Part shown: in pieces, positions 1 to 64,000 of the stretch
Position numbering within the stretch: position 1 is the first letter of the stretch
Layout: every line of letters starts with the position of its first letter
Assembly: GCA_019359715.1 (NCBI GenBank)
Contig: JAHHGS010000022.1
Coordinates: 62,001-126,000 of the forward strand
Direction of reading: 5' to 3'
Length of the DNA: 64,000 bases
From: Aphanocapsa sp. GSE-SYN-MK-11-07L
Lineage (GTDB): Bacteria; Cyanobacteriota; Cyanobacteriia; Thermosynechococcales; Thermosynechococcaceae
Made by a program: the position numbers and the translations under genes
Notes under the pieces: generated by a model
What the model was told of the DNA's origin: nothing
Seen by the model: the letters and a program-made list of their open reading frames with translations, nothing else
Databases searched by the model: none

Positions 1-96
1 GTATTCAGTTGGGCGGAGGTAGGTTATCCCTACCTGGAACCGGATGGGTTGTAATCGCAGCCGAGGAATGAGGGCATACTGAGTCCTGTAATTCAA

Positions 97-1521
97 ATGA
101 GCGAGATCATGACCCTCAAGACAGTTGGAGACGCACCGGGCGAACTGTTTGGCGATCGCTATCGAATTGAGCGGCTGTTAGGAAAGCGGTCGGGCCGCCG
201 CACCTATCTAGCCAGAGATTTAAAAACCTACAAGCAAGTGGTAATCAAGCGCCTCATCTTTGGGGAGGATATTGAATGGGAGGACTTAAAGCTATTTGAA
301 CGGGAAGCCGCCGTACTGCGATCGCTCTCTCACCCCGCCATTCCTCGTTATTTAGATTACTTTGATTTAGACTTACCCAGCGGCAAGGGGTTTGCCCTCG
401 TCCAGGCCTACATTAGTGCTTCCTCATTAGAAGCTCATTTACAGACCCGCAGTTTCAATGAATCAGACCTGATCGCTCTCGCCAAATCAGTTCTAGAGAT
501 CTTGATCTATCTGCATGATCATGATCCCCCCATCGTCCATCGAGACATCAAACCCAGCAACATTCTCTTGAGCGATCTACCCGTTGCCAGAATTGGCGAG
601 GTCTACTTGGTCGATTTTGGCTCAGTTGCCTTACCAAAAGCCTCTCACACGATCACCGTTGTGGGAACCTATGGCTACATGCCGCCGGAGCAGTTTGGCG
701 GACGCACCATGCCTGCTTCTGACTTGTATAGCTTGGGCGCAACGCTGATTTATTGGGTAACAGGGCAACACCCCGCCGATCTGACTCAGGTCGATCAGCA
801 GCTTCAGTTTACGCCTTTGACTCCCCTCAGTCCAGGGCTGACTCGCTGGCTCCAGCGGATGGTGCAGCCGAGTTTAAGCCGCCGCTTCACCTCCGCCCGT
901 GAAGCGTTAGCGGCACTTGATTTACCTGCGCTGTCAGCAGCGATTGTTCAACGCCCAGCCAACAGCAAAATTTTGCTCAAAAAAGCGGCCCAAACCCTAG
1001 AAATTCGGTTCCCGCCGGGACGGACTAACCCCTTAGCAGTGGCTGGATTAGCATTTATGGGGCTGTTTGCGATCGCTTGGAACTCTTTCATCATGCTGTG
1101 GACAGGCATGGCCCTGATGGCTCCGTTGCCGATTAATCTTGTGTTTGCCCTCTTCTCGCTGCCGTTTTGGGCGGTTGGGATCGGGATGGCAGGGACAGTC
1201 ATCTTTGGCTTATTTGGGAAGATGCGCTTGCACTTAACGGAGCAACAGATTTCTCAGCAGTACGAACTGTTTGGCTGCAAGCGCTATATTCCCCGCCCCA
1301 GTCCCCGCCAAGACATTACCCGGATCGAGCTGGTTGAGCGCCACTATAAAAAAGACAGTGATGGTGATCGAGTCGAAGTCCAACCGCAACTGATTATTTG
1401 GGCCGGGGGGCAGACCTACCGCTTCAGCCCCAAGGTTAATGCTTGGCTAAGCGAGGCTGAAATTGAGTGGTTAGCGACTGAACTCAGTGATTGGCTAGGA
1501 CTACCGATTGATCGAACGTAG
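97..1521 (+). CDS. Membrane-anchored serine/threonine protein kinase
   Basis: Eukaryotic-type (Hanks) protein kinase that phosphorylates Ser/Thr on target proteins; target unknown. The kinase domain fills about residues 20-275. A glycine-loop-like segment starts near residue 28, the ATP-binding Lys is K51 (VVIKRL), the catalytic loop is VHRDIKPSN (His about 148, Asp about 150), the Mg-binding DFG is near 173, and GTYGYMPPEQ is a typical activation-segment/APE-like motif. The glycine loop is poor in glycine (LLGKRSGRR). About residues 310-370 hold two hydrophobic stretches, followed by a roughly 90-residue C-terminal domain likely to be cytoplasmic. ATG at 97 was chosen; a second ATG 15 bases later is possible. 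It is monocistronic as far as the window shows. Family assignment is secure; the signal sensed is not visible. Confidence 0.93.
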   Translation: MSEIMTLKTVGDAPGELFGDRYRIERLLGKRSGRRTYLARDLKTYKQVVIKRLIFGEDIEWEDLKLFEREAAVLRSLSHPAIPRYLDYFDLDLPSGKGFALVQAYISASSLEAHLQTRSFNESDLIALAKSVLEILIYLHDHDPPIVHRDIKPSNILLSDLPVARIGEVYLVDFGSVALPKASHTITVVGTYGYMPPEQFGGRTMPASDLYSLGATLIYWVTGQHPADLTQVDQQLQFTPLTPLSPGLTRWLQRMVQPSLSRRFTSAREALAALDLPALSAAIVQRPANSKILLKKAAQTLEIRFPPGRTNPLAVAGLAFMGLFAIAWNSFIMLWTGMALMAPLPINLVFALFSLPFWAVGIGMAGTVIFGLFGKMRLHLTEQQISQQYELFGCKRYIPRPSPRQDITRIELVERHYKKDSDGDRVEVQPQLIIWAGGQTYRFSPKVNAWLSEAEIEWLATELSDWLGLPIDRT

Positions 1522-1600
1522 CAATTACTACTAAACCTTTGCTTCAAAACCATATAGTGATATGCTTTACCGCGACCAGTGACTATGAGTCTTCAAACAA

Positions 1601-2347
1601 ATGCCTTTACCAAAACGATTTTTAGCCGAGTTCATCGGCACTTTCTGGCTAGTCTTAGGCGGCTGCGGTAGCGCGGTCTTAGCGGCTGCTTTTCCCTATA
1701 CCGCCAAAGTCGGTGAATCCGCAAATTACTTTGGGATTGCTTTTGCTGGCGTTTCCCTAGCCTTTGGTTTGACCGTTCTAACCATGGCCTACGCGATCGG
1801 CCATATTTCTGGCTGTCACCTTAACCCTGCCGTTTCGTTTGGGTTGTGGGCTGGCAAGCGCTTTCCGAGTTCTGATTTACTACCCTACATCGTTGCCCAA
1901 GTTTTAGGCGCGATCGTTGCCGGTGGTCTAGTCTATCTGATTGCAACCGGCCGTGAAGGTGGTTTTGTCCTCTCTGGGCCAGGGGCGCTAGCCACAAACG
2001 GTTTCGGTGCCCTTTCTCCGGGCGGTTATTCTCTAATCGCCTGTTTGATCACAGAGGTTGTTTTGACCTTTATGTTCTTAATGATTATTCTGGGTTCCAC
2101 TGACCGCCGCGCTCCACAAGGGTTTGCTCCGATCGCGATTGGCTTAGGGTTGACCTTGATTCACCTGATTAGCATTCCGGTCACAAACACTTCTGTCAAC
2201 CCTGCTCGCAGCACTGGCGTCGCCATTTTTGCTGGCACCGAATACTTCTCACAAGTCTGGCTATTCTGGGTTGCCCCAATTGTTGGCGCCATCATCGCTG
2301 GGTTTCTCTACTCGGCTGTTTTTGATGAATCTCTTCCAGGTGAGTAA
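1601..2347 (+). CDS. aqpZ: Aquaporin Z-type water channel
   Basis: MIP-family channel in the cytoplasmic membrane conducting water. Both signature loops are present: HLNPAVS (Asn about residue 75) and SVNPARS (Asn about residue 200), in two homologous halves of three membrane helices each. The 248-residue length is normal for AqpZ, and the start [18 protein letters not shown] is typical of the family. A strong hairpin with a T tract lies about 50 bases after the stop, so the gene is probably transcribed alone. A role in osmotic adjustment or water exchange follows from the family, not from the sequence. Confidence 0.95.
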
Positions 2348-2394
2348 ACATGATGGCTCTGTAGCTACTATCAGCTAGCTCAAACCTGAAACCG

Positions 2395-2429
2395 AAACGG
2401 GTCTTTACAGTGTAAAGACCCGTTTTTTT
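2395..2429 (+). terminator. Rho-independent terminator of aqpZ
   Basis: Near-perfect inverted repeat with arms AAACGGGTCTTTA and TAAAGACCCGTTT around a CAGTG loop, immediately followed by a run of T. It sits about 50 bases after the aquaporin stop codon on the same strand. Confidence 0.9.
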
Positions 2430-2489
2430 GCTTGTCACCGCCCATGACGAGAGATAGAGCTGCCGCCACTGTCGTTTGAGCATTCCTAG

Positions 2490-2519
2490 CCCCCCGGCCC
2501 CAATTCTGGGGCCGGGGGG
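2490..2519. repeat. Very GC-rich perfect hairpin (possible dispersed repeat)
   Basis: Thirteen-base-pair perfect stem (arm CCCCCCGGCCCCA) with loop ATTC in an otherwise AT-rich intergenic region. No T tract follows, so it is not a classical terminator. The core CCCCAATTCTGGGG resembles short dispersed hairpin repeats common between cyanobacterial genes, and a related element lies at 54530-54562. Confidence 0.6.
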
Positions 2520-2661
2520 CGGTTCGGCAGATGTCCTAACTAACCTGGCTATGGCTATAGAGCAATTCTCGCCTGCTTGGATAACGAGATTTTTGTTGCA
2601 TACATTTTTAAAGAAAATTTGCAAAAAATGTTGCATTTTTGTAACAATATGCCTATGATTG

Positions 2662-2679
2662 TTTACATAAGTTCACAAA
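2662..2679 (+). promoter_or_regulatory. Candidate HLR1 (RpaB-binding) element
   Basis: TTTACATA-AG-TTCACAAA matches the cyanobacterial high-light regulatory 1 pattern, (G/T)TTACA(T/A)(T/A) repeated after two bases, with one mismatch in the second half. It lies 27 bases before the start codon of the small gene at 2706. Binding by RpaB is inference. Confidence 0.45.
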
Positions 2680-2705
2680 GTTCTTCTGTAACTGGGGATT
2701 GACCA

Positions 2706-2903
2706 ATGTTTGCACCGATTGTAGTTTTATTGCGGAGCTGGATAGGAAGTCTTGAATTTACTCGCTTACGCGGTAAGGCGATCGCCCTCCACTCTCAAGC
2801 CATTACCAACTTTTGCAACCGAGTCGGGATTGAGCGGACGGCCCGGCAAAACATGATTCGCCTTGCTCGCGACAACGGCAAAAAATTAGGACTGCTTGCG
2901 TAA
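2706..2903 (+). CDS. Small conserved cyanobacterial protein
   Basis: 65-residue basic protein, MFAPIVVLLRSWIG..., with the conserved-looking core RGKAIALHSQAITNFCN and a C-terminal RLARDNGKKLG segment. It resembles a family of short cyanobacterial proteins that annotation pipelines sometimes label 'electron transporter', a label I cannot support from the sequence; there is a single Cys and no cofactor motif. A GGGGA Shine-Dalgarno-like sequence precedes ATG 2706. It is followed after 77 bases by the candidate photosystem II small protein, and both lie behind an HLR1-like element, suggesting a light-stress or photosynthesis connection. Confidence 0.7.
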   Translation: MFAPIVVLLRSWIGSLEFTRLRGKAIALHSQAITNFCNRVGIERTARQNMIRLARDNGKKLGLLA

Positions 2904-2980
2904 ACTTGTTCGCTGAAACATTGGCAATTCACACATACACAGACAAAATTCAAACACTCTAAACGATTGAGGTCAAAGCA

Positions 2981-3214
2981 ATGCTGCTTCTAACTGCTGT
3001 AATTATTGTTGGCTGGGCTGCTGCTGCCGTTCTGGGCACTCAGGCTTATTTTTTGGGCGAACAATCTAAGCCCATTCATGAGCGGAACTGGCGCTCTGCT
3101 TCTTTCGAAGCGATCGCTGCCTCAGTGACTGGCAAGGCGATCGACCACACTCAGCGTACTCCTGGTTTCGACGTTGCAGATGCTTACTCCAGCACCCTAT
3201 TGCCTGATGCCTAA
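2981..3214 (+). CDS. Small single-TM protein, candidate photosystem II protein Psb35
   Basis: 77-residue protein with one N-terminal membrane helix (residues about 2-27, MLLLTAVIIVGWAAAAVLG) followed by the motif EQSKPIHERNW and a soluble tail. The helix plus 'KPIHERNW' resembles the small thylakoid protein Ssl2148/Psb35 of Synechocystis, associated with CP47 assembly and high-light-inducible proteins; this is family recall, not an alignment. GAGG precedes the ATG at a good distance. It is downstream of, and probably co-transcribed with, the 65-residue gene behind the HLR1-like site, which fits a photosystem role. Confidence 0.6.
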   Translation: MLLLTAVIIVGWAAAAVLGTQAYFLGEQSKPIHERNWRSASFEAIAASVTGKAIDHTQRTPGFDVADAYSSTLLPDA

Positions 3215-3253
3215 GCAGGTAAATTAATTAACAAAGTCCATGATCCCTAGCTT

Positions 3254-3679
3254 CTAACTCTCTTGATTTGGATTCCACCGCTGCACCCAGTTTCTCAACT
3301 CTAGTGAGAGAGACGTTCGGGTGCGGCGGTCGTTTTTGAGGTAAATATGCTCAGTGACGGCTCGGCTTACTAGTTGCTCCGAATCAGTCATCTTGTAAAT
3401 CTGGTAATCAACTCTAAAGGCTGAGCTATCTCGATGTTGCGCTGTTAAATGAATAGCCAACCGATCGCCACAGTAGAGCGGACGCAAAAAATCTACCCTC
3501 GCATGGGCGATCGGGACAGCAGCTTTTGTACCCCTAAAAAAATCTTGTAAGTCAATGTCAGTCTCTGCTAGAGATGCCTCGTACGCTTCATGGCAAAAGT
3601 TCAAAACGTTAGCAAAATAAACGACACCCGCTGCATCTGTATCCTGAAATTTAACCGTACGGAGATAAACAAATGGCAT
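3254..3679 (-). CDS. Hotdog-fold acyl-CoA thioesterase (DHNA-CoA hydrolase type)
   Basis: 4-hydroxybenzoyl-CoA-thioesterase-like hotdog protein of about 141 residues. The segment VKFQDTDAAGVVYFANVL carries the catalytic Asp of the 4HBT family and closely fits cyanobacterial 1,4-dihydroxy-2-naphthoyl-CoA hydrolases (Slr0204 type), which release DHNA in phylloquinone (vitamin K1) synthesis. The open frame extends 28 codons upstream to 3763, but that extension does not look like the family, so ATG 3679 (MPFVYLRTVKF) was chosen. No phylloquinone genes flank it. The general thioesterase call is secure; the exact substrate is inferred. Confidence 0.85.
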   Translation of the reverse strand: MPFVYLRTVKFQDTDAAGVVYFANVLNFCHEAYEASLAETDIDLQDFFRGTKAAVPIAHARVDFLRPLYCGDRLAIHLTAQHRDSSAFRVDYQIYKMTDSEQLVSRAVTEHIYLKNDRRTRTSLSLELRNWVQRWNPNQES

Positions 3680-4212
3680 TTTGGGTATGCTGTGCCTAAG
3701 CAGGGTTGACCTAAACCACAGGTTAAACCAATCGAGGTCACGTTCTAGAAGGATACAGGTCACTGCTAGTTTAAGCTAACCAAGCCAGACTATAAAAGTC
3801 ACAAATTTCTGAAACAGATTAAATGCTTCCTTCGTCTGTCCTATTAATCTCGCTAGAGAGATCAGATTGTCATCACCTTGATCGATCTCCTATTTTTACT
3901 GAAATAGGTAAAAAAAGAACTGAGTGGTTGAGAATCCGGTGTGACAAAGATCACCCCAAATATAAAAAGATTTTAAAAAAGATGGATTTCCGTATTGCCT
4001 ACCTAGAAAGGATGAGTCATAATTGAGCCAAGCAGGATATATGTGTATAGTATCCACAAAAATATTACTGAGTGTTAATTTGCATTTGATATTCGGTTTG
4101 CCTCGTTATGTTTACAGTATTTAAGCTTTCTATGGATCTTGAGCGGTCGTTGCTCTTCCTCCAAGTGACTGCTTAAAGCCTCACAAGGTCAAGAGTATTA
4201 GGAGTTTTCAGA

Positions 4213-4437
4213 ATGTCCCTGTTCTTCCCGAAAAGATATGCTCGCGAAAAGCTTTTTCAGAGTATTCCGCCAATGTGTGTGACTGAAAATCCACAGACTG
4301 CTTTTAGGACTCTTGGAGGTTCTAAGCTTTCAACTTTATTTTCATTAGGTTTCACCTTGCTTGAGAGTCAATGTCTTGTTGCCTGGGCAGATGACCATTT
4401 CCTGCCTATTAAAGCAAAGATTCTGACGCAACTGTAA
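4213..4437 (+). CDS. Small hypothetical protein
   Basis: 74-residue frame with an AGGAG ribosome-binding site 8 bases before ATG 4213, the main argument that it is translated. The product starts MSLFFPKRYAREKLFQS and has a moderately hydrophobic middle (LSTLFSLGFTLLESQCLVAW). I recognise no family. It stands alone between low-information spacers. Confidence 0.35.
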   Translation: MSLFFPKRYAREKLFQSIPPMCVTENPQTAFRTLGGSKLSTLFSLGFTLLESQCLVAWADDHFLPIKAKILTQL

Positions 4438-4733
4438 GATCGATCACTTCTCAGTCGTTTTGCTGTTAGGTAACAGCGGACGCAGCACTCCCAACAGCTT
4501 AGACCAGTTAACCATCTGAATCAGAGATTGACATAGAGCTGCACACAGCGTCAGCTCTAGGTACGCTTGGGTAGCCTAAATGAGAATTTCTTCAGATAGT
4601 CTGAGCTTCAACTAGTAAATATTTATTAGTCGATTAGGAGTGAACTTTAGATGGTCTTCAGGATCTCAGTTTCTCCATAGCAACCTTCCTGAAGAGTAAC
4701 AGACCTATTCTTCAGTTAAATTTGGAGGCCAAA
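4438..4733. other. Intergenic spacer
   Basis: No gene, RNA or strong hairpin recognised. It presumably holds the promoter of the 4734 gene and perhaps of the polysaccharide locus. Confidence 0.5.
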
Positions 4734-5159
4734 GTGCAGAAAAGGTGTAATCGTAATCGAAAGCGTTCGAAAAGAAGAGCAGTGCATTGCCCCATTCATG
4801 GCTGCTACCTAGACAGTGTTAGTCAGAAATACTCCCTTTTTGCCAATGATCCCAGGCAATTACAGCAAAGGGGAATGAATCGGCTATCAGCTTCTTTATT
4901 AATCAATGCCAAAACGGCAGTTCCACTGCAAGGTGAGTGGATAGAGGCCTTCTGGTGTGCCCAGTGCCAAAGAAAGGAGTGGTATCAGGTGCGAAAAATA
5001 GATGGACTGACCTATCGTCTGCGCTCCTGTCCCCAGGAACTTTGGCAGCAAGCAACAGGAGTGATTCAATCTGACGGCAATCCTTCTGTTGGAGAGTTTA
5101 CAAAGCGCAGTGCTAGACAAACTCGTTATCAAGGAGTCAAAGCATTCAGTGGCATTTAG
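4734..5159 (+). CDS. Conserved cyanobacterial hypothetical protein with CPxHGC and CxxC motifs
   Basis: 141-residue protein with a highly basic N-terminus (QKRCNRNRKRSKRRAV), then HCPIHGCYLDSVSQKY and, about 70 residues later, FWCAQCQRKEWY, two Cys/His pairs suggestive of a zinc-ribbon-like site. The C-terminal part (ELWQQATGVIQSDGNPSVGEF) fits a conserved family known only as hypothetical in cyanobacteria. GTG 4734 was chosen because GGAGG lies just upstream; a TTG at 4722 overlaps that site. It immediately precedes the polysaccharide locus, so a regulatory role there is possible but unproven. Confidence 0.75.
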   Translation: MQKRCNRNRKRSKRRAVHCPIHGCYLDSVSQKYSLFANDPRQLQQRGMNRLSASLLINAKTAVPLQGEWIEAFWCAQCQRKEWYQVRKIDGLTYRLRSCPQELWQQATGVIQSDGNPSVGEFTKRSARQTRYQGVKAFSGI

Positions 5160-5264
5160 AGCTGATTATTTTTCAAGCCTCTTCTCAACCTTAGTGCTGC
5201 TGTTTGCACACACTCATTCCACTTGTTCGGTTATTTCCCTGGTTCCCAAATTCTTACTACAGCC

Positions 5265-7037
5265 ATGAATAAGAAATTAGCTCAAAGGCAAGTTTATCCA
5301 GATTTAGACTCTTCCTTAGGTGCTTCTTCACTAAATCATAAAGTTACGCAACTTCACCCTAAATTTAGTTCGCCAGCTCTGCCCTTTGAAAGTACTAGCA
5401 CTGGCAGGCTGTGCATTATCACACAATATTACCCACCAGATTATGCACCGACAGGGCAATTAATTAACGATTTAGCGAATCATTTGGGAGCTCAAGGTCA
5501 AAAGACTTATGTTTTTACAGGGCAGCCGGCTTATGCGGTTGATTGCGTTGCCCAAAAGCATGAGTATCTAAATAAAGTCACGATTCGGCGATCGCAGGCA
5601 ACTCGCTTTTTCTCCAGCCGCATTCGCCACAAACTGGTGAATGGCATGCTGTTTGTCCTGCGGGCAGGGCTTTTCATGCTCAAACAAGTTAAACATCAAG
5701 ACACCTTGCTGCTAACATCAGCTCCGCCTTTCTTGCCGATCTTGGGTTGGTTCGGAAATCTTTTGTTTGGGATTCCCTATGTCTGCCTGATTTATGATTT
5801 GTACCCAGAAGTCGTGGTCAACCTAGACGTGGCGTCTCAAACCAACCTATTGGTCAAATTTTGGGAATTCTGCAATCGCCTTACCTTTAGTCGAGCCAAG
5901 GGCATTATTGTCATGAATGGTTCTATGAAGGAGCGCATTGTCAAAAAATACCCTCAGCTACAGCAAAAAATCTCAGTTATTCATAACTGGACTGATCCAG
6001 ATAAAATTGTCCCACTTGAAAAGTCAGAAAATTGGTTTGCGCAACAGCATGGTTTGGCTGATAAGTTTACAGTGCTGTATTCAGGCAACAGTGGTCGTTG
6101 CCACGACATGGAAACAATCTTGGAGGCAGCGCTCAAATTGCGGGATGAGCCAATTCAATTTGTCTTCATTGGAGACGGAGCCAGCTATCAGACTTGTGTG
6201 AATTTTGCGAGGGAACAAGGCTTAAACAACTGTCTCTTTTTGCCTTACCAAGATCGGAGTGTTCTTCCCTACTCACTCACAGCTTGCGATGTCTCATTAG
6301 TGAGTATGAAGCAAGGCATGGAGGGAGTGGTTGCTCCCAGTAAACTTTATAGTATGTTGGCTGCTGGCCGGCCAGTGGCTGCCATTTGTGAATCTCATTC
6401 ATACCTTAATCATCTGATTAAAGACGCAAAGTGTGGTGCCACTTTTGTGAATGGCGACAGCGAAAATCTATCCCAATTTCTCCGCGCTCTGGCATCTCAA
6501 CCAAAGGTTGCCCAGCGAATGGGGCGTGCAGGCCGCGAGTATTTGGTTTCCAACTTCACGCTAGAAATTTGTGCCAAGCAGTATGCGCGGGTGCTAGGTT
6601 TGCATGAAAAGGCTAAACATGGCTTAGTTAGCCAAGCGCAGTCTTCGGCTGTCAGATTTAACCATCGCCAGAGAATTTACCGCCGACAAATTGGTCAGTT
6701 ACTCAAAGAAGCGGGATTGCTGACAGAAGTGCAGGTGAATGACATCTTAACGATGCAAAGCGGCAAGCAGCATAGTGGTCTCAAATTTGGAGAGATTGCC
6801 GTCCTCAAAGGCTGGGTCAGACCAGAAGTCGTTAACTCGATTTTGACACTGAATAAACCGATTGGTCAGCTCCTGCGGGAAGCTGGCCTACTGACAGAAG
6901 GTCAAATTAACGACATTCTAAAGACTCAAGACATTCAGCATGGTGGGCTAAGATTTGGAGAGGTTGCTGTCCTCAAAGGCTGGGTTCATCCAGACACCAT
7001 TAATTTTGTGCTCAGAAAATATGAGCCAGCTCTATGA
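5265..7037 (+). CDS. GT4 glycosyltransferase fused to duplicated MshEN-like domain
   Basis: Cytoplasmic retaining glycosyltransferase of the GT-B/GT4 type (WbuB-like), about residues 40-445, starting with LCIITQYYPPDYAPTGQL and ending with a nucleotide-sugar-binding region around GVVAPSKLYSMLAAGRPVA. Residues about 475-586 form two tandem copies of a repeat, each with two 24-residue half-motifs (IGQLLKEAGLLTE... and KFGEIAVLKGWV...). They fit the MshEN c-di-GMP-binding pattern RLGxxLxxxG(I/L)(I/V)xxxxLxxxLxxQ, though the leading Arg is kept only in the last half-motif. ATG 5265 (MNKKLAQ) was preferred over TTG 5223. It is the first gene of the polysaccharide locus, 60 bases before the Wzc-like gene. 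Confidence 0.88.
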   Translation: MNKKLAQRQVYPDLDSSLGASSLNHKVTQLHPKFSSPALPFESTSTGRLCIITQYYPPDYAPTGQLINDLANHLGAQGQKTYVFTGQPAYAVDCVAQKHEYLNKVTIRRSQATRFFSSRIRHKLVNGMLFVLRAGLFMLKQVKHQDTLLLTSAPPFLPILGWFGNLLFGIPYVCLIYDLYPEVVVNLDVASQTNLLVKFWEFCNRLTFSRAKGIIVMNGSMKERIVKKYPQLQQKISVIHNWTDPDKIVPLEKSENWFAQQHGLADKFTVLYSGNSGRCHDMETILEAALKLRDEPIQFVFIGDGASYQTCVNFAREQGLNNCLFLPYQDRSVLPYSLTACDVSLVSMKQGMEGVVAPSKLYSMLAAGRPVAAICESHSYLNHLIKDAKCGATFVNGDSENLSQFLRALASQPKVAQRMGRAGREYLVSNFTLEICAKQYARVLGLHEKAKHGLVSQAQSSAVRFNHRQRIYRRQIGQLLKEAGLLTEVQVNDILTMQSGKQHSGLKFGEIAVLKGWVRPEVVNSILTLNKPIGQLLREAGLLTEGQINDILKTQDIQHGGLRFGEVAVLKGWVHPDTINFVLRKYEPAL

Positions 7038-7097
7038 GTAGCGATTCAATTCAGCTACATTGGAGGGAATTCAAACCTGACTTTCTAAGGCGAGAGT

Positions 7098-9392
7098 ATG
7101 GAAGAATATCAACTTAAACCTGCGAGTCATGCTCTTCCAGAATCAAGTAAGCTGACTCGCGAATCAGCTTCAGAGCCTGATGTCTGGTCTGCATTAGCTA
7201 GGCACAAGTTTGCAGCATCAGCCGTTGCTTTGACATTATTTGTGGCTTCGATCATTCTTAGCCTTGGTAGGACTCCTACCTATCAGTCAGACTCTTTGAT
7301 TTTGATTGAAAATCAGGTTTCAGTTCCGGTGGCTGGGGAGAACCCAACTCAACCCACTAACACTAAAGACGCTGAAAACGAACTTTCGACTGAAATCGAA
7401 ATTCTCAAGAGTCCCTCTCTATTGGCGAAAGCTCTCAAAAATCTTGATCCCAAGTATCAAGTTTATTCAGTTCAAGAGGTGGCATTTAACTTATCTTTGC
7501 GGCAAGTTGGCAAAGCCAATGTCCTGATGGTGTCTTTCAAGGACACTGATCCTGAGCGCAATCGAGCGATTGTGGCTGCTCTCGTTTCAACCTACGTTGC
7601 CTACAGCAAAGAGAGTAAGCGATCGCCAGTCACTAATGCAATTCGCTTTATTGAAGAACAACTTCCAGACGCGAGAAGAAAGCTCAATGATGCTTCTTTA
7701 GCCATTACAGCCTTTCGCAAGCAAAATAATGTTGATGATCCTGACTCGTCGGCTGCGTCTGCGGTTCAGCTTCAAACTGAGCTTCAGCAACAGCTGCAAG
7801 TTGCTGAAATCGCCCTGAGGCAAACTCAGCAGACTTATCAGCAGTTGTTGAAGCAAGTGTCTGCATCTGGACAAAACCCAAGCACAGTCCTAACTGATGC
7901 GATTTTGAGTCAGGATGCCACCTATCAAAAGTTGGTGACTCAACTACGGGAAAGTGAAGCTCAGTATGCGCTGGCTCAAACTCAGTTTCTGCCGGGTCAT
8001 CCGCGTGTGCAGGAGCTCAAAGCGACTGTTGAAGAAACTCAAGGTTTGTTGCAGGCTCAAATTAGGAGAGTTTTGGGTAGCAAGCGATCGAAAGCTGCAG
8101 GGCAGTCAGTGCCAAGTGGTGCCACGCAGCAGGCTTTGTCTCAAAAATTGCTTGAGACTCAAACCACGCTTACTGCTCAGGCAGCGCAAGTCGATGGACT
8201 TCGCAAAGCAGAGGTAGCAGCAGGGCAGAATGTTCAAAAACGACTGGCTCCACAGCAAGTTTATAAAGACCTCCAGCGCCAATATGAAGCCAGTGCCCAA
8301 GTTGTCAACAATTTTTTGACGAAATTGAATGAGCTGCAGGTACGGGAGGCGCAAGAGACATCATCTTGGAAAATTTTGGAGCCGCCTTATTTGCCGACGG
8401 AGCCGATCTCACCCAATTTGAAGCGCGATGCGCTGGTTGGTGCAGTGATTAGCTTGCTGGCTGGAGTCGGTATCGCCATGCTCCTGGAAAAGCTGGATCG
8501 CAGACTCAAACGAGTTCAAGAAGTAAAAGAATTAACAGGTTTGCCTATCTTGGGTATTGCGCCGGAAGTTTACCCAAGTTTGTTCGCTCGCTTTAAACCC
8601 AGCCTTAATGTTCCGCTCAAGAACATTAACGCTTTAACTGAAAGCATGCGTTCAACCGCCTTAGTTCTTAAATCAAAGGGGTTGGCTCAGTCTGAAACTG
8701 GGGAAGGAAAAGTTTTCATGCTGGTTTCATCGATCAGCAGGGAAGGAAAAACAACCTTAATTAGTCGTTTGGGCATCGCGCTAACAGAACTTGGTAAAAA
8801 AGTTTTGATTATTGATGCTGATTTTTACAGTCCATCCATTCATCGCATTTTTGGCATCAGTAATGCAAATGGACTGACGACGGTTTTGCAAAATGTGCAG
8901 CCTTGGCAGCATGTCGTGCAGACAATCTCTGTCAGTGGTCAGACAATTAATTTAGCGTCAGTTGAGCAACGTCAATTTTTATCGGAAGAAGAAAGCAAAA
9001 ATTCCCAGAGTCAGAGGCATACTACCACTTCCCAGACAATGACGACTCCCCAGACCGCGATCGCCGGTCGGCAACTAGATATTATTCCGTCCGGTTTGCT
9101 GACAGACCAGTCCATCGCGTTACTTTCATCACAGCAGTTGGCTCAATTGCTGGAGGAATGTCGTTCCTCGTATGACTGCATTCTGATCGATACTCCAGGC
9201 ATCTTGCAGCGGTTTGATGCTCAGTGTCTGGTGCCTCATGTTGATGGTGGAATTTTGGTTGCCGGTCTGCGGCGTTCCACACCGCAAGCACTAACCAGAG
9301 CAATGGAAATATTGCAAACATGCGAATGCAACTTTCTGGGGGTAGTTGTCAATTTTGCGCCAACTGAGCCTTTGCTAGATGAGTATCCATAA
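7098..9392 (+). CDS. Wzc-like polysaccharide co-polymerase / BY-kinase-like ATPase
   Basis: Inner-membrane chain-length/export protein, 764 residues. There is an N-terminal Wzz region with a membrane helix at about 38-55, a long Gln-rich coiled-coil periplasmic region at about 190-420, a GNVR-like segment ending in PTEPISPN, and a second helix at about 440-465. A cytoplasmic P-loop domain follows with Walker A SREGKTT (about 545), Walker A' VLIIDADFYSP (about 569) and Walker B CILIDTPG (about 695). This is the bacterial tyrosine kinase arrangement. The C-terminus (EPLLDEYP) has only one Tyr and lacks the usual Tyr cluster, so autophosphorylation is uncertain. It lies just upstream of the ABC exporter genes. 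Confidence 0.92.
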   Translation: MEEYQLKPASHALPESSKLTRESASEPDVWSALARHKFAASAVALTLFVASIILSLGRTPTYQSDSLILIENQVSVPVAGENPTQPTNTKDAENELSTEIEILKSPSLLAKALKNLDPKYQVYSVQEVAFNLSLRQVGKANVLMVSFKDTDPERNRAIVAALVSTYVAYSKESKRSPVTNAIRFIEEQLPDARRKLNDASLAITAFRKQNNVDDPDSSAASAVQLQTELQQQLQVAEIALRQTQQTYQQLLKQVSASGQNPSTVLTDAILSQDATYQKLVTQLRESEAQYALAQTQFLPGHPRVQELKATVEETQGLLQAQIRRVLGSKRSKAAGQSVPSGATQQALSQKLLETQTTLTAQAAQVDGLRKAEVAAGQNVQKRLAPQQVYKDLQRQYEASAQVVNNFLTKLNELQVREAQETSSWKILEPPYLPTEPISPNLKRDALVGAVISLLAGVGIAMLLEKLDRRLKRVQEVKELTGLPILGIAPEVYPSLFARFKPSLNVPLKNINALTESMRSTALVLKSKGLAQSETGEGKVFMLVSSISREGKTTLISRLGIALTELGKKVLIIDADFYSPSIHRIFGISNANGLTTVLQNVQPWQHVVQTISVSGQTINLASVEQRQFLSEEESKNSQSQRHTTTSQTMTTPQTAIAGRQLDIIPSGLLTDQSIALLSSQQLAQLLEECRSSYDCILIDTPGILQRFDAQCLVPHVDGGILVAGLRRSTPQALTRAMEILQTCECNFLGVVVNFAPTEPLLDEYP

Positions 9393-9522
9393 AGACAGTT
9401 AAGATGCTTTGAGGCGTTGAGTAAGACAAGACTAACCAAAGTTGATTTTAACTAACGGTATTTGACTAAACAACATTACTACTGTTGCAAAAGCTATTTT
9501 CGATTGTTTAAAACGTAATCTT

Positions 9523-10365
9523 ATGAAAAGCCAAGATATTTCTGGTCAAGCAGAGTTAATTATAGAAGCGGGGCGGGCTGAGAAAGAGTATTGGAAAGAC
9601 TTGTGGCGCTACCGGGAGCTATTTTACTTTTTGGCCTGGCGAGATATCCTCGTCCGCTACAAACAAACCATCATTGGGATTGCTTGGGCTTTGATCCGAC
9701 CTTTCCTGACGATGGTTGTTTTTACGTTTGTATTCGGCAAATTAGCAAAACTGCCCTCGGAAGGAGCGCCTTACCCAATTTTAGTCTTCGCTGCCATGTT
9801 GCCCTGGCAATTCTTCTCGAATTCACTATCAGAGTGCAGCAACAGTCTAATTAGCAATGCCAACTTGATTTCCAAAGTTTACTTTCCGCGTTTGATTGTG
9901 CCTGTCAGCGCAGTCGTGGTTAGCTTTGTCGATTTCATGATTTCCGGGATAATCTTGATTGGGCTGATGGCTTGGTACGATTTTGTGCCTGGCTGGCGAA
10001 TTTTGACCTTGCCACTGTTTATTGTAATTGCATTTTTTGCTGCTACTGGAGCAGGGCTTTGGTTTGCAGCCCTGAACGTCGAGTATAGAGATTTTCGCTA
10101 TATTGTCCCATTTACTGTCCAGTTTGGTCTGTATATTTCACCCGTTGGATTTAGTAGTAGTATTGTGCCGGAGCAATGGCGCTTACTCTATGCTTTAAAT
10201 CCAATGGTTGGCGTAATTGATGGTTTTCGGTGGGCGATTTTAGGTGGAGAATCGACAATCTATTTACCTGGGCTTGCTCTATCTGTAGCCTTGGTCATTT
10301 TCTTACAGATAACTGGCATTTGGTACTTCCGCCGAATGGAACGGACATTTGCAGATGTAATTTAA
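9523..10365 (+). CDS. wzm: Polysaccharide ABC transporter permease (Wzm-like)
   Basis: ABC-2 type permease, 280 residues, with six predicted membrane segments. The N-terminal cytoplasmic part ELFYFLAWRDILVRYKQT is diagnostic of the Wzm/TagG/RfbD family, followed by GIAWALIRPFLTM and the conserved 'LPWQFFSNSL' stretch. It forms the membrane pore that exports undecaprenyl-linked polysaccharide, powered by the ATPase encoded next. The start of that gene follows within 15 bases of this stop, indicating one transcript. Confidence 0.95.
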   Translation: MKSQDISGQAELIIEAGRAEKEYWKDLWRYRELFYFLAWRDILVRYKQTIIGIAWALIRPFLTMVVFTFVFGKLAKLPSEGAPYPILVFAAMLPWQFFSNSLSECSNSLISNANLISKVYFPRLIVPVSAVVVSFVDFMISGIILIGLMAWYDFVPGWRILTLPLFIVIAFFAATGAGLWFAALNVEYRDFRYIVPFTVQFGLYISPVGFSSSIVPEQWRLLYALNPMVGVIDGFRWAILGGESTIYLPGLALSVALVIFLQITGIWYFRRMERTFADVI

Positions 10366-10380
10366 GTGGGAGCAACGCAG

Positions 10381-11664
10381 ATGTCTGATACTATCATTCG
10401 GGTTAAGAATTTAGGTAAGAAATACCTAATTAGTCATCAAGAAGAAGGCAAATATCGCTACAAAACCTTAAGAGATATTGTTACAGGTAGTCTTAGGTCC
10501 CTTGGCAAAAATTTGCTGCCAGCGAAGCAGGAAAAAAAGCTGCCGCTCAATCGCGAAGAATTTTGGGCTCTGAATGATGTTTCGTTTGAGATTAACCAAG
10601 GTGAAGCGATCGGCGTTATTGGTCGCAACGGGGCTGGAAAATCAACTCTCTTAAAGCTGTTAAGTCGAATTACCGAACCCTCAAGAGGTCAAATTGCCGT
10701 TAGAGGACGAGTAGCCAGTCTGTTGGAGGTAGGAACAGGCTTTCACCCTGAACTGACAGGCAGAGAAAACATCTATCTCAACGGTGCCATTTTAGGCATG
10801 GGTAGGCTGGAGATCAAGAAAAAATTCGACGAAATCGTTGCGTTTGCTGAAATTGAGCGATTTTTGGATACACCCGTTAAGCGCTACTCTTCTGGCATGT
10901 ATGTCCGTTTGGCTTTTGCGGTTGCCGCCCATCTAGAGCCAGAAATTTTGATTGTTGATGAGGTGCTAGCGGTCGGTGATGCAGCGTTTCAGAAGAAATG
11001 CTTGGGCAAAATGGGAGACGTAGCAACCAAGGAAGGGCGAACCGTTTTATTTGTTAGCCATAGTATGCAAGCGATCGCCCAGCTCACCCAACGTTCTATC
11101 CTCCTATACAAAGGCAACGTCCAGTTTGATGGCAAAACCGATCAAGCCGTTCGCTTATACATTGCTGGTCAAAAAGATGAGTCTGAGCCGCAGGGATATT
11201 ACCAAGCTCCATCTAACAAAAATGGTAATCATGTTGCTTGGGCGAAGGTGCATACCTCAGAGGGCGATGGCGTTCACTGCTGGGGGCGAGCGATCGCCTT
11301 TGAATTTGCTCTCTCCATCACTCAACCCCATGAAAGTTTGTGGTTTTCATTTCAAGTTATCAGCGCTCTTCAGCAACCGATTTCTATTTTTTGGTTTTAC
11401 GATCCGGAAGCTGCTTTTCGCCGTGAACCAGGAACATTTATCGTTCGATGCGAAATTCCTAAACTTAGGCTCTATATGGGTTCTTACACCCTAACCACCT
11501 GGTTTTCTGAGCGTCGTAGCGAAACCATGCTGGAAAACTTGCGGAATATTTGCCAGTTTGAAGTCGTCATGCATGAAATCGAGCGTCCAGAGTACCAATG
11601 GCAAGCGGACGAATGCACTTACTTAGAGGATGCATTTTGGCAATCGGCCGAAAAAATCGGGTAA
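10381..11664 (+). CDS. wzt: Polysaccharide ABC transporter ATP-binding protein with C-terminal carbohydrate-binding domain (Wzt-like)
   Basis: ATPase partner of the Wzm-like permease, 427 residues. Walker [10 protein letters not shown] (about 81-89), ABC signature in [11 protein letters not shown] (about 170) and Walker [14 protein letters not shown] (about 189) are intact. After residue 250 an extra domain of about 170 residues (from about [15 protein letters not shown]) matches the position and beta-rich character of Wzt C-terminal domains, which recognise the terminal modification of the glycan before export. ATG 10381 was chosen because GGGAG lies 8 bases upstream; the frame is open from a GTG at 10366. 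Confidence 0.94.
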
Positions 11665-11718
11665 TCTTGCTCACCTCCCGTGACTTAAGCTTTAAAGTGT
11701 TCGGCAACGAGATTAAAT

Positions 11719-12204
11719 ATGGCAATCAATAATGATGTTCAAATCGGAAAAAACGTTAAGATTTTCCACCCTGATCTCGTTAATCTCTACGGCTGCACGA
11801 TTGGGGACGAAACAAAGATTGGTGCCTTTGTTGAGATTCAGAAAAATGTTGTGGTTGGTAGTCGATGCAAAGTCTCCTCCCATAGCTTTCTGTGCGAAGG
11901 TGTTGTGATTGAAGACGAAGTATTTATTGGTCATGGCGTGATGTTTACCAATGATATTTATCCGCAAGCTACAAACGAAGACGGTAGCCTACAAGCTGAT
12001 ACTGACTGGCAGGTGGTTGAGACGCGGATCAAGCAAAGCGCTTCTATTGGCAGCAATGCGACTATTTTGCCAGGGCTGACGATTGGGAAGAAGGCACTGA
12101 TTGGAGCAGGAGCAGTCGTTACACGTGATATTCCTGATTACGCAATTGTCGTCGGTGTACCTGCCCGGGTAATTGGCGATGTCCGGAATACGAGCCAGAA
12201 TTAA
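11719..12204 (+). CDS. Hexapeptide-repeat N-acyltransferase (WbpD/WlbB-like)
   Basis: 161-residue left-handed beta-helix acyltransferase. Repeats such as IGDETKIGAFVEIQKNVVVG and the loop GHGVMFTNDIYPQA, then IGKKALIGAGAVVTRDIPDY and the C-terminal GVPARVIGD, fit UDP-2-acetamido-3-amino-2,3-dideoxyglucuronate N-acetyltransferases. With the Gfo/Idh dehydrogenase and DegT aminotransferase encoded downstream it would complete a WlbA-WlbC-WlbB type 3-amino-sugar pathway; the exact sugar is inferred. Confidence 0.85.
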   Translation: MAINNDVQIGKNVKIFHPDLVNLYGCTIGDETKIGAFVEIQKNVVVGSRCKVSSHSFLCEGVVIEDEVFIGHGVMFTNDIYPQATNEDGSLQADTDWQVVETRIKQSASIGSNATILPGLTIGKKALIGAGAVVTRDIPDYAIVVGVPARVIGDVRNTSQN

Positions 12205-12522
12205 GACTAGAAAGTACCAAAAAAACATTCAGGAGATTTTAATTAAGTCAATAAATATCAATTGCTTATTTAGTCTTCACTATGGTATAAGTTGCTAATG
12301 ACTATGCAGTCATTAGGTTTCAGTTACTTAAATTCACCGCAACTAGAACGCATTGTTTTTTGCTTCTAAGAGCAGATATATCTCAATCGGAAGGTGAATT
12401 TCTGAAATTGCTTGTATTTGAAGCCTTGTGCTTGAGATACATTGCCTTTGGCAATTCAAAGTTAAGAATTGCCGCTTTCAACAAATGCATTTACCCTAAA
12501 ACCCTTGGCTCCTGGAGTGTTG
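12205..12522. other. Intergenic spacer
   Basis: AT-rich stretch of about 318 bases between the acyltransferase and the dioxygenase gene. No gene or clear terminator seen. Confidence 0.5.
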
Positions 12523-13488
12523 ATGACTAGTAATTTTTTGGATAATAAGTGGAATCGATTCTGGTCAAAACTTCGTTTTTCGATTAGCGAAGACCTGGGC
12601 GGCTTAACGCAGAACCCTAAATGGTTTTTGATGCGAAAGTTTAGTCGTTTCACTGGCTCATTATCTTCAAAGCCGGCTGCATTGCCGTCAACTCCTTTAA
12701 CCTTAACTAAAGGTAGCTCTTACTTTCAGGCTGTTAACGTTGATCAGATTGTTGATGAATTGAAACAAGATGGACTGTGCTTAGGCATCAATTTGCCTCA
12801 AGCAACTGTGCAAGCAATTCTTGATCACGCCTACTCTACGCCCTGCTATGCTTCATCTGCAATTAGCCAGTCTGATCCTAGCTTGGGCTTCTACTACCAT
12901 GAAAAATCAGCAGCGGAAAAAGCGCTTGGCAGAAGGATCGCTTTAGCTCGGTATCTAAATACTGCTGCTCTGTGCCCTGCGATTGAGAAACTGCAATCTG
13001 ACCCAGTTCTACTAGAAATTGCCGCTAAGTATTTAGATGCCAAACCAGTTCACCAGGGAAATCGCTTGTACTGGAACTTTGCGACCGAGCTAACCCGTCA
13101 GGAGAAGAGTGCAACGGCTTGCATGTTTCATTACGATGTTGATGATTATCGCTGCCTGAAGTTTTTCTTCTACCTCACCAACGTTGACGAGTTTGGCGGA
13201 CCACATGTTTGCGTGCGCGGCAGTCATCAGAAAAAGAAACTCCAGCATTTTTTACTCAGAAAGCGAGAAGAAGACCAGGATATTATTGATTACTACGGCA
13301 TAAAGGCTGTGGAAACGATTTGTGGTCAGCCTGGCTATGGGTTCGTCGAGTATCCCCTTTGTTTCCACAAGGCTACGGTTCCCATGCGTCAGGATCGCCT
13401 GTTGTTGCAGGTGCAGTATGCCAGAAATGACTATGGGATTCTGCATGATACAACCGCTGCTCAATCGCAAATGATTCAATTGAGCTAG
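12523..13488 (+). CDS. Phytanoyl-CoA dioxygenase (PhyH)-like oxygenase
   Basis: 321-residue protein with the layout of Fe(II)/2-oxoglutarate-dependent PhyH enzymes. The metal triad candidates are H203-x-D205 (MFHYDVDDY) and the distal His about 282 (YPLCFHKATVP), with a later Arg (MRQDRLLLQ) that could bind 2-oxoglutarate. FGGPHVCVRGSH is the family's typical segment after the HxD strand. ATG 12523 has GGAG six bases upstream; the frame is open back to a TTG at 12469. Enclosed by sugar-biosynthesis genes, it may hydroxylate a sugar or lipid part of the polymer; the substrate is unknown. Confidence 0.75.
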   Translation: MTSNFLDNKWNRFWSKLRFSISEDLGGLTQNPKWFLMRKFSRFTGSLSSKPAALPSTPLTLTKGSSYFQAVNVDQIVDELKQDGLCLGINLPQATVQAILDHAYSTPCYASSAISQSDPSLGFYYHEKSAAEKALGRRIALARYLNTAALCPAIEKLQSDPVLLEIAAKYLDAKPVHQGNRLYWNFATELTRQEKSATACMFHYDVDDYRCLKFFFYLTNVDEFGGPHVCVRGSHQKKKLQHFLLRKREEDQDIIDYYGIKAVETICGQPGYGFVEYPLCFHKATVPMRQDRLLLQVQYARNDYGILHDTTAAQSQMIQLS

Positions 13489-13919
13489 GACTGTTAGCTT
13501 ACTTGACATTGCATGCGTCAGCTCAATCAGTCTGCGATCGCAGTTCTGAGCCAGGGAACATCATTCCTCCTCAAGAGATAAAATTTGTCCTCTGATTTGC
13601 CCCTAGCACTGCTAAAGTTCTCGGGGTAAAGTCATAAAAAGACCTGAGAATGGGTAGCCTTAGATTAGGGATGCTGACATACATTTCGGGGTTGCTGAGC
13701 TACTGAATCGCCTATGACCATCATCCCAAATCCAAACACGCAAGTTATTCGTTTAGGTGCAATTTAGACATATTTGATCGGATGCAGTTCACTCTAAAAA
13801 CATTGTTAATTAGTCGTTAAATAGCTGACAATCCTTCAAGGCTGCTGGCGATTGCCTGACTCATTGAGGGGCGCTCTCGGCAATCCTCGTTTCAACTGAA
13901 CAATTATCATCAAAGTGCC
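13489..13919. other. Intergenic region before nucleotide-sugar operon
   Basis: About 430 bases with one HIP1 octamer and no gene. It probably contains the promoter of the tightly packed operon starting at 13920. No convincing terminator or operator recognised. Confidence 0.5.
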
Positions 13920-14963
13920 ATGGAAAGTAATATTAATATCGGTGTGATTGGTTATGGCTATTGGGGCCCAAATCTCGTCAGGAATTTTGCCGAAATTCCA
14001 GGTGCCAAGGTAACCATGGTCAGCGACTTTAAGCCAGAGTTACTGGCTAAAGTTCAGGCACGATACCCAACCATTCAAGTCACAACCGACTGTCAAGACA
14101 TTTTTAATAGCGCCAGTATTGACGTAGTGACGATCGCTACGCCAGTTTCAACTCACTTTGACTTGGCGTTGAGAGCTTTGCAAGCAGGCAAGCATGTCTT
14201 TGTTGAAAAGCCAATCACTCCTACCGCAGAGCAAGCCCTGCGGCTGGTTGAAGAAGCCGAAAAGCGCAACCTGGTGCTGATGGTTGACCATACCTTTGCC
14301 TACACTGGGGCGGTGCGTAAAATGCGCGAGCTGGTTGACACAAATCAGATTGGCGACCTCTACTACTACGATTCAGTGCGCGTCAACTTGGGCTTATTTC
14401 AGCACGATGTCAGCGTGATTTGGGATTTGGCCGTGCACGACCTCTCAATCATGGACTATGTTTTACCCGCCCAGCCCTATGCTGTCTCAGCAACTGGGGT
14501 CAGTCACGTGCCAGGCGAACCAGAAAATTTGGCTTATTTGACCCTATTTTTCCCTGGCAATTTGATTGCCCACATTAATGTTAATTGGTTGGCACCCGTT
14601 AAAGTGCGTCGTACCCTCATTGGTGGCAGTCAGAAAATGATTGTTTATGATGATTTAGAGCCGAGCGAAAAAGTCAAAGTGTACGACCGCGGCATCACCG
14701 TCAATGGGCATAATTCACCGGAAAGGCTTTACCAGATGCTAATTGGCTATCGGGCGGGCGATATGTGGTCGCCTCATTTAGATGTAACCGAAGCACTCCG
14801 CACCGAAGGACTGCACTTGATTGACTGCGTTAAAAATGGCGATCGCCCAATCACAGATGGAACGGCTGGTTTGCGGGTCGTCAAGATTCTGGAAGCGGCG
14901 ACTCAATCGATCAAGCAGCATGGTCAAATGGTTGAACTAGATTTGGCAGAGGTAACTGTATGA
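13920..14963 (+). CDS. Gfo/Idh/MocA-family NAD(P)-dependent sugar dehydrogenase
   Basis: 347-residue oxidoreductase. The Rossmann motif GVIGYGYWGPN is at about residues 8-18, the family's EKP motif (HVFVEKPITPT) near 95, and a C-terminal alpha/beta substrate domain follows. WlbA/WbpB-type members oxidise C3 of a UDP-sugar acid, making the keto-sugar for the aminotransferase. The next gene overlaps it by four bases (ATGA), so the two are translationally coupled. Family certain; substrate inferred from neighbours. Confidence 0.92.
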   Translation: MESNINIGVIGYGYWGPNLVRNFAEIPGAKVTMVSDFKPELLAKVQARYPTIQVTTDCQDIFNSASIDVVTIATPVSTHFDLALRALQAGKHVFVEKPITPTAEQALRLVEEAEKRNLVLMVDHTFAYTGAVRKMRELVDTNQIGDLYYYDSVRVNLGLFQHDVSVIWDLAVHDLSIMDYVLPAQPYAVSATGVSHVPGEPENLAYLTLFFPGNLIAHINVNWLAPVKVRRTLIGGSQKMIVYDDLEPSEKVKVYDRGITVNGHNSPERLYQMLIGYRAGDMWSPHLDVTEALRTEGLHLIDCVKNGDRPITDGTAGLRVVKILEAATQSIKQHGQMVELDLAEVTV

Positions 14964-16069
14964 TTCCGTTTGTAGACCTAAAAGCTCAATATTTAAGCAT
15001 TAAAGATGAAATTGACCCGGCGGTTTTAAATCTGCTCGACAGCACCCAGTTTATTCTGGGCAGTGAGGTTGCAGCCCTGGAATCAGAATTTGCGGCCTAT
15101 TGCAATGCTGGTTCTGGGATTGCCGTCAACACAGGTACAAGCGCCCTGCATCTGGCGCTCTTAGCCGCCGGGATTGGGGCGGGAGATGAGGTAATTTCTG
15201 TTCCCCATACCTTTGTTGCCACCACTGCTGCCATCTGCTACACCGGCGCTAAACCCGTTTTTGTTGATATTGATCCGGTTTCCTACACGATCGATGTGAC
15301 TAAAATTGAAGCGGCGATTACCAGCCGCACGAAAGCAATTCTGCCGGTGCATTTATACGGTCAGCCTGCCGACATGGACCCGATTATGGAGATTGCCCGC
15401 CGCCATAATTTAGTCGTGATTGAAGATGCAGCCCAAGCCCATCGGTCTGAGTATAAAGGTCGGCGGGTCGGCAGCATTGGCGATATTGGCTGCTTTAGCT
15501 TTTACCCCGGCAAGAACTTAGGCGCCTATGGCGAAGGCGGCATGGTCGTCACCAGCAATCCTGACTACGATCGCACACTGCGGATGCTGCGAGACTGGGG
15601 GCAGGAAAAAAGGTATCACCATGTTCTCAAGGGCTACAACTACCGGATGGACGGCTTGCAAGGGGCAATTCTGCGGGTCAAGCTGCGTCACTTAGATGCT
15701 TGGACGGAAGCCAGACGTGCCCATGCCGTTCAGTACAATCAGCTTTTGGCTGGCTTGGATTTGGTTAGTCCGACTGCCATGCCCTACAGCTACCACGCTT
15801 ACCATGTTTATGTGGTGAGATCTGGCGATCGCGACACCCTCCAGCAAAAGCTGCAAGAGCAAGGGATTCAAACCGGCATTCATTATCCGATTCCGGTGCA
15901 TCTGCAAACTGCTTACGCCGATTTGGGCTACCAAGCCGGAGATTTCCCCCACACCGAGCAAGCGGCCAAAGAAGTGTTTTCGCTGCCCATGTATCCTGAA
16001 CTCACCCCAGCCCAAGTCCAGACAGTGGCTACAAGTTTACAAGGCATCCTGGCCAAAGTGGGTGTCTGA
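14960..16069 (+). CDS. DegT/DnrJ/EryC1/StrS aminotransferase
   Basis: 369-residue PLP-dependent nucleotide-sugar aminotransferase. MIPFVDLKAQYLSIK is the classical N-terminus; NTGTSALHLALLAAG contacts the cofactor phosphate; VIEDAAQAH holds the PLP-stacking Asp; CFSFYPGKNLGAYGEGG contains the Schiff-base Lys. It probably converts the 3-keto sugar made by the upstream dehydrogenase to a 3-amino sugar (WlbC/WbpE role). It overlaps the next gene by one base. Confidence 0.94.
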   Translation: MIPFVDLKAQYLSIKDEIDPAVLNLLDSTQFILGSEVAALESEFAAYCNAGSGIAVNTGTSALHLALLAAGIGAGDEVISVPHTFVATTAAICYTGAKPVFVDIDPVSYTIDVTKIEAAITSRTKAILPVHLYGQPADMDPIMEIARRHNLVVIEDAAQAHRSEYKGRRVGSIGDIGCFSFYPGKNLGAYGEGGMVVTSNPDYDRTLRMLRDWGQEKRYHHVLKGYNYRMDGLQGAILRVKLRHLDAWTEARRAHAVQYNQLLAGLDLVSPTAMPYSYHAYHVYVVRSGDRDTLQQKLQEQGIQTGIHYPIPVHLQTAYADLGYQAGDFPHTEQAAKEVFSLPMYPELTPAQVQTVATSLQGILAKVGV

Positions 16070-17079
16070 TGAGCGATTCTCGTCCTGGTTTAAATCACCA
16101 GCGTCTGGTTAACCTGATCCGGCAGTCGATTCAGGGCTGTGATTTGCGGCTCCAAAACTTGCAAGTCCTGACCGAAGCGGCCACTGGAGCCTACGTGGTC
16201 ACGCCTGTGATTGCTGCGATGGCAGGCGCGGCCAAAGTGTTTGCGGTTGTCCAAGCCAGCCGCTATGGCAGTGTGGAGGAAGTCAAGGCCTTGACTCAAG
16301 GCTTAGCTGAATTGGCCGGGGTCAGCGATCGGATTGAATTGATCACCGAGAAGCCCCAAGCGATCGTGGCTCAGGTAGACCTGGTGACGAATAGCGGGCA
16401 CGTCCGTCCGCTCAATGCCGAGCTGATTAACTGGATGAAAGCAACGACCGTGATCGGCTTAATGTATGAAGCCTGGGAGTTTCGCCCGGAAGACCTTGAC
16501 CTAGCCGCCTGTCGCCAGCGGGGAATTCAAGTCGCCGGGGTGAATGAGCGCCACCCTGACGTGGACGTGTTTTCCTTCCTGGGCGTGATGGCGGTGAAGC
16601 TGCTGTTGGATGCTGGGATCTCTGTCTACACCAGCCGCATCTTACTGCTGTGCGATAACCCGTTTAGCGGGTTCATTGAGCGGGGCTTAGTCAGCGCTGG
16701 AGCCTCTGTAGATCTGGTTGACAGCTTAGCTGCGGCAGCCCCAGACAATGACTACGATGCCATTCTGGTGGCGCTGCACCCCCAAGCTAAGCCAGTCTTG
16801 TCTGGAGCTGATGCAGTGGCGATCGCTAAGCATTGGCCAGGGGCAGTGGTGGCGCAGTACTGGGGAGATCTGGATCGCCCTGCCTTTGTCGCTCAAGGCA
16901 TTCCCCTCTGGCCAGAGGCAGAACCGAAGCCTGGACACATGGGCATCTTGCCCTCAGGGGTCGGGCCGGAACCAATTATCCGTCTGCAAACGGGTGGACT
17001 GAAAGCTGCCGCGGTTGCGTGGCAGCAACAGCAATCACCCCAGCCGCCGGATGAGCTGGACTACCTGCAACTGCTGTGA
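16069..17079 (+). CDS. Unrecognised Rossmann-like protein of the sugar operon
   Basis: 336-residue soluble protein that I cannot place in a named family. Alternating beta/alpha stretches are visible: AAKVFAVVQASRYGS near 65, VDLVTNSGHVRPLNAELI near 105, and a second block from about 185 (RILLLCDNPFSGFIERGLVSAG) resembling a dinucleotide-binding or Rossmann-type fold without GxGxxG. VNERHPDVDVFSF and GDLDRPAF are further notable segments. It starts on the last base of the aminotransferase stop and is followed after 9 bases by the formyltransferase gene, so it is an operon member and probably acts on the same sugar or cofactor. Confidence 0.7.
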   Translation: MSDSRPGLNHQRLVNLIRQSIQGCDLRLQNLQVLTEAATGAYVVTPVIAAMAGAAKVFAVVQASRYGSVEEVKALTQGLAELAGVSDRIELITEKPQAIVAQVDLVTNSGHVRPLNAELINWMKATTVIGLMYEAWEFRPEDLDLAACRQRGIQVAGVNERHPDVDVFSFLGVMAVKLLLDAGISVYTSRILLLCDNPFSGFIERGLVSAGASVDLVDSLAAAAPDNDYDAILVALHPQAKPVLSGADAVAIAKHWPGAVVAQYWGDLDRPAFVAQGIPLWPEAEPKPGHMGILPSGVGPEPIIRLQTGGLKAAAVAWQQQQSPQPPDELDYLQLL

Positions 17080-17088
17080 GGGCGATCG

Positions 17089-18063
17089 ATGACTAATGTC
17101 TTACTCGTCGGTCTTGGCACCACTACATTGAGCGCCTTAACCTCTTTGATCGCCAAGTGCAATGTCCAGGCATTGGTCAGAAACATTGAGCCTAACGTAG
17201 CTGATCCAGTTTTAGAACTGGCTCAACAGTCTGGTATTCCCATCTACTCTGATACCTCGCAGGCGCAAATTAAAGCGTTAATTTTGCAGGATCAGCCTGA
17301 TTGCGTCGTCGTTTCTTCCTATCATCAAATTCTGCCGCCAGAACTGATTCAACTCTCGACTTTTATCAATGTCCATTACTCACCCTTACCTCAATACCGG
17401 GGTCGGGCCAATGTGAATTGGGCCATGATTAACGATGAGCCAACTGCCGCAATTACGATCCATCGCATCTCACCCGATTTAGATGGCGGAAATATCTTAT
17501 TTCAGCAGCCGATTTCAATTCAGTTTGATGATACTATCGCCGACCTCTACGATCGCTTGAATCAAATTCAGCAACAGCATTTGGGAGACACGGTTGTCAA
17601 AGCCTTGAGTGGCTACCAAGGCTTGCTCCAAGATCAGACCGAAGCCACCTACTGCTGCACCCGTTTAGCAGAAGACGGTGAAATTAATTGGTCAGATTCA
17701 ACCCGCAAAATCGACTGTTTGATTCGGGCGCTGGTTGCTCCATTTCCAGGCGCTTACACCTATTTTCAAGGTCAACAAACGCGGATTTGGCGGGCCAAGC
17801 CGGTTGAGCATCCCCCCAACTATGTTGGTCGGATTCCCGGCAGGGTAATTGGGCGATCCAAAGCCGCCGGATTTGTCGATGTCCTAACTGGAGATGGCGT
17901 ACTGAGAATTTTTGAAGTTCAAATTGAAGGAGCAGAAAAAGCGATCGCTGCAACTGTGATCAAGTCTGTCAAGTCTACCCTAGGGTTACGTACCTCTGAT
18001 CTGCTAAAACGGATTCAAACCCTCGAACAACACCTTACAAAACTCCAAGAAAATGCAAAATAG
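17089..18063 (+). CDS. Formyltransferase (sugar N-formyltransferase-like, Fmt fold)
   Basis: 324-residue protein of the methionyl-tRNA formyltransferase/ArnA fold. The catalytic set is present: Asn and His in FINVHYSPLPQYRGR, and Asp in SPDLDGGNIL; VNWAMINDE is the usual following strand. A C-terminal domain begins near residue 205 (GEINWSDSTRKIDCLIRAL), as in Fmt-type proteins. Inside a 3-amino-sugar operon the likely role is transfer of a formyl group from N10-formyltetrahydrofolate to the amino sugar rather than to initiator tRNA; this is inference. Its end overlaps the next gene by 11 bases. Confidence 0.85.
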   Translation: MTNVLLVGLGTTTLSALTSLIAKCNVQALVRNIEPNVADPVLELAQQSGIPIYSDTSQAQIKALILQDQPDCVVVSSYHQILPPELIQLSTFINVHYSPLPQYRGRANVNWAMINDEPTAAITIHRISPDLDGGNILFQQPISIQFDDTIADLYDRLNQIQQQHLGDTVVKALSGYQGLLQDQTEATYCCTRLAEDGEINWSDSTRKIDCLIRALVAPFPGAYTYFQGQQTRIWRAKPVEHPPNYVGRIPGRVIGRSKAAGFVDVLTGDGVLRIFEVQIEGAEKAIAATVIKSVKSTLGLRTSDLLKRIQTLEQHLTKLQENAK

Positions 18064-19027
18064 TCGCGTATTAATTACTGGTGGTGCTGGTCTAGTTGGC
18101 TCCCACATTGCTGACCTGCTAGTCAAAGAAGAAGTGGCCGAGATTATTGTGCTCGACAACTTTACCCGTGGTTGCCTCGATAACCTAGCTTGGGCGAAAG
18201 AGCATGGATCGCTGATTTTGGTTGAAGGCGACATCCGCGACCAAAAAGTGCTGGCCGAGGTGATGCAAAATGTTGATACTGTCTTTCATCAAGCCGCGAT
18301 CCGGATTACTCAGTGCGCCGAAGAGCCGCGCTTGGCTTTAGAAGTGATGGCCGACGGCACGTTCAACGTCCTGGAAGCGGCAGTCAATGCTGGCGTCAAA
18401 AAAGTAGTTACTGCCTCCTCCGCTTCGGTCTACGGCATGGCAGAAGAATTTCCAACCACCGAGTCCCATCATCCCTACAACAACCGCACCCTTTACGGGG
18501 CAGCTAAAACATTTAACGAGGGCTTGTTTCGCAGCTTCTACGATAAGTATGGCTTAGACTACGTTGCCCTCCGCTACTTCAACGTTTACGGGCCGCGGAT
18601 GGATATTTACGGCGTCTATACAGAGGTACTGATTCGCTGGATGGATCGGATTGCCAACGGTCAACCGCCATTAATTTTTGGCGACGGCGAACAGACAATG
18701 GATTTTGTTTACATTGAAGATATCGCCAGAGCGAATATCCTGGCTGCTAAAGCTGACGCAACGGATGAGGTGTTTAACGTAGCTAGTGGAGTCGAAAGCA
18801 GCCTCAATGATTTGGCCGATGCTTTAGCCAAAGTGATGGGTTCTGATTTGCAGCCAGAATATGGCCCAGAACGCAAGGTCAACCCAGTGCAGCGGCGGTT
18901 AGCTGATGTCAGCAAAGCCAAGCAAATGCTGGGGTTTGAAGCCGAAGTCTCTCTAGAAGAAGGGCTGCGGCGGCTGGTGAGTTGGTGGTCTGAAAAGAAA
19001 CTCAAACCAGAAGCCAGCAGCGTTTAA
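18053..19027 (+). CDS. NAD-dependent nucleotide-sugar epimerase/dehydratase (extended SDR)
   Basis: 324-residue extended SDR protein. ITGGAGLVGSHI is the NAD-binding motif, ASSASVYGMAEE contains the catalytic Ser, and YGAAK the YxxxK pair; RYFNVYGPRMD and FVYIEDIARAN are typical of UDP-glucose 4-epimerase-like enzymes. It starts inside the 3' end of the formyltransferase gene, so the two are coupled. It is the last gene of the operon 13920-19027. Confidence 0.93.
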   Translation: MQNSRVLITGGAGLVGSHIADLLVKEEVAEIIVLDNFTRGCLDNLAWAKEHGSLILVEGDIRDQKVLAEVMQNVDTVFHQAAIRITQCAEEPRLALEVMADGTFNVLEAAVNAGVKKVVTASSASVYGMAEEFPTTESHHPYNNRTLYGAAKTFNEGLFRSFYDKYGLDYVALRYFNVYGPRMDIYGVYTEVLIRWMDRIANGQPPLIFGDGEQTMDFVYIEDIARANILAAKADATDEVFNVASGVESSLNDLADALAKVMGSDLQPEYGPERKVNPVQRRLADVSKAKQMLGFEAEVSLEEGLRRLVSWWSEKKLKPEASSV

Positions 19028-19068
19028 GCCAGTCAGCAGCCCGGTTAGGTCTTAATCTGGTGTGAAGT

Positions 19069-20256
19069 TTAGGGCGCAGGCACTTGAGCTGCGATCGCTC
19101 GCCCAATTTCCAGCGCGGAAGTGGCGGCTGGTGAAGGCGCATTACAGACATGAATCGAATGCCGACCATTCACAATCAGAAAATCATCCACCAGATTGCC
19201 GTTGGGTAAAAGGGCTTGCGCCCGCACCCCGGCATGACTGGGCACCAGATCTTCAGATTGAATCTCTGGAATCAACTGCTGCAAACTGTGGACAAAGGCT
19301 GGCTTCAGCCACGATCGCACCATTTCTTGCAGCCCTTCCTTGGCGTGTTTAGTTGCCAAGCGCCAGAAGCCTGGATAGGTCATCACTTCGGCAAAATCGC
19401 GCAGGTTAAAATCGGTTTTCTTGTAGCCTTCCCGCTTCCAGCTCAGGACGGCGTTTGGCCCCGCGTGGACATTGCCATCAATCATCCGGGTAAAGTGCAC
19501 GCCCAAAAAAGGAAAACTTGGGTTTGGCACTGGGTAGATTAAATTTTTGACCAGGTAGCGCTTGTCTGGCTTTAGCTCGTAGTACTCGCCCCGAAAGGGA
19601 ACAATCTTAGCTTCTGGATCAACCTGGCCTAACTTAGCAACGCGATCGCTGTGCAGTCCCGCACAGTTGATCACAAATTTAGCTTCAAAGCTGCCTTGAT
19701 TGGTAGCTAAAATCTGTCCGTTGGATGTTTCAATCAGCCGCTTTAGCTTCGTGTTGAGATGCAATTCACCACCCTGAGCTTTCACTTGTTCTACCATCAC
19801 CTGGCAAACCTGGTGATAGTCGGCAATTCCAGTTGAGAAGACCCGAATTCCCTCCAAGCAGCGGACATGGGGTTCCAGTTCTTTCACCTCTTCAGCCGTG
19901 ATTCGAGCGACGGGCATTTCATTGGCAAGTCCGCGCTGATAAAGGTTTTCCAGCAGCGGCAATTCTTGGGGCTGAGTGGCGATGATCACCTTGCCACAAA
20001 CCTCGTGCCGAATGTTGTGCTCCTGACAAAAGCGCACCATCGAGGCGCTACCATCACGGCAAAACTTAGCCTTAAAGCTGCCTGGTTTATAGTAGATGCC
20101 AGAATGAATTACACCGCTGTTATTTCCCGTTTGGTGAAATGCCCACTCGCTCTCTTTTTCGATCACCAGAATTTTTGCTTGGGGGTGACGTTGCCCGATC
20201 GTCATTGCCGTCGATAAACCAACAATGCCACCGCCGATAATTGCTATGTCAAACAC
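19069..20256 (-). CDS. lhgO: L-2-hydroxyglutarate oxidase
   Basis: FAD-dependent oxidoreductase of the DAO superfamily, 395 residues from the chosen start. FDIAIIGGGIVGLSTA is the dinucleotide-binding motif, followed by EKESEWAFHQTGNNSGVIH and YYKPGSFKAKFC, both characteristic of LhgO. It converts L-2-hydroxyglutarate to 2-oxoglutarate at the membrane. The frame is open to 20439, but the family begins with the FDIAIIGG segment, so GTG 20256 was chosen. It is convergent with the epimerase gene and probably unrelated to polysaccharide synthesis. Confidence 0.88.
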   Translation of the reverse strand: MFDIAIIGGGIVGLSTAMTIGQRHPQAKILVIEKESEWAFHQTGNNSGVIHSGIYYKPGSFKAKFCRDGSASMVRFCQEHNIRHEVCGKVIIATQPQELPLLENLYQRGLANEMPVARITAEEVKELEPHVRCLEGIRVFSTGIADYHQVCQVMVEQVKAQGGELHLNTKLKRLIETSNGQILATNQGSFEAKFVINCAGLHSDRVAKLGQVDPEAKIVPFRGEYYELKPDKRYLVKNLIYPVPNPSFPFLGVHFTRMIDGNVHAGPNAVLSWKREGYKKTDFNLRDFAEVMTYPGFWRLATKHAKEGLQEMVRSWLKPAFVHSLQQLIPEIQSEDLVPSHAGVRAQALLPNGNLVDDFLIVNGRHSIHVCNAPSPAATSALEIGRAIAAQVPAP

Positions 20257-20773
20257 GGGTTTTGATCTAAAGGTTTCAGCCCTTATGTGAACTACCCGAC
20301 GCTGATTGCTCGGCAATCCAGCACGGGCTTCCCAATTCATCGGCAACAGCCTCCAGAACTCCGTAGTTCTATTGGTCTGACATTGCCTCCAAGGGCAGAA
20401 GTCCTGGTTCCCAAGACCCAAATTTTGTAAAACAATCATGACTGACTGCTACGATCGTTTAATTTTCACGATCCTGATTGCTTGGTTTTTGCAATCTTTG
20501 CAGCGTTTATGTTGTACGGGAATTATTGCACTTATGGCGATTCGTTGCCAACCCTACGCTCCTCCGAAGCAGTTAGAGCGCGGGGCTTCCCCGCTATCAG
20601 CTAACACTGCTGCGAGGTTTGATGCAACTCAGGAGATTTTCTTAAAAATTAGGGCAATCTAGATCAAAGCTGGGTGATGGAAAAGACTTGAATTGAATTG
20701 AGAGACCGACTGATCCCAAGGGAGTCCTCAATCTGTCAGGGTTTTCAGTAACTATAATTAGGAGTTAATCAAC
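20257..20773. other. Divergent intergenic region
   Basis: About 517 bases between the oxidase start and the next aminotransferase. It contains a short GC-rich hairpin at about 20580-20594 (GCGGGG-CTT-CCCCGC). Open frames on either strand here lack ribosome-binding sites and family signals. Confidence 0.5.
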
Positions 20774-21988
20774 GTGTCTGAGGTGAAATCATTTATCCCG
20801 ATCGCCATCCCTTGCATGGGCGAACCAGAGGCTACCGCCGCTCAGCGGGTAATTATGTCTGGCTGGGTGACGCAAGGCCCAGAGGTGGCGGCGTTTGAGC
20901 AAGAGTTTGCTGCCTATGTTGGGGCAGCCCATGCCTGTGCCGTTTCAAATTGCACAACAGCGTTGCACCTAGCTCTGCTGGCCGTTGGGGTTAAGCCAGG
21001 GGATGAAGTGATCACCGTCAGTCACTCCTACATTGCTACAGCCAACAGCATTCGCTACTGTGGGGCGACGCCGGTCTTTGTAGACATTGAGCCGCAAAGC
21101 TACAATATCAATCCCCTGTTGATTGCCGATGCGATTACAGCTCGCACCCGCGCCATTCTGGTCGTTCACCAAATGGGGATGCCCTGTGACTTAAAGCCAA
21201 TTTTAGAGATTGCTCACCGCCACAATCTACCTGTAATTGAAGATGCTGCCTGCGCGATCGGCAGTGAAGTTCGATTAAACGATCAGTGGGAGAAAATTGG
21301 CCGGGCCCACGGCGATATTGCCTGTTTTTCTTTTCACCCCCGAAAAGTGATTAGCACCGGTGACGGTGGCATGTTGACCACCAACAACCCAGAGTGGGAT
21401 CAGCAGTTCCGACTCTGGCGGCAGCATGGGATGAGCGTCCCGGACACAGTGCGCCACGGTGCCAAACAAGTAATCTTTGAGTCCTATCCGATGCTGGGCT
21501 ATAACTACCGAATGACCGACATTCAGGCCGCTGTCGGCCGAGAACAGCTCAAACGACTGCCAGAAATTGTCGATCGCCGCCGCTATCTGGCCCAGCGCTA
21601 CCAAGCTGACCTAGCGGATTTGCCCGGTTTGAAGCTGCCAACCGAACCTACCTGGGCCAAAAGCAACTGGCAAAGCTTCTGCGTCCGGCTGCCAGAGCAA
21701 TCTGACCAACTGAAAGTGATGCAGGCAATGCTAGATGCTGGGATTGCCACCCGACGCGGGATTATGTGCGCCCATCGGGAGCCAGCCTACCAAATTGAAA
21801 CCTGGACTTGCGGGGGTAAGAATTCACCCTGCCAATGTCAGCCAGGAAGCTGCGATCGCCTGCTTGAAAGTGAACAAGCTCAGGATCAAGCTATCTTGCT
21901 TCCACTGTTTCATCAAATGACAGAAAGCCAGCAAGACTACGTGGTTGACACCCTCAAAACCGCCTGTCTGAGTCCGGCGATCGCCTAA
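20774..21988 (+). CDS. DegT/DnrJ/EryC1/StrS aminotransferase with Cys-rich insert
   Basis: 404-residue PLP-dependent sugar aminotransferase of the perosamine-synthetase-like branch. IPIAIPCMGEPEATAAQRVI forms the N-terminus, NCTTALHLALLAVG binds the cofactor phosphate, VIEDAACAIG holds the PLP-stacking Asp, and CFSFHPRKVISTGDGG carries the Schiff-base Lys. Near residue 345 an insert with CGG...CQCQPGSC contains four Cys within about 16 residues, unusual for the family and possibly metal-binding. GTG 20774 is preceded by AGGAG. It is separate from the first aminotransferase operon and may serve a second amino sugar. Confidence 0.9.
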   Translation: MSEVKSFIPIAIPCMGEPEATAAQRVIMSGWVTQGPEVAAFEQEFAAYVGAAHACAVSNCTTALHLALLAVGVKPGDEVITVSHSYIATANSIRYCGATPVFVDIEPQSYNINPLLIADAITARTRAILVVHQMGMPCDLKPILEIAHRHNLPVIEDAACAIGSEVRLNDQWEKIGRAHGDIACFSFHPRKVISTGDGGMLTTNNPEWDQQFRLWRQHGMSVPDTVRHGAKQVIFESYPMLGYNYRMTDIQAAVGREQLKRLPEIVDRRRYLAQRYQADLADLPGLKLPTEPTWAKSNWQSFCVRLPEQSDQLKVMQAMLDAGIATRRGIMCAHREPAYQIETWTCGGKNSPCQCQPGSCDRLLESEQAQDQAILLPLFHQMTESQQDYVVDTLKTACLSPAIA

Positions 21989-22514
21989 TCGGGAATCAAC
22001 CAACGGAGAAATCAACATTTTTTCAGTTCATTGTGGTGATATCAATCACCGCAATGAATAAGAAATATTAAGTCGAGCGATTTTCGCTTTACGTTTTGGA
22101 AGTTCATCCGGCATAATCGACCAAGAAGTGACTTGATAACCTTACTCTCAGCACTTCAGATCTGCATCAGAGCTTGGCTCTCCTATTCAACCAAGCAACT
22201 GGAAGCATTTAGGCAATTGAGGGCGATTACTCTGAGTCAAGAAATTTTCTCCTAATGTCTTAAAATCCAAAATTTCGTTTGCGCACAGTTAGGCTGCATC
22301 ATCTCAATCTCAGATAGGTTCTGCCTTCCAGTACGAACTCTATACTGAGCAGATTATTTAGACGCTAGATGTAAATAGCTTTGTTGAGGCGCTGTTAATG
22401 CTTTTCGGCATTGATGGCTGATCTTGGCAGGCCAAGTACATCTGAACCTTACGATCAGAGCTTTGGTCGTAAGGGCTGAGCGATGTTGCCCTGTTGAATT
22501 GTAGGCGGAATTTT
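21989..22514. other. Intergenic region before giant DUF4347 gene
   Basis: About 526 bases, with the hairpin 22027-22058 near the left end and no gene. It probably contains the promoter of the giant gene. Confidence 0.5.
22027..22058. terminator. Hairpin after aminotransferase gene (possible terminator)
   Basis: Fourteen-pair stem, TTCATTGTGGTGAT against ATCACCGCAATGAA with one G-U pair, loop ATCA, 38 bases after the aminotransferase stop. No T run follows on the plus strand, so its termination role is uncertain. Confidence 0.4.
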
Positions 22515-25500
22515 ATGTTAGTTGATCCTAGTTCCTTGAGTGGTTTCCAGCTTAGTTCGGCATCCTCCTCGATCATTCCACAGACGGTTGCTTTTATTGA
22601 TGCGAATATTGCCGATGCCTCCCAGGTGATGGCTGGGGTGCAAGCAGACGTGAAAGTCTTGCTCGACCCCAGCCGCGATGGCATCGCCCAAATTACGGAA
22701 ACCCTCCAACAGTTCAATAATCTAACAGGCATCAACATTTTCTCCCACGGCAGCGTTGGACAGTTGCAGTTAGGAAGCAGTGTTCTGAGTAGCGCTTCTT
22801 TAGGGCAGTATGCAACTGAAGTTGAACGCTGGAAAGCATCCTTGAGTGCTGATGCTGACATCTGGTGCTACGGCTGCAATGTGGCAGAAGGAGAAGTGGG
22901 TCAAGCTTTCGTGCAGGGGTTAAGCAGCTTGACGGGAGCTGATATTGCTGCCTCGACCGACCTAACCGGAGCCGGAGGAGATTGGCTGCTAGAGTACGCC
23001 ACCGGCGAAATTGAGACAACCTCTCCCTTGAGCGATGCTCTAATCGAAGGCTATCAAGGGCAATTGGCGACCCTGTTCACCAGCCAAACCCCCAGCCAAC
23101 CCAACAAGACAGATGGCACGGGCAGTGCGGGCGATTACGAGTTGGGCATGCAGTTCACCAGCACCAAAGCGGGCACCCTCAATGCGATTCGCTACTACAA
23201 GGCGGCCGGTGAAACGGGGAGCCATGTCGGTAAAATCTGGTCGAGTACTGGCACGCAACTAGCACAAGTTACCTTTAGCAACGAAACCGCATCGGGATGG
23301 CAGCAGCAAGCTTTGAGTACGCCTATCGCGATCGCCGCTGGCACCACGTATATTGTGTCGGTGAACGTGAACACGCATTACGCCATTAGCCCGAATGGGT
23401 TCAACAGCCCGATCAGCAATGGCGATTTGAGGGGCAGCAATGGCGTCTTTAATCTTGCGCCTGGGTTATTCCCCACCCAGTCGTGGAACAATAGCAACTA
23501 CTTCCGAGATGTTGACTTTACCCCAAATCCGACTGGCACCAATAACGTAGGCACAGTGGGTGTCAGTGGAACACCGACCCAAAACCAAACCCTGACGGCC
23601 AATGTCGCAGATGCGAATGGATTAACTGGCGCCACGATTAACTACCAGTGGCAGCAGCTTAGTGGCGGCACTTGGAGCAATATTAGCGGTGCGACTGCCC
23701 GCACCTTGACGCTGCAGCAAGCTCAGGTAGGGCGACAGGTGCGAGTCAATGCCACCTATACGGATGCGTTGGGCACTAGTGAGAATATCTTCAGCCCCGC
23801 TACAACGGCGATCGCCAACGTCAATGATGCGGGAGTCGTTGCGATCGCTGGCACGCCAGCCCAAAACCAAACTTTAACGGCGAATGTAGCAGATGTCGAT
23901 GGGCTAACCGGCGTCACAATCAGCTATCAATGGCAGAGCAGCACAAACGGTACCACTTGGAGCAATATTAGCGGTGCGACTGGGCAAAACTTAGCCCTCG
24001 ACAGTAGCTATGTCGGGCAGCAAGTAAGGATAAGTGCTACCTACACTGACGTCTTGGGGGGAAGCGAAAATATTTTGAGTCCGGCCAGTAGCACTATCAC
24101 AGCCCCTGTCCAGACACAGAGTTTATTTTCACCAACCACAACTCCGGCGCTACTCAATGAGACGGATGGAGCGGGTAGTGCCGGTGACTATGAACTTGGG
24201 ATGGAGTTCAGAACTTCTAAGTCTGGCAAAATTAACGCAATTCGCTATTTCAAGTCCCCCAACGAAACGGGCAGCCATACTGGCCGGATCTGGTCAAATA
24301 CAGGTGAATTGTTAGCCAGTGTGGCCTTCACGAACGAAACAGCCTCAGGTTGGCAGGAGCAAGCGTTAGCAACCTCATTAGCTATCAACGCCAACACGAC
24401 CTACATCGTTTCTGTTAACACAAACAGCTATTATGTCTCTACAAGCAATGGGTTAGCGGCAACAGTCACTAACGGTAACATCAGTGCTATTGCTGACGGA
24501 AGTAACGGAGTTTTCAACCCCAATCCTAGCGCTTTCCCAACCCAATCTTGGCAAAACTCTAACTATTTCCGAGATATCGTTTTTGCGGCCAATCCACCAG
24601 CTGCAAATATTCCCGGTACAGTTGCGCTGAACGGAACAGCAACAGAAAATCAAACCTTGACCGCCAATGTTAGCGATGGTAATGGCACAACTGGAGTCAC
24701 GATCAATTACCAGTGGCAGCAACTGAATGGCACTACCTGGACGGATATTAGCGGGGCGACGGCTCAAACCCTAACCTTGGGTAATGCTCAGTCGAGCAAG
24801 CAAGTGCGGGTAAGAGCCACCTACACTGATAGCGACGGTAACAACGAAAATATCTTCAGTGCTGCTACTACTGCGGTCGTCAACGTCAATGATGTAGGCG
24901 CGATCGCCGTTCGAGGCACAACAGGCATCGGCGAAGTCTTAACGGCAAACGTGATTGATGGCGATGGATTTACAACCGTCAACTACCAATGGCAGCAATT
25001 GAATGGCAGCACTTGGAGCAATATTAGTGGCGCTACTGGGCGATCCCTAGCCTTGACCAATGCTTTACTTGGCAAGCAACTGCGCGTAAGTGCCAGCTAC
25101 ACCGATAGCTTTGGCAGCAGCGAAAATGTCACGAGTTCTACGACCAGCCCAGTTGTGACAACCTATGAAACCGTCTTTTCACTGGCAGATATGCCTAACT
25201 TCACCAATATTACTGATGGAGTTGGGGTGTCCTATGAGCTAGGTCTCAAATTCAGAAGCGTCACAGCAGGTGTGGTTCAAGCAATTCGCTACTGGAAGGC
25301 TCCTAGCGAAACAGGCACCCATGTTGGAAAAATTTGGTCGTCTACAGGGCAGTTGCTGGCAAGTGTCACTTTTACGAATGAAACTTCTTACGGTTGGCAA
25401 GAGCAGGCATTAGCAACTCCATTCCGCATTCAAGCTAATACGACCTACACTATTTCAGTCAATGCCAACAGCTATTATGCTTTTACCTCTAACCGACTAA

Positions 25501-27734
25501 CCAGTGTAGTTGATAGTGGTGATATGACCACTGTCTCCAATGGCGGGAACGGTGGAGGCGGTGGTGTGTTGGGTTCGATCAATGCGCTACCGACTCAATC
25601 GTTCCAAAACTCAAACTACTATCGCGATCTGGTGTTTGCAGCCGATCAGCCCAGCGGCAACGATTTAGGAGTCGTCTCGACGAGCGGTAGCGTCACTGAG
25701 AATCAGACCCTGACTGCAAATGTGGCTGACGCTGATGGATTGAGCGGCGTGACGTTTAATTATCAATGGCAGCAGTTTCAAGATAATGCCTGGGTTAATA
25801 TTGCCGGAGCAACCCAGCGCACCTTCAAACTTGGGGATGACCAAGTAGGCAAGCAGATTCGAGTCAGGGCAACCTATGTCGATGCCTTGGGCACCTACGA
25901 AAATAGGCTGAGTGTGGCAACAGCGGCAGTGACTAATGTGAATGATGTTGGGAATGCCGTGCTGCGGGGCAGTGCAGTGGTTGGCCAAGTCCTGAAGGCA
26001 ATTGTCTTAGACTCCGATGGACTGACAAATGTACTGATTAACTACCAGTGGCAGCAGTTTGTCAATAATGCCTGGACGAATATTGCTGGTGCGGTTGGGC
26101 AAGCCTTGACGCTGGGTGCTTCCCTGGCAGGCAGACAGATTAGAGCTTTTGCTTCTTACACTGACAACAACAATACTTTTGAGAGTCTCTTTACCTTTGG
26201 GACAACAATCGGCACTCAAAACCGGATTGTAATTGAGAATCAAAAGCAAGGCTCGACAGGTTGGAAAATTACCAATCAGGCGACTGATAGCCAAGTGGCA
26301 GGCTATGCTGATGCCACCAGTGTGAATGCTGGTGAAACAGTTGGTCTGAAAGTCTCCTTGGGGCAAACTGGTACGTTCAAAATTGATACCTATCGTCTGG
26401 GCTGGTACGGTGGGGCTGGTGGGCGACTGATGGACAGTAGCGGCACGTTGAATGGCTTTACCCAGGCTGGTTTTACAGTTGATCCAACCACCAGAATGGT
26501 TGAGACTAATTGGCAAACTTCTTATAACCTACAGGTGAGTAGCGACTGGGTGAGTGGGCTTTATCTGGCCAAGGTAACACTGACAACAGGTCCGAACGCA
26601 GGCAAGCAAACTCAAATTTGGTTTGTCGTTCGCAATGACTTCCAACCCGCAGCGATCGGCTTCAACAATGCCTTCAGTACAATGGCAGCCTACAACAACT
26701 ATGGCGGCTACAGCTTGTACGATTTCAACAGTAATAATAGTCAACGAGCCTACAAGGTTTCTTACGATCGCCCCTTCGCCCAATCAAATGACCAATCTGG
26801 TGAAGGCAGCAACAATGTAATGACTTGGGAATACAACATGATCCGTTGGCAAGAATCCCAAGGATACGATGTCTCGTATTTTACCAACACTGATCTAACG
26901 ATCAATCCACTGCAACTCCACTCTTACAATGTCTACGAGTCGGTAGGCCACGACGAATACTGGTCGATGGAAGAGCGCAACAATATCGAGGATGCGCGGG
27001 ACTCGTTGACCCCGGTCAACATCGCAATTTTCTCCGCGAATACAGGCTACTGGCGGGTGCGGTACGAAGATTCTAGCTCTGGTCAAGACAATCGTGTAAT
27101 AGTTGCCTACAAAGACACATCTGGGGTAGGCAGTGGGGTTGCACTCGACCCAATTGCCCAAACGAATCCTTACGAAGCAACAACTACTTTCCGTAGCCCT
27201 GAGCTGAATCGACCTGAAAACGCCTTATTAGGGGTTATGTACACTGGCGATATTGGTGCGACGGGTCAATTCTACGGCGGTTTTGACTATGTGGTTTCTA
27301 ATAGTTCCGATTCTTACTTTGCCAATACTGGCCTCCAAAATGGCGACTCATTGCGGGGATTGGTCGGCTACGAGTGGGATTCAGTCACAACTGGCTTCTG
27401 CTGTACGCAATGTCGGCAGGGCAGTGGGATTGTTAATAACGGTCATACGCCGCTTAACTTAGTCGTTTTGTCTGGATCGGCCGTTACTCCTGTTGGTGGT
27501 TTGCCAGTCTTGCCGCCGGGCACAGACACTAATATCTCAAACTCGATTCGCTATACAGCCGGTAGTGGAGCTGAAGTCTTCAATACTGGCTCTATTCAAT
27601 GGATGTGGGGATTAGACAGCTATGGACTAGATGATCCACGCACTGATATTCGGGCCCAGCAGATTGCCACCAATGTGTTGACCAGGATGGGGGCAAGACC
27701 TCAAACTCCCTCTTCTGGGATTGTTCTAGCTTGA
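22515..27734 (+). CDS. Giant secreted-type protein: DUF4347, triplicated DUF4082-Ig-Ig, dimethylformamidase-beta-like C-terminus
   Basis: 1739 residues from ATG 22515 (frame open to a TTG at 22494). About 1-175 is DUF4347, with a conserved His (IFSHGS) and Cys (CYGCNVA). A three-domain unit then occurs three times. DUF4082 modules lie at about 187-338, 536-694 and 886-1042 (YELGM/YELGL start, NSNYFRD or NSNYYRD end). Each is followed by two Ig-like repeats of about 90 residues starting TLTANVxDxxG (or a variant) with xYQWQ, at about 348-529, 699-879 and 1051-1232. About 1236-1739 resembles the C-terminal domain of N,N-dimethylformamidase beta subunits (FRLGWYGG-like FKIDTYRLGWYGG, GHDEYWSMEERN). 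No classical signal peptide is seen. It sits amid polysaccharide genes, suggesting a surface protein. Confidence 0.9.
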   Translation: MLVDPSSLSGFQLSSASSSIIPQTVAFIDANIADASQVMAGVQADVKVLLDPSRDGIAQITETLQQFNNLTGINIFSHGSVGQLQLGSSVLSSASLGQYATEVERWKASLSADADIWCYGCNVAEGEVGQAFVQGLSSLTGADIAASTDLTGAGGDWLLEYATGEIETTSPLSDALIEGYQGQLATLFTSQTPSQPNKTDGTGSAGDYELGMQFTSTKAGTLNAIRYYKAAGETGSHVGKIWSSTGTQLAQVTFSNETASGWQQQALSTPIAIAAGTTYIVSVNVNTHYAISPNGFNSPISNGDLRGSNGVFNLAPGLFPTQSWNNSNYFRDVDFTPNPTGTNNVGTVGVSGTPTQNQTLTANVADANGLTGATINYQWQQLSGGTWSNISGATARTLTLQQAQVGRQVRVNATYTDALGTSENIFSPATTAIANVNDAGVVAIAGTPAQNQTLTANVADVDGLTGVTISYQWQSSTNGTTWSNISGATGQNLALDSSYVGQQVRISATYTDVLGGSENILSPASSTITAPVQTQSLFSPTTTPALLNETDGAGSAGDYELGMEFRTSKSGKINAIRYFKSPNETGSHTGRIWSNTGELLASVAFTNETASGWQEQALATSLAINANTTYIVSVNTNSYYVSTSNGLAATVTNGNISAIADGSNGVFNPNPSAFPTQSWQNSNYFRDIVFAANPPAANIPGTVALNGTATENQTLTANVSDGNGTTGVTINYQWQQLNGTTWTDISGATAQTLTLGNAQSSKQVRVRATYTDSDGNNENIFSAATTAVVNVNDVGAIAVRGTTGIGEVLTANVIDGDGFTTVNYQWQQLNGSTWSNISGATGRSLALTNALLGKQLRVSASYTDSFGSSENVTSSTTSPVVTTYETVFSLADMPNFTNITDGVGVSYELGLKFRSVTAGVVQAIRYWKAPSETGTHVGKIWSSTGQLLASVTFTNETSYGWQEQALATPFRIQANTTYTISVNANSYYAFTSNRLTSVVDSGDMTTVSNGGNGGGGGVLGSINALPTQSFQNSNYYRDLVFAADQPSGNDLGVVSTSGSVTENQTLTANVADADGLSGVTFNYQWQQFQDNAWVNIAGATQRTFKLGDDQVGKQIRVRATYVDALGTYENRLSVATAAVTNVNDVGNAVLRGSAVVGQVLKAIVLDSDGLTNVLINYQWQQFVNNAWTNIAGAVGQALTLGASLAGRQIRAFASYTDNNNTFESLFTFGTTIGTQNRIVIENQKQGSTGWKITNQATDSQVAGYADATSVNAGETVGLKVSLGQTGTFKIDTYRLGWYGGAGGRLMDSSGTLNGFTQAGFTVDPTTRMVETNWQTSYNLQVSSDWVSGLYLAKVTLTTGPNAGKQTQIWFVVRNDFQPAAIGFNNAFSTMAAYNNYGGYSLYDFNSNNSQRAYKVSYDRPFAQSNDQSGEGSNNVMTWEYNMIRWQESQGYDVSYFTNTDLTINPLQLHSYNVYESVGHDEYWSMEERNNIEDARDSLTPVNIAIFSANTGYWRVRYEDSSSGQDNRVIVAYKDTSGVGSGVALDPIAQTNPYEATTTFRSPELNRPENALLGVMYTGDIGATGQFYGGFDYVVSNSSDSYFANTGLQNGDSLRGLVGYEWDSVTTGFCCTQCRQGSGIVNNGHTPLNLVVLSGSAVTPVGGLPVLPPGTDTNISNSIRYTAGSGAEVFNTGSIQWMWGLDSYGLDDPRTDIRAQQIATNVLTRMGARPQTPSSGIVLA

Positions 27735-27972
27735 TTGACACGAAAACTGCTAACAGAGAGTTAGAATGCTTTTTACAAGGATCCTGACGTTTTTCTCTCT
27801 AAGATTGGCAGGAGATACAAAAGCAGATTTTGGAGGTGTTAGAGGTCAAAAAGCACTCAAAGTCCCTTAATGCTGCAAAGCGAAAAGCCGTGTAAGTTTC
27901 CCTTAAAGATTTAAGGACAGTTTGTTAAGTTTAAGAGTGGCTTTGGGAACAATAAGTCAAGAATGGATAAAA

Positions 27973-29613
27973 ATGACTGGGATAATGCCTGACGATACTT
28001 TTAGCATCTGGCGAGAAGAAGGTAGTCGCCTGATCCAGCAACATCATCAAGAATTCTCTCGCTTAGTAACTCAGGCAAAAGACTTCACAATACTTGGTAA
28101 GTATGATCTAGCAGCCGTCTATGGAGAGATGGCTGCCCTTTATGCAGCATGCCAACATTGCGGTTTTTTCGTTAATACTGAATTAGAGGAAATTCTGCTC
28201 AGCATCGGCAGGAAAGCCATATCAACCAACACTAATCTTAAAAGGAGTCAACCACTTCAAGAAACACCAAAATACATACTGCATGTCGCAAGTTCTGTCC
28301 AATCTATTGGTGGACTTTCTAGGATGATTTGGCGCTGGATTCAGCAAGATAGCGATCGCTCCCACTCCCTTGTTCTAACGCGACAGCCAGGGGGGAAAGA
28401 TGTGCCGAAAATTCTAAGAGATTCAGTGATTAATAGTGGCGGGAAGATTTACAAGCTAAACGAGACTATAGGCAGCCTAATCGCTTGGGCAAGGCGACTA
28501 CGAGAAATTGCCGCAGTAGCAGATTTAGTTATATTGCATGTATATAACCACGATGTTATTCCAATCATTGCTTTTGCCAATAAAGAAGAACATCCTAGCC
28601 CCCCAATTATCTTATTAAATCACGCAGATCATCTATTTTGGCTAGGAAAAAGTATCAGTGATATCGTTGCTAATCTTCGTGAGTCTGGTAGATGTCTATC
28701 AATGGAACGGAGAGGCATTGAAGTCGATCGCAATTTACTACTACCAATCATTATAGAACCTACTCAAAGATCGCTTCCCCGCTCAGAAGCCAAGAAAAAG
28801 CTTGGTCTTCCAGAAGACAGTATTGTGTTGCTTTCGATCGCAAGGGCACTCAAATATAGAACAATTAATGCAACTACTTTTGCAGATATTCATGTTCCCT
28901 TACTTATACAATATCCAAATACAGTTCTAGTTGTAATTGGTCCTGATAGTAGAGAAAATTGGGCAGATGCCATTTATAAAACTGGGGGGAGAGTTATTGT
29001 ATACCCAGAACGAGATGATACGGCTATATTTCACCAGGCTGCTGACATTTACGTTGATTCGTTTCCCATTAACTCAACAACATCAATGTTAGAGGCAGGA
29101 AGCTATGGTGTACCGCTCGTCAGCCTTTACCCTTACTCTGATGCATCTAAAATCTTGGGCGCTGATATGCCTGGACTAACTAAAAGCTTGATTTATGTAC
29201 ATAATCTTAGGGACTATACTGCCGTTCTGTCACGTTTAGTCGAAGATGAGAAACATCGGCTTTCCCTTGGAGAAGCAACTAGCAAGGAAATTGCAGAAGT
29301 ACATTGGGGGGAAAATTGGCAATGTTCCTTAAATGAATTATACGAACGTGCTATCACTACGCCTAGGCTAACTTCTATAACGGAATCAACAGACCAGATG
29401 TTTTTTGGTGAGCCTGATGTCTACCTACCAATCCTTAATAAATACGACTTCGACATGGACTCATTGATGCAGGCTCATCTCTCAATTATGCCACTTGAGC
29501 AGAAGTTGTCCTACTCGATTAAATATATGATTAAAAGTGGTTCTCGCCTCTCTTTCAAACAACTATTACCCGAATGGTTGAGTGTTCGGTTATTAAAATT
29601 GCTCATGAAATAA
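27973..29613 (+). CDS. GT-B type glycosyltransferase with helical N-terminal extension
   Basis: About 546 residues. The first 100 residues are helical and carry no signal (LVTQAKDFTILGKYDLAAVY), then a GT4-like catalytic region begins at YILHVASSVQSIGGLSRM and ends around YVDSFPINSTTSMLEAGSYG, where the EAGSYG Glu matches the usual GT4 donor-site Glu. It is more divergent than its neighbours. The start is uncertain: ATG 27973 was preferred over ATG 27985 or upstream GTG/TTG codons; none has a clear ribosome-binding site. It probably adds one sugar of the exported polymer. Confidence 0.75.
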   Translation: MTGIMPDDTFSIWREEGSRLIQQHHQEFSRLVTQAKDFTILGKYDLAAVYGEMAALYAACQHCGFFVNTELEEILLSIGRKAISTNTNLKRSQPLQETPKYILHVASSVQSIGGLSRMIWRWIQQDSDRSHSLVLTRQPGGKDVPKILRDSVINSGGKIYKLNETIGSLIAWARRLREIAAVADLVILHVYNHDVIPIIAFANKEEHPSPPIILLNHADHLFWLGKSISDIVANLRESGRCLSMERRGIEVDRNLLLPIIIEPTQRSLPRSEAKKKLGLPEDSIVLLSIARALKYRTINATTFADIHVPLLIQYPNTVLVVIGPDSRENWADAIYKTGGRVIVYPERDDTAIFHQAADIYVDSFPINSTTSMLEAGSYGVPLVSLYPYSDASKILGADMPGLTKSLIYVHNLRDYTAVLSRLVEDEKHRLSLGEATSKEIAEVHWGENWQCSLNELYERAITTPRLTSITESTDQMFFGEPDVYLPILNKYDFDMDSLMQAHLSIMPLEQKLSYSIKYMIKSGSRLSFKQLLPEWLSVRLLKLLMK

Positions 29614-29727
29614 TTTCCAGTTTGAATGAGAAGCTGTATCCCAATGAACTGTTTATAGAATATTTTACCTTGAGGCATTGCCATTTATAGATAAATTTTC
29701 TTGCGTTTACTTAACTTGGATAAAGAC

Positions 29728-30834
29728 ATGAAGATTTCTTTCATCGCAACTAATGAATATGCACCTTGGGGAGCGAGTGAAGAGCTTTGGTCGCAAACTG
29801 CTATGCGTATGGCAAAACAGGGACTTACTGTCAGTGCAAACGTTAAAGGCTGGAAAAATGAAGCAAAGCAGATTTCCTGTCTTGAAAACTCAGGATGTAT
29901 AGTTGTAAGACGAAACAAAAATCGAATTCAGAAGTTGATATCAAAGTTTTTCCCACATAGGAATTTCTCGTTTCTAGATCAGCATTGTCCTGAATTAGTC
30001 ATTATTTCTCAAGCCCATAACCATGACGGTCTGCCCTGGATAGAAGCATGCATAGCTAGAAATATACCTTTTGTTACCATTGCTCACAATGCTTCGGCAG
30101 AGAGCTTATGGCCATGTGACGACGCAGCAATCAGACTCGCTAAAGCTTATCCTCAGGCAGAACAATGTTTCTTTATTTCGCATGCTAATTTGACGCTCAC
30201 TGAAAAACAGTTAGCAGTCGAACTTAAAAATGCAAAGGTTATTGCTAATCCATTGAATGTTTCTTACGACATCAAAATTCCGTGGCCTGCAGAAAATAAG
30301 ACTTTAAAGCTAGCCTGTGTTGGTCGCCTTGAGCCTTGGCAAAAGGGACAAGATCTACTGTTTGAGATTTTAAGACTAGAGAAATGGAGAAGTAGACCGA
30401 TCGAGCTATCTCTTTTTGGTACAGGCATAAATCAACAATCCCTGTATGAATTGAAACAATTGTGGGATCTAGGAAATGTTACTTTTTCTGGCTTTGTTGA
30501 TAACGTCAAATCTATATGGGAAGACCATCACGCGCTGATTTTATCATCTCGGTTTGAGGCAGGACCTATAGTTTTAGTTGAAGCTATGTTGTGTGCTAGA
30601 CCCTGTATTGCAACAAATGTAGGTCTCGTTCCTGAGCTAATTCAGGATGGTGTCAATGGTTTTGTAGCAATCGCGCCTACTGTAGAGTACTTGGATGATG
30701 CAATGGAGAGGGCCTGGCAGAAACGGGATTTGTGGGAACAAATAGGGCGCTCTGCTGCTATTGACATTAGAAAGGTAATACCAAGAGATCCAATAGAAGT
30801 ATTTGTGAATGATTTGAAATCATTGCTGAAATAA
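29728..30834 (+). CDS. GT4 glycosyltransferase
   Basis: 368 residues. MKISFIATNEYAPWGASEEL is the N-terminal Rossmann strand with a Gly-containing acceptor loop; LKLACVGRLEPWQKGQDLL starts the second Rossmann domain; SRFEAGPIVLVEAMLCARPC carries the donor-binding Glu residues spaced as in GT4 (E-x7-E). ATG 29728 fits the family start; the frame is open 9 codons upstream. Nine bases separate it from the next glycosyltransferase gene. Donor and acceptor unknown. Confidence 0.88.
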   Translation: MKISFIATNEYAPWGASEELWSQTAMRMAKQGLTVSANVKGWKNEAKQISCLENSGCIVVRRNKNRIQKLISKFFPHRNFSFLDQHCPELVIISQAHNHDGLPWIEACIARNIPFVTIAHNASAESLWPCDDAAIRLAKAYPQAEQCFFISHANLTLTEKQLAVELKNAKVIANPLNVSYDIKIPWPAENKTLKLACVGRLEPWQKGQDLLFEILRLEKWRSRPIELSLFGTGINQQSLYELKQLWDLGNVTFSGFVDNVKSIWEDHHALILSSRFEAGPIVLVEAMLCARPCIATNVGLVPELIQDGVNGFVAIAPTVEYLDDAMERAWQKRDLWEQIGRSAAIDIRKVIPRDPIEVFVNDLKSLLK

Positions 30835-30842
30835 TCTAAATA

Positions 30843-32063
30843 ATGAATATTCTTCATGTTAATCAGTATGACATTCTCGATGGCGCTGCGATCGCAGCCC
30901 ACCGACTGCATCAAGGATTATTAAATCAGGGTCATCAGTCTCGATTGTTGGTGGGTAGAGCAACAACTTGTGATGGCAAAGTTGCTGTTATTCCTGATAG
31001 ATTTCCAATTGCAACCAAACTCAATCACCTCACCTCCCGTGCAGGTTTGAACTATCTAACGATCCTTAGCACTTTTGATATTCCCAAACATCAATTTTAT
31101 CAAGAAGCAGATATTCTCAATTTTCACGATCTTCTTGGCGGATATTTTAACTACTTAGCTCTGCCGCAGTTCACTTATGACAAGCCTGCTGTGATGACTC
31201 TTCACCAAATGTGGAGCTTTACAGGGCACTGTGGGTTTAGCTATGAATGCGATCGCTGGAAAACTGGCTGTGGCAAATGCCCTTACCTGAACGAATATCC
31301 TCCCATTGGCAAAGACAATACCCGCCTTGAATGGAAACTCAAAAACTGGGTTTATAGTCGTTCTCAGTTAACGATTGTAGCTAACGGAAGCTGGTTAGCC
31401 GAGAAAGCGAGGCAGAGTATGCTTAATCGCTTCCCCATTCACCATATCCCTCTTGGCATTGATACAGAAGCCTATCAGCCTCTTGATCCGGAGCAGTGCC
31501 GCAGGCTGCTAGGTATTCCAGCAGGTAAGAAAGTGCTGATGTTTGGCGCTATTGCTCTTGACTATAGCCGTAAGGGCGGGGATTTGCTGCTCAAAGCTCT
31601 CCAAGGTTTGCCAGCATCGCTCAAAGCTGAAGTTGCGCTTCTGATTATGGGTCGAGGGGGTGAAATGATCTCTGAAACTATAGATATACCCACAGTTAAT
31701 CTTGGCTATGTGAGTAGCGATCGCATCAAGTCAATCGCTTATTCTGCGGCAGATTTATTTTTGTTCCCAACTCGGGCTGACTCTTTCGGGTTAGTTGCTC
31801 AAGAAGCTGCTGCCTGTGGCACACCAACAGTTGCCTTCAAAGTTGGGGGTGTGCCCGATATCGTTCGCCCAGGTATCACAGGTTACTTGGCTGAGCCAGA
31901 AAACATTGCAGATTTCTGTCATGGAATTACTCAACTGTTAGAAGACCAAAACTTACGACAAAGTATGAGCGAAACTTGTCGAGAGATCGTGCTTGAAGAG
32001 TATACATTAGAAATACAAGCTCAAAGATATATTGACTTATATCGTCAAATCATCAAGAAATGA
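30843..32063 (+). CDS. GT4 glycosyltransferase with Cys motif (WcaC-like)
   Basis: 406 residues. MNILHVNQYDILDGAAIAAH is the N-terminal strand and acceptor loop. HQMWSFTGHCGFSYECDRWK and TGCGKCPYL form the four-Cys pattern seen in WcaC-like polysaccharide glycosyltransferases and may bind zinc. The donor site is RADSFGLVAQEAAACGTPTV. Its stop overlaps the next gene start by four bases (ATGA), so the two are co-translated. Confidence 0.9.
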   Translation: MNILHVNQYDILDGAAIAAHRLHQGLLNQGHQSRLLVGRATTCDGKVAVIPDRFPIATKLNHLTSRAGLNYLTILSTFDIPKHQFYQEADILNFHDLLGGYFNYLALPQFTYDKPAVMTLHQMWSFTGHCGFSYECDRWKTGCGKCPYLNEYPPIGKDNTRLEWKLKNWVYSRSQLTIVANGSWLAEKARQSMLNRFPIHHIPLGIDTEAYQPLDPEQCRRLLGIPAGKKVLMFGAIALDYSRKGGDLLLKALQGLPASLKAEVALLIMGRGGEMISETIDIPTVNLGYVSSDRIKSIAYSAADLFLFPTRADSFGLVAQEAAACGTPTVAFKVGGVPDIVRPGITGYLAEPENIADFCHGITQLLEDQNLRQSMSETCREIVLEEYTLEIQAQRYIDLYRQIIKK

Positions 32064-33118
32064 CTTCTAGTGCCAATGATCGAAAAAATCCAAACATGCA
32101 ATTATCAGTTGTTATTCCTATTTATAATCGAGCTAGAATGCTAGCTCAAGCTCTAGAATCGCTGCGACGGCAAACTTACAAGGATTTTGCTGTTATCATT
32201 TGCGACGATGCCTCCACAGATAGTTTCAAAGAGGTGTTAGAACAGTTCACAGATTTGAAAATTGAATACCATCGCTACGATGCGAATGTAGGTCAGTTTA
32301 AAAATGCAATGCGTGGATTAGAGCATTGCCAAACGCCATTTGTTAAGTATTTGCATAGCGATGATTTGCTGTTCCCACAAGCAATCAAGATGCAGCTTAA
32401 AGCTCTTCAAGACGTATCTAAGGCGGCAATTTGCCTTGGAGGTTCCATTGAGTTTGAAGAGCTTCATGATCAGCATAAAGTTAAATTGCATTCTTATCAG
32501 AAACCTTATGTTCCCGCACTAAAAACAAGTCAGCAGTGGGCAAAACTTGAATATTACTCAGGTTATCTCCCTAGCGCTTCTATTTTTCGCACAGAGTTAC
32601 TCCGAGATATTGGAGGTTTTAACACAGGTCTTGTTGGGATCGCAGATTGGGAAATATTTGTTGCCTTATCTTCAAATCACCCTGTTGTAGCGGTTGACCA
32701 ACCCGTTTGTGCTTACCGTTTTCATCCCGACCAATTGACTAAAAACTACTTCTTCGATTCAGAAGAAGCTGTTTTAACTAAAGATTTACTCTGGATGACC
32801 TCCAATGCTAATCCTTATCGGGAAAGGCTAGGCTTACCATCTGATCAGTTGTTTTTTTTGCGACAAGATATATTGTGGCAAAATTTACAAATTGCACTAA
32901 AATCTAATCGAAAATTATTGCTATCTAACAAGTGGCTGAAGTTGGCCATTTCAAGTCAAATGCTCTTACCTTTTATACTTGGCTTCCCACTATTTGCAAT
33001 TAGAAAACTGCTACGTAAACCAAAGGTACAATCGATTGAAAATGAAGCAATTAATAGAGAAACATACCTAGAGATGATCTCCGAAATTTTGTTTTACAGT
33101 GTATCCATTAGTCAATAG
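32060..33118 (+). CDS. GT2 family glycosyltransferase
   Basis: 352-residue inverting GT-A enzyme. LSVVIPIYNRARMLAQALES and FAVIICDDASTDS form the nucleotide-binding part, LHSDDLLFPQ is the DxD-like metal site, and GIADWEIFVALSS the acceptor-side acidic motif. The last 70 residues include a hydrophobic stretch (LLPFILGFPLFAI) that may tether it to the membrane. It overlaps the preceding gene by four bases. Confidence 0.9.
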   Translation: MTSSANDRKNPNMQLSVVIPIYNRARMLAQALESLRRQTYKDFAVIICDDASTDSFKEVLEQFTDLKIEYHRYDANVGQFKNAMRGLEHCQTPFVKYLHSDDLLFPQAIKMQLKALQDVSKAAICLGGSIEFEELHDQHKVKLHSYQKPYVPALKTSQQWAKLEYYSGYLPSASIFRTELLRDIGGFNTGLVGIADWEIFVALSSNHPVVAVDQPVCAYRFHPDQLTKNYFFDSEEAVLTKDLLWMTSNANPYRERLGLPSDQLFFLRQDILWQNLQIALKSNRKLLLSNKWLKLAISSQMLLPFILGFPLFAIRKLLRKPKVQSIENEAINRETYLEMISEILFYSVSISQ

Positions 33119-33135
33119 AAACTGAAATTTGTAAA

Positions 33136-34323
33136 ATGAAACTTTGTTGGCTAATTCCTAGTGACAAGAGTGGCGGCATATCCCCTGTCGCTATTTCCTG
33201 CTGCAGGCAAGCTGTTAAGGCTGGTTATGAAGCAACAATGCTCATGCTTCATGCCCCGTCTTGGATCGGTGATCAGACATTCAAAGTATCGTCATTAGAA
33301 TTATCAGCTTCTGCTCCAGAAACACCCAAAGTTCTCTTGCAATGGTTAGCAGAAAATCCACAGGATATAGTGTTGATCAATGATTGTCGAGAATTCGATC
33401 CTGTAATTCCCCATCTACCTTCAAACATTAAATGTGTTTATGTTGTCCATGATACTGCTCCGCGCTACTGGGCTACCGCTTTGCAAGAAGAAGATAATCT
33501 AGAGGCAATTGTTGCTGTTTCCGAAACTGTAGCTCATAAATTTCGACATCAGCTCAAAGATTCCCAGAAGCTCTCAGTCATATGTAATGGCTGTTTGTTC
33601 CCAGACAGACTAGAGATGAATTTAATGCGGCAAAACGACCTAATTTTTTTAGGAGGAGATAATCCGACTAAGGGAGCATTTGATGTACTCAATCTGTGGA
33701 AGCAACTCTTTAAACTGGGTTTTTCTGGCAAACTGCACTGGTTTGGCAATGTTAAGCCAGCATTTGAAACAAAAATTGACCAGATGCCAAATTCTCAGCA
33801 TATTCAGATTTATGGTCATGTGCATCGTGATCTGATCTTCTCTACTGCTGCGTTTGCCAAAGTTTTGCTCATGTTGAGCCGAGTCGAACCATTCGGGATG
33901 GCTACAATTGAAGCGATGAGTATGGGGTGTGTGCCAGTTGCCTGGGATATTGAAACGGGCACAAAAGAAATTGCGATCGCAAACAAATCAGGACTGTTTG
34001 CCCCCTTGAACAATACTTACGCTTTGGCTAAACAAGTTTTATCCGCCTGTGAAAGTCATCAGGCACTGAGTTCTGCCGCAATTGAGCGGGCACGGACTGA
34101 CTTTAATGAAACAGTCATGTGGAATCATTATGCATCAATGATTGATCGCATTTCAAATGTCCAGCCAATTCAAAGACCTAAGATGGATCAAATACCAATA
34201 CCTTTTTCTCCGCCTATCCATCGGTTTCAGCTATTACCGTCTCGTTTACGATCGACGATTAGAGAATTTGTTGGAAGATCACCTCTTCTGGGCTATTGGC
34301 TGAGAGATATGCGTGGACTTTAG
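33136..34323 (+). CDS. GT4-like glycosyltransferase
   Basis: 395 residues. The N-terminal MKLCWLIPSDKSGGISPVAI has the Gly-rich acceptor loop. YVVHDTAPRYWATALQEED and LIFLGGDNPTKGAFDVL mark the two domains, and LSRVEPFGMATIEAMSMG is the GT4 donor site with paired Glu residues. It starts 18 bases after the GT2 gene, in the same direction, so is likely in one transcript. Confidence 0.88.
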   Translation: MKLCWLIPSDKSGGISPVAISCCRQAVKAGYEATMLMLHAPSWIGDQTFKVSSLELSASAPETPKVLLQWLAENPQDIVLINDCREFDPVIPHLPSNIKCVYVVHDTAPRYWATALQEEDNLEAIVAVSETVAHKFRHQLKDSQKLSVICNGCLFPDRLEMNLMRQNDLIFLGGDNPTKGAFDVLNLWKQLFKLGFSGKLHWFGNVKPAFETKIDQMPNSQHIQIYGHVHRDLIFSTAAFAKVLLMLSRVEPFGMATIEAMSMGCVPVAWDIETGTKEIAIANKSGLFAPLNNTYALAKQVLSACESHQALSSAAIERARTDFNETVMWNHYASMIDRISNVQPIQRPKMDQIPIPFSPPIHRFQLLPSRLRSTIREFVGRSPLLGYWLRDMRGL

Positions 34324-34530
34324 AGACTTTAAATTCAGAAGAAAAATGTATGCAAAAACACTGGATTTTGCTCGACAGAACACATGGCAAATGCGAACCC
34401 AGACTTGCGAACTCAGACTTTAGAGAAATTGCTATGAAAACTATAATTGTCTCTCTGATATCTAAAGTTTTTCCAGGCTAAATTACTACGAATCGCTGAA
34501 TAGTAAAGTAAATAGAACTCTTAATAAATC

Positions 34531-35781
34531 ATGGGCAAAACCAAAATTTTACTAGCGCAACTCGGTGCCAGGAAGCATTATCAAGAACCCTTATTATTTC
34601 ACCGCTGGGGCATCCTAGATAGAATCTATACCGATTTCTATTCTGGTCACAGTCAACTGGCAAATTCCTTACGGGATCCTAAAATTTATAAGATACTTCC
34701 AAGCTTGCTTAAGAAAATCCTAGATAGGTATGAACCAGGCTTGGAAAATGCAGAAATTATTCATTTTCCTAAATTTGGATATCAAAATACCAGAAAACTG
34801 AAGAATGCTTTGCCTGAAGAACTGTCGCAAATATTTGTTAGTGCGGGGCAAGAGTTTTGTCAACGTATTATTCAGCGTGGACTTGGAAATGCTAACACTA
34901 TCTACGGTTTTAATAGTGCATGTCTTGAGTTATTTAAATATGCAAAAACTCAAAATATCCGATGTATCTTAGATCAAACATTTGTAGATTGGTCACTAGC
35001 ACACCAACTGCTTTTGGAAGAAGAAAAGCGATGGGATGGGTGGTCATTAACTCCCGTTACTGTTAACTATGCTGACATACAATTAATGGAGCGAGAGCAT
35101 GACGAGCAAGACTTAGCTGATCACATTATCTGTGGCTCTACTTTTGTTAAGGACTCGCTAATTGCTAGAAAAGTAGATGAAAGCAAGATATTTGTTGTTC
35201 CCTTAGGTCGCCTAAAAGATGAAAAATCATCACCCTACCAATCGCTTACTAAAACTCCATTAGAGCGTGGAGATGAATTAAGAATATTGTTTGTTGGTTC
35301 AGTCAGCCTGCGAAAAGGGATTCCTTATTTACTTGAAGCCCTCCGCCAGATCAAAAGAGAAATCCCTTTTATTTGTAAAGTTGTTGGTTCGTTGGAAATC
35401 AAGCCTGAGCGAATTGTTGAGTATGGTGATGTGTGCGAATTTCTAGGCAGAATCCCGCGTTCCCAGGTAAAAGACTTGTATACATGGGCAGATGTGTTTG
35501 TTTTGCCTTCTGTTAGTGAAGGTTCAGCTATGGTGACTTATGAAGCAATGAGTATGGGCGTACCAGTTATTACCACCAAAAACTCAGGATCTATTGTCAG
35601 AGATGGTATTGATGGCTTCATTATGTCCATCAATGAAATTTCATCAATTGCAGACAACCTGATTAAAATATATTTAACTACAATAAATAAAGCGGAAAGG
35701 AGAGGTGAAACTCAACAATACTTGGATGATGTATTTAACGAATCAGAAAAAACGCTGCAAAAAATCCTCATTCAACAATAA
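34531..35781 (+). CDS. GT4 glycosyltransferase
   Basis: 416 residues. The N-terminal half is divergent (LAQLGARKHYQEPLLFHRWG), while the C-terminal half is clear GT4: LRILFVGSVSLRKGIPYLLE, then FVLPSVSEGSAMVTYEAMS and GVPVITTKNSG. It is separated from the previous gene by about 207 bases and may have its own promoter. Sugar specificity unknown. Confidence 0.9.
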   Translation: MGKTKILLAQLGARKHYQEPLLFHRWGILDRIYTDFYSGHSQLANSLRDPKIYKILPSLLKKILDRYEPGLENAEIIHFPKFGYQNTRKLKNALPEELSQIFVSAGQEFCQRIIQRGLGNANTIYGFNSACLELFKYAKTQNIRCILDQTFVDWSLAHQLLLEEEKRWDGWSLTPVTVNYADIQLMEREHDEQDLADHIICGSTFVKDSLIARKVDESKIFVVPLGRLKDEKSSPYQSLTKTPLERGDELRILFVGSVSLRKGIPYLLEALRQIKREIPFICKVVGSLEIKPERIVEYGDVCEFLGRIPRSQVKDLYTWADVFVLPSVSEGSAMVTYEAMSMGVPVITTKNSGSIVRDGIDGFIMSINEISSIADNLIKIYLTTINKAERRGETQQYLDDVFNESEKTLQKILIQQ

Positions 35782-35867
35782 AAAGATTTTGAGAGTTTGC
35801 TGCTTGTCTCAAACAATATTATTTGTCTACGAGGAAACCTTATTAAAGTAGAAAAAACAAAACTCTG

Positions 35868-37136
35868 ATGACCACATTCTATCTAGATGTTCTGGTTTTA
35901 AGTTGCTTAGCTTTGTTAAGTTGGGGACTCGTTCATGTTGAACGAGTCTATCAATACCCATTTTTTATGGGTAGTGTATTTACTTCCTTTATACTACCTC
36001 AAGCATTTTCCTTGGTTAGTAATCCTGGACCTGTAACTCCAGATGCTTTAGAGAGAGTTTTAATCGTTTCATGCCTTTGCGTAGCTGCTTGCTGGGTTGG
36101 CTACACAAGAAAACCAAATCTCAAATGGTTGATAAAACTAGACATTCCTATTGATCAGCAAAAATTATTTAGAGCAGGATTAGTGTTGATGGTTCAAGGC
36201 TTATTTTTTAACTATTTATTATCAAATGCAGTCAGCGACCTCGAACCTGGAGCTCAATGGTCAGGACCAGCAACAATATATCTTTTTTTCTCTCAAACTA
36301 TTAATATTGCATTTGCAATTTTCCTTTTACAAATGCTAAAGCATCCAAAGCTTGTCAATATTACTTTAACAATTATCTCAGGCTTTCCCCTCATAAACAG
36401 CGTTCTTGGTGGACGAAGAACACCCACGATAACGCTACTGGTCATTGTAGGAATTTCGTTATTTATGGTGCGAAAAATTTTACCTCCTAGATGGTTAGTT
36501 ACTATAGCCTTACTGCTAATGCTTGTAATCATACCAACATTAGGAGCAATACGTAGTGGTTTTTGGGATTTAGTTTTTAGTGGTAATTGGAGCGTTTTAC
36601 AATCTGCTGTTCAAAGCGCCTTTGAGTTTCAGCAATCAGGCGAAATACTAGAACTTAGAAATGCCGCATTGTTGATGGATGCATCGGAGAAACTTGGTTT
36701 GTATGGATATGGTTCTGGCTGGTGGGATAATATTGTATTCCAATATGTGCCTGCACAAATTGTAGGCCGCGAATTCAAAGAATCCCTTCAATTCAATTTA
36801 CTCAACCCTGAAAAACTTCAAGATCTTTACGGCTATACCTTCCCTGTTGGCACTACATATACAGGAATTGGAGATTCTTTTGTCGAATTTGGTTATTTGG
36901 GATGGATTGTATTTGCTCTGATCGGATATGTTTTCAAACAGTTGTGGATATCTGCTGTTTATCAGGAAAATATTTTTAGCAGGTTTCTCTATATTGGATT
37001 AATTAGTCCAGTAATGTTGGGCATAACTCATGGGATAGGAGTATTCTTGTCAGCCGCAATATTTCAAATATTTTTCTCAACTTTAGCTGCATATTACGCA
37101 AGAGCTAATATTAACTCATCCTATAAAAATATATGA
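35868..37136 (+). CDS. Polytopic membrane protein, Wzy-like oligosaccharide polymerase
   Basis: 422 residues with about ten hydrophobic segments spread over the whole length. GGRRTPTITLLVI in a membrane-edge position and the large extracytoplasmic loop between about 240 and 330 fit O-antigen/oligosaccharide repeat-unit polymerases, which are defined more by topology than by sequence. Its position among glycosyltransferases supports the role of joining repeat units at the periplasmic face. Codon use is AT-rich like the surrounding genes. A different polytopic enzyme, such as a ligase, cannot be excluded. Confidence 0.75.
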   Translation: MTTFYLDVLVLSCLALLSWGLVHVERVYQYPFFMGSVFTSFILPQAFSLVSNPGPVTPDALERVLIVSCLCVAACWVGYTRKPNLKWLIKLDIPIDQQKLFRAGLVLMVQGLFFNYLLSNAVSDLEPGAQWSGPATIYLFFSQTINIAFAIFLLQMLKHPKLVNITLTIISGFPLINSVLGGRRTPTITLLVIVGISLFMVRKILPPRWLVTIALLLMLVIIPTLGAIRSGFWDLVFSGNWSVLQSAVQSAFEFQQSGEILELRNAALLMDASEKLGLYGYGSGWWDNIVFQYVPAQIVGREFKESLQFNLLNPEKLQDLYGYTFPVGTTYTGIGDSFVEFGYLGWIVFALIGYVFKQLWISAVYQENIFSRFLYIGLISPVMLGITHGIGVFLSAAIFQIFFSTLAAYYARANINSSYKNI

Positions 37137-37252
37137 GTACTAGATATTATCTAAGGCATACAAGAGGTATACAGGTAGAATTATTTTTCTGACATCACTT
37201 TAAAAACACCATTCTTGGCTTATCAAAAGATAGTCTCAAACAACAAAAGCAG

Positions 37253-38362
37253 ATGAAGATCCTTAACTTAATTCAATGCCTTAATTTAGGTGGCATGGAA
37301 CAATCATCGTACATTTTGATGGAAGGAACGCAGAGTAGAGGTATTGATTGGCAGGTACAAAGTGTGACGCCTGCAGGTGTTGGGCGCGAAATTATTTCTA
37401 GCCATAAGATACCTATATCAGACAACCTTTATGAAGGCATCTTTGGATATAAATCCTATTGTTCGTTGAATAGTAAGATTTCAAAATTTTCTGGTGACAT
37501 TATTTTAGTAACGGGACCAACGTTGATAAGTTGTTTAAGCGTAAGATCACATTCTGCAAAAAAGATTTTGTCAATACATTTCTGCCATGGTTCTGGATTT
37601 AAAGACATGCTGAAGTGGAAGGCTTTTTATGAATTCATTAAATATGACTACCAAGCAATTATTTTTGCGTCATCTTACATTCTTGAAGAAGCGAGAAAAA
37701 TTGCTCCTCAACTACAAGATAAATTTTATTTGATTGAAAATTCAATCAAACGATGCTCTGCTGTTACTGCTAACGAGAGAGTTAATGCTCGGAAAATGCT
37801 CGACATTCCAGATGACTCTTTCGTTATAGGCAATGCAGGATGGCTCATAGCACGTAAGCGATTTGATATTTTTTTAGAAGTTTGTGCTAGACTTTCTAGC
37901 CCTCACCCTCATTTGCTTTTTCTGATTGCAGGAGATGGTTCTCTACGCGGGGAGCTTGAAGAGTTTGCTACAAAATTAGGAATCAACGATAAGGTAAAAT
38001 GGATAGGGTGGCAAAAGGATTTAAATCCTTTTTACCAGTCTTTAGATCTGCTTCTATTTAATTCAGACTCTGACGCATTGGGGCGTACAATTCTGGAAGC
38101 TTTGGGGTACGGCATACCAGTAGTTGCTTCTATTTTAGAAGGAGGTGCTGATAGCATTTTATTACACCAAGCGAATGGATATTTGATTAGAGAGCATAAT
38201 ATTGATTTACTTACCAAATACTGTCTAGATCTTATTGAAAATCCTCTTATCACTAATCAATTCAGGTATAACTCTATTGAAAAAATTACAAAACAATACA
38301 CTACTGATATTTTTATCCAAAAATATATGAACGTGTTTAACCAAGTGCTTGAAATTAGTTGA
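37253..38362 (+). CDS. GT4 glycosyltransferase
   Basis: 369 residues. MKILNLIQCLNLGGMEQSSY contains the LGGMEQ acceptor-loop motif common to many GT4 enzymes; FVIGNAGWLIARKRFDIFLE opens the second Rossmann domain; FNSDSDALGRTILEALGYGI is the donor-binding segment. The ATG follows about 115 bases of AT-rich spacer after the polymerase. Specific sugar unknown. Confidence 0.9.
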   Translation: MKILNLIQCLNLGGMEQSSYILMEGTQSRGIDWQVQSVTPAGVGREIISSHKIPISDNLYEGIFGYKSYCSLNSKISKFSGDIILVTGPTLISCLSVRSHSAKKILSIHFCHGSGFKDMLKWKAFYEFIKYDYQAIIFASSYILEEARKIAPQLQDKFYLIENSIKRCSAVTANERVNARKMLDIPDDSFVIGNAGWLIARKRFDIFLEVCARLSSPHPHLLFLIAGDGSLRGELEEFATKLGINDKVKWIGWQKDLNPFYQSLDLLLFNSDSDALGRTILEALGYGIPVVASILEGGADSILLHQANGYLIREHNIDLLTKYCLDLIENPLITNQFRYNSIEKITKQYTTDIFIQKYMNVFNQVLEIS

Positions 38363-38417
38363 GATTATTTCTAAGTTAACCTCTTTTGTTATTGTTGCGA
38401 TTCTTTTAGGTAGCCAA

Positions 38418-39560
38418 ATGCACATCGTTGTCATTTTTATCAATATTGGTAGCTATCATGTAACTCGGCTTGAAGCTGCTCATAATGCCTGCAAAAATCT
38501 TGGATGGCGTTTAACTGCTGTCCAGGTTACTGATGATACTCTTGATCATCCGTGGGGAGATTTTAGTCATCACTTAGCTATTCCATTGATAACTTTGCTA
38601 CCTGTTACTTCTCAGCGTTACAACACACGTAAAGACTCGTTTTCCTCTGTTGCCTGTAAAGCCCTAAATGATTGCTTGAGCAAACTACAGCCTGATGCCG
38701 TACTTTTGCCTGGTTGGTCTACTCCTGTTGCTCGGGAGGGATTAAGGTGGTGCCGGAAATTTAATACTTCAGCAATATTAATGTCAGAAACCAAAGAAGA
38801 TGATGCGCCTAGATTTTGGTTAGTGGAAGCACTCAAGTCAAAAATCATTAAGCAATTTGGCGCTGCACTGGTAGGTGGAAAACCTCAAAAACGCTATTTG
38901 ACTAAATTAGGTATGGATAGCAGTTCTATTTTCATGGGCTATGATGTCGTTCGCAACGATTCATTTAATCCTGATAATATTCGATCTCTCCCAGCCCCAG
39001 TTGAAAAGCGTTACTTCTTAGCAATCAACCGTTTTGTGGCAAAGAAGAATCTCAACTTCCTGATTTCAGCTTATGCAGCCTATCAGGAGATTGTAGGTGA
39101 TAGCGCTTGGGATTTGGTGCTTTGTGGAGACGGCGCTCTCCGTCCCAAAATCGAACAACAAATTTCTACCCTTAACTTAGGTGGCCGAGTTCACCTCCCT
39201 GGCTTTCTCAAGGAAGATGAACTCTTGCCCTACTTTGCCCATGCAAGTTGTTTTGTACATGCCAGTAGTCAAGAGCAGTGGGGTTTAGTAGTGAATGAAG
39301 CCATGGCAGCAGGTTTACCAGTTCTTGTTTCTAACCGCTGTGGTTGCTTCGAAGATCTTGTGCTTGATGGTATCACCGGATTTGGTTTTAACCCAGAAAA
39401 CCAGCCAGGGTTGACTCAACTCATGCTAAAAATTAGTTCAGGTAAAGTAGATTTGCAAGCGATGAGTCAAGCTGCTTTGAATTATATCCAAAGATTTTCT
39501 CCAGATCTCTTTGGCAATGGTTTAACTCAGGCAGTTGAATATGCTTTCGCACGCAGCTAA
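38418..39560 (+). CDS. GT4 glycosyltransferase
   Basis: 380 residues from ATG 38418 (MHIVVIFINIGSYHVTRLEA), preferred over a TTG at 38349 that would add a hydrophobic 23-residue extension overlapping the previous gene. The second domain has RYFLAINRFVAKKNLNFLI, and the donor site is SSQEQWGLVVNEAMAAGLPV with the usual Glu pair. Six bases separate it from the next glycosyltransferase gene. Confidence 0.88.
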   Translation: MHIVVIFINIGSYHVTRLEAAHNACKNLGWRLTAVQVTDDTLDHPWGDFSHHLAIPLITLLPVTSQRYNTRKDSFSSVACKALNDCLSKLQPDAVLLPGWSTPVAREGLRWCRKFNTSAILMSETKEDDAPRFWLVEALKSKIIKQFGAALVGGKPQKRYLTKLGMDSSSIFMGYDVVRNDSFNPDNIRSLPAPVEKRYFLAINRFVAKKNLNFLISAYAAYQEIVGDSAWDLVLCGDGALRPKIEQQISTLNLGGRVHLPGFLKEDELLPYFAHASCFVHASSQEQWGLVVNEAMAAGLPVLVSNRCGCFEDLVLDGITGFGFNPENQPGLTQLMLKISSGKVDLQAMSQAALNYIQRFSPDLFGNGLTQAVEYAFARS

Positions 39561-39566
39561 CTATTT

Positions 39567-40757
39567 ATGAAAGTTCTATTAGTGATTCCCGCGATCGGCT
39601 CTGTTTACGGAGGCCCTTCTAAAAGTGTGCTTGAGCTTGCTCAGGCGCTGGGGAGGTTCGGAATTAACGTTGATATTATTACCACCACTGCTAATGGTTC
39701 TACGAGTTTAGATGTTCCAACACAAACCTGGATTGTTGAAAAGTATTACCGCATCCAATACTTTGCCTATTGGGATTTTAAGGACTATAAGTTTAGTTGG
39801 TCATTAACTCGCTGGTTGCTTCTACATGTCACTGATTATGATCTAGTGCATACCAACGCCATATTTTCCTACCCAGTTTTACCAGCGCACTGGGCATGTT
39901 GGTTACGTGAAGTACCTTACATCATGACCCCCCATGGCATGCTAGAGCCCTGGGCGCTAGCCTATAAATCTGGCAAGAAAGGACTTTACTTTTCTTGGTT
40001 TGAAAAGCCTGCTCTTCAACGCGCTAGTGCTATTCAAATGCTGGCATCCTCTGAAGCTAAACGGATTGAGCCCCTGAGGTTGAAAGCTCCACTAGTACTG
40101 ATTCCTAACGGGGTTCATCCCCATGACTTTGAAAAATTACCCAACGCTGAGCTTTTTTATCACAACTATCCTTATATTCGCGACAAGACGCTAATTATTT
40201 TTTTGGGGCGGATCGATCCAAAAAAAGGCATTGATCTACTTTCGGTTGTGTTTGCTAAAGTTCATCAGCGGTTTCCTCAAACGCATCTAGTGATTGCCGG
40301 GCCAGACAATACTGGCTTCTCAAAAACGGCTACGAAATACTTTCTTGATGCAGGATGTCTAGATGCTGTTACCTTTACTGGCATGCTAACAGGCTCTCTT
40401 AAATATGCTGCACTAGCTGCTGCTAGCATTTATGTTGCCCCTTCTTATTCAGAGGGCTTCAGTATATCTGTATTAGAAGGCATGGCTACCAAATTACCCT
40501 GTGTAATTACAACTGGCTGCAACTTTCCCGAAGCGGCAGCAGCTCAAGCAGCGCTAGTTGTGGATATCGATGTAGATAAAATTGCTGAAGCTTTAATCTG
40601 GTGTTTAGAAAATCCTGAGCAGGCTAAAGTAATGGGCGATCGCGCCCAAAAATTGATCCTTGAACACTACACTTGGGAGCAGATCGCCAATAAATTGAAG
40701 GATGTATACACTAGAATTACTAACGAGCACTTGGCTCGCTCATCCCTACAAATTTGA
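39567..40757 (+). CDS. GT4 glycosyltransferase
   Basis: 396 residues. VIPAIGSVYGGPSKSVLELA is the acceptor loop with the GGPSKS motif typical of exopolysaccharide GT4 enzymes; TPHGMLEPWALAYKSGKKG is a strongly conserved family segment; FLGRIDPKKGIDLL opens the C-terminal domain, and PSYSEGFSISVLEGMATKLP is the donor site. It is tightly packed behind the preceding gene. Confidence 0.93.
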   Translation: MKVLLVIPAIGSVYGGPSKSVLELAQALGRFGINVDIITTTANGSTSLDVPTQTWIVEKYYRIQYFAYWDFKDYKFSWSLTRWLLLHVTDYDLVHTNAIFSYPVLPAHWACWLREVPYIMTPHGMLEPWALAYKSGKKGLYFSWFEKPALQRASAIQMLASSEAKRIEPLRLKAPLVLIPNGVHPHDFEKLPNAELFYHNYPYIRDKTLIIFLGRIDPKKGIDLLSVVFAKVHQRFPQTHLVIAGPDNTGFSKTATKYFLDAGCLDAVTFTGMLTGSLKYAALAAASIYVAPSYSEGFSISVLEGMATKLPCVITTGCNFPEAAAAQAALVVDIDVDKIAEALIWCLENPEQAKVMGDRAQKLILEHYTWEQIANKLKDVYTRITNEHLARSSLQI

Positions 40758-40856
40758 TCAGAAACAAAAACCCAAAAAGATTCTACCGTTTCCATCAAAC
40801 TCAATAAATAAGTTTTTTACTGTGTATCTCAGTAACGCCGCTCACAAAAATTGTCC

Positions 40857-41708
40857 ATGATTCTATCTATCATTATTTTGACTCGAAACGAGGCGGCAAA
40901 TCTGCCGACTTGCTTGGCAAGTTTGCAACCACTAAATGCTGAAATTTTTATTGTTGATTCTGGCAGCTCAGATCAAACTGTTGATATTGCCAAGCAAGCT
41001 GGATGTCAAGTTTTCACCCATCCTTGGGAAAACTATGCTAAACAACTTAATTGGGCATTAGGAAATTTGCCGATTTCCAATCCTTGGATTATGAGACTTG
41101 ATGCAGATGAACGCCTCACTCCTGAACTCGTTGAGGAACTGCAAAAGGAGCTACCCAACGCTTCAGGCCAAATTGGAGGTTACCAGGTTAAACGCCGAGT
41201 ATTCTTCATGGGGCGATGGATTCGTCATGGGGGCTACTATCCAACCTGGCTTTTGCGGATTTGGCGCAACGGTATCGGTATTTGTGAAGAACGGTGGATG
41301 GACGAGCATATCATTCTTTCTAGTGGGCGTATCGTCAATTTAAAGCACGATATCATCGACGAAAATCAGAAGGGTCTGACCTTCTGGACAGATAAGCATA
41401 ATCACTATGCCGATCGCGAAGTAAAAGACTTAGTCGGGTTGACACTAGATCAGCCTGACGAACTATTGAGCGAAGAGCAATTTTCTCAAGCTCGGAAAAG
41501 ACGGTGGGTCAAGAAAAATCTCTATGCAAGGTCACCCCTTTTTATCAGAGCTTTTTTCTATTACTTGATGCGTTATGTCATTGGCTTAGGCTTTTTGGAT
41601 GGAATTGAGGGTCTAATCTTTCATTTCTTACAAGGCTTTTGGTATCGTTTTCTGGTTGATGCCAAGATTTATGAGCTGAAGAGAAGAAAAAGCGACTCTT
41701 TGATTTAG
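40857..41708 (+). CDS. GT2 glycosyltransferase (WaaE/KdtX-like)
   Basis: 283-residue inverting enzyme. LSIIILTRNEAANLPTCLAS, then IFIVDSGSSDQTVDIAKQ and MRLDADERLTPELVEEL (DxD), are typical of the WaaE/KdtX branch. FMGRWIRHGGYYPTWLLRIW and a C-terminal amphipathic/hydrophobic part (FFYYLMRYVIGLGFLDG) follow. ATG 40857 was preferred over TTG 40851. It is probably the last glycosyltransferase of the block. Confidence 0.92.
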   Translation: MILSIIILTRNEAANLPTCLASLQPLNAEIFIVDSGSSDQTVDIAKQAGCQVFTHPWENYAKQLNWALGNLPISNPWIMRLDADERLTPELVEELQKELPNASGQIGGYQVKRRVFFMGRWIRHGGYYPTWLLRIWRNGIGICEERWMDEHIILSSGRIVNLKHDIIDENQKGLTFWTDKHNHYADREVKDLVGLTLDQPDELLSEEQFSQARKRRWVKKNLYARSPLFIRAFFYYLMRYVIGLGFLDGIEGLIFHFLQGFWYRFLVDAKIYELKRRKSDSLI

Positions 41709-41842
41709 TAATAATTTAGCAATTAAGTAATTTAATACTTAAAAATCATTATTAAATTAGTTATGAAAAACTTAGTCGATTCATATGCTAAAACAACCAA
41801 ATTTGCCCCTTTGAGACTTTTCATTCCACATTAGGAGATATT

Positions 41843-42514
41843 ATGCAAGGCAAAACTGACTCTTCACATATTAGAGGAGCACTTCTGAAGGTTAACCCAA
41901 AAGATTTCTCACATGAAATAGCATTGACGGATCACAAAATTCACTTTGTAACTCAATACAGTCAAGATAAAGATGTACTAGAAATAGGATGCGTAGCACA
42001 CGATCCTGAAACCTACAAAAGCAAGTATTGGGTACATAAAGCTTTGAAGACGGTTGCTCGAACGCTTGTTGGGATTGATCTCTATGCTGATGGAATTAAG
42101 TATCTTCAAGAGTTGGGTTTTAATGTATTGACCGCAGATGCTCAGCGGTTTGATCTAGGTAAAAAGTTTGATGTCATTGTTGCAGGAGATCTGATTGAAC
42201 ACTTAGATGATTTTAATGGCTTTCTTGAATGTTGCAAGAAACATATGCATGCTGATAGCAAGCTGCTGATATCTACTCCCAACCCTTGGTACTGGCGCCA
42301 CGTTGTTAAAGCTGCATTGAGCAAAGAAATTAGTAATAACCCAGAGCATACATGCTGGTTCTGCCCACGAACTTTACGTCAACTTGTTAATCGTCATGGA
42401 ATGGAAATTGGCGAGATTAGGTTTGGCTCAACTTACTTGCGTGACAAACTGATGCCACTTCCCTCCGGCTGGAAACATACTAGTTTTCACGCAGAAGTTT
42501 TTATTTCTGAATAG
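41843..42514 (+). CDS. Class I SAM-dependent methyltransferase
   Basis: 223 residues. VLEIGCVAHDPETY is motif I (SAM-binding, slightly degenerate), IDLYADGIKYLQELGF motif II, FDVIVAGDLIEHLDDFNGF motif III with the D-L-I-E-H signature, and LLISTPNPWYWRHV the post-III strand. AGGAG precedes the ATG. It may O-methylate a sugar residue; with a Wzt carrying a C-terminal domain in the locus, chain-capping methylation is one possibility, unproven. Confidence 0.88.
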   Translation: MQGKTDSSHIRGALLKVNPKDFSHEIALTDHKIHFVTQYSQDKDVLEIGCVAHDPETYKSKYWVHKALKTVARTLVGIDLYADGIKYLQELGFNVLTADAQRFDLGKKFDVIVAGDLIEHLDDFNGFLECCKKHMHADSKLLISTPNPWYWRHVVKAALSKEISNNPEHTCWFCPRTLRQLVNRHGMEIGEIRFGSTYLRDKLMPLPSGWKHTSFHAEVFISE

Positions 42515-42546
42515 TCCCCTTAGTTTGCGTTGCTTTAAAACTAGAA

Positions 42547-42588
42547 GAGTCGTGAAATAGAGTGCTGCAGCACTCTATTTCACGACTC
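42547..42588. terminator. 42-bp perfect palindrome between convergent genes
   Basis: Uninterrupted perfect palindrome of 42 bases centred on CTGCAG, with 21-base arms beginning GAGTCGTGAAATAGAG. It lies between two convergent stops (42514 plus, 42647 minus), consistent with a bidirectional terminator or a cruciform, though no T tract flanks it. Confidence 0.6.
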
Positions 42589-42646
42589 AGCAGTCAACCA
42601 GATTCATATCAGTGTAAAGAGCGCTGTATAAACCAACAAGTTCTCC

Positions 42647-45600
42647 TTAGATAAAAGAGTTTAGAAGAGAAATATTGTTGATAACGTTGTTACCTGTTGT
42701 TGACTCCAAGACTGAACGAGTCTCTGCTCCAAGTGTATTCTGCTCAAACACATTCATGTTGGAATACGGTCCGCCACTGGTTGGACTGTAGTATAATCCA
42801 ATTGATTCCTTGACATTGCTGGAGGAATTGCCACGAACGATGGTACCTAAATTGTAGGTCTGCTTTGTTGCGCCACCGCTGGTATCAATATGAAACCCCA
42901 GCCCTGTCAGTGAATCAGTAAATTTGTTTCCTGTAACTTGAGTAAAGTAGGATGGGCGAATGCCATTTTCTGTCCATCCTGAATACAGTGAAATATCGTT
43001 ACGCAGTTCCTTGAAAGTATTGCGATCGACGATTAAGTCGTTAGAGCCATAATATGATTGGACGCCTGCCGAAGCAGTAAACCTCGTTTTGTAGTCTGAC
43101 AAACCATCAAGCTGATTATTATAGACTACCAGATTACTTGGCAGTCGATTGACAGTGATAGTGCTTGAAGAATCCGGTAGAACATTCCAGTTGCCTTCTA
43201 TTGTGACAGTCTTATTCCCGGAGCTAAATGACTTAACCTGACGAGTTTGACCAATTCCTTTTCCACTCGTAATCGTTAGGAAATATGTACTGTCAGCATC
43301 TGAAATGGATGAGAAAGTGACTGTAGCTGCTGTTGACGAAGTAACAGAACCTACCTTCTCCGCTTGAATCGACTCCCATAGAATTTGCTCACCAGCATTT
43401 TGATCTAGACCAGTTACATTTGCAACAGATAAATCAATGGTTTTATTGTTGCCAAGATACTGGTATTGAGAATTTGACCAATGAGACTGATCTACCCATA
43501 GACGACCGTTAACCCATTTGCCATTCTCAGGATCAGAAGGATCTAAATTTTGACCTGTCGAGTTGGTAATAGACAGCATCTGTGTACCAAAACCAGTTAG
43601 CAGGCTGGCACCATATTCGCTGCCGTAGAAATTGCTTCTATTGATGAACACCTGCGATGCAGTTCCTAAAAAGCTCTGCGCGCCAGTAACGTCAGAATTC
43701 TTCACAAATACGCGAGTGCTATTGTGTACATCAAATGGAGCCATTTGACCACTTCCCTCGCCATCAAGGTTAAGATTCAGAAGCTGAATGTCACTAGCTG
43801 AACGGATCATCAAAATTCTACTTAATGGCTTACCATTGCTATCCAGTGTCATATCCGCAAAAGTGACATTGCTGCCGTTTTGCATTTGGTACATATACTC
43901 TCCACTGAAATTCTTGGCAGCCTTTACTGTTGTTAAATTTTTCCCAGCTCCTTGAAATCGAATGTCATTCTGCCCAAAACTACCGTGAGCATAAATCGGT
44001 TTACTCACCATAAAAGTTCCAGTCGGGAAGTACACTGTTGACATAGAAGATTTGGAGGCGGCGGTAATTGCGTTAAAGATGGCTTGGGTATCATCTGTAA
44101 CACCATCGCCTTTGGCACCAAAATCTTTGACGTTGAAGGTTTTGCCGGTGTAGGTAAGCCCATCATTGACCGTTAGGGTGACGGGCTTCGACCAACCGTA
44201 CTGACCGCCGTCACCATTGTGAACCCAGACTTTATAGCTGCCATTAGCTAAGCCTGTCGGGACTTTGAAATCAATTTTGTAGGGATTGGCCGAGATAATC
44301 GGTGCCCAGTATCCCTTACCCGCAGAGTCTTCAATGTAGACATTTGCCGTCGTTGTTCCACCATCTTGAGTCAGGTTGCGCCCAAAAATAGAAGTGACTT
44401 CTCCTCTAGTCGCAGCATCGGGGCCAACCCACCAAGCTTCAGTTTGGTTAATGGTAATTGGCTTACTGACTCCGGAATCATTTTGGGCCCAGACAATATA
44501 CTCCGATCCGCTGGGTAAACCAGTCGGTAGCGTAATCGAAGCAACATCACCATCGAGTTTGACAATTTTGGCTTCCTTTAAGACCCCGTTACCAGATTCA
44601 CTTTGACCGTAAACCCAGAATTTTGTATCAGTTCCAGCTTGGCTACCCGTCAGTCCCGAAAACTTCCAGCCTGTCAGAACAATTGTGTCGCCAGCTTTGC
44701 CTGTTTTAGTCCACTCAGAAATAACGGGTGCTTGGCTACTCACCATTCCAGTAAAGGAAGGACTAAACACATCTGAACCAGTCGGCAAAGTAGGTTTACT
44801 ACCAGGCGCAGACTGGGTGCCTAACCCAGGCAAATTAACATTAGTTGGAGTTGGGCTGGGACTGCTAACATCATCGTTGACGATCGTGGTCGTTACCTGT
44901 TTGATCGTTCCTAGCGTCGCATTACTGGGCGTCCCTAAATTGACGGTAAATTGTTCGTTTTGCTCGACTGTGGTGTCGCCATTGACGGCAACGGTGATGG
45001 TTTTGCTAGTTTCACCAGCTTTGAAGGTGAGGACTCCATCATTGTCTAGATAGTCAGAGCCAGCGATCGCTGTGCCATTGTTAATCGTGTAAGGCACCGT
45101 CACCACTTGAGTGCTGGCTTTGCTGAGAGTAACTGAAAACGTAAAGGGCGTGGTGCCAGTATTACCCTCTTGTTGGCTCTTGGCAGACGGATCTGTTGCA
45201 GCAGCCTGAGTGGTTTGACCTGAGCTAGAGGAGCTAAAGCTCACTACTGGGGCAGAGTCAACGACCGGAGTAGAGTCATTGTCAATAATCGTCAGGGTGG
45301 CCGTTTTTTGGCTGCCGAGGGTTGCTCCACCGATCAGACTGCCTAAGCTGAGATTAAGGGTTTCGTTCGATTCTTTAACCGTGTCATTAGCAATCGGAAT
45401 CTTGATGGTTTTAGCAGCCGTATCACCATCAGCAAAGGTGACAACAATCGAGTTGCCGTTGTAATCGGCGATCGTTGCTGTGCCAGCAGCGAGGGTAATT
45501 GTCGCTCCAACAGCACCACTGCTGCCGCCAGTGCGAGTAACAGTTACCGCAGCGACTGCAATTCCGTCTTCGTTAACACTAAAGGTGGGGGCACTAAAAG

Positions 45601-46630
45601 CGAGGCTACCCGGAGTGCCCGCTGGTGAGGACAACGTGGGAACAAAGACAACATCTCGGAAGTAATTACTGCTGTTCCAGGATTGCGTTGGCAACGAACC
45701 TGGAGCGGTATTAAAAACGCCTTTACTAGCGGTTAGATCGCCATTTTTAACTGGTGTGGCCAGTCCATTTTCCGTAATAGCGTAATAGCTTTTGGCATTG
45801 ACTGAAACGATATAGGTCGTATTTGCATCAATGGTCAATGGGTTTGCTAATTGCTGCTGCTGCCAACCCGATGCGGTTTCGTTCGTGAACGTGACGCTAC
45901 CCAGTAATTTGCCTGAGCTAGACCAGATCCGGCCAATGTGGGTGCCTGTTTCACCAGGAGCTTTATAATAGCGAATTGCGCTGATCGTTCCAGCTTTGGC
46001 GCTTTTGAATTCCATCCCAAGTTCGTAGTCAGCACTGCTGCCGGTTCCGTCTGTTTTGGCTTGGTTGGGGGTTGCTGTTGAGCTAAAAATGCTTGCAGAA
46101 GCTCCCTGATCGCTACTCAAAGCTGCGGCGCTCAAATTTGCCATGGATGAAGATGTTGATAATGGAGTATGGAGCTGAGATTGAGGAATGACTTGCTTGG
46201 TTTGAGAAGAACTTGACCAGAATAACTTGGCAACACCCCAGTTAATATTCTCAACAAAGTCCATCCGAATGCTGTACTGCTGACCCGCCACCAAATTCAC
46301 TGAGCCGCTCACTTCTCTAAGATCATGATCTGCCCAATCGTCGATCACAAGCTGATCATTAATCCACAAACGGGCTTTTCCTTCAGTCGCCATGTGGAAG
46401 GTATAGCGTTCGCTAAAGACTGAAGACAACTGCCCAGTCCAGCGGACAGAGTAGTCTGTGCGAATTGTCGGATCTGGAGTTTTACCGTGCCAGTTGAAAT
46501 CAATTGTAGAGTCGGTCTTTGTCAGCACAAGGTTAGTGAAACTTACATCGCTGAAATACTGAGCCAATAACCCTGTTCCAGCGGCAGAATTTTTGCCCAC
46601 AGCAAGTTTGCCCAATTGTTGGGTAGACAT
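42647..46630 (-). CDS. Giant secreted-type protein: PA14, DUF4082, Calx-beta, pectate-lyase-like beta-helix
   Basis: 1327 residues, no enzyme assigned with certainty. About 20-145 is PA14-like (GLLAQYFSDVSFTNL, YTFHMATEGKARLWINDQLV). About 180-335 is a DUF4082 module (YELGMEFKSAKAGTISAIRY to NSSNYFRDVVF), the same type as in the 22.5-kb protein. About 340-590 holds two Calx-beta-like repeats (VTVTRTGGSSGAVGATITLA; YTINNGTAIAGSDYLDNDG). About 635-840 has Ig/IPT-like domains. From about 850 (FNVKDFGAKGDGVTDDTQAI) to the end is a pectate-lyase superfamily right-handed beta-helix, as in polysaccharide lyases and tail-spike-like hydrolases. GGAGAG precedes the ATG. It could remodel or bind the exported glycan. 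Confidence 0.9.
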   Translation of the reverse strand: MSTQQLGKLAVGKNSAAGTGLLAQYFSDVSFTNLVLTKTDSTIDFNWHGKTPDPTIRTDYSVRWTGQLSSVFSERYTFHMATEGKARLWINDQLVIDDWADHDLREVSGSVNLVAGQQYSIRMDFVENINWGVAKLFWSSSSQTKQVIPQSQLHTPLSTSSSMANLSAAALSSDQGASASIFSSTATPNQAKTDGTGSSADYELGMEFKSAKAGTISAIRYYKAPGETGTHIGRIWSSSGKLLGSVTFTNETASGWQQQQLANPLTIDANTTYIVSVNAKSYYAITENGLATPVKNGDLTASKGVFNTAPGSLPTQSWNSSNYFRDVVFVPTLSSPAGTPGSLAFSAPTFSVNEDGIAVAAVTVTRTGGSSGAVGATITLAAGTATIADYNGNSIVVTFADGDTAAKTIKIPIANDTVKESNETLNLSLGSLIGGATLGSQKTATLTIIDNDSTPVVDSAPVVSFSSSSSGQTTQAAATDPSAKSQQEGNTGTTPFTFSVTLSKASTQVVTVPYTINNGTAIAGSDYLDNDGVLTFKAGETSKTITVAVNGDTTVEQNEQFTVNLGTPSNATLGTIKQVTTTIVNDDVSSPSPTPTNVNLPGLGTQSAPGSKPTLPTGSDVFSPSFTGMVSSQAPVISEWTKTGKAGDTIVLTGWKFSGLTGSQAGTDTKFWVYGQSESGNGVLKEAKIVKLDGDVASITLPTGLPSGSEYIVWAQNDSGVSKPITINQTEAWWVGPDAATRGEVTSIFGRNLTQDGGTTTANVYIEDSAGKGYWAPIISANPYKIDFKVPTGLANGSYKVWVHNGDGGQYGWSKPVTLTVNDGLTYTGKTFNVKDFGAKGDGVTDDTQAIFNAITAASKSSMSTVYFPTGTFMVSKPIYAHGSFGQNDIRFQGAGKNLTTVKAAKNFSGEYMYQMQNGSNVTFADMTLDSNGKPLSRILMIRSASDIQLLNLNLDGEGSGQMAPFDVHNSTRVFVKNSDVTGAQSFLGTASQVFINRSNFYGSEYGASLLTGFGTQMLSITNSTGQNLDPSDPENGKWVNGRLWVDQSHWSNSQYQYLGNNKTIDLSVANVTGLDQNAGEQILWESIQAEKVGSVTSSTAATVTFSSISDADSTYFLTITSGKGIGQTRQVKSFSSGNKTVTIEGNWNVLPDSSSTITVNRLPSNLVVYNNQLDGLSDYKTRFTASAGVQSYYGSNDLIVDRNTFKELRNDISLYSGWTENGIRPSYFTQVTGNKFTDSLTGLGFHIDTSGGATKQTYNLGTIVRGNSSSNVKESIGLYYSPTSGGPYSNMNVFEQNTLGAETRSVLESTTGNNVINNISLLNSFI

Positions 46631-47237
46631 AATCTAATTCTCTCCGTACTTTCCCTTTGTCTGGTTTACTCGCAAGTCTGCGAGGCAGATGGATTGAGTG
46701 TGCCTGTGGCCATCTACTTTTTGCACACCAAGTAGGGATTCACAATACCTTACTCAGCAACAACTTATGAATGCTCGCTAATGTTTTACATATTTGCGAG
46801 AAACTCATCCCCCCGTTGAAGAGTATGGTGACCGCAAGCGCCCAAAGGTGTGATTTAAATCATAGAGAAGATTGATTTCGCTCACAGATTGCTGGTTCAA
46901 CTGAATGCAGACAATCTAACTTGGGAGTTAGAATCATAGGGCTTAACATAGAAAAAAAGCCTTTTACCTAAAGGATTACAGCACTTCTCGATCGCAGAGC
47001 AGCCTATGACTTTCCCAATCGAATTCAATCTTGTCAAACCTCAGTCAAGCCAATGCTATGCAGTTAAACTTCGAAGAATTTAATACATATCGTATCTTTA
47101 GTCAATGAAAACGTATAAATCTTTGGGAACAAAATGAACACAACTTTAGTCGCATTTCGTTCACTTTTTTCTTTTAAGAAAGTTTCCAATAGCAATTTCT
47201 GATCAATCTAACTCAGCTTAAGTTTATTAATAACTAT
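46631..47237. other. Long divergent intergenic region
   Basis: About 607 AT-rich bases between the divergently transcribed giant gene and the acetyltransferase gene. It holds a CRP-like site (46849-46864) and presumably both promoters. No gene seen. Confidence 0.6.
46849..46864. promoter_or_regulatory. Candidate CRP-family operator
   Basis: TGTGA-TTTAAA-TCATA matches the TGTGA-N6-TCACA consensus with one mismatch, within the divergent region about 220 bases upstream of the giant beta-helix protein and about 370 bases before the acetyltransferase. SyCRP1-type regulation is inferred. Confidence 0.4.
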
Positions 47238-47810
47238 ATGCAATTAAACGAATTTACAGTTGGTGACTATACACCGGGTGCATCACTACTGAAACAGATG
47301 CTATGGTTTTTCGGCGGCGATCCAATCGTTCGCAGTCGATTCGTTCCTTTTTCTAGCTTTAAGGTCTGGTTACTCAGACGTTTTGGGGCAGAAATTGGGC
47401 AGCAAGTTCGGTTCAAAACGGGGGTTAAAATTAAGTTCCCTTGGCGATTAACCATTGGTGATTATTGTTGGATTGGTGAAGATGCCTGGTTCGACAATAT
47501 TGCGCCAATTATGCTCGAAGAAAACGTTTGTATTTCGCAAAGCGTTTATCTGTGCACAGGGAATCATGACTGGTTCGATCCTAACTTTAAGCTGATGGCT
47601 GCTCCAATTCATATTGAAGCGGGAAGTTGGATTGCAGCCCGTGCTTGCGTTGGGGCAGGGGTGACGATCGGCAAAGGGGCTGTTCTGTGCCTAGGCAGCG
47701 TCACAGGTCGATCGCTAGAACCAATGACTATTTATGCCGGAAATCCAGCCGTTCCAATTAAAAAAAGAGTAAAAAATACATTGGAACAAAAGCAACTTGA
47801 ACAGCAGTAA
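47238..47810 (+). CDS. WcaF-like exopolysaccharide acetyltransferase
   Basis: 190-residue left-handed beta-helix acyltransferase of the WcaF/colanic acid group. The N-terminal LLKQMLWFFGGDPIVRSRFV and WLLRRFGAEIGQQVRFKTG lead into hexapeptide repeats (IGDYCWIGEDAWFDNIAPI), with CTGNHDWFDPNFKLMAAPI holding the catalytic His, and a C-terminal GNPAVPIKKR. It probably O-acetylates a sugar of the polymer in the cytoplasm. It is transcribed away from the giant beta-helix protein gene. Confidence 0.9.
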   Translation: MQLNEFTVGDYTPGASLLKQMLWFFGGDPIVRSRFVPFSSFKVWLLRRFGAEIGQQVRFKTGVKIKFPWRLTIGDYCWIGEDAWFDNIAPIMLEENVCISQSVYLCTGNHDWFDPNFKLMAAPIHIEAGSWIAARACVGAGVTIGKGAVLCLGSVTGRSLEPMTIYAGNPAVPIKKRVKNTLEQKQLEQQ

Positions 47811-47922
47811 TAAGTAATGCAGGAGATCGCCTCTTCAAAACTCAAGTTCATAGCCATTTAAAATAAATTTAGAAACGCTATAGCTTGGAGTATTGATTTT
47901 CTAACCTAAAGGATTGAACTAA

Positions 47923-48246
47923 ATGTTTGGGATCTATGGCTACGGCGGCACAATTGGAGTCACTAATATTTTATTGGGAATATCGTGCTGTATATATTAT
48001 TCAGCTAACAAGCCTAAGCAACTAGATCCTAATACGTCCAGCCCAAGATCATTTTTCTTGATTGGAAATCCTGCGCGAGCCTTGAAAGCAGAATTTTTGC
48101 CTCTGGTTTTATTTCTGTCAGGAATTACTGCCTATTTTTTCGGTGGAAAGCTAGATCCATTTATCGCGCTTCAACAACTTTCGAATAATATTATTATTGT
48201 TTTTCTTGTCTTAATAGACTTTAAAGACAATTCAAATCGACAATGA
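47923..48246 (+). CDS. Short Ycf66-like membrane protein (copy 1)
   Basis: 107 residues with three likely membrane helices. It is a paralogue of the next two genes: each has an N-terminal helix starting around GxTNILLGIxxCIY, then helix two ending in an (F/Y)(F/Y)xGxxxDP segment, then a QQL...helix ending in hydrophobic residues and DFK/DLK. Copy 1 has FFGGKLDPFIALQQL. The motif is the Ycf66 hallmark. The function of Ycf66 is not established. Confidence 0.75.
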   Translation: MFGIYGYGGTIGVTNILLGISCCIYYSANKPKQLDPNTSSPRSFFLIGNPARALKAEFLPLVLFLSGITAYFFGGKLDPFIALQQLSNNIIIVFLVLIDFKDNSNRQ

Positions 48247-48298
48247 TATTCCTTTATATTTAAAATCAGGCTATATTTCTAGTCAAGGACTTGATTGT

Positions 48299-48595
48299 AT
48301 GACAAACTTTGATTTATTCCCCGCTAGGATACTTGGCATCATTCATGTCTTGTTCGGAATTTACTGTTTGATCTATCTTTATCAATTAAGACTTGCTAGC
48401 CTACGCTCAAACCCATCGATCGTGACTCCTGTTCATATCTTACGATTCATCTTTTGTCCTCTGATATTGATTGCTTCTGGTGTTCTGCTATTTTTTTATG
48501 GATGGCGATACGATCCTTTTATGTTTTTCTGGCAGCTTTTGATTGATCCTGCAATTCTATATCTTGTCTTCATAGATTTGAAGAGATTTCGCTAG
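48299..48595 (+). CDS. Short Ycf66-like membrane protein (copy 2)
   Basis: 98 residues, three hydrophobic segments, with FFYGWRYDPFMFFWQLL as the Ycf66-type core and FIDLKRF at the C-terminus. It lies 52 bases after copy 1 in the same direction. Divergence between copies is considerable, so the triplication is not recent. Confidence 0.75.
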   Translation: MTNFDLFPARILGIIHVLFGIYCLIYLYQLRLASLRSNPSIVTPVHILRFIFCPLILIASGVLLFFYGWRYDPFMFFWQLLIDPAILYLVFIDLKRFR

Positions 48596-48651
48596 ATTAG
48601 CTTAGGCTTAGATCAAAAACTAAAGTATTTCTAGCGTAGCGAGTTGGTTGT

Positions 48652-48951
48652 ATGGTTAATGTTGGTTTAAGCGGTGGCAGTTTGCTTGGACTTTTAAATA
48701 TGTTGCTGGGAATACTGTACTGTGTAGTATCGATTTATCAGTTAGTCGCTGCTATCCAAAGATCAGGTTCCCCAGTGAGCACCACTGCTCGCATACTGCA
48801 ACTTGTTTTTTTGCCTTTACTTTTGATTTTATCTGGAGCCATTTTGTTTTTTCAGGGATGGCGATTAGATCCGCTGCTTGTATTTCAACAGTTTTTAATT
48901 GAATTTGTGCTGATTTACCTTGTGGTTGTTGATTTAAAGCGATCAACCTAG
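48652..48951 (+). CDS. Short Ycf66-like membrane protein (copy 3)
   Basis: 99 residues; the best match of the three to Ycf66 (LFFQGWRLDPLLVFQQF; N-terminus MVNVGLSGGSLLGLLNML). It ends 15 bases before the convergent asnS stop, leaving no room for a separate terminator. Confidence 0.8.
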   Translation: MVNVGLSGGSLLGLLNMLLGILYCVVSIYQLVAAIQRSGSPVSTTARILQLVFLPLLLILSGAILFFQGWRLDPLLVFQQFLIEFVLIYLVVVDLKRST

Positions 48952-48966
48952 AGCAACTCCACATCT

Positions 48967-50355
48967 TCAAAACTCAGCGCTGCCGGGGGTGCGGGGAAAA
49001 GGAATCACATCGCGAATGTTTTCCATCCCGGTCATGAATTGGACTAGGCGCTCAAACCCTAGCCCAAAGCCAGCGTGGGGCACCGTGCCATAGCGACGCA
49101 AGTCTAAGTACCACCAATAATCATCCGGGTTGAGTCCTTGGGCTTGGATGCGGCGCTGCAACACATCCAGACGCTCTTCCCGCTGAGAACCACCGATAAT
49201 TTCACCGATTTTGGGGGCAAGAATATCCATTGCGCGGACGGTTTTTTCATCGTCGCTGAGGCGCATATAAAACGCCTTGATTTCAGTTGGGTAGTCGGTA
49301 ACAATCACAGGTTTTTTGAACAGGTCTTCTGCCAAGTAGCGCTCGTGTTCCGACTGGAGGTCTAAGCCCCATTTGACGGGGAAGTCAAAGCTTTTAGGGG
49401 ATTTTTCTAAAAGGGCGATCGCCTCAGTATAGGTCAGTCGTTCAAACTGGTTTTCAATAATATTTTGGGCAGTATCTAGCACCGAACTATCAATTCGCTG
49501 CTGAAAAAACTCCATATCTTCGGGGCAAGTCGTCAGGACATGCTGAAAAATATATTTCAAGAACGCCTCGGCTAAATCCATATCGCCTTCCAAATCGCAG
49601 AAGGCCATCTCAGGTTCTACCATCCAAAATTCAGCCAGATGGCGGGAAGTATTTGAGTTTTCAGCTCGGAAAGTCGGCCCAAACGTGTAGACATTGCTAA
49701 ACGCCATCGCCATAATTTCGGCTTCCAGTTGCCCACTCACGGTTAAAAAGGCAGGACGCTCGAAGAAGTCTTGGCTGTAGTCGACGGTTTGGTTGGGAGT
49801 AAGCGGCACTTGCTTCAGGTTGAAGCTAGTAACAGCAAACATTTCGCCTGCCCCTTCGCAGTCGCTAGCGGTGACGATCGGCGTGTGTACCCACAAAAAT
49901 CCCCGCTCCTGGAAAAATTGATGGATCGCCGTTGCACAGGCATTGCGAACCCGAAATACCGCTCCCAGCGTATTGGTACGCGATCGCAGATGCCCCAGCG
50001 TGCGTAAAAACTCAAAGCTGTGGCGCTTCTTTTGCAGCGGATAGGTTTCTGGATCGGCTTCCCCCCAGATTTTGACCTCAGTGGCCTGGAGTTCAATCCG
50101 CTGGTTTTTGCCTTCAGATTCGACTAAATCGCCTCTTACTTCGATCGAGGCTCCGGTGTTGAGTTGTTTGAGACTTTCAGCATAGTTGGGCAATGTCTGC
50201 TTTAGCACCACCTGAAGCCCCTGCAACGAGGAGCCATCATTGACTTCGACAAAGGTAAATTCCTTCAGTTCTCGCTTTGTCCGCACCCAGCCTTTGACGG
50301 TGACGGTTTCGGTCGGTTGCCCGTGGCGTAGTAACTCAATAATCCGTCGGGTCAT
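48967..50355 (-). CDS. asnS: Asparaginyl-tRNA synthetase
   Basis: 462-residue class IIb synthetase charging tRNA-Asn. The N-terminal OB-fold anticodon-binding domain ([20 protein letters not shown]) is at about 20-105. Class II motif 1 lies near [19 protein letters not shown], motif 2 at [20 protein letters not shown], and motif 3 at [15 protein letters not shown] near the C-terminus. Length is normal. ATG 50355 starts [13 protein letters not shown]. It is convergent with the Ycf66-like triplet. Confidence 0.97.
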
Positions 50356-50393
50356 GCTTACAGTCCAAATCGCGCTCTAGCTAACACTTTAGC

Positions 50394-50987
50394 CTAATCG
50401 GTTAAGTCAGCGGGGCGATTGCAGTTTCGCAGCATCGGAGCGGTCGCCGCTTCTACTGCGATCGCCTCAGCGTTGATCTGGCTGAGCCAAGTCTGAAACG
50501 ATCGCCCACCTGATTCAATAAACGCCTGCAATTGCGGTTGAGCGGTTCGCCGATAAAAGCCGCAGAGGGGCTGCCAATAGTCAGTGCGCGGCACATAGGC
50601 CATGACTGAATCTGGCAAATCTGTCAGTTGCCCAGCCCAGGTCTGAATCACAGTTGGATCAAGGCAGGGCAAATCGCAGCCCAGCAGCAGCACCCAGTCT
50701 TGGTGAACTTGAGCCAAGCCTTGACTGAAGGCGATTAGGGGCCCCTGACCAGGCACAGTCTCAGTCAAAAAGGTGGGATGTTCAGTCAGAATCGGTCGAT
50801 AGCGATCAGGCCAGGGAGTGAGGATGTAAAGGCGATCGCAGCAAATGGCCGCTACCTGGCAGACGCGCTCCAGCAGCGGCACGCCTTGCCATTTAACCAA
50901 TGCCTTATCTTGCCCCATCCGGGAGCTTTGTCCACCCGCCAAAATTAGCCCTGCTAGAGAGGGTTTTGCCGCCTGCCTTGCCTGCAC
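50394..50987 (-). CDS. mobA: Molybdenum cofactor guanylyltransferase
   Basis: 197-residue nucleotidyltransferase that attaches GMP to molybdopterin. LAGLILAGGQSSRMGQDKAL is the GTP-binding signature, GQGPLIAFSQGL and LLLGCDLPCLDPTVI (catalytic Asp) follow. The start is GTG, two bases after the upstream gene's stop, so it is translationally coupled to the 295-residue gene. No other cofactor genes are in the window. Confidence 0.93.
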   Translation of the reverse strand: MQARQAAKPSLAGLILAGGQSSRMGQDKALVKWQGVPLLERVCQVAAICCDRLYILTPWPDRYRPILTEHPTFLTETVPGQGPLIAFSQGLAQVHQDWVLLLGCDLPCLDPTVIQTWAGQLTDLPDSVMAYVPRTDYWQPLCGFYRRTAQPQLQAFIESGGRSFQTWLSQINAEAIAVEAATAPMLRNCNRPADLTD

Positions 50988-50989
50988 CG

Positions 50990-51877
50990 CTAGATTTCTG
51001 CCACAGCCCGTTCAATCAGTCGCCGGGCCAAGGTTTGGACGCCAGTATGGGTGTAGTAATTGGTGGACATATCTAAGAATGCGCCCAGATAGTCGAGTTT
51101 GTCTTTAGAAATCTCGACAAAGTTTTGCAGGTTGCTGACCACTTTTTCTGGGGTGAGGTTGCGGTAAGAGACAAAATCGCTCATCCAGCCTTTGGTGGCA
51201 TCAAAACTTTGGTTAATAAAGCTCAACTGCCCCGCCGAGTTGCCGCCTGGAATTAGTGATTTGACCCCGTTGAAGGTAGAATTTTGCTCCAGCTCTTTTG
51301 GCGTCATGCTGCTGATACCATTCAAGGCCTTATTGATAAAATCTGGGCCCAAGGGAATTAAGCCATCAAAGCAAACTAAGGCAGCCATCCGCATTAACGA
51401 CTCGCCGCCATAGTCGCCCAAGGCGGCCAGAAAATCACCAATGCTATCGCCTGGAATGCCGTTAATCTGGCAAAATGCCACCAGTTCAACGACCAGTTTG
51501 ACCGTTAAATCGATCGTTTGGGCCTGTTCTGGTTTCGGGGTTAACTTGTCTAAAAAGCCGAACAAGGGAATTTTTTCACCGACTTTGTTGGCGAAGGCGG
51601 CGGCTCCCAGGGCAGCATCAGCCGTATCGACGGTTTCATAAAGCCACAGAGCGCGCTGATAGCCTTGGGACTTGTCGTTAAACAAAAACACGGCCCGATC
51701 GCCAATCTGCTGAATCATCGCTTCGTCGGTTTCGCCCGTCACCGTCCGAATTGTGTTTTTAAATCCAACCAGGTTATTCCACTGTCCCGGCACGGCAAAA
51801 TCCAGCGCCCGCAGCGCCATAATCGTAATTCCGCCGGTCGGGAGCTGATCAACAATCTCAAAAATTGGCTTACTCAT
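50990..51877 (-). CDS. Conserved cyanobacterial hypothetical protein
   Basis: 295-residue, mostly helical soluble protein beginning MSKPIFEIVDQLPTGGITIM. No catalytic motif recognised. Segments such as GDRAVFLFNDKSQGYQRALW and YYTHTGVQTLARRLIERAV look conserved, and it appears to belong to an uncharacterised cyanobacterial family. GGAG precedes the ATG. It sits 10 bases after a lipoprotein gene and 2 bases before mobA. Confidence 0.75.
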   Translation of the reverse strand: MSKPIFEIVDQLPTGGITIMALRALDFAVPGQWNNLVGFKNTIRTVTGETDEAMIQQIGDRAVFLFNDKSQGYQRALWLYETVDTADAALGAAAFANKVGEKIPLFGFLDKLTPKPEQAQTIDLTVKLVVELVAFCQINGIPGDSIGDFLAALGDYGGESLMRMAALVCFDGLIPLGPDFINKALNGISSMTPKELEQNSTFNGVKSLIPGGNSAGQLSFINQSFDATKGWMSDFVSYRNLTPEKVVSNLQNFVEISKDKLDYLGAFLDMSTNYYTHTGVQTLARRLIERAVAEI

Positions 51878-51887
51878 GATTGGCTCC

Positions 51888-52394
51888 TTAATTCAGTTTG
51901 GCCAGACCGTTCAAGTCAAATTTAGCGATCCAGTTAGAGCGCTCGGCTGGCCCGAAGGCTGGGTCACGGGAGAGGACTTTCACCTGATAGCGATCGCCCA
52001 CCAGCACGGCCGTTTGAGTGGAGCCAATTTCGACCGCTGGGTAGCCGCCAATTTTTTGGGTACTCTGCTGAAATTTTTGGGCCGCACTCGGAATACTGCT
52101 CGTATCAGAAATCGCTAGCATTGCCAAATCCTTGCCGTCTTTTTTCAGTTTGGCTTCGGCGAAGCCTTTTTTCTCTTGGGTGTAGAGCCGCTCATAACCG
52201 TTGCCAGGCTTAGGAAAAAAGGCATTAAACTCGCTGCCCTGCGTCGCATTCTTAGCAACCGCGATTGCCCCTGGTTGGGAGCTAAGCTGCTGCGCCTGAT
52301 CAAACTGAGAAGGCGGTTTGGGCGCACAGCTTGTCACCAGCAGTAGTACCACTAAAACCAGAGAAACGAGGATTTGACGACCACGCTGAACCAT
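51888..52394 (-). CDS. Putative lipoprotein
   Basis: 168 residues. A basic N-terminus (MVQRGRQ), a hydrophobic stretch (ILVSLVLVVLLLV) and the lipobox VTSC (Cys at about 23) indicate a lipoprotein signal. The mature part (SQFDQAQQLSSQPGAIAVAK) has no family I recognise. ATG 52394 was chosen because GGAGG precedes it; the frame is open to 52460. It is the first gene of the three-gene set ending in mobA. Confidence 0.75.
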   Translation of the reverse strand: MVQRGRQILVSLVLVVLLLVTSCAPKPPSQFDQAQQLSSQPGAIAVAKNATQGSEFNAFFPKPGNGYERLYTQEKKGFAEAKLKKDGKDLAMLAISDTSSIPSAAQKFQQSTQKIGGYPAVEIGSTQTAVLVGDRYQVKVLSRDPAFGPAERSNWIAKFDLNGLAKLN

Positions 52395-52541
52395 TCGACG
52401 AACCTCCACAGAAGGATGTTTAATTGCTGGAGTTTTCTTTATGATCCCTTGATTGGGCAAAATTGATGTGGCGATCGCTGGAAGAAAAACTAAAGCTTGG
52501 TTAAAGGTTAAACCAAAATCAGGGCGATCAGCGGGGCCGAA

Positions 52542-54101
52542 TCAGCGATTAACCTGCTTCACGTAAGCGATCGGGGCAGGGCTGCTGCTGCGATCGCGTC
52601 GAGTTACAATCCATTCTTTTTCACCTAGCAAGTAGTCGTAGGTGGCAATCACGGCAATGATGTTTTTAAAGGTGCAGTAGACAGGAGTTGCGACAATGTA
52701 AAGCAGGAAGTTGATCAAAGGGTAGCGAATCGCATTCCTAGTCATCCCCATTGCAATTAAGGCTTGATAAGGACTGCTGAGAAAGGTCAAAACGGTTGCA
52801 AAGGGAAGATAGGTATGATTCAGCATCGCCAGAGAGCCATCCCTCAGCATCAGGCTAAAAATCATTGGGAAAATCTGCAAAGCAATCAGGTGAAAAGCAG
52901 AACTATAAAGGAGAAGCAGCGTCCAGTAGAGTTTCTGCCAAGGGTCGAGCCTACCTGAACGTAGCAATGGCCATTGATATTTGACGGTAACTTCTATCCA
53001 CCCTTGCGCCCATCGTTTGCGCTGAAACCAAAAAGATTGCAGATCAAGCGGGGCCAGTTCTGTCGTCACAATGGTTGGGTCATGGACAATTCGATAACCC
53101 ATCAGCAATGTCCGCAGTGTTGCATCAATATCTTCCGTCATCATTTTGGCAGAGAAGTGAATCCGCCGTAAGACAGAAGTCCGCCAGTAGCCATTTGAAC
53201 CGCAGAACATGGCTGTATCCACCAGCAGAGACCTTGCCGAATGACTGACCCCGTAAAGGCACTCAAATTCAACAGCAATAATCCGCGTCAAGCAGTTAAT
53301 GTTGTGATTGCGAATCACATTCCGCCCTTGCACAACATCGTAGGAGCCATCTTCTAACCAGAACCAGGCTTGCTGAAAACAGTTGGGCTGAGGCAGGTGG
53401 TCTGCATCCAGAATGCAGGTCACTTCCCCTGTGACGATTTGGAGGGCTGCATTTAAGTTCTCTGCCTTGGTTTTGCTGCCTTTCACAAACAGCAGATGCA
53501 GCTCTGGGTGCCGCAATGCCAGACGCTGCAACGCTTGTTCAACCGGCAATTCTTCAGCCCGATTATAGGCGAGAATAATCTCCAGATCTGCTTGAGGATG
53601 TTCAACGTTGAGCAAAAGGTACTGAAGGGTTTCTAAAATGATGTGTTGTTCATTTGGCAAATAGGCGACCACGATAATTGAACAGCGTGGCAAGGGTCGT
53701 CTAGGTTGGATAGACTTGATTTCGCTAGTTGCAAACGTGGGTATAGTTTGGCTTGGTTTTGTTGGGGCAAGCTTGATCCACCCCAAGACAGCGACAAAAC
53801 TGCCATACGCACTAGCAAAAATGGACTGGAGGCAGCGCTGAACCAAGCCCCGTTCCCATCTTCGTTTGGGATTGTGACAATAACAGAGAGCCATTACGGT
53901 TGCTTCGATCAACACAACCAGCGAAGTCACCAGATAGAGGGCTGGAATCAGCGCTTGCAGAATCGATAAGTTCCAACCACCGCTCAAAGCACAGTAGTAG
54001 AAGACGGTTGGTAGCCCAATGATCACGACATGGGTGAAGACGACTTTGTCAAGCACATGGCTAAAGACAACAATCTGCTTGGGCAAAAGTCCTTTTGGCA
54101 T
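52542..54101 (-). CDS. Membrane GT2 glycosyltransferase (cellulose-synthase-like)
   Basis: 519 residues with two N-terminal membrane helices, a cytoplasmic GT-A domain and three or four C-terminal helices. The processive-synthase D,D,D,QxxRW set is present: SIIVVAYLPNEQHIILETLQ, CILDADHLPQPNCF (DxD), MMTEDIDATLRTLLMG (TED) and FWFQRKRWAQGW. No PilZ domain is present, so direct c-di-GMP control is not evident. It probably polymerises and translocates a beta-linked glycan. It is separate from the main polysaccharide locus. Confidence 0.9.
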   Translation of the reverse strand: MPKGLLPKQIVVFSHVLDKVVFTHVVIIGLPTVFYYCALSGGWNLSILQALIPALYLVTSLVVLIEATVMALCYCHNPKRRWERGLVQRCLQSIFASAYGSFVAVLGWIKLAPTKPSQTIPTFATSEIKSIQPRRPLPRCSIIVVAYLPNEQHIILETLQYLLLNVEHPQADLEIILAYNRAEELPVEQALQRLALRHPELHLLFVKGSKTKAENLNAALQIVTGEVTCILDADHLPQPNCFQQAWFWLEDGSYDVVQGRNVIRNHNINCLTRIIAVEFECLYGVSHSARSLLVDTAMFCGSNGYWRTSVLRRIHFSAKMMTEDIDATLRTLLMGYRIVHDPTIVTTELAPLDLQSFWFQRKRWAQGWIEVTVKYQWPLLRSGRLDPWQKLYWTLLLLYSSAFHLIALQIFPMIFSLMLRDGSLAMLNHTYLPFATVLTFLSSPYQALIAMGMTRNAIRYPLINFLLYIVATPVYCTFKNIIAVIATYDYLLGEKEWIVTRRDRSSSPAPIAYVKQVNR

Positions 54102-54627
54102 AGCTTTTTTAGCAGTGTACAGTCAATATAGGGGTCAATGGAACCATACCCAATGATTTTGCACAAGACATCAAAGCATAACATTTGCCAAGCTAAAGCT
54201 ATCTCGAACCGGAAAGGTGAATTTGCGATCGCTGCTGAGAGCTTGTCTGAGATCAGGCGTCCCCCACCATTACCCGTGTTAGCAAAACTCTATGCTGACT
54301 TCAGAGTTTGGAGCCGCGATCGAACCTGCGCCAACCCTTGATGACGTGCTGCAAAACCATTTGTGCCTGCAAGCTGGGAAGCGTGTTCCAGCTTATCTTT
54401 AGCAAAAAATTTCCGCCTTAAGGCAACCTTGCTTACAGTCTTAATCTGCTGGCTTGGCTTAGAGTAAATCCAGTCTTCTCGATTGTTCTTTTAGAAGTCA
54501 GGTACTAAGTGAAGTTCTGACCTTTTTCGCCCCAATTCCCTAAATTTGGGGAATTTAGGGGGCACTACGTCACTCTTGTCTCTGTTTAAGTCACCTTACT
54601 TGCTATTTTCGGTTGCCCAAACGCCTT
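54102..54627. other. Divergent intergenic region
   Basis: About 526 bases between the GT2 gene and the potassium channel gene, containing the hairpin repeat at 54530-54562 near the right end and HIP1-related sequence near 54226. An open frame here has no ribosome-binding site or family signal. Confidence 0.5.
54530..54562. repeat. Hairpin repeat with alternative folds
   Basis: CCCTAAATT-TGGGG-AATTTAGGG forms a nine-pair stem at 54538-54560. The segments AATTCCC and GGGAATT offer a second, mutually exclusive pairing. It resembles the 2490-2519 element and short dispersed repeats in cyanobacterial spacers. Confidence 0.5.
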
Positions 54628-55683
54628 ATGCATGAATCTTTTAAGCGGATTGTTACTGGCACCATCTTTTTTGTCTGCACCTTGATCATTGCGATCATTG
54701 GCTATATGAAATTCGGCTGGAGCCTGCTAGACGCGGTTTACATGGTCGTGATCACCATTTTTGGGATTGGTTACGGCGAAGTTAACCCTCTAGATACGCC
54801 AGAAAAAAAGATTTTCACGATGTTTGTGATTGTTGCTGGTGTGCTGTCGGGTGCCTATATTCTTGGCGGTTTTGTCCAAATGCTGACGGAGGGAGAAATT
54901 AATCGCGCTCTGTCAGTGCGACGCAATGAACGAACCATTGAAGGTCTTAAGCAGCATGTCATTATCTGTGGCTATGGTCGAATTGGGCAGGTGATGACCC
55001 ATTCCCTACTGGAGTTAAAACTGCCATTTATTATTGTCGATAACAACACAGCCCGGATTGCCAAGGCAGAGTCTCTGGGCTACTTAACCTGTCTGGGCAG
55101 TGCAGCCGATGAAGCTGTCTTACTGACGGCTGGAATTGGGCGGGCCAAGGCGCTGGCAACCGTGCTGCCCGATGACACTATGAATGTGTTTATTACCCTC
55201 ACAGCCCGCAGTCTCAACCCAACGGTGATGATTTTGGCCCGGGGTAATTTACCCAGCACCGAAAGTAAGCTGCGGCTGGCAGGGGCAGATCATGTGGTTT
55301 TGCCGACTAGCATTGTCGGTCATCAGTTAGCCAATTTAATTACGCGTCCCGCTGGGCTAGAGTTTATTGACCAAAGCGGCGATCGGACTGAAATCAATGA
55401 CCTGCTAGCTCAAATTGGCGTCCAGTTGACTGAGCTAGCGATCGCCAACGACTCTAGCCTCATTGGCAGAAGCTTAGGCTCCGCCGAAGTGACGGGCAAT
55501 GGCGCTTTTGTTGTCGTTGGCCTGCGTCAGCAAAATGGCACTTTAACCATGCAGCTCGATTTAAATCAAACCTTGGAAGCGGGCGATCAGATTATTTTGC
55601 TTGGCCACAAAGGCGATACGCCCAAATTTGCCGACTTGGCAGAGGGCAAACACAAGTTACGCTACCGGGGGGCAAAGGTTTAG
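54628..55683 (+). CDS. Potassium channel with RCK (TrkA-N/TrkA-C) domains
   Basis: 351-residue two-helix channel. The first helix is at about 8-28 (TGTIFFVCTLIIAIIGYM), the pore helix and filter at GIGYGEVNP near 45, the second helix around 65-85, then an RCK domain beginning HVIICGYGRIGQVM (GxGxxG) and a TrkA-C domain at the end. The filter is GIGYGE rather than the common VGYGD, still compatible with K+. ATG 54628 was preferred over TTG 54613. The next gene is a tandem paralogue of its RCK part. Confidence 0.92.
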   Translation: MHESFKRIVTGTIFFVCTLIIAIIGYMKFGWSLLDAVYMVVITIFGIGYGEVNPLDTPEKKIFTMFVIVAGVLSGAYILGGFVQMLTEGEINRALSVRRNERTIEGLKQHVIICGYGRIGQVMTHSLLELKLPFIIVDNNTARIAKAESLGYLTCLGSAADEAVLLTAGIGRAKALATVLPDDTMNVFITLTARSLNPTVMILARGNLPSTESKLRLAGADHVVLPTSIVGHQLANLITRPAGLEFIDQSGDRTEINDLLAQIGVQLTELAIANDSSLIGRSLGSAEVTGNGAFVVVGLRQQNGTLTMQLDLNQTLEAGDQIILLGHKGDTPKFADLAEGKHKLRYRGAKV

Positions 55684-55685
55684 TG

Positions 55686-56498
55686 ATGGATTTACAAGAC
55701 CGGAATTTGCAAGACAGCAGCTTACAAGACAGGAACTTACAAGACCATGTAATCATTTGTGGATTCGGCTATGTCGGCAAGTCTCTAGCGCAGCAGCTCA
55801 CCGACAGCCAAGTCAAATTTGTCGTGGTAGATAGCCAACCTGAACAACTGGCCGTCGCTGATGCCATGGGTTATCTGACCTGTCACGGCAATGCGATCGA
55901 TGAAAGCGTTCTGCAAGCGGCCGGCGTAAAGAGAGCAAAGGTGTTAGCAACCGTTTTGCCCAACGACGCTGGCAATGTCTTCATTACCCTGACTGCCCGT
56001 GAGCTGAATCCTAAGCTGACAATTCTAGCTAGGGGTGACTTGCCAGAAACGGAGCATAAGCTGCGACTGGCAGGGGCAGATCATGTGATTTTGCTGGCTA
56101 CAACAACGGCTCTGCGAATGATCAACTTGATTACTCGCCCCACTACCCTAGACTACTTGGGTCAAAGGAGCAATTCTCCTACGGAGAGGCAAAGCCAACG
56201 GACTCATCTAATTGAGCTGTTGATGCAACTTGACTTACAGATTGATGAACTGCCAATTCTGCCAGACTCTCCGCTAAAGGGGCTAACGCTAGCCGACCTG
56301 GAAGCGGAAGCCAATGGCGCTTTCATTACGATTGCCCTCCGAGACAGCGGTGGGCGAATTGACTCTGAGCCTGCCCTAAATCTGAGGCTACAGGCGGGAG
56401 ACACGGCGATCGTCCTCGGGCATCAAAACAGCATTAGCTTTTTTGCCAAACGGTATACTCGCAAGTCAGAAATTCGCTATCGAGGCAAGCCGGTTTAA
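55686..56498 (+). CDS. RCK-only (TrkA-N/TrkA-C) protein, tandem paralogue of the channel
   Basis: 270 residues. After an N-terminal run of four pentapeptide units (LQDRN, LQDSS, LQDRN, LQDHV) comes HVIICGFGYVGKSLAQQL (GxGxxG), parallel to the channel's RCK domain, with shared blocks NVFITLTAREL and KLRLAGADHV. No membrane helix is present. It starts 2 bases after the channel stop and is likely co-expressed, possibly forming mixed gating rings; that role is inference. Its stop overlaps that of the convergent next gene. Confidence 0.88.
   Translation: MDLQDRNLQDSSLQDRNLQDHVIICGFGYVGKSLAQQLTDSQVKFVVVDSQPEQLAVADAMGYLTCHGNAIDESVLQAAGVKRAKVLATVLPNDAGNVFITLTARELNPKLTILARGDLPETEHKLRLAGADHVILLATTTALRMINLITRPTTLDYLGQRSNSPTERQSQRTHLIELLMQLDLQIDELPILPDSPLKGLTLADLEAEANGAFITIALRDSGGRIDSEPALNLRLQAGDTAIVLGHQNSISFFAKRYTRKSEIRYRGKPV
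55692..55751 (+). repeat. Four tandem 15-bp units in the RCK-only gene
   Basis: Four successive 15-base units based on TTACAAGACxGGAAy, encoding the LQDxx pentapeptides. The units are imperfect copies of one another. Confidence 0.8.
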
Positions 56499-57016
56499 TC
56501 CAGGAAGCCCATTAGCTCACCCACATTGTCAATTTCATTGGAGGCGATCGGGCGTAAGCCAGCCGTGACGAAGCTTTCTGTGATCTGCAGTCCGCTGTAG
56601 CCAACTGGACGGATGCCCATTGAATCTAGGGTGCCGACAATCTGAAAACTATCCGCAGCGACTGGGCGAATTCCCATGATGTTGAGGGATCCTACAACCT
56701 GAAAGTTGTCGGTTGCAATTGGGCGCAAGCCAGCAATGTTGATGCTGTCAGCAACTTCTAGCTCACTGGCCATAATCGGGCGAATCCCAGAAATATTAAC
56801 GGTTTCCATAATTTCTACCTTGTCAGTTGCGATCGGGCGAATGCCTGCCACATTGATTGTCGCTTGGATTGTGACCTCTTCCGCTTCGGCACCATCGGGC
56901 GCGTCTTTCGCCAAAGCGACTAATTTGCCGCCATCGGCTTTCGCAGCAGGGGTTCGGCTTCGCGTCGAGCGAGTTCTGGCGGAACTGTTGGCTTGAGAAG
57001 GTTCAGGTGTACTCAT
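56495..57016 (-). CDS. Repeat protein of six 19-residue units
   Basis: 173 residues. Residues 1-53 are low-complexity and basic then acidic (SSARTRSTRSRTPAAKADGG). Residues 54-167 are exactly six 19-residue repeats with the pattern hNhxG(I/L)RP(I/V)xxxxhxhhxx, where the G-(I/L)-R-P-(I/V) core is present in every copy. This regular spacing suggests a beta-solenoid. The function is unknown to me. It ends over the stop of the convergent RCK gene. Confidence 0.75.
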   Translation of the reverse strand: MSTPEPSQANSSARTRSTRSRTPAAKADGGKLVALAKDAPDGAEAEEVTIQATINVAGIRPIATDKVEIMETVNISGIRPIMASELEVADSINIAGLRPIATDNFQVVGSLNIMGIRPVAADSFQIVGTLDSMGIRPVGYSGLQITESFVTAGLRPIASNEIDNVGELMGFLD

Positions 57017-57354
57017 GACGCTTGCTCCACGCTAGGAAAAAAAGTGCTGTTTGGTAATTTATTTTTGAGCAAACTGTTTAATTTTGCTTCTAACTCTTAA
57101 ATCATTATAAAGGGACGGTACGCTTCCCTAAATAGCATTCACTAATCAGTGCCATAAAAATTTCAGCCCTGCCTAGTCCAAGTGAGTTACCTGTCGCAAG
57201 GCACCAAGGTTAAAGCGAGCTGAGGCGATCGCCCTCCTAAGTGTCAAATCCAGCTCCAAAGACTGTCGCGAGGACGTTCAAGCGCAGAGCGCTTGTTGAC
57301 CTTGAAGAACTGAGCAGCCGGCAAATCCTTAGCAAAACTTTACGACCTACTTAT

Positions 57355-57369
57355 TGAGAATTATTCTGA
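57355..57369. promoter_or_regulatory. Candidate Fur box 1
   Basis: TGAGAAT-T-ATTCTGA matches the 7-1-7 Fur consensus TGATAATnATTATCA at 11 of 14 informative positions, about 110 bases before isiA. Confidence 0.5.
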
Positions 57370-57390
57370 ACTGTGGTGCAATGGGCTTAT

Positions 57391-57405
57391 TGAGTTTAAT
57401 TCTCA
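57391..57405. promoter_or_regulatory. Candidate Fur box 2
   Basis: TGAGTTT-A-ATTCTCA lies inside the longer inverted repeat TATTGAG-N7-CTCAATA, 21 bases after box 1. The second half fits the Fur consensus better than the first. Confidence 0.4.
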
Positions 57406-57478
57406 ATATATAGCGCTTAAAGTACGAGACTCTCCGCTTGAATCTTTCGCAGTACACCGCACAAGGAAATTTTGGATT

Positions 57479-58510
57479 ATGCAGACCTACGATCATCCCA
57501 GCGTCAAGTACGACTGGTGGGCAGGAAATGCCCGTTTCGCTAGCCTATCTGGCTTGTTTATTGCTGCCCACGTTGCTCAAGCAGCCCTGATCGCCTTTTG
57601 GGCAGGCGCTTTTACCCTATTTGAAATTTCTCGCTACTCACCTGACCTATCCATGGGTGAGCAAGGCTTAATTTTGCTGCCTCACTTGGCTACCCTTGGC
57701 TATGGGGTTGGCAAAGGCGGCATTGTCGAAAACACCTATCCTTACTTTGCGATCGGTGCCATTCACCTGATCTCTTCGGCAGTTTTGGGGGCTGGCGCTC
57801 TGTTTCATACCTTTCGCGGATCAGAAAACCTCAAACAGGCCAACGGGCAAGCCCGTAAGTTTCACTTTGAATGGAGTGACCCCAAGCAACTGGGCTTGAT
57901 TTTAGGACATCATTTGCTGTTTTTGGGCGCCGGCGCTCTGCTGCTGGCAGCCAAGGCGATGTATTTTGGCGGGCTGTACGACTCAACGACTCAAACGGTT
58001 CGGCTTGTCACGCAACCGACCCTTGATCCACTCGTGATTTATGGCTACCAAACCCACTTTGCTAACATCAGTAGCCTTGAAGATTTGGTTGGAGGTCACA
58101 TTTATGTAGGCGTAATGCTGATTGGCGGCGGGATTTGGCACATTGTGGTGCCGCCGCTGAAATGGGCTCAACGGGTGCTAATCTTTTCCGGCGAAGCGAT
58201 TTTGTCTTATTCCCTGGGTGGGATTGCTCTAGCAGGCTTTGTGGCAGCTTACTTCTGCGCTGTCAACACGCTGGCCTATCCGGTTGAGTTTTATGGGCCA
58301 GCCCTAGAGGTGAAGTTGGGCATTACCCCCTACTTTGCTGACACTGTGCAGTTACCAGGGGGAGCGCACACTGCCCGCTGCTGGTTAGCCAACGCCCACT
58401 TCTTCTTGGCGTTCTTCTTCTTGCAGGGGCATCTGTGGCATGCCTTACGAGCAATTGGCTTTGACTTCAAACGGGTTGAACAGGCGCTAGATGCTACCAC
58501 CGAAGCCTAA
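57479..58510 (+). CDS. isiA: Iron-stress chlorophyll-binding protein IsiA (CP43')
   Basis: 343-residue six-helix chlorophyll a antenna protein of the thylakoid that rings photosystem I under iron starvation. [20 protein letters not shown] and [20 protein letters not shown] are characteristic of the CP43/IsiA family, and the His residues in helices ([30 protein letters not shown]) are chlorophyll-ligand candidates. The length matches IsiA, which lacks the large luminal loop of CP43. It is first of an apparent six-gene operon behind two Fur-like boxes. Confidence 0.96.
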
Positions 58511-58620
58511 CCCAATGTCTTAAAGCTAACTTCTTGAGCCAACTGGGGAGGGGGGCTGATGTTCTCCTCGATCGCTGCCATCCCTCCCTTTCCTTAAGTT
58601 TTGGCATCAACTATTCAACT

Positions 58621-58806
58621 ATGAACTGTCTATCCTGTTCAGGCAAAATGCTGCAACATATTCGCAAAAACGAACTGTATTGGCTCTGCCCTGACTGTCG
58701 GCAGGAAATGCCTCTGACCAATCGCTCCACATCTGCTCAACCTTTGACCTTGAGCGCTCAGAACAATCAGCAAAGCCTGATTGGCCCAAACCAGCAACAT
58801 TTGTAA
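58621..58806 (+). CDS. Small zinc-ribbon-like protein between isiA and isiB
   Basis: 61 residues. Cys3-x2-Cys6 (MNCLSCSGKM) and Cys23-x2-Cys26 (WLCPDCRQEM) form a zinc-ribbon pattern, followed by a polar Ser/Gln-rich tail. ATG 58621 gives a compact protein; the frame is open upstream to 58534. A role in metal sensing or sequestration or in protein interaction is possible; nothing in the sequence decides it. It ends 17 bases before isiB. Confidence 0.75.
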   Translation: MNCLSCSGKMLQHIRKNELYWLCPDCRQEMPLTNRSTSAQPLTLSAQNNQQSLIGPNQQHL

Positions 58807-58823
58807 CTTAACTTGGAGGAAAT

Positions 58824-59333
58824 ATGGCTCAAATTGGTTTATTTTTCGGCACCCAAACTGGCAACACAGAGGCGATCGCGGAAGCAATTCAACAGGAATT
58901 GGGCGCTAACGTAGTTGACTTACACGACATTGCCAAGGCAGACACCAGCGACTTTGCTGGCTATCGCTGTTTGATGATTGGTTGCCCCACCTGGAATATT
59001 GGCGAATTGCAGAGCGACTGGGAAGGCTTTTATGAAGAGCTAGATGCGATCGACTTTAGCGGCAAGCAAGTTGCCTACTTTGGGGTTGGCGATCAGGTTG
59101 GCTACGCCGATAATTTTCAGGATGCAATGGGGATTTTAGAAGCAAAGATTTCTGAGTTAGGGGGCAAAACCGTCGGCTACTGGCCGACAGATGGCTACGA
59201 CCACAGTGAATCAAAGGCGGTTAAAAATGGCAAGTTTGTCGGTTTGGCGATCGACGAAGATAACCAGTCTGACCTTACCGCCAGCCGGATTAAAACTTGG
59301 GTGGCGCAAGTCAAGCAAGAACTTGGGCTGTAG
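58824..59333 (+). CDS. isiB: Flavodoxin
   Basis: 169-residue FMN-binding electron carrier that replaces ferredoxin in iron-limited cells, carrying electrons from photosystem I to FNR. FFGTQTGNTEAIAEAIQ is the FMN phosphate loop; the CPTWNIGELQSDW (about 54-66) and GVGDQVGYADNFQDAMG segments hold the isoalloxazine-stacking Trp and Tyr. This is a long-chain flavodoxin by its loop. GGAGGA precedes the ATG. It is part of the isi operon. Confidence 0.97.
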   Translation: MAQIGLFFGTQTGNTEAIAEAIQQELGANVVDLHDIAKADTSDFAGYRCLMIGCPTWNIGELQSDWEGFYEELDAIDFSGKQVAYFGVGDQVGYADNFQDAMGILEAKISELGGKTVGYWPTDGYDHSESKAVKNGKFVGLAIDEDNQSDLTASRIKTWVAQVKQELGL

Positions 59334-59397
59334 CCCCTTAACGCTAGCTTCAAGCCGTTTCCGTCAGCCGAACCAGAAGATAATATCGGGAGTTTTA

Positions 59398-60171
59398 ATG
59401 TCTACGCTGCCAGATGTATTGTGGCTCAATGCCAGCCCAAGTTTACAGGGGTTTGATCGACCTTTATTGAGAGTCTTGTCCCGTCAGGTGCCGATCGCCC
59501 ATTGGCAGTATTGCCAAACCCAAGACGAGCCAACTTGCTTAGAAGTCGCCCTAGACCTGCTGCATGAGTATGTCGGCGATCGCCCCGTGCATCTGCTGGG
59601 GCACAGCACAAGCGGCTTGCTGGGGTTGCTCTATGCCCGCCGTTACCCTGCTCAGGTCAAGTCGCTGACGCTGCTGGCAGTCGGCATTCATCCGGCGATC
59701 AACTGGCAATCGCACTACTATGTCTTGCTGAAACTTTTACCCTGTAGTCGAAAAACCATCTTGACCCAAATGGTTCATAACCTATTTGGCTACCAGTCAA
59801 AGCCGATTAGCCAAAATCTCGTTACAACCTTAGAGCGAGATTTAGAAAATTCTTTATCACCCCATAGCCTGTTCCAGCCGGTTAGCATTCCGCCAGCCAG
59901 GGTGCCTGTGCCGCTGTTTGTGGGCGGCAGTCAAGACGATATGGTGGTTGACCCGCAGCAAATTGAAGGCTGGCGACGCTGGGGCGTCGGAACAGATTCG
60001 CCTAGCCGATGGCAGGATTGCCCTGCTCAGTCAAGCCGGCTCTGGCAGTGTTCGACTGGGCGGCATTTTTTTCATTATTTTTATCCAACCCTGGTCGGTG
60101 AGCAAATTCTCAATTTTTGGACTCAGCTTCAGGCGCTCCCGATGGACATTCCTCTTTCAACCACGGCTTAG
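59398..60171 (+). CDS. Alpha/beta hydrolase, IsiC-like
   Basis: 257 residues. HLLGHSTSGLLGLLYARRYP contains the GxSxG nucleophile elbow near residue 77. Further segments LFVGGSQDDMVVDPQQ (acid, Asp) and STGRHFFHYF (catalytic His candidate) complete the triad. A hydrolase at this position is called IsiC in other cyanobacterial iron-stress operons. GGGAG precedes ATG 59398; the longer frame from 59191 overlaps isiB and was rejected. The substrate is unknown. Confidence 0.85.
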   Translation: MSTLPDVLWLNASPSLQGFDRPLLRVLSRQVPIAHWQYCQTQDEPTCLEVALDLLHEYVGDRPVHLLGHSTSGLLGLLYARRYPAQVKSLTLLAVGIHPAINWQSHYYVLLKLLPCSRKTILTQMVHNLFGYQSKPISQNLVTTLERDLENSLSPHSLFQPVSIPPARVPVPLFVGGSQDDMVVDPQQIEGWRRWGVGTDSPSRWQDCPAQSSRLWQCSTGRHFFHYFYPTLVGEQILNFWTQLQALPMDIPLSTTA

Positions 60172-60187
60172 GCTGTGTCTTCACCGG

Positions 60188-60502
60188 ATGCCTCAATTTA
60201 TCGTTGCCCAAGTGGGTCAGAATTTATTGCAGCCGCTGTGCCCGATCGCGATCGGGGCAACCTTGCTGCTGTTTTGTACGTCAGTCTGGCTGGCGATTCG
60301 AGATGGCTTCACTCGCCTCCAGCGACTGCATCAAATTCCCTGTAGTCACTGCGCCTACTTTACCGGAAGTTATCACCTCAAATGCACCGTTCATCCCTGT
60401 AAAGCGCTGTCAGAGGAGGCGATTGATTGCCGAGATTATCAGCCACCTGATCGGCCTGGGCATTGGCGATCGCAGACCAAAGTCTTGTTGAAGAGGAATT
60501 AA
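60188..60502 (+). CDS. Cys-rich single-TM conserved protein of the isi operon
   Basis: 104 residues with one membrane helix at about 17-37 and a C-terminal cluster PCSHCAYFTGSYHLKCTVHP-C..., with Cys 52, 55, 66, 71 and 81. The pattern is known from small conserved cyanobacterial proteins of unknown role. It could bind a metal or Fe-S cluster, or be redox active. Start ATG 60188 follows isiC after 16 bases; 4 bases separate it from the regulator gene. Confidence 0.75.
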   Translation: MPQFIVAQVGQNLLQPLCPIAIGATLLLFCTSVWLAIRDGFTRLQRLHQIPCSHCAYFTGSYHLKCTVHPCKALSEEAIDCRDYQPPDRPGHWRSQTKVLLKRN

Positions 60503-60506
60503 ACGT

Positions 60507-61091
60507 ATGAGACCTGACGAACTGATCAGACAATTTGATTTAGTGTTTCCGAAACCGACAACTCCCCTTTCAATTGTTTATCCGCAGCATAGTTTTCAGC
60601 GCAAAGACATGCTGCCGCTTAGCCCGGAGCGACTCTGGAAAATCGAGAGTGGGGTTGTTCGCACTGTCACCTGGGATGAAGAGGGAACGCAGGCTACGCT
60701 GGGATTCTGGGGCGAAGGAGATGTCGTCGGGCGGCCGCTCTCGCGGATGGAGCCTTATCAAATTCGCTGTTTAACAGCAGTGAAAGTGAGTGAACTGCCC
60801 TTAGTCAGCCGCTATTTACAGACGGCGCTGTTGTTTAATGCCTGGAAAAGTGAAGAACTGCTGGGCATCTTGCACCACCAATCGGTGCGCCACCGCCTCT
60901 GGCATTTTTTAAAGTGGTTAGCCTTACGGTTTGGGCGATCGCTGCCCCAAGGACGATTAACGGAACCGCGCCTCACCCATCAAGATATTGCTGAAACGAT
61001 CGGCACTAGCCGCGTGACTGTGACTCGATTATTAAAAATTCTGGAGCGAGAAGGCAAAATCAGACGCTCTGGGCAGACTTTTTTGATCTAG
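60507..61091 (+). CDS. Crp/Fnr-family transcriptional regulator
   Basis: 194 residues. The N-terminal cyclic-nucleotide-binding-like beta-roll carries the YxFxxGE-like segment FWGEGDVVGRPLSRMEPY but not a clear cAMP-binding RxS set. The C-terminal HTH_Crp is clear: LTHQDIAETIGTSRVTVTRL is the helix-turn-helix. No Cys cluster for an Fe-S cofactor is seen. It starts 4 bases after the Cys-rich gene, so it is probably the last isi operon gene and may control it or other iron-responsive targets. Confidence 0.9.
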   Translation: MRPDELIRQFDLVFPKPTTPLSIVYPQHSFQRKDMLPLSPERLWKIESGVVRTVTWDEEGTQATLGFWGEGDVVGRPLSRMEPYQIRCLTAVKVSELPLVSRYLQTALLFNAWKSEELLGILHHQSVRHRLWHFLKWLALRFGRSLPQGRLTEPRLTHQDIAETIGTSRVTVTRLLKILEREGKIRRSGQTFLI

Positions 61092-61401
61092 CGGTTTAGC
61101 CAGGGCTGAGAAGCATAGCCGATTGAGAATTCTGCTTTGGGGCGGTGTTGCCTGCCCAAGGCAAGATGATTGAAACAGTCCAGCTCGAAAAGTGTCCTCA
61201 TCCTCGACGGCAGCTTCAAACCAACTGTTAGCATTGCGTCTAGAGCCACTCTAGCTTTTTATGCCTGTGTTAACCACAGCCACTTTTTGAAGACAATTGC
61301 CGCTCAGATGATTGACTGCTGGCTCTGACTGCGATCGATTTTACTCAATCAAGACTCGCCTAATTCTGCCCGCTTCAGCACTAGAAAGGGGTGATTGATG
61401 G
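61092..61401. other. Intergenic spacer after isi operon
   Basis: About 310 bases with only a weak six-pair hairpin (TTGCCT...AGGCAA near 61148-61164). No gene or convincing terminator recognised. Confidence 0.5.
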
Positions 61402-61815
61402 ATGAAGCCTAACCCAAAGTCAATTCAGCAAAGCATTCAAATTTCGATTCGCCAACAGTCATCAGGCAAAGAACTGTTGGCAAAATCATTTACGAAATGC
61501 ATGAATGATGCTTCCTGGGTGACAAATGAATTGAAGATCGAATTTTGCGTGCTGTTTTTAAACGCAATTTTAGACCGCTCATACAATCAAAAAATTGATG
61601 ATTTCACCTACAAATTGCGGAAAAAGCCGGTTTATTTTGGGATTCGGCTCTTAAAGCGCTATCCCAAAAAAGGACTTGAGGTGTTGGTCAATTTAATTAT
61701 GGATGAGCTAATTGATCACCAAAAATATTCTCAGGCTGAGCTATTTCAGTTTTACAGCGAAGTCTTCGATCGCTTTTTTCCTAAAAATTTGAGCCTAGGT
61801 TACGCCAAGTCTTAG
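61402..61815 (+). CDS. Hypothetical protein
   Basis: 137-residue soluble, helical, Lys-rich protein (MKPNPKSIQQSIQISIRQQS; YKLRKKPVYFGIRLLKRYPK). No family or catalytic motif recognised. GGGG precedes two closely spaced ATG codons (61398, 61402); 61402 is in the frame used. It stands alone. Confidence 0.6.
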   Translation: MKPNPKSIQQSIQISIRQQSSGKELLAKSFTKCMNDASWVTNELKIEFCVLFLNAILDRSYNQKIDDFTYKLRKKPVYFGIRLLKRYPKKGLEVLVNLIMDELIDHQKYSQAELFQFYSEVFDRFFPKNLSLGYAKS

Positions 61816-61888
61816 CTTTACCTGTCATTAATGAAACGGCCAATCATCCTGAAAGTGCTGCGCTAAGTGCTGTTTGTTATTAACTTGA

Positions 61889-62473
61889 CTACCTTGGCTT
61901 GCTCGCAGAGAGCTGACCTCGCCCTTGGGAAGCGTACATGGCTTGCAAAACGATCGCTGGATTGACCAGCGAACCTTGATACTTCAGTCCCCAGTGCAGG
62001 TGAGGGCCAGTGGTACGCCCTGTCATGCCAACCCGACCAATTCTGGCTCCGGCTGGGATTGCCTGACCGACCCAGACTTGGATCCCCCCAGCCCGATCGA
62101 TCATTGTGTTGCCCGACACAAAACCCTTCATGTGGCAGTAAACATGCACCCAAGAGCCAGATTGAATCCGCACCATTGTGCCGCAGGCCGTGTTGTCTGA
62201 AACCTCAATCACTCGCCCTGTCCACCAATTGCGAATGTAGCTGCCTTCGGGGGCGGCAAAGTCCAAACCGCTGTGAAATTCTGTCCCGGCCCCACCCGTC
62301 GCAGAGGGGCGATAGCCAAAGGGAGACGTGTAAGCCTGAAAATTTTCGACCGGGAAAGAGCCAGAGCGCCAATCAATTGCGGTTTTATTTTCAAACGTTT
62401 GACCGCTTTGGGGAGACAGCGTCAATGCAAAGGTACTTGCGCCCAACATGGCTAGCCAACGCTTTGGTTTCAT
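61889..62473 (-). CDS. M23-family metallopeptidase
   Basis: 194 residues with an N-terminal signal peptide (KPKRWLAMLGASTFALTLS). The peptidase domain has FHSGLDFAAPEG (HxxxD, zinc ligands), CHMKGF, and TTGPHLHWGLKY (HxH), all of the LytM/NlpD type. It probably acts on peptidoglycan in the periplasm or activates amidases. ATG 62473 has a GAGGGG sequence at a usable distance; the frame is open to a GTG at 62482. Confidence 0.9.
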   Translation of the reverse strand: MKPKRWLAMLGASTFALTLSPQSGQTFENKTAIDWRSGSFPVENFQAYTSPFGYRPSATGGAGTEFHSGLDFAAPEGSYIRNWWTGRVIEVSDNTACGTMVRIQSGSWVHVYCHMKGFVSGNTMIDRAGGIQVWVGQAIPAGARIGRVGMTGRTTGPHLHWGLKYQGSLVNPAIVLQAMYASQGRGQLSASKPR

Positions 62474-62712
62474 CCAGAACACCCCTCTCAGTTAGAAATC
62501 AGTGGAATCAGTTAACTTTTTTCTTTGCTGCAAGCGAAAAACCTTGGCAATCTCGACCTATGGTACAGCGGTTAAGGGCAGTTTTGTCAACCCAGTTGCG
62601 ACAATTTGAGAGCTGCCCTCGCTAACCTGCTATCTTTGCCAATGCAGATAGTTTTAACAGCAATCGCTGCTTTTTACGACACCTTATTTTCTACCCAAGC
62701 TGAGCCTGGTTT

Positions 62713-63351
62713 ATGCAGAGTGATTTTTCAGATGATTTTCAAATTTGCGATCGCGACCTCACGCCAGCTACCTTAGACCAATATCTGCAATCAGAGAGTC
62801 TGGCGGTGGATACCGAAACAATGGGGCTGCGCCCCCACCGCGATCGGCTGTGTCTGGTGCAATTGTGTGATGTTCGCGGCAAGGTAACTGTATTGAGAAT
62901 TGCCCAAGGGCAGACCGAAGCCCCCAAGTTGAAGCAGCTTTTAGAAGCTTCTAGCGTCACCAAAATTTTCCATTTTGCCCGCTTTGATATTGCTACTCTG
63001 CAACATTATTTAGGGATCGCTGTCCAGCCCTTGTTTTGTACTAAAATTGCCAGTAAGTTGGCTCGCACCTACAGCCCCCGCCACGGACTCAAGGACTTAA
63101 TTAGAGAACTCGAAGGGATTGACCTGGATAAAACAGCCCAAAGTTCAGACTGGGGGAACGCAGCTCACCTCTCAGAAGAGCAACTGCGCTACGCTGCCAA
63201 CGATGTTCGCTACCTAATTTCAGCCCGGGCCAAACTGACCCAAATGCTGCAACGAGAAGGACGGTGGGAACTAGCTCAAGCCTGCTTTGGTTGTTTACCG
63301 ACGCTGGCAGCCTTAGACCTAAGGGATTTTGAGCAAATTTTCGAGCATTAG
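62713..63351 (+). CDS. rnd: Ribonuclease D (3'-5' exoribonuclease)
   Basis: 212-residue DEDDy exonuclease. AVDTETMGLRPHRDRLCLVQ holds Asp and Glu (DxE); FHFARFDIATL the third Asp; LRYAANDVRYL the Tyr-x3-Asp pair. HRDC domains of E. coli RNase D are absent, as in short cyanobacterial versions. Trimming of tRNA or structured RNA 3' ends is the family role. Confidence 0.92.
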   Translation: MQSDFSDDFQICDRDLTPATLDQYLQSESLAVDTETMGLRPHRDRLCLVQLCDVRGKVTVLRIAQGQTEAPKLKQLLEASSVTKIFHFARFDIATLQHYLGIAVQPLFCTKIASKLARTYSPRHGLKDLIRELEGIDLDKTAQSSDWGNAAHLSEEQLRYAANDVRYLISARAKLTQMLQREGRWELAQACFGCLPTLAALDLRDFEQIFEH

Positions 63352-63416
63352 CTAACTCTAGAATTCAACAATCCTTTCGGTTTTGGTTGGTTAGAGCCGG
63401 GGTCGGGCAAAATTTG

Positions 63417-63453
63417 TCAGGAGCAGGGTTGGCTTAGCCGACGTTGCTCCTGA
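63417..63453. terminator. Nested hairpin between rnd and ATPase gene
   Basis: Stem TCAGGAGCA / TGCTCCTGA encloses a second stem (GTTGGC / GCCGAC around TTA). It is about 66 bases after rnd and 83 bases before the ATPase gene. No T tract follows on the plus strand, so termination is only possible. Confidence 0.45.
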
Positions 63454-63535
63454 AATAAAGACCACCGACCACAGTTGGGCAGCTTGCAATTATGATTTTA
63501 GGAAGTTGTTAGATCGCCCCACCTAAAATCTGCTT

Positions 63536-64000
63536 ATGTCAGCTTCATCTCCGCCCATGCCTCCTCTTTGGCACACCCTCGACCCTGCTCAGTCGGTTGA
63601 AACACTGCAAAGCGATCGGGCGGCTGGTTTAACCACTAACCAAACCGCAGCCCGTCTAGAGGAATACGGCGCCAACGAACTGCAAGAAGAAGGCGGACGC
63701 AGCGCCCTAGTAATCCTTTGGGATCAGTTCAAAAACATCATGCTGCTGATGCTAATTGCCGTGGCAATTATCTCGGCCATTCTGGACATTCGAGAAGGGA
63801 TGATGAGTGGGGAATTTCCGTTCCCGAAAGATGCGGTGGCGATTTTTGCCGTGGTGATTCTGAACGGCATTTTGGGTTATCTGCAAGAAAGCCAGGCCGA
63901 GAAGGCCCTGGCTGCTCTGAAGGGGCTTTCATCCCCCAAGGTGCGAGTGATTCGAGACGGCAAAACCCAAGAGGTGGAGTCGCCCCAGTTGGTGCCGGGG
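63536..64000 (+). CDS. P-type cation-transporting ATPase, N-terminal part (cut by window end)
   Basis: First 155 codons of a P-type ATPase of the Ca2+/type II group. The N-terminal cation ATPase segment is clear: GLTTNQTAARLEEYGANELQ, then the first helix pair (FKNIMLLMLIAVAIISAIL and DAVAIFAVVILNGILGYLQE) and the start of the actuator domain (VRVIRDGKTQEVES). The catalytic DKTGT region lies beyond the window. Ca2+ is the likely ion from the family; not proven here. Confidence 0.93.
   Translation, partial: MSASSPPMPPLWHTLDPAQSVETLQSDRAAGLTTNQTAARLEEYGANELQEEGGRSALVILWDQFKNIMLLMLIAVAIISAILDIREGMMSGEFPFPKDAVAIFAVVILNGILGYLQESQAEKALAALKGLSSPKVRVIRDGKTQEVESPQLVPG

Follow-up and report, generated by a model that had tools for sequence, protein, structure and literature searches.

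A GT4 glycosyltransferase with a duplicated MshEN-related tail at the head of a cyanobacterial polysaccharide locus

The fusion of a glycosyltransferase (GT) to MshEN, the c-di-GMP receptor domain, is already known. In E. coli the glycosyltransferase NfrB carries a C-terminal MshEN, which binds c-di-GMP with a Kd of 1.0 uM and is required for function (PMC8669469), and PMC5013675 states the MshEN-glycosyltransferase fusion in general. The latter source gives the strict MshEN consensus as RLGxx(LVI)(LVI)xxG(LVI)(LVI)xxxxLxxxLxxQ and reports what changes to V. cholerae MshE cost: at most about fivefold for single changes of Arg9 or Gln32 and more than tenfold for changed hydrophobic residues, while G11L/G40I abolished ligand stabilisation. 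It also describes XpsE, an MshEN relative in which binding is lost and both ligand-site glycines are gone, and binding of cGAMP by V. cholerae MshEN, less strong than that of c-di-GMP. Wang et al. used cce_1044 as a cyanobacterial query and give it by name in their main text.

Here we describe a GT4 enzyme with a doubled and divergent version of this module. It is encoded in the window, the whole stretch of 64,000 nucleotides from Aphanocapsa sp. GSE-SYN-MK-11-07L that was analysed. Given that the MshEN-GT fusion itself is known from NfrB, what appears new is this doubled GT4 architecture and the way the module recurs in cyanobacteria, on priming, GT26 and GT4 enzymes and on a sugar-nucleotide step. 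Among titles and abstracts of open-licence PMC papers, none was found that deals with doubled MshEN modules on polysaccharide enzymes of cyanobacteria; the supplementary domain-partner tables of PMC5013675 may include some.

The GT4 gene and its locus

The gene, its parts and its immediate neighbours are the following (residue numbers refer to the 590-aa form unless stated otherwise).

5265-7037, plus strand: GT4 glycosyltransferase gene with a sensor-like tail, 590 aa from the ATG at 5265
5400-6596, plus strand: GT4 (WcaI-like) catalytic part, with PF00534, PF13692 and PF13439 above cut-off and a high-confidence structure prediction
6597-6686, plus strand: linker, partly helical by prediction, low confidence
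6687-6854, plus strand: pair A, half-motifs 6687-6758 and 6783-6854, spacer 8 aa
6858-7022, plus strand: pair B, half-motifs 6858-6929 and 6951-7022, spacer 7 aa
7098-9392, plus strand: next gene, Wzz-type chain-length determinant with a tyrosine-autokinase-like ATPase part (Pfam/NCBIfam)
9523-10365, plus strand: ABC-2 exporter membrane subunit (PF01061)
10366-11664, plus strand: ABC exporter ATPase with an extra C-terminal part (PF00005 at residues 69-200 of 432)

An alternative TTG start at 5223 would lengthen the open frame to 5223-7037 (plus strand, 604 aa), and the exact start is unproven because most other GTs are homologous only after residue 40. The frame is intact and matches the Pfam families PF00534 (Glycos_transf_1, 50.3 bits), PF13692 (31.9 bits) and PF13439 (Glyco_transf_4, 29.7 bits), all above cut-off, which bears out the earlier note in calling the protein a GT4 enzyme. 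Its catalytic part is 46-54% identical to the 30 other sequences of its alignment. In a full-length model built from 31 sequences (mean pLDDT 83.6), the alpha/beta GT part is well predicted, the AF2 blocks of the catalytic part lying mostly at pLDDT 85-98; it is followed by a low-confidence linker and then by the same eight terminal helices as in a model of the tail by itself. PilZ was unmatched in the protein by the Pfam/NCBIfam scan, as had been claimed.

That the gene heads a polysaccharide locus is likewise upheld, by the Wzz/autokinase-like gene and the ABC-2 exporter pair directly downstream. Beyond the ABC pair, the same strand encodes a hexapeptide-repeat protein, a GFO/IDH/MocA oxidoreductase, a DegT aminotransferase, a formyltransferase-like protein and an epimerase (Pfam), together with two frames that match no Pfam family. 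Judged by these gene families, the locus is of the exopolysaccharide or O-antigen type. By eye, open frames on to 40 kb resemble further glycosyltransferases, and a 1746-aa frame at 22494-27734 contains several long, similar internal stretches. The genome itself is that of a cyanobacterium (5.1 Mb, 99.5% complete), in which profile scans matched GGDEF 20 times and PilZ once.

A duplicated tail related to MshEN

The tail consists of four 24-residue half-motifs, whose borders within 6687-7022 we could confirm. The NCBIfam model NF053729 (c-di-GMP_motif, MshE-related) matches it in two stretches, with 58.7 bits (E 3.5e-16) in the whole protein and 66.0 bits (E 1.9e-18) in the tail alone against a curated cut-off of 38, although the single stretches score 36.4 and 33.8 bits in the genome scan, slightly below that cut-off. 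An independent pair HMM, built from other genomes with the window left out, scores both pairs (A 53.3, B 66.6 bits), so that a duplicated MshE-related repeat, as first suggested, is present. The resemblance to MshEN proper is looser than the earlier note had it. Each unit does hold two 24-residue half-motifs, but the spacers are 8 and 7 residues against 5 in V. cholerae MshE; and where NF053729 exceeds its cut-off, Pfam MshEN (PF05157, gathering cut-off 23.1 bits) leaves the tail unmatched at E up to 10, all of its genome-scan matches lying outside the window. A PDB sequence search retrieved Thermus PilF at E 1.5e-5 and MshE weakly, at E 0.2.

Other repeat families fared less well. FumaraseC_C and DUF4388 stayed below their Pfam cut-offs (24.9 bits against 32.5 and 18.0 bits against 25, respectively), and the fumarase/aspartase fold scored lower in VIA (Z 5.0-6.5) than MshE/PilF (Z 9.1-9.7), for which reason we read it as a like small helical arrangement in another family.

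The two pairs are a young in-gene tandem copy. They are 72% identical in DNA and 69% in protein, the most alike among 47 double modules (26-58% protein identity in the other 46), and the step between the pairs is shortened in comparison with other double modules. Their DNA alignment scores 171, against a mean of 47.7 for codon-shuffled sequences (s.d. 6.8, maximum 72, 200 shuffles). Most of the changes that separate the repeats sit at third codon positions (10, 10 and 21 by position), and dN is 0.215 with dS 1.10, a dN/dS of about 0.2 over 49 codons. Thus, both repeats have apparently been under selection at the protein level.

How much of the ligand site is left? The strict consensus fits none of the four half-motifs, and a relaxed form fits two. 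In both pairs, the places of Gly11, Gly18, Gly40 and Gly47 (V. cholerae MshE numbering) hold Gly throughout, and the six guanine-cage sites that form two hydrophobic triangles (Leu10/25/29/39/54/58) hold solely I, V, L or F. The places of Arg9/Arg38 and Gln32/Gln61 are kept only in part, being Q,K and Q,N in pair A and P,R and Q,Y in pair B; the half-motifs accordingly begin with Q, K, P and R, which confirms that Arg is absent from three of them, and end with Q, N, Q and Y. These residues can be set against an alignment of 37 double modules, the window included (the A4 profile); three of the 47 (L119, L126, L147) are spaced differently and were excluded from this alignment. Half 1 most often begins with Pro (17/36 other modules; the Gln of the window occurs in 0/36), as does half 3 (29/36), while halves 2 and 4 begin with Arg or Lys in 29/36 and 32/36. 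The last residue is Gln in 34/36 for half 1 and in 36/36 for half 3, against 0/36 for half 2, which ends in Trp, Leu or others, and 1/36 for half 4, which ends in Leu and others. The even half-motifs of the subfamily carry a signature of their own, and it is by lacking the last Gln in both pairs that the subfamily stands apart. The suggestion drawn from the loss of Arg needs amending: Arg is indeed absent from three halves, but this is no sign of decay in the present copy, Pro and Lys being usual in the subfamily and only the Gln of half 1 out of the ordinary. At the Leu58 place of the first pair, 33 of 36 relatives have Ala or Val, which suggests weak or no binding there, perhaps poorer than in the window protein, where Leu is kept. 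Taken with the published mutant costs, the kept glycines and cage and the altered Arg and Gln places lead us to predict that binding is reduced, not abolished.

The tail model, moderate in quality (two sequences, one of them a homologue; mean pLDDT 72.6, pTM 0.44), has eight helices in the expected order. In Foldseek, the c-di-GMP complexes of PilF-GSPIIB and of MshE take the leading rows, with probabilities of 0.72-0.98 across crystal forms and E-values that are all above 0.5 (about 1-5 for the PilF/MshE rows); most of these rows have an rmsd of 1.2-1.9 A over 54-63 aligned columns. In VIA, pair B of the model matches MshE 5htl_B with Z 9.7 (rmsd 1.6 over 59 residues) and crystal forms of PilF-GSPIIB with Z 9.1-9.6, ahead of aspartase, the first unrelated fold, at Z 6.5, in a range (under about 13) that is common among helical bundles. 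The weight of the fold match comes from MshE and PilF filling the top rows and from the sequence match. Pair B is predicted to adopt the MshEN_N fold.

The tail is likely a sensor derived from a c-di-GMP receptor. By analogy with NfrB, it may sense c-di-GMP and tune the GT, a reading to which we give an even chance. In our proposal, a WcaI-like GT4 from a cyanobacterial exopolysaccharide locus gained two MshE-related pairs at its C-terminus, a module that would be a cyanobacterial variant of MshEN. Each pair would form a four-helix unit in which a single c-di-GMP is gripped by the backbones of two glycines and by two hydrophobic cages, giving two ligands per protein. As c-di-GMP rises, binding would reposition the GT or alter its oligomeric state; the bound ligand would then raise, or less likely lower, its activity, and polymer synthesis would thereby be tied to the surface-living state. 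Binding, the direction of control and the two ligands are all what we infer. The coupling to c-di-GMP is plausible because the genome encodes many GGDEF proteins besides its one PilZ, because the best fold matches are c-di-GMP complexes and because the glycines and hydrophobic sites are kept. The module could instead bind another nucleotide or related small ligand, such as the cGAMP that V. cholerae MshEN also accepts more weakly (PMC5013675), and the altered Gln and Arg places could have shifted its specificity; yet there is no sequence sign of such a ligand, and the GGDEF scan makes c-di-GMP enzymes plentiful in the same genome, so that we hold this to be very improbable.

The double module on polysaccharide enzymes

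Among orthologous GTs, the tail is rare. Homologues of the full protein (E 1e-20 or better) occur in 128 of 386 genomes of the phylum, and among the matches listed the alignment runs through the tail only in the own genome and in G112. Out of 165 confirmed relatives in the genome collection, 80 loci were kept, and the pair HMM finds the tail in one of them, L185, on a contig of Oscillatoriales cyanobacterium M59_W2019_021 (G112; L015, L152 and L185 are one contig). It follows that the tail is dispensable for sugar transfer as such. In a GT tree of 114 rows, the window and L185 are not joined, with weak support. The two tailed GT4s may be separate, recent fusions, but a single origin would also be compatible with the weakly supported branches. 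On L152, which extends further along this contig, a Poly_export/SLBB gene comes next after the fused GT, so both fused GT4s adjoin export genes, the window protein lying by its ABC-2 exporter.

The same collection includes GT orthologues in frames of ~850-870 aa (L049/L251, L051, L258), grouped in the tree, with roughly 400 extra residues that are different from the module. It also includes L259, from a contig labelled Tatlockia sp. (a Legionellaceae MAG), whose GT is nested among cyanobacterial GTs; this contig is likely mis-binned.

One could ask whether the tail is simply a young fusion without a role, retained by chance. Its rarity among orthologous GTs would fit, as would the tree, in which the two fusions stand apart and may be recent. 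On the other hand, the repeats differ with a dN/dS of about 0.2, all four half-motifs are intact and the module has repeatedly been joined to one kind of enzyme, which makes this explanation very improbable.

On other proteins, the module is common. The tail alone matches 50 of 386 genomes of the phylum and all 29 of the order (single-pair matches counted), and its best matches are free two-pair proteins of about 190-290 aa (L098-L105). With the A4 profile, a double module is found in at least 72 of 388 genomes of the class; this is a lower bound, since only the best candidates per genome were scored and the own genome, a known positive, scored 0 (11 of its 40 candidates scored).

To see what the module is fused to, we took all A4-profile rows with an open frame of at least 300 aa, the window excluded. 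Of these 24 frames, 11 are GT26 (WecG/TagA/CpsF), two are Bac_transf priming transferases, two are GT4 (L142 and the G112 protein) and one is a DegT aminotransferase; polysaccharide or sugar enzymes thus make up 16 of the 24 in raw count. The rest are TPR-like (3), pentapeptide (2), redox-type (2) and FHA (1) proteins. Some assignments rest on BLAST of the masked remainder: L113, L148 and L149 to GT26, L116 and L290 to TPR-like, L295 to L294 and L299 to L298, the Pfam scan giving no family for L299. The NCBIfam c-di-GMP motif was above cut-off in all eight proteins tried: L112 and L297 (GT26), L131 (DegT), L141 (priming), L142 and L152 (GT4), and L110 and L100 (free). Polysaccharide enzymes repeatedly carry the double module as an add-on, a pattern that the earlier note had not seen, and GT26 with a C-terminal double module is a recurrent architecture in the sampled cyanobacteria. 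Single genomes carry it on several enzymes: G153 on two GT26, one GT4 and one priming transferase, and G444 on two GT26 and one priming transferase.

The arrangement varies with the partner. The module is C-terminal on GT26 in L112, L113, L140, L146, L148, L149, L291, L292, L296 and L297, and also in L298 (pyridine-nucleotide oxidoreductase-like) and the related L299; it is N-terminal on Bac_transf in two different genomes (L141:1759-2868 and L293:2124-3233). L109 has one pair by HMM, and the epimerase L177 carries a single pair. Single-pair families of 335-470 aa, mostly from the window's family, were also seen (L123, L153-L155, L157-L162 and L164; and L139, L144, L163, L165-L167 and L169-L173), with no convincing Pfam family in the members scanned.

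A sensor would be expected to have frequent polysaccharide-enzyme partners, as the count shows, and so would a scaffold. The module could be free of ligand and dock or oligomerise the enzymes of polysaccharide assembly, perhaps with a free double-module partner of ~200 aa. The second Gln and the odd-half Arg are uniformly lost, the even halves have a signature of their own and the module occurs at various steps within a single type of pathway, all of which would suit such a role. So would its joining to TPR, pentapeptide and FHA domains, which often mediate contacts between proteins. There is also a precedent in XpsE, the non-binding MshEN relative (PMC5013675); however, XpsE lost both ligand-site glycines, whereas the module keeps the glycines and hydrophobic cage that matter most for binding. 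Nor is a free double partner seen in the own genome, where the scan found no second gene with two NF053729 matches. With the second Gln missing across the subfamily and protein-contact parts among the partners, we regard docking as the main rival to sensing, a serious possibility that nonetheless falls short of an even chance. Several points speak against sensing: no half-motif fits the strict consensus, the final Gln is lost, relatives often have Ala or Val at the Leu58 place of the first pair, Pfam MshEN is silent, the Foldseek E-values are high and the tail model is moderate, and only one of 80 loci is tailed.

To our knowledge, the switching of cyanobacterial heteropolysaccharide synthesis is a largely open question. 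We tentatively envision, with somewhat less than even confidence, that cyanobacteria use one plug-in module, the divergent doubled MshEN, to make the exopolysaccharide assembly line (priming transferase, GT26, GT4 and sugar-nucleotide enzymes) follow one signal, either c-di-GMP or a scaffold that these enzymes share, and that the GT of the window is a recent recruit whose sensor was re-duplicated. Recurring as it does on priming, GT26 and GT4 enzymes, the module would offer a direct handle on this synthesis: one small domain, one ligand. If it binds a ligand, many enzymes of biofilm and sheath formation could be read as targets; if it is ligand-free, it would mark an assembly platform for polymer synthesis.

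Comparison with known systems

The catalytic part is closest in kind to the WcaI family (NF007640), which aligns with residues 63-449 of the 604-aa frame; the score of 136.7 bits lies below the cut-off of 276, and the WcaI model lacks the tail. In overall design the protein resembles NfrB of E. coli, which likewise joins a GT to an MshE-related domain at its C-terminus and belongs to an exopolysaccharide system (PMC8669469). However, NfrB is a GT2 enzyme with two predicted membrane helices as the joint and a fully conserved MshEN, whereas the window protein is a GT4 with two divergent pairs, and the NfrB model NF008411 matches the tail weakly (13.8 bits against a cut-off of 1170).

With MshE of V. 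cholerae and PilF of T. thermophilus (PDB 5htl, 8pdk), each pair shares the two 24-residue half-motifs, the four-helix fold by prediction, the glycines and the hydrophobic cage. It departs from them in its spacers (8 and 7 instead of 5) and in lacking three of the four Arg and the Gln that closes each pair; the pairs stand in tandem, and no MshEN_C part is seen. The free double-module proteins (L098-L105, L110) have the four half-motifs in the window's order and share the even-half signature, but they lack an enzyme part and have a longer step between the pairs. Finally, an MshE-related unit on an EPS protein is also found in the chain-length tyrosine kinase EpsG (TIGR03029), positions 4-54 of which the tail matches. 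In EpsG the unit sits on the kinase itself, whereas in the window it sits on the GT, with a kinase-like gene next downstream.

Follow-up and report, generated by a model that had tools for sequence, protein, structure and literature searches.

The window, by which is meant the whole analysed stretch of 64,000 nucleotides of Aphanocapsa sp. DNA, contains a polysaccharide locus with an open reading frame (ORF) for a very long, multidomain protein. The genes are arranged in the order ABC exporter, hexapeptide acyltransferase, Gfo/Idh dehydrogenase, DegT aminotransferase, formyltransferase, epimerase, LhgO, a second DegT and the ORF, followed by many glycosyltransferases (Table 1). An earlier sequence-only reading had assigned the ORF to a polysaccharide locus, and the exporter, the sugar cassette and the glycosyltransferases found around it agree with that assignment.

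Table 1. Genes, domains and predicted active-site residues in the window
Feature	Position	Strand	Remarks
ABC polysaccharide exporter: ABC-2 permease (Wzm-like) and ATPase with Wzt_C	9523..11664	+	52-83% identical copies in several related loci
Hexapeptide acyltransferase	11719..12204	+	Nearest solved structures: WxcM-like, LPS acetyltransferase (3mqg), QdtC
Gfo/Idh/MocA sugar dehydrogenase, cassette	13920..14963	+	
DegT-type aminotransferase 1	14960..16069	+	Near QdtB, WbpE
Fmt/ArnA-like N-formyltransferase	17089..18063	+	Hexapeptide acyltransferase at the same place in relatives
NAD-dependent epimerase/dehydratase, cassette	18053..19027	+	
L-2-hydroxyglutarate oxidase (LhgO), inside cassette	19069..20439	-	605.7 bits, cut-off 299
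DegT-type aminotransferase 2, directly upstream of the ORF	20774..21988	+	
Whole ORF, 1,739 residues, DUF4347-[DUF4082-Ig-Ig]x3-DMFA2_C	22515..27734	+	ORF translation, Pfam
DUF4347, residues 25-184, conserved His-Gly and Cys	22587..23066	+	Pfam, 28-row alignment
Unit 1, DUF4082-Ig-Ig, residues 187-535	23073..24119	+	Pfam, pairwise alignment, motifs
Unit 2, DUF4082-Ig-Ig, residues 536-885	24120..25169	+	Pfam, pairwise alignment, motifs
Unit 3, DUF4082-Ig-Ig, residues 886-1260	25170..26294	+	Pfam, pairwise alignment, motifs
DMFA2_C amidohydrolase-like domain, residues 1290-1701	26382..27617	+	Pfam, PDB profile, AF2 model, Foldseek
Predicted Fe ligands Y1393 (DMFase Y399) and Y1402 (Y440)	26691..26720	+	Alignment; Y1402 by manual SxY realignment
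H1479 (H519) and predicted Fe ligand E1481 (E521), motif GHDEYWS	26949..26957	+	Alignment
N1509 (N547, proposed oxyanion stabiliser)	27039..27041	+	Alignment
E1620 (E657, proposed catalytic base)	27372..27374	+	Alignment
Glycosyltransferase group 1, recurring beside or near DMFA2 genes	27922..29613	+	
Second DUF4082 protein: PA14-DUF4082-Calx-beta x2-pectate-lyase-like	42647..46630	-	

Organization of the locus and of the protein

The affinities of the first aminotransferase and of the hexapeptide enzyme point to an acylated amino sugar as the likely product of the cassette. Several relatives have a second hexapeptide acyltransferase in the position of the window's formyltransferase, which, judged by eye, retains the NxH...D motif. 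The N-formyltransferase is specific to the window locus among the loci examined. No neighboring ORF in the related loci matches it, which rules out a general tie between DMFA2 and N-formyltransferases; three further genes with formyltransferase domains are situated elsewhere in the genome. LhgO, homologs of which adjoin rhizobial DMFA2 genes, might possibly recycle 2-hydroxyglutarate from the Gfo/Idh enzyme. LhgO takes its name from the L form, however, whereas Pseudomonas aeruginosa WbpB yields the D form (PMC8651671).

The ORF starts with an ATG shortly preceded by a GGCGGA motif, and its boundaries are those given in the sequence-only reading. The domains proposed there, namely DUF4347, three DUF4082 and a C terminus of the DMFA2 type, were all found in a Pfam search. 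DUF4347 (PF14252, E 6e-52) and the three copies of DUF4082 (PF13313, E 2e-117) score above the curated thresholds, and DMFA2_C (PF20254, E 8e-92) reaches 308.9 bits with a cut-off of 27. In an alignment of 28 DUF4347 sequences the Cys is invariant and the His of the His-Gly pair nearly so, a combination that is reminiscent of the cysteine peptidases of clan CD (caspase-like). A profile search of the Protein Data Bank (PDB) with DUF4347 returned only a weak match, to another DUF4347 protein. The AlphaFold2 (AF2) model of DUF4347 together with unit 1 is poor (pLDDT 60, pTM 0.31), and its Foldseek matches are generic Ig assemblies.

All four DUF4082 domains of the genome belong to this locus. The fourth, in the pectate-lyase-like protein, is 67% identical to that of unit 1, compared to 54 - 62% among the three units, and this closeness suggests a common ligand, which could plausibly be the locus's own polymer. 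Because the model of DUF4082 is poor, glycan binding by this domain is without structural support.

The repeat units and their variation

When the protein is split at residues 187, 536 and 886, the resulting units align pairwise over their full length, with 60.5% identity between units 1 and 2 (E 1e-153), 53% between units 2 and 3 (E 5e-129) and 53% between units 1 and 3 (E 2e-117). The repetition at the level of the whole unit, with boundaries at these residues, is thus as had been predicted. Each unit contains two Ig-like repeats, and six YQWQ motifs are distributed over the three units. A blastp comparison of the whole protein with itself gave zero off-diagonal matches, for which the BLAST containment filter is suspected. 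At the DNA level, units 1 and 2 are 65% identical across about 1 kb and no tandem repeat was called in the ORF. The amplification therefore appears to be old in the Aphanocapsa genome.

The closest counterpart, a protein of Calothrix sp. NIES-4101 (L008:4218-9380), has the same domain order and also three units, a DMFA2 domain 58% identical to that of the window, the same cassette genes upstream and the same glycosyltransferase downstream. For the greater part of their length its units, which have a period of exactly 1,050 bp, are 100% identical at the DNA level, indicating recent amplification or homogenisation. The Calothrix array ends in an Ig of a separate, terminal type, which the other proteins have as well. 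Another cyanobacterium (L055) has a single unit between DUF4347 and DMFA2_C, as counted from YELG and YQWQ motifs, and relatives lacking DUF4347 contain one or two DUF4082. The number of units is thus variable. The window and Calothrix proteins may have been triplicated separately, or an old common triplication may have been homogenised later in Calothrix.

The combination of DUF4082 with DMFA2_C recurs, as annotated by NCBI, in Rhizobium, Paenarthrobacter, Methylobacterium and others. Such proteins are frequent among rhizobia and Actinobacteria, and those examined have 2 - 4 DUF4082 each. Two of them, RL_RS26640 and RL_RS26650 on plasmid pRL9 of Rhizobium johnstonii 3841, also contain Ig/cadherin-like domains; the six-gene cassette is again close by, together with lhgO and a type I transporter. 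Their order is reversed, the enzyme coming first and the repeats following, and their DMFA2 domains are about 34 - 35% identical to that of the window. The architecture is recurrent and not unique, and the earlier opinion that the triplication and the domain combination are unexplained was overstated in view of the Calothrix, L055, rhizobial, Paenarthrobacter and Methylobacterium proteins.

Fold and active site of the DMFA2_C domain

A plain phmmer search of the PDB with the whole protein gave no match, and a profile was required. The profile built from 12 relatives matches N-acetyl-(R)-β-phenylalanine acylase (8huy, 1e-11) and dimethylformamidase (DMFase; 6lvb, 2e-7). The AF2 model of the domain, calculated from 33 sequences, has a pLDDT of 83 and a pTM of 0.88, and the same two enzymes are its top two Foldseek matches (acylase, E 9e-18, TM 0.69; DMFase, E 1e-16, TM 0.59). 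Profile, model and Foldseek search thus agree in relating the fold to that of DmfA2, as suggested previously.

In DMFase the iron is bound by Y399, Y440 and E521, and H519, N547 and E657 are required for activity (PMC7686228). The window domain has counterparts of all six (Table 1). Five of these follow from the HMMER alignment, whereas Y1402 was equated with Y440 by shifting an SxY motif by hand across a long gap. The six counterparts are invariant in 12 of 12 close relatives and are present in 29 - 33 of the 33 rows of the wider set. The exceptions are a truncated sequence (L018), one in which the domain is reversed or mis-sliced (L053) and, for Y1402 only, two distant members (L065 and L066). 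In the window protein, E1620 is directly followed by 15 inserted residues with a CC..C pattern (27384-27428, within SVTTGFCCTQCRQGSGIV), which the relatives lack. This insertion is situated in a low-confidence loop of the model, and the window copy could be altered by it. Nevertheless, the predicted catalytic competence of the domain is well supported by the alignment and the model, and the 'enzymatic head' of the sequence-only reading can be retained as a prediction that is based on a DMFA2-type domain with the complete catalytic set.

The large subunit of Paracoccus DMFase (6lvb; PMC7686228) resembles the window domain also in the N-terminal GY..SV.xGE strand region. The two are about 16% identical in the structural alignment, and the window protein lacks a segment of about 260 residues, corresponding to DMFase residues about 42 to 337, the middle domain of the large subunit. 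Unlike DMFase, it carries DUF4347 and the DUF4082-Ig units and is encoded in a polysaccharide locus; no gene for a DMFase small subunit was recognised among the Pfam-annotated neighbors. The acylase (8huy and 8i5a), which is an N-deacylase and the best match by both fold and profile, shares motifs of the AYxNY, TY, THPEY and GNGFYW types with the window domain. It acts on a small molecule, is larger, has an extra segment at the same place and has no stalk. Both solved relatives cut N-acyl or N-formyl amides.

A paralogue of the domain without DUF4082 is found on another contig of the same genome (C119; L067:2956-4947, minus strand), where a second copy of the window's glycosyltransferase follows it. 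Two of its catalytic motifs are separated by an unusual insertion of about 64 residues.

The repeats might suggest that the protein is a structural or adhesive component of the matrix, in which the DUF4082-Ig units bind and crosslink polysaccharide and catalysis is secondary or lost. The repeated Ig-like and DUF4082 units, varying in number from 1 to 3 in cyanobacteria and with up to 4 DUF4082 in rhizobia, would suit such a role, and a precedent is provided by the type I-secreted Rap cadherin-like proteins of rhizobia (PMC9298526). Nevertheless, this explanation is improbable, considering that all six catalytic residues are kept and that the enzyme domain persists without DUF4082, for example in L058, L067 and L100.

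Gene linkage, export and proposed function

The association of DMFA2_C with the cassette was examined by using the window proteins as probes and fetching the flanks of each locus. In many cyanobacteria the six-gene acylamino-sugar cassette adjoins genes of this DMFA2 subfamily, and the order acyltransferase-Gfo/Idh-DegT-acyltransferase-epimerase-DegT is found beside DMFA2 in Rhizobium as well. Rhizobium leguminosarum WSM1689, R. indicum and R. johnstonii 3841 have this order with the DMFA2 genes a few kb further, and the conserved cassette genes of WSM1689 are 64 - 69% identical to those of the window. Of the 22 close-subfamily loci, 15 have two or more cassette or export genes nearby, compared with 0 of the 9 distant-subfamily loci (Fisher p 8e-4). 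Of the 15 genomes that carry the Gfo/Idh gene (at least 70% identity; 386 cyanobacterial genomes sampled), 11 also carry DMFA2_C (p 7e-13). Both p-values are overstated, since they ignore the common descent of the loci, and the thresholds for identity and distance were picked after the tables were seen. The two genes are within 20 kb of each other in 8 of the 11 co-occurring genomes. Neither requires the other: 7 of the 22 close-subfamily loci are without a cassette gene in the neighborhood, and DMFA2_C is absent from 4 of the 15 Gfo/Idh genomes. Copies of DMFA2 that lack polysaccharide neighbors also occur. A gene of about 330 residues was also observed mostly beside or close to the DMFA2 gene (L010:9462-10490, L014:9364-10359, L050:10722-11705 and ten other loci). 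Three members were scanned against Pfam and one against NCBIfam without a match, and the gene was not found in the window.

The patchy distribution of the gene, which occurs in 0 of 57 sampled relatives, with DMFA2_C in 21 of the 386 genomes of the phylum, together with the occurrence of the cassette without DMFA2_C, could be taken to mean that it is an accessory gene hitchhiking in exchangeable polysaccharide islands, with no functional tie to the amino sugar. That the adjacency is common to cyanobacteria and rhizobia, and is so close in most of the co-occurring genomes, makes such a chance association very unlikely. More can be said for a secreted amidase that acts on small or scavenged amides, serves nitrogen acquisition and is in a surface-polysaccharide locus only because its stalk anchors it to the coat. 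The solved relatives act on dimethylformamide and N-acetyl-β-phenylalanine, and the distant DMFA2 subfamily is found outside polysaccharide loci, as are copies from Streptomyces or Methylobacterium. However, conservation of a sugar cassette beside the gene across phyla would be unexpected if the substrate had nothing to do with the sugar, and this function is therefore considered unlikely, if still deserving appreciable weight. The gene neighbors shared by distant bacteria suggest instead that the protein may trim amide groups off the sugar coat.

In this proposed role the protein would be exported. An N-terminal Sec signal is not evident by eye in the window protein or in the other cyanobacterial members, several of which begin directly with DUF4082, and no export gene for the window protein was identified beside it within the window. 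These N-termini would fit a cytoplasmic enzyme that acts on a nucleotide sugar or nascent glycan before export. Against this, a make-up of Ig, cadherin and DUF4082 domains is typical of secreted proteins, and homologs in rhizobia and Actinobacteria have export-type N-termini or adjoin a type I transporter. The rhizobial L102 and L103 have GG-type N-termini (by eye), and genes for a peptidase-domain ABC transporter and HlyD adjoin them, which suggests that they are exported by a type I system that cleaves off a leader. One Paenarthrobacter and one Streptomyces homolog have N-termini that appear by eye to be Sec- or Tat-like. A cytoplasmic function is thus distinctly improbable, and surface display of the window protein is plausible. 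The N-termini of L010, L011, L014, L016, L050 and L059, members without a Sec-like signal, have in common a short conserved motif resembling EILIAQAQ, which is possibly a leader.

The explanation put forward here, tentatively and with somewhat less than even confidence, is that the protein is an exported mononuclear-iron amidohydrolase, which edits the polysaccharide of its own locus and is held there by the DUF4082-Ig units. The C-terminal domain would bind Fe(III) between two tyrosines and one glutamate and would hydrolyse an amide, most likely the one that joins an N-acetyl or N-formyl group to an amino sugar in the polymer. Glycan binding would fall to the DUF4082-Ig units, a multivalent stalk with a copy number that differs between species. 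More doubtful is the wider proposition that the cassette-linked DMFA2_C proteins constitute a new class of polysaccharide N-deacylases or N-deformylases with a two-tyrosine, one-glutamate iron site, in which DUF4082 would be a carbohydrate-binding module for the same polymer. In Aphanocapsa, with the formyltransferase in place of the second acyltransferase, the enzyme may remove N-formyl groups. The polysaccharide de-N-acetylases PgaB and IcaB (carbohydrate esterase family 4) remove N-acyl groups from exported polymer. Their fold and metal site are unrelated, and the comparison concerns the proposed role alone.

In the literature searched, no paper joins dimethylformamidase, polysaccharide and cyanobacteria, and a single one mentions DUF4082. 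Many of the DUF4082/DMFA2_C proteins of cyanobacteria, rhizobia and Actinobacteria carry a name derived from a solvent-degrading enzyme, which probably misdescribes them. If they do edit surface polysaccharides, two uncharacterised families, DUF4082 and this branch of DMFA2, would acquire a function, and glycan de-N-acylation would gain a new chemistry. There would also be a testable tie to biofilm formation and symbiosis, for instance in Rhizobium johnstonii 3841.
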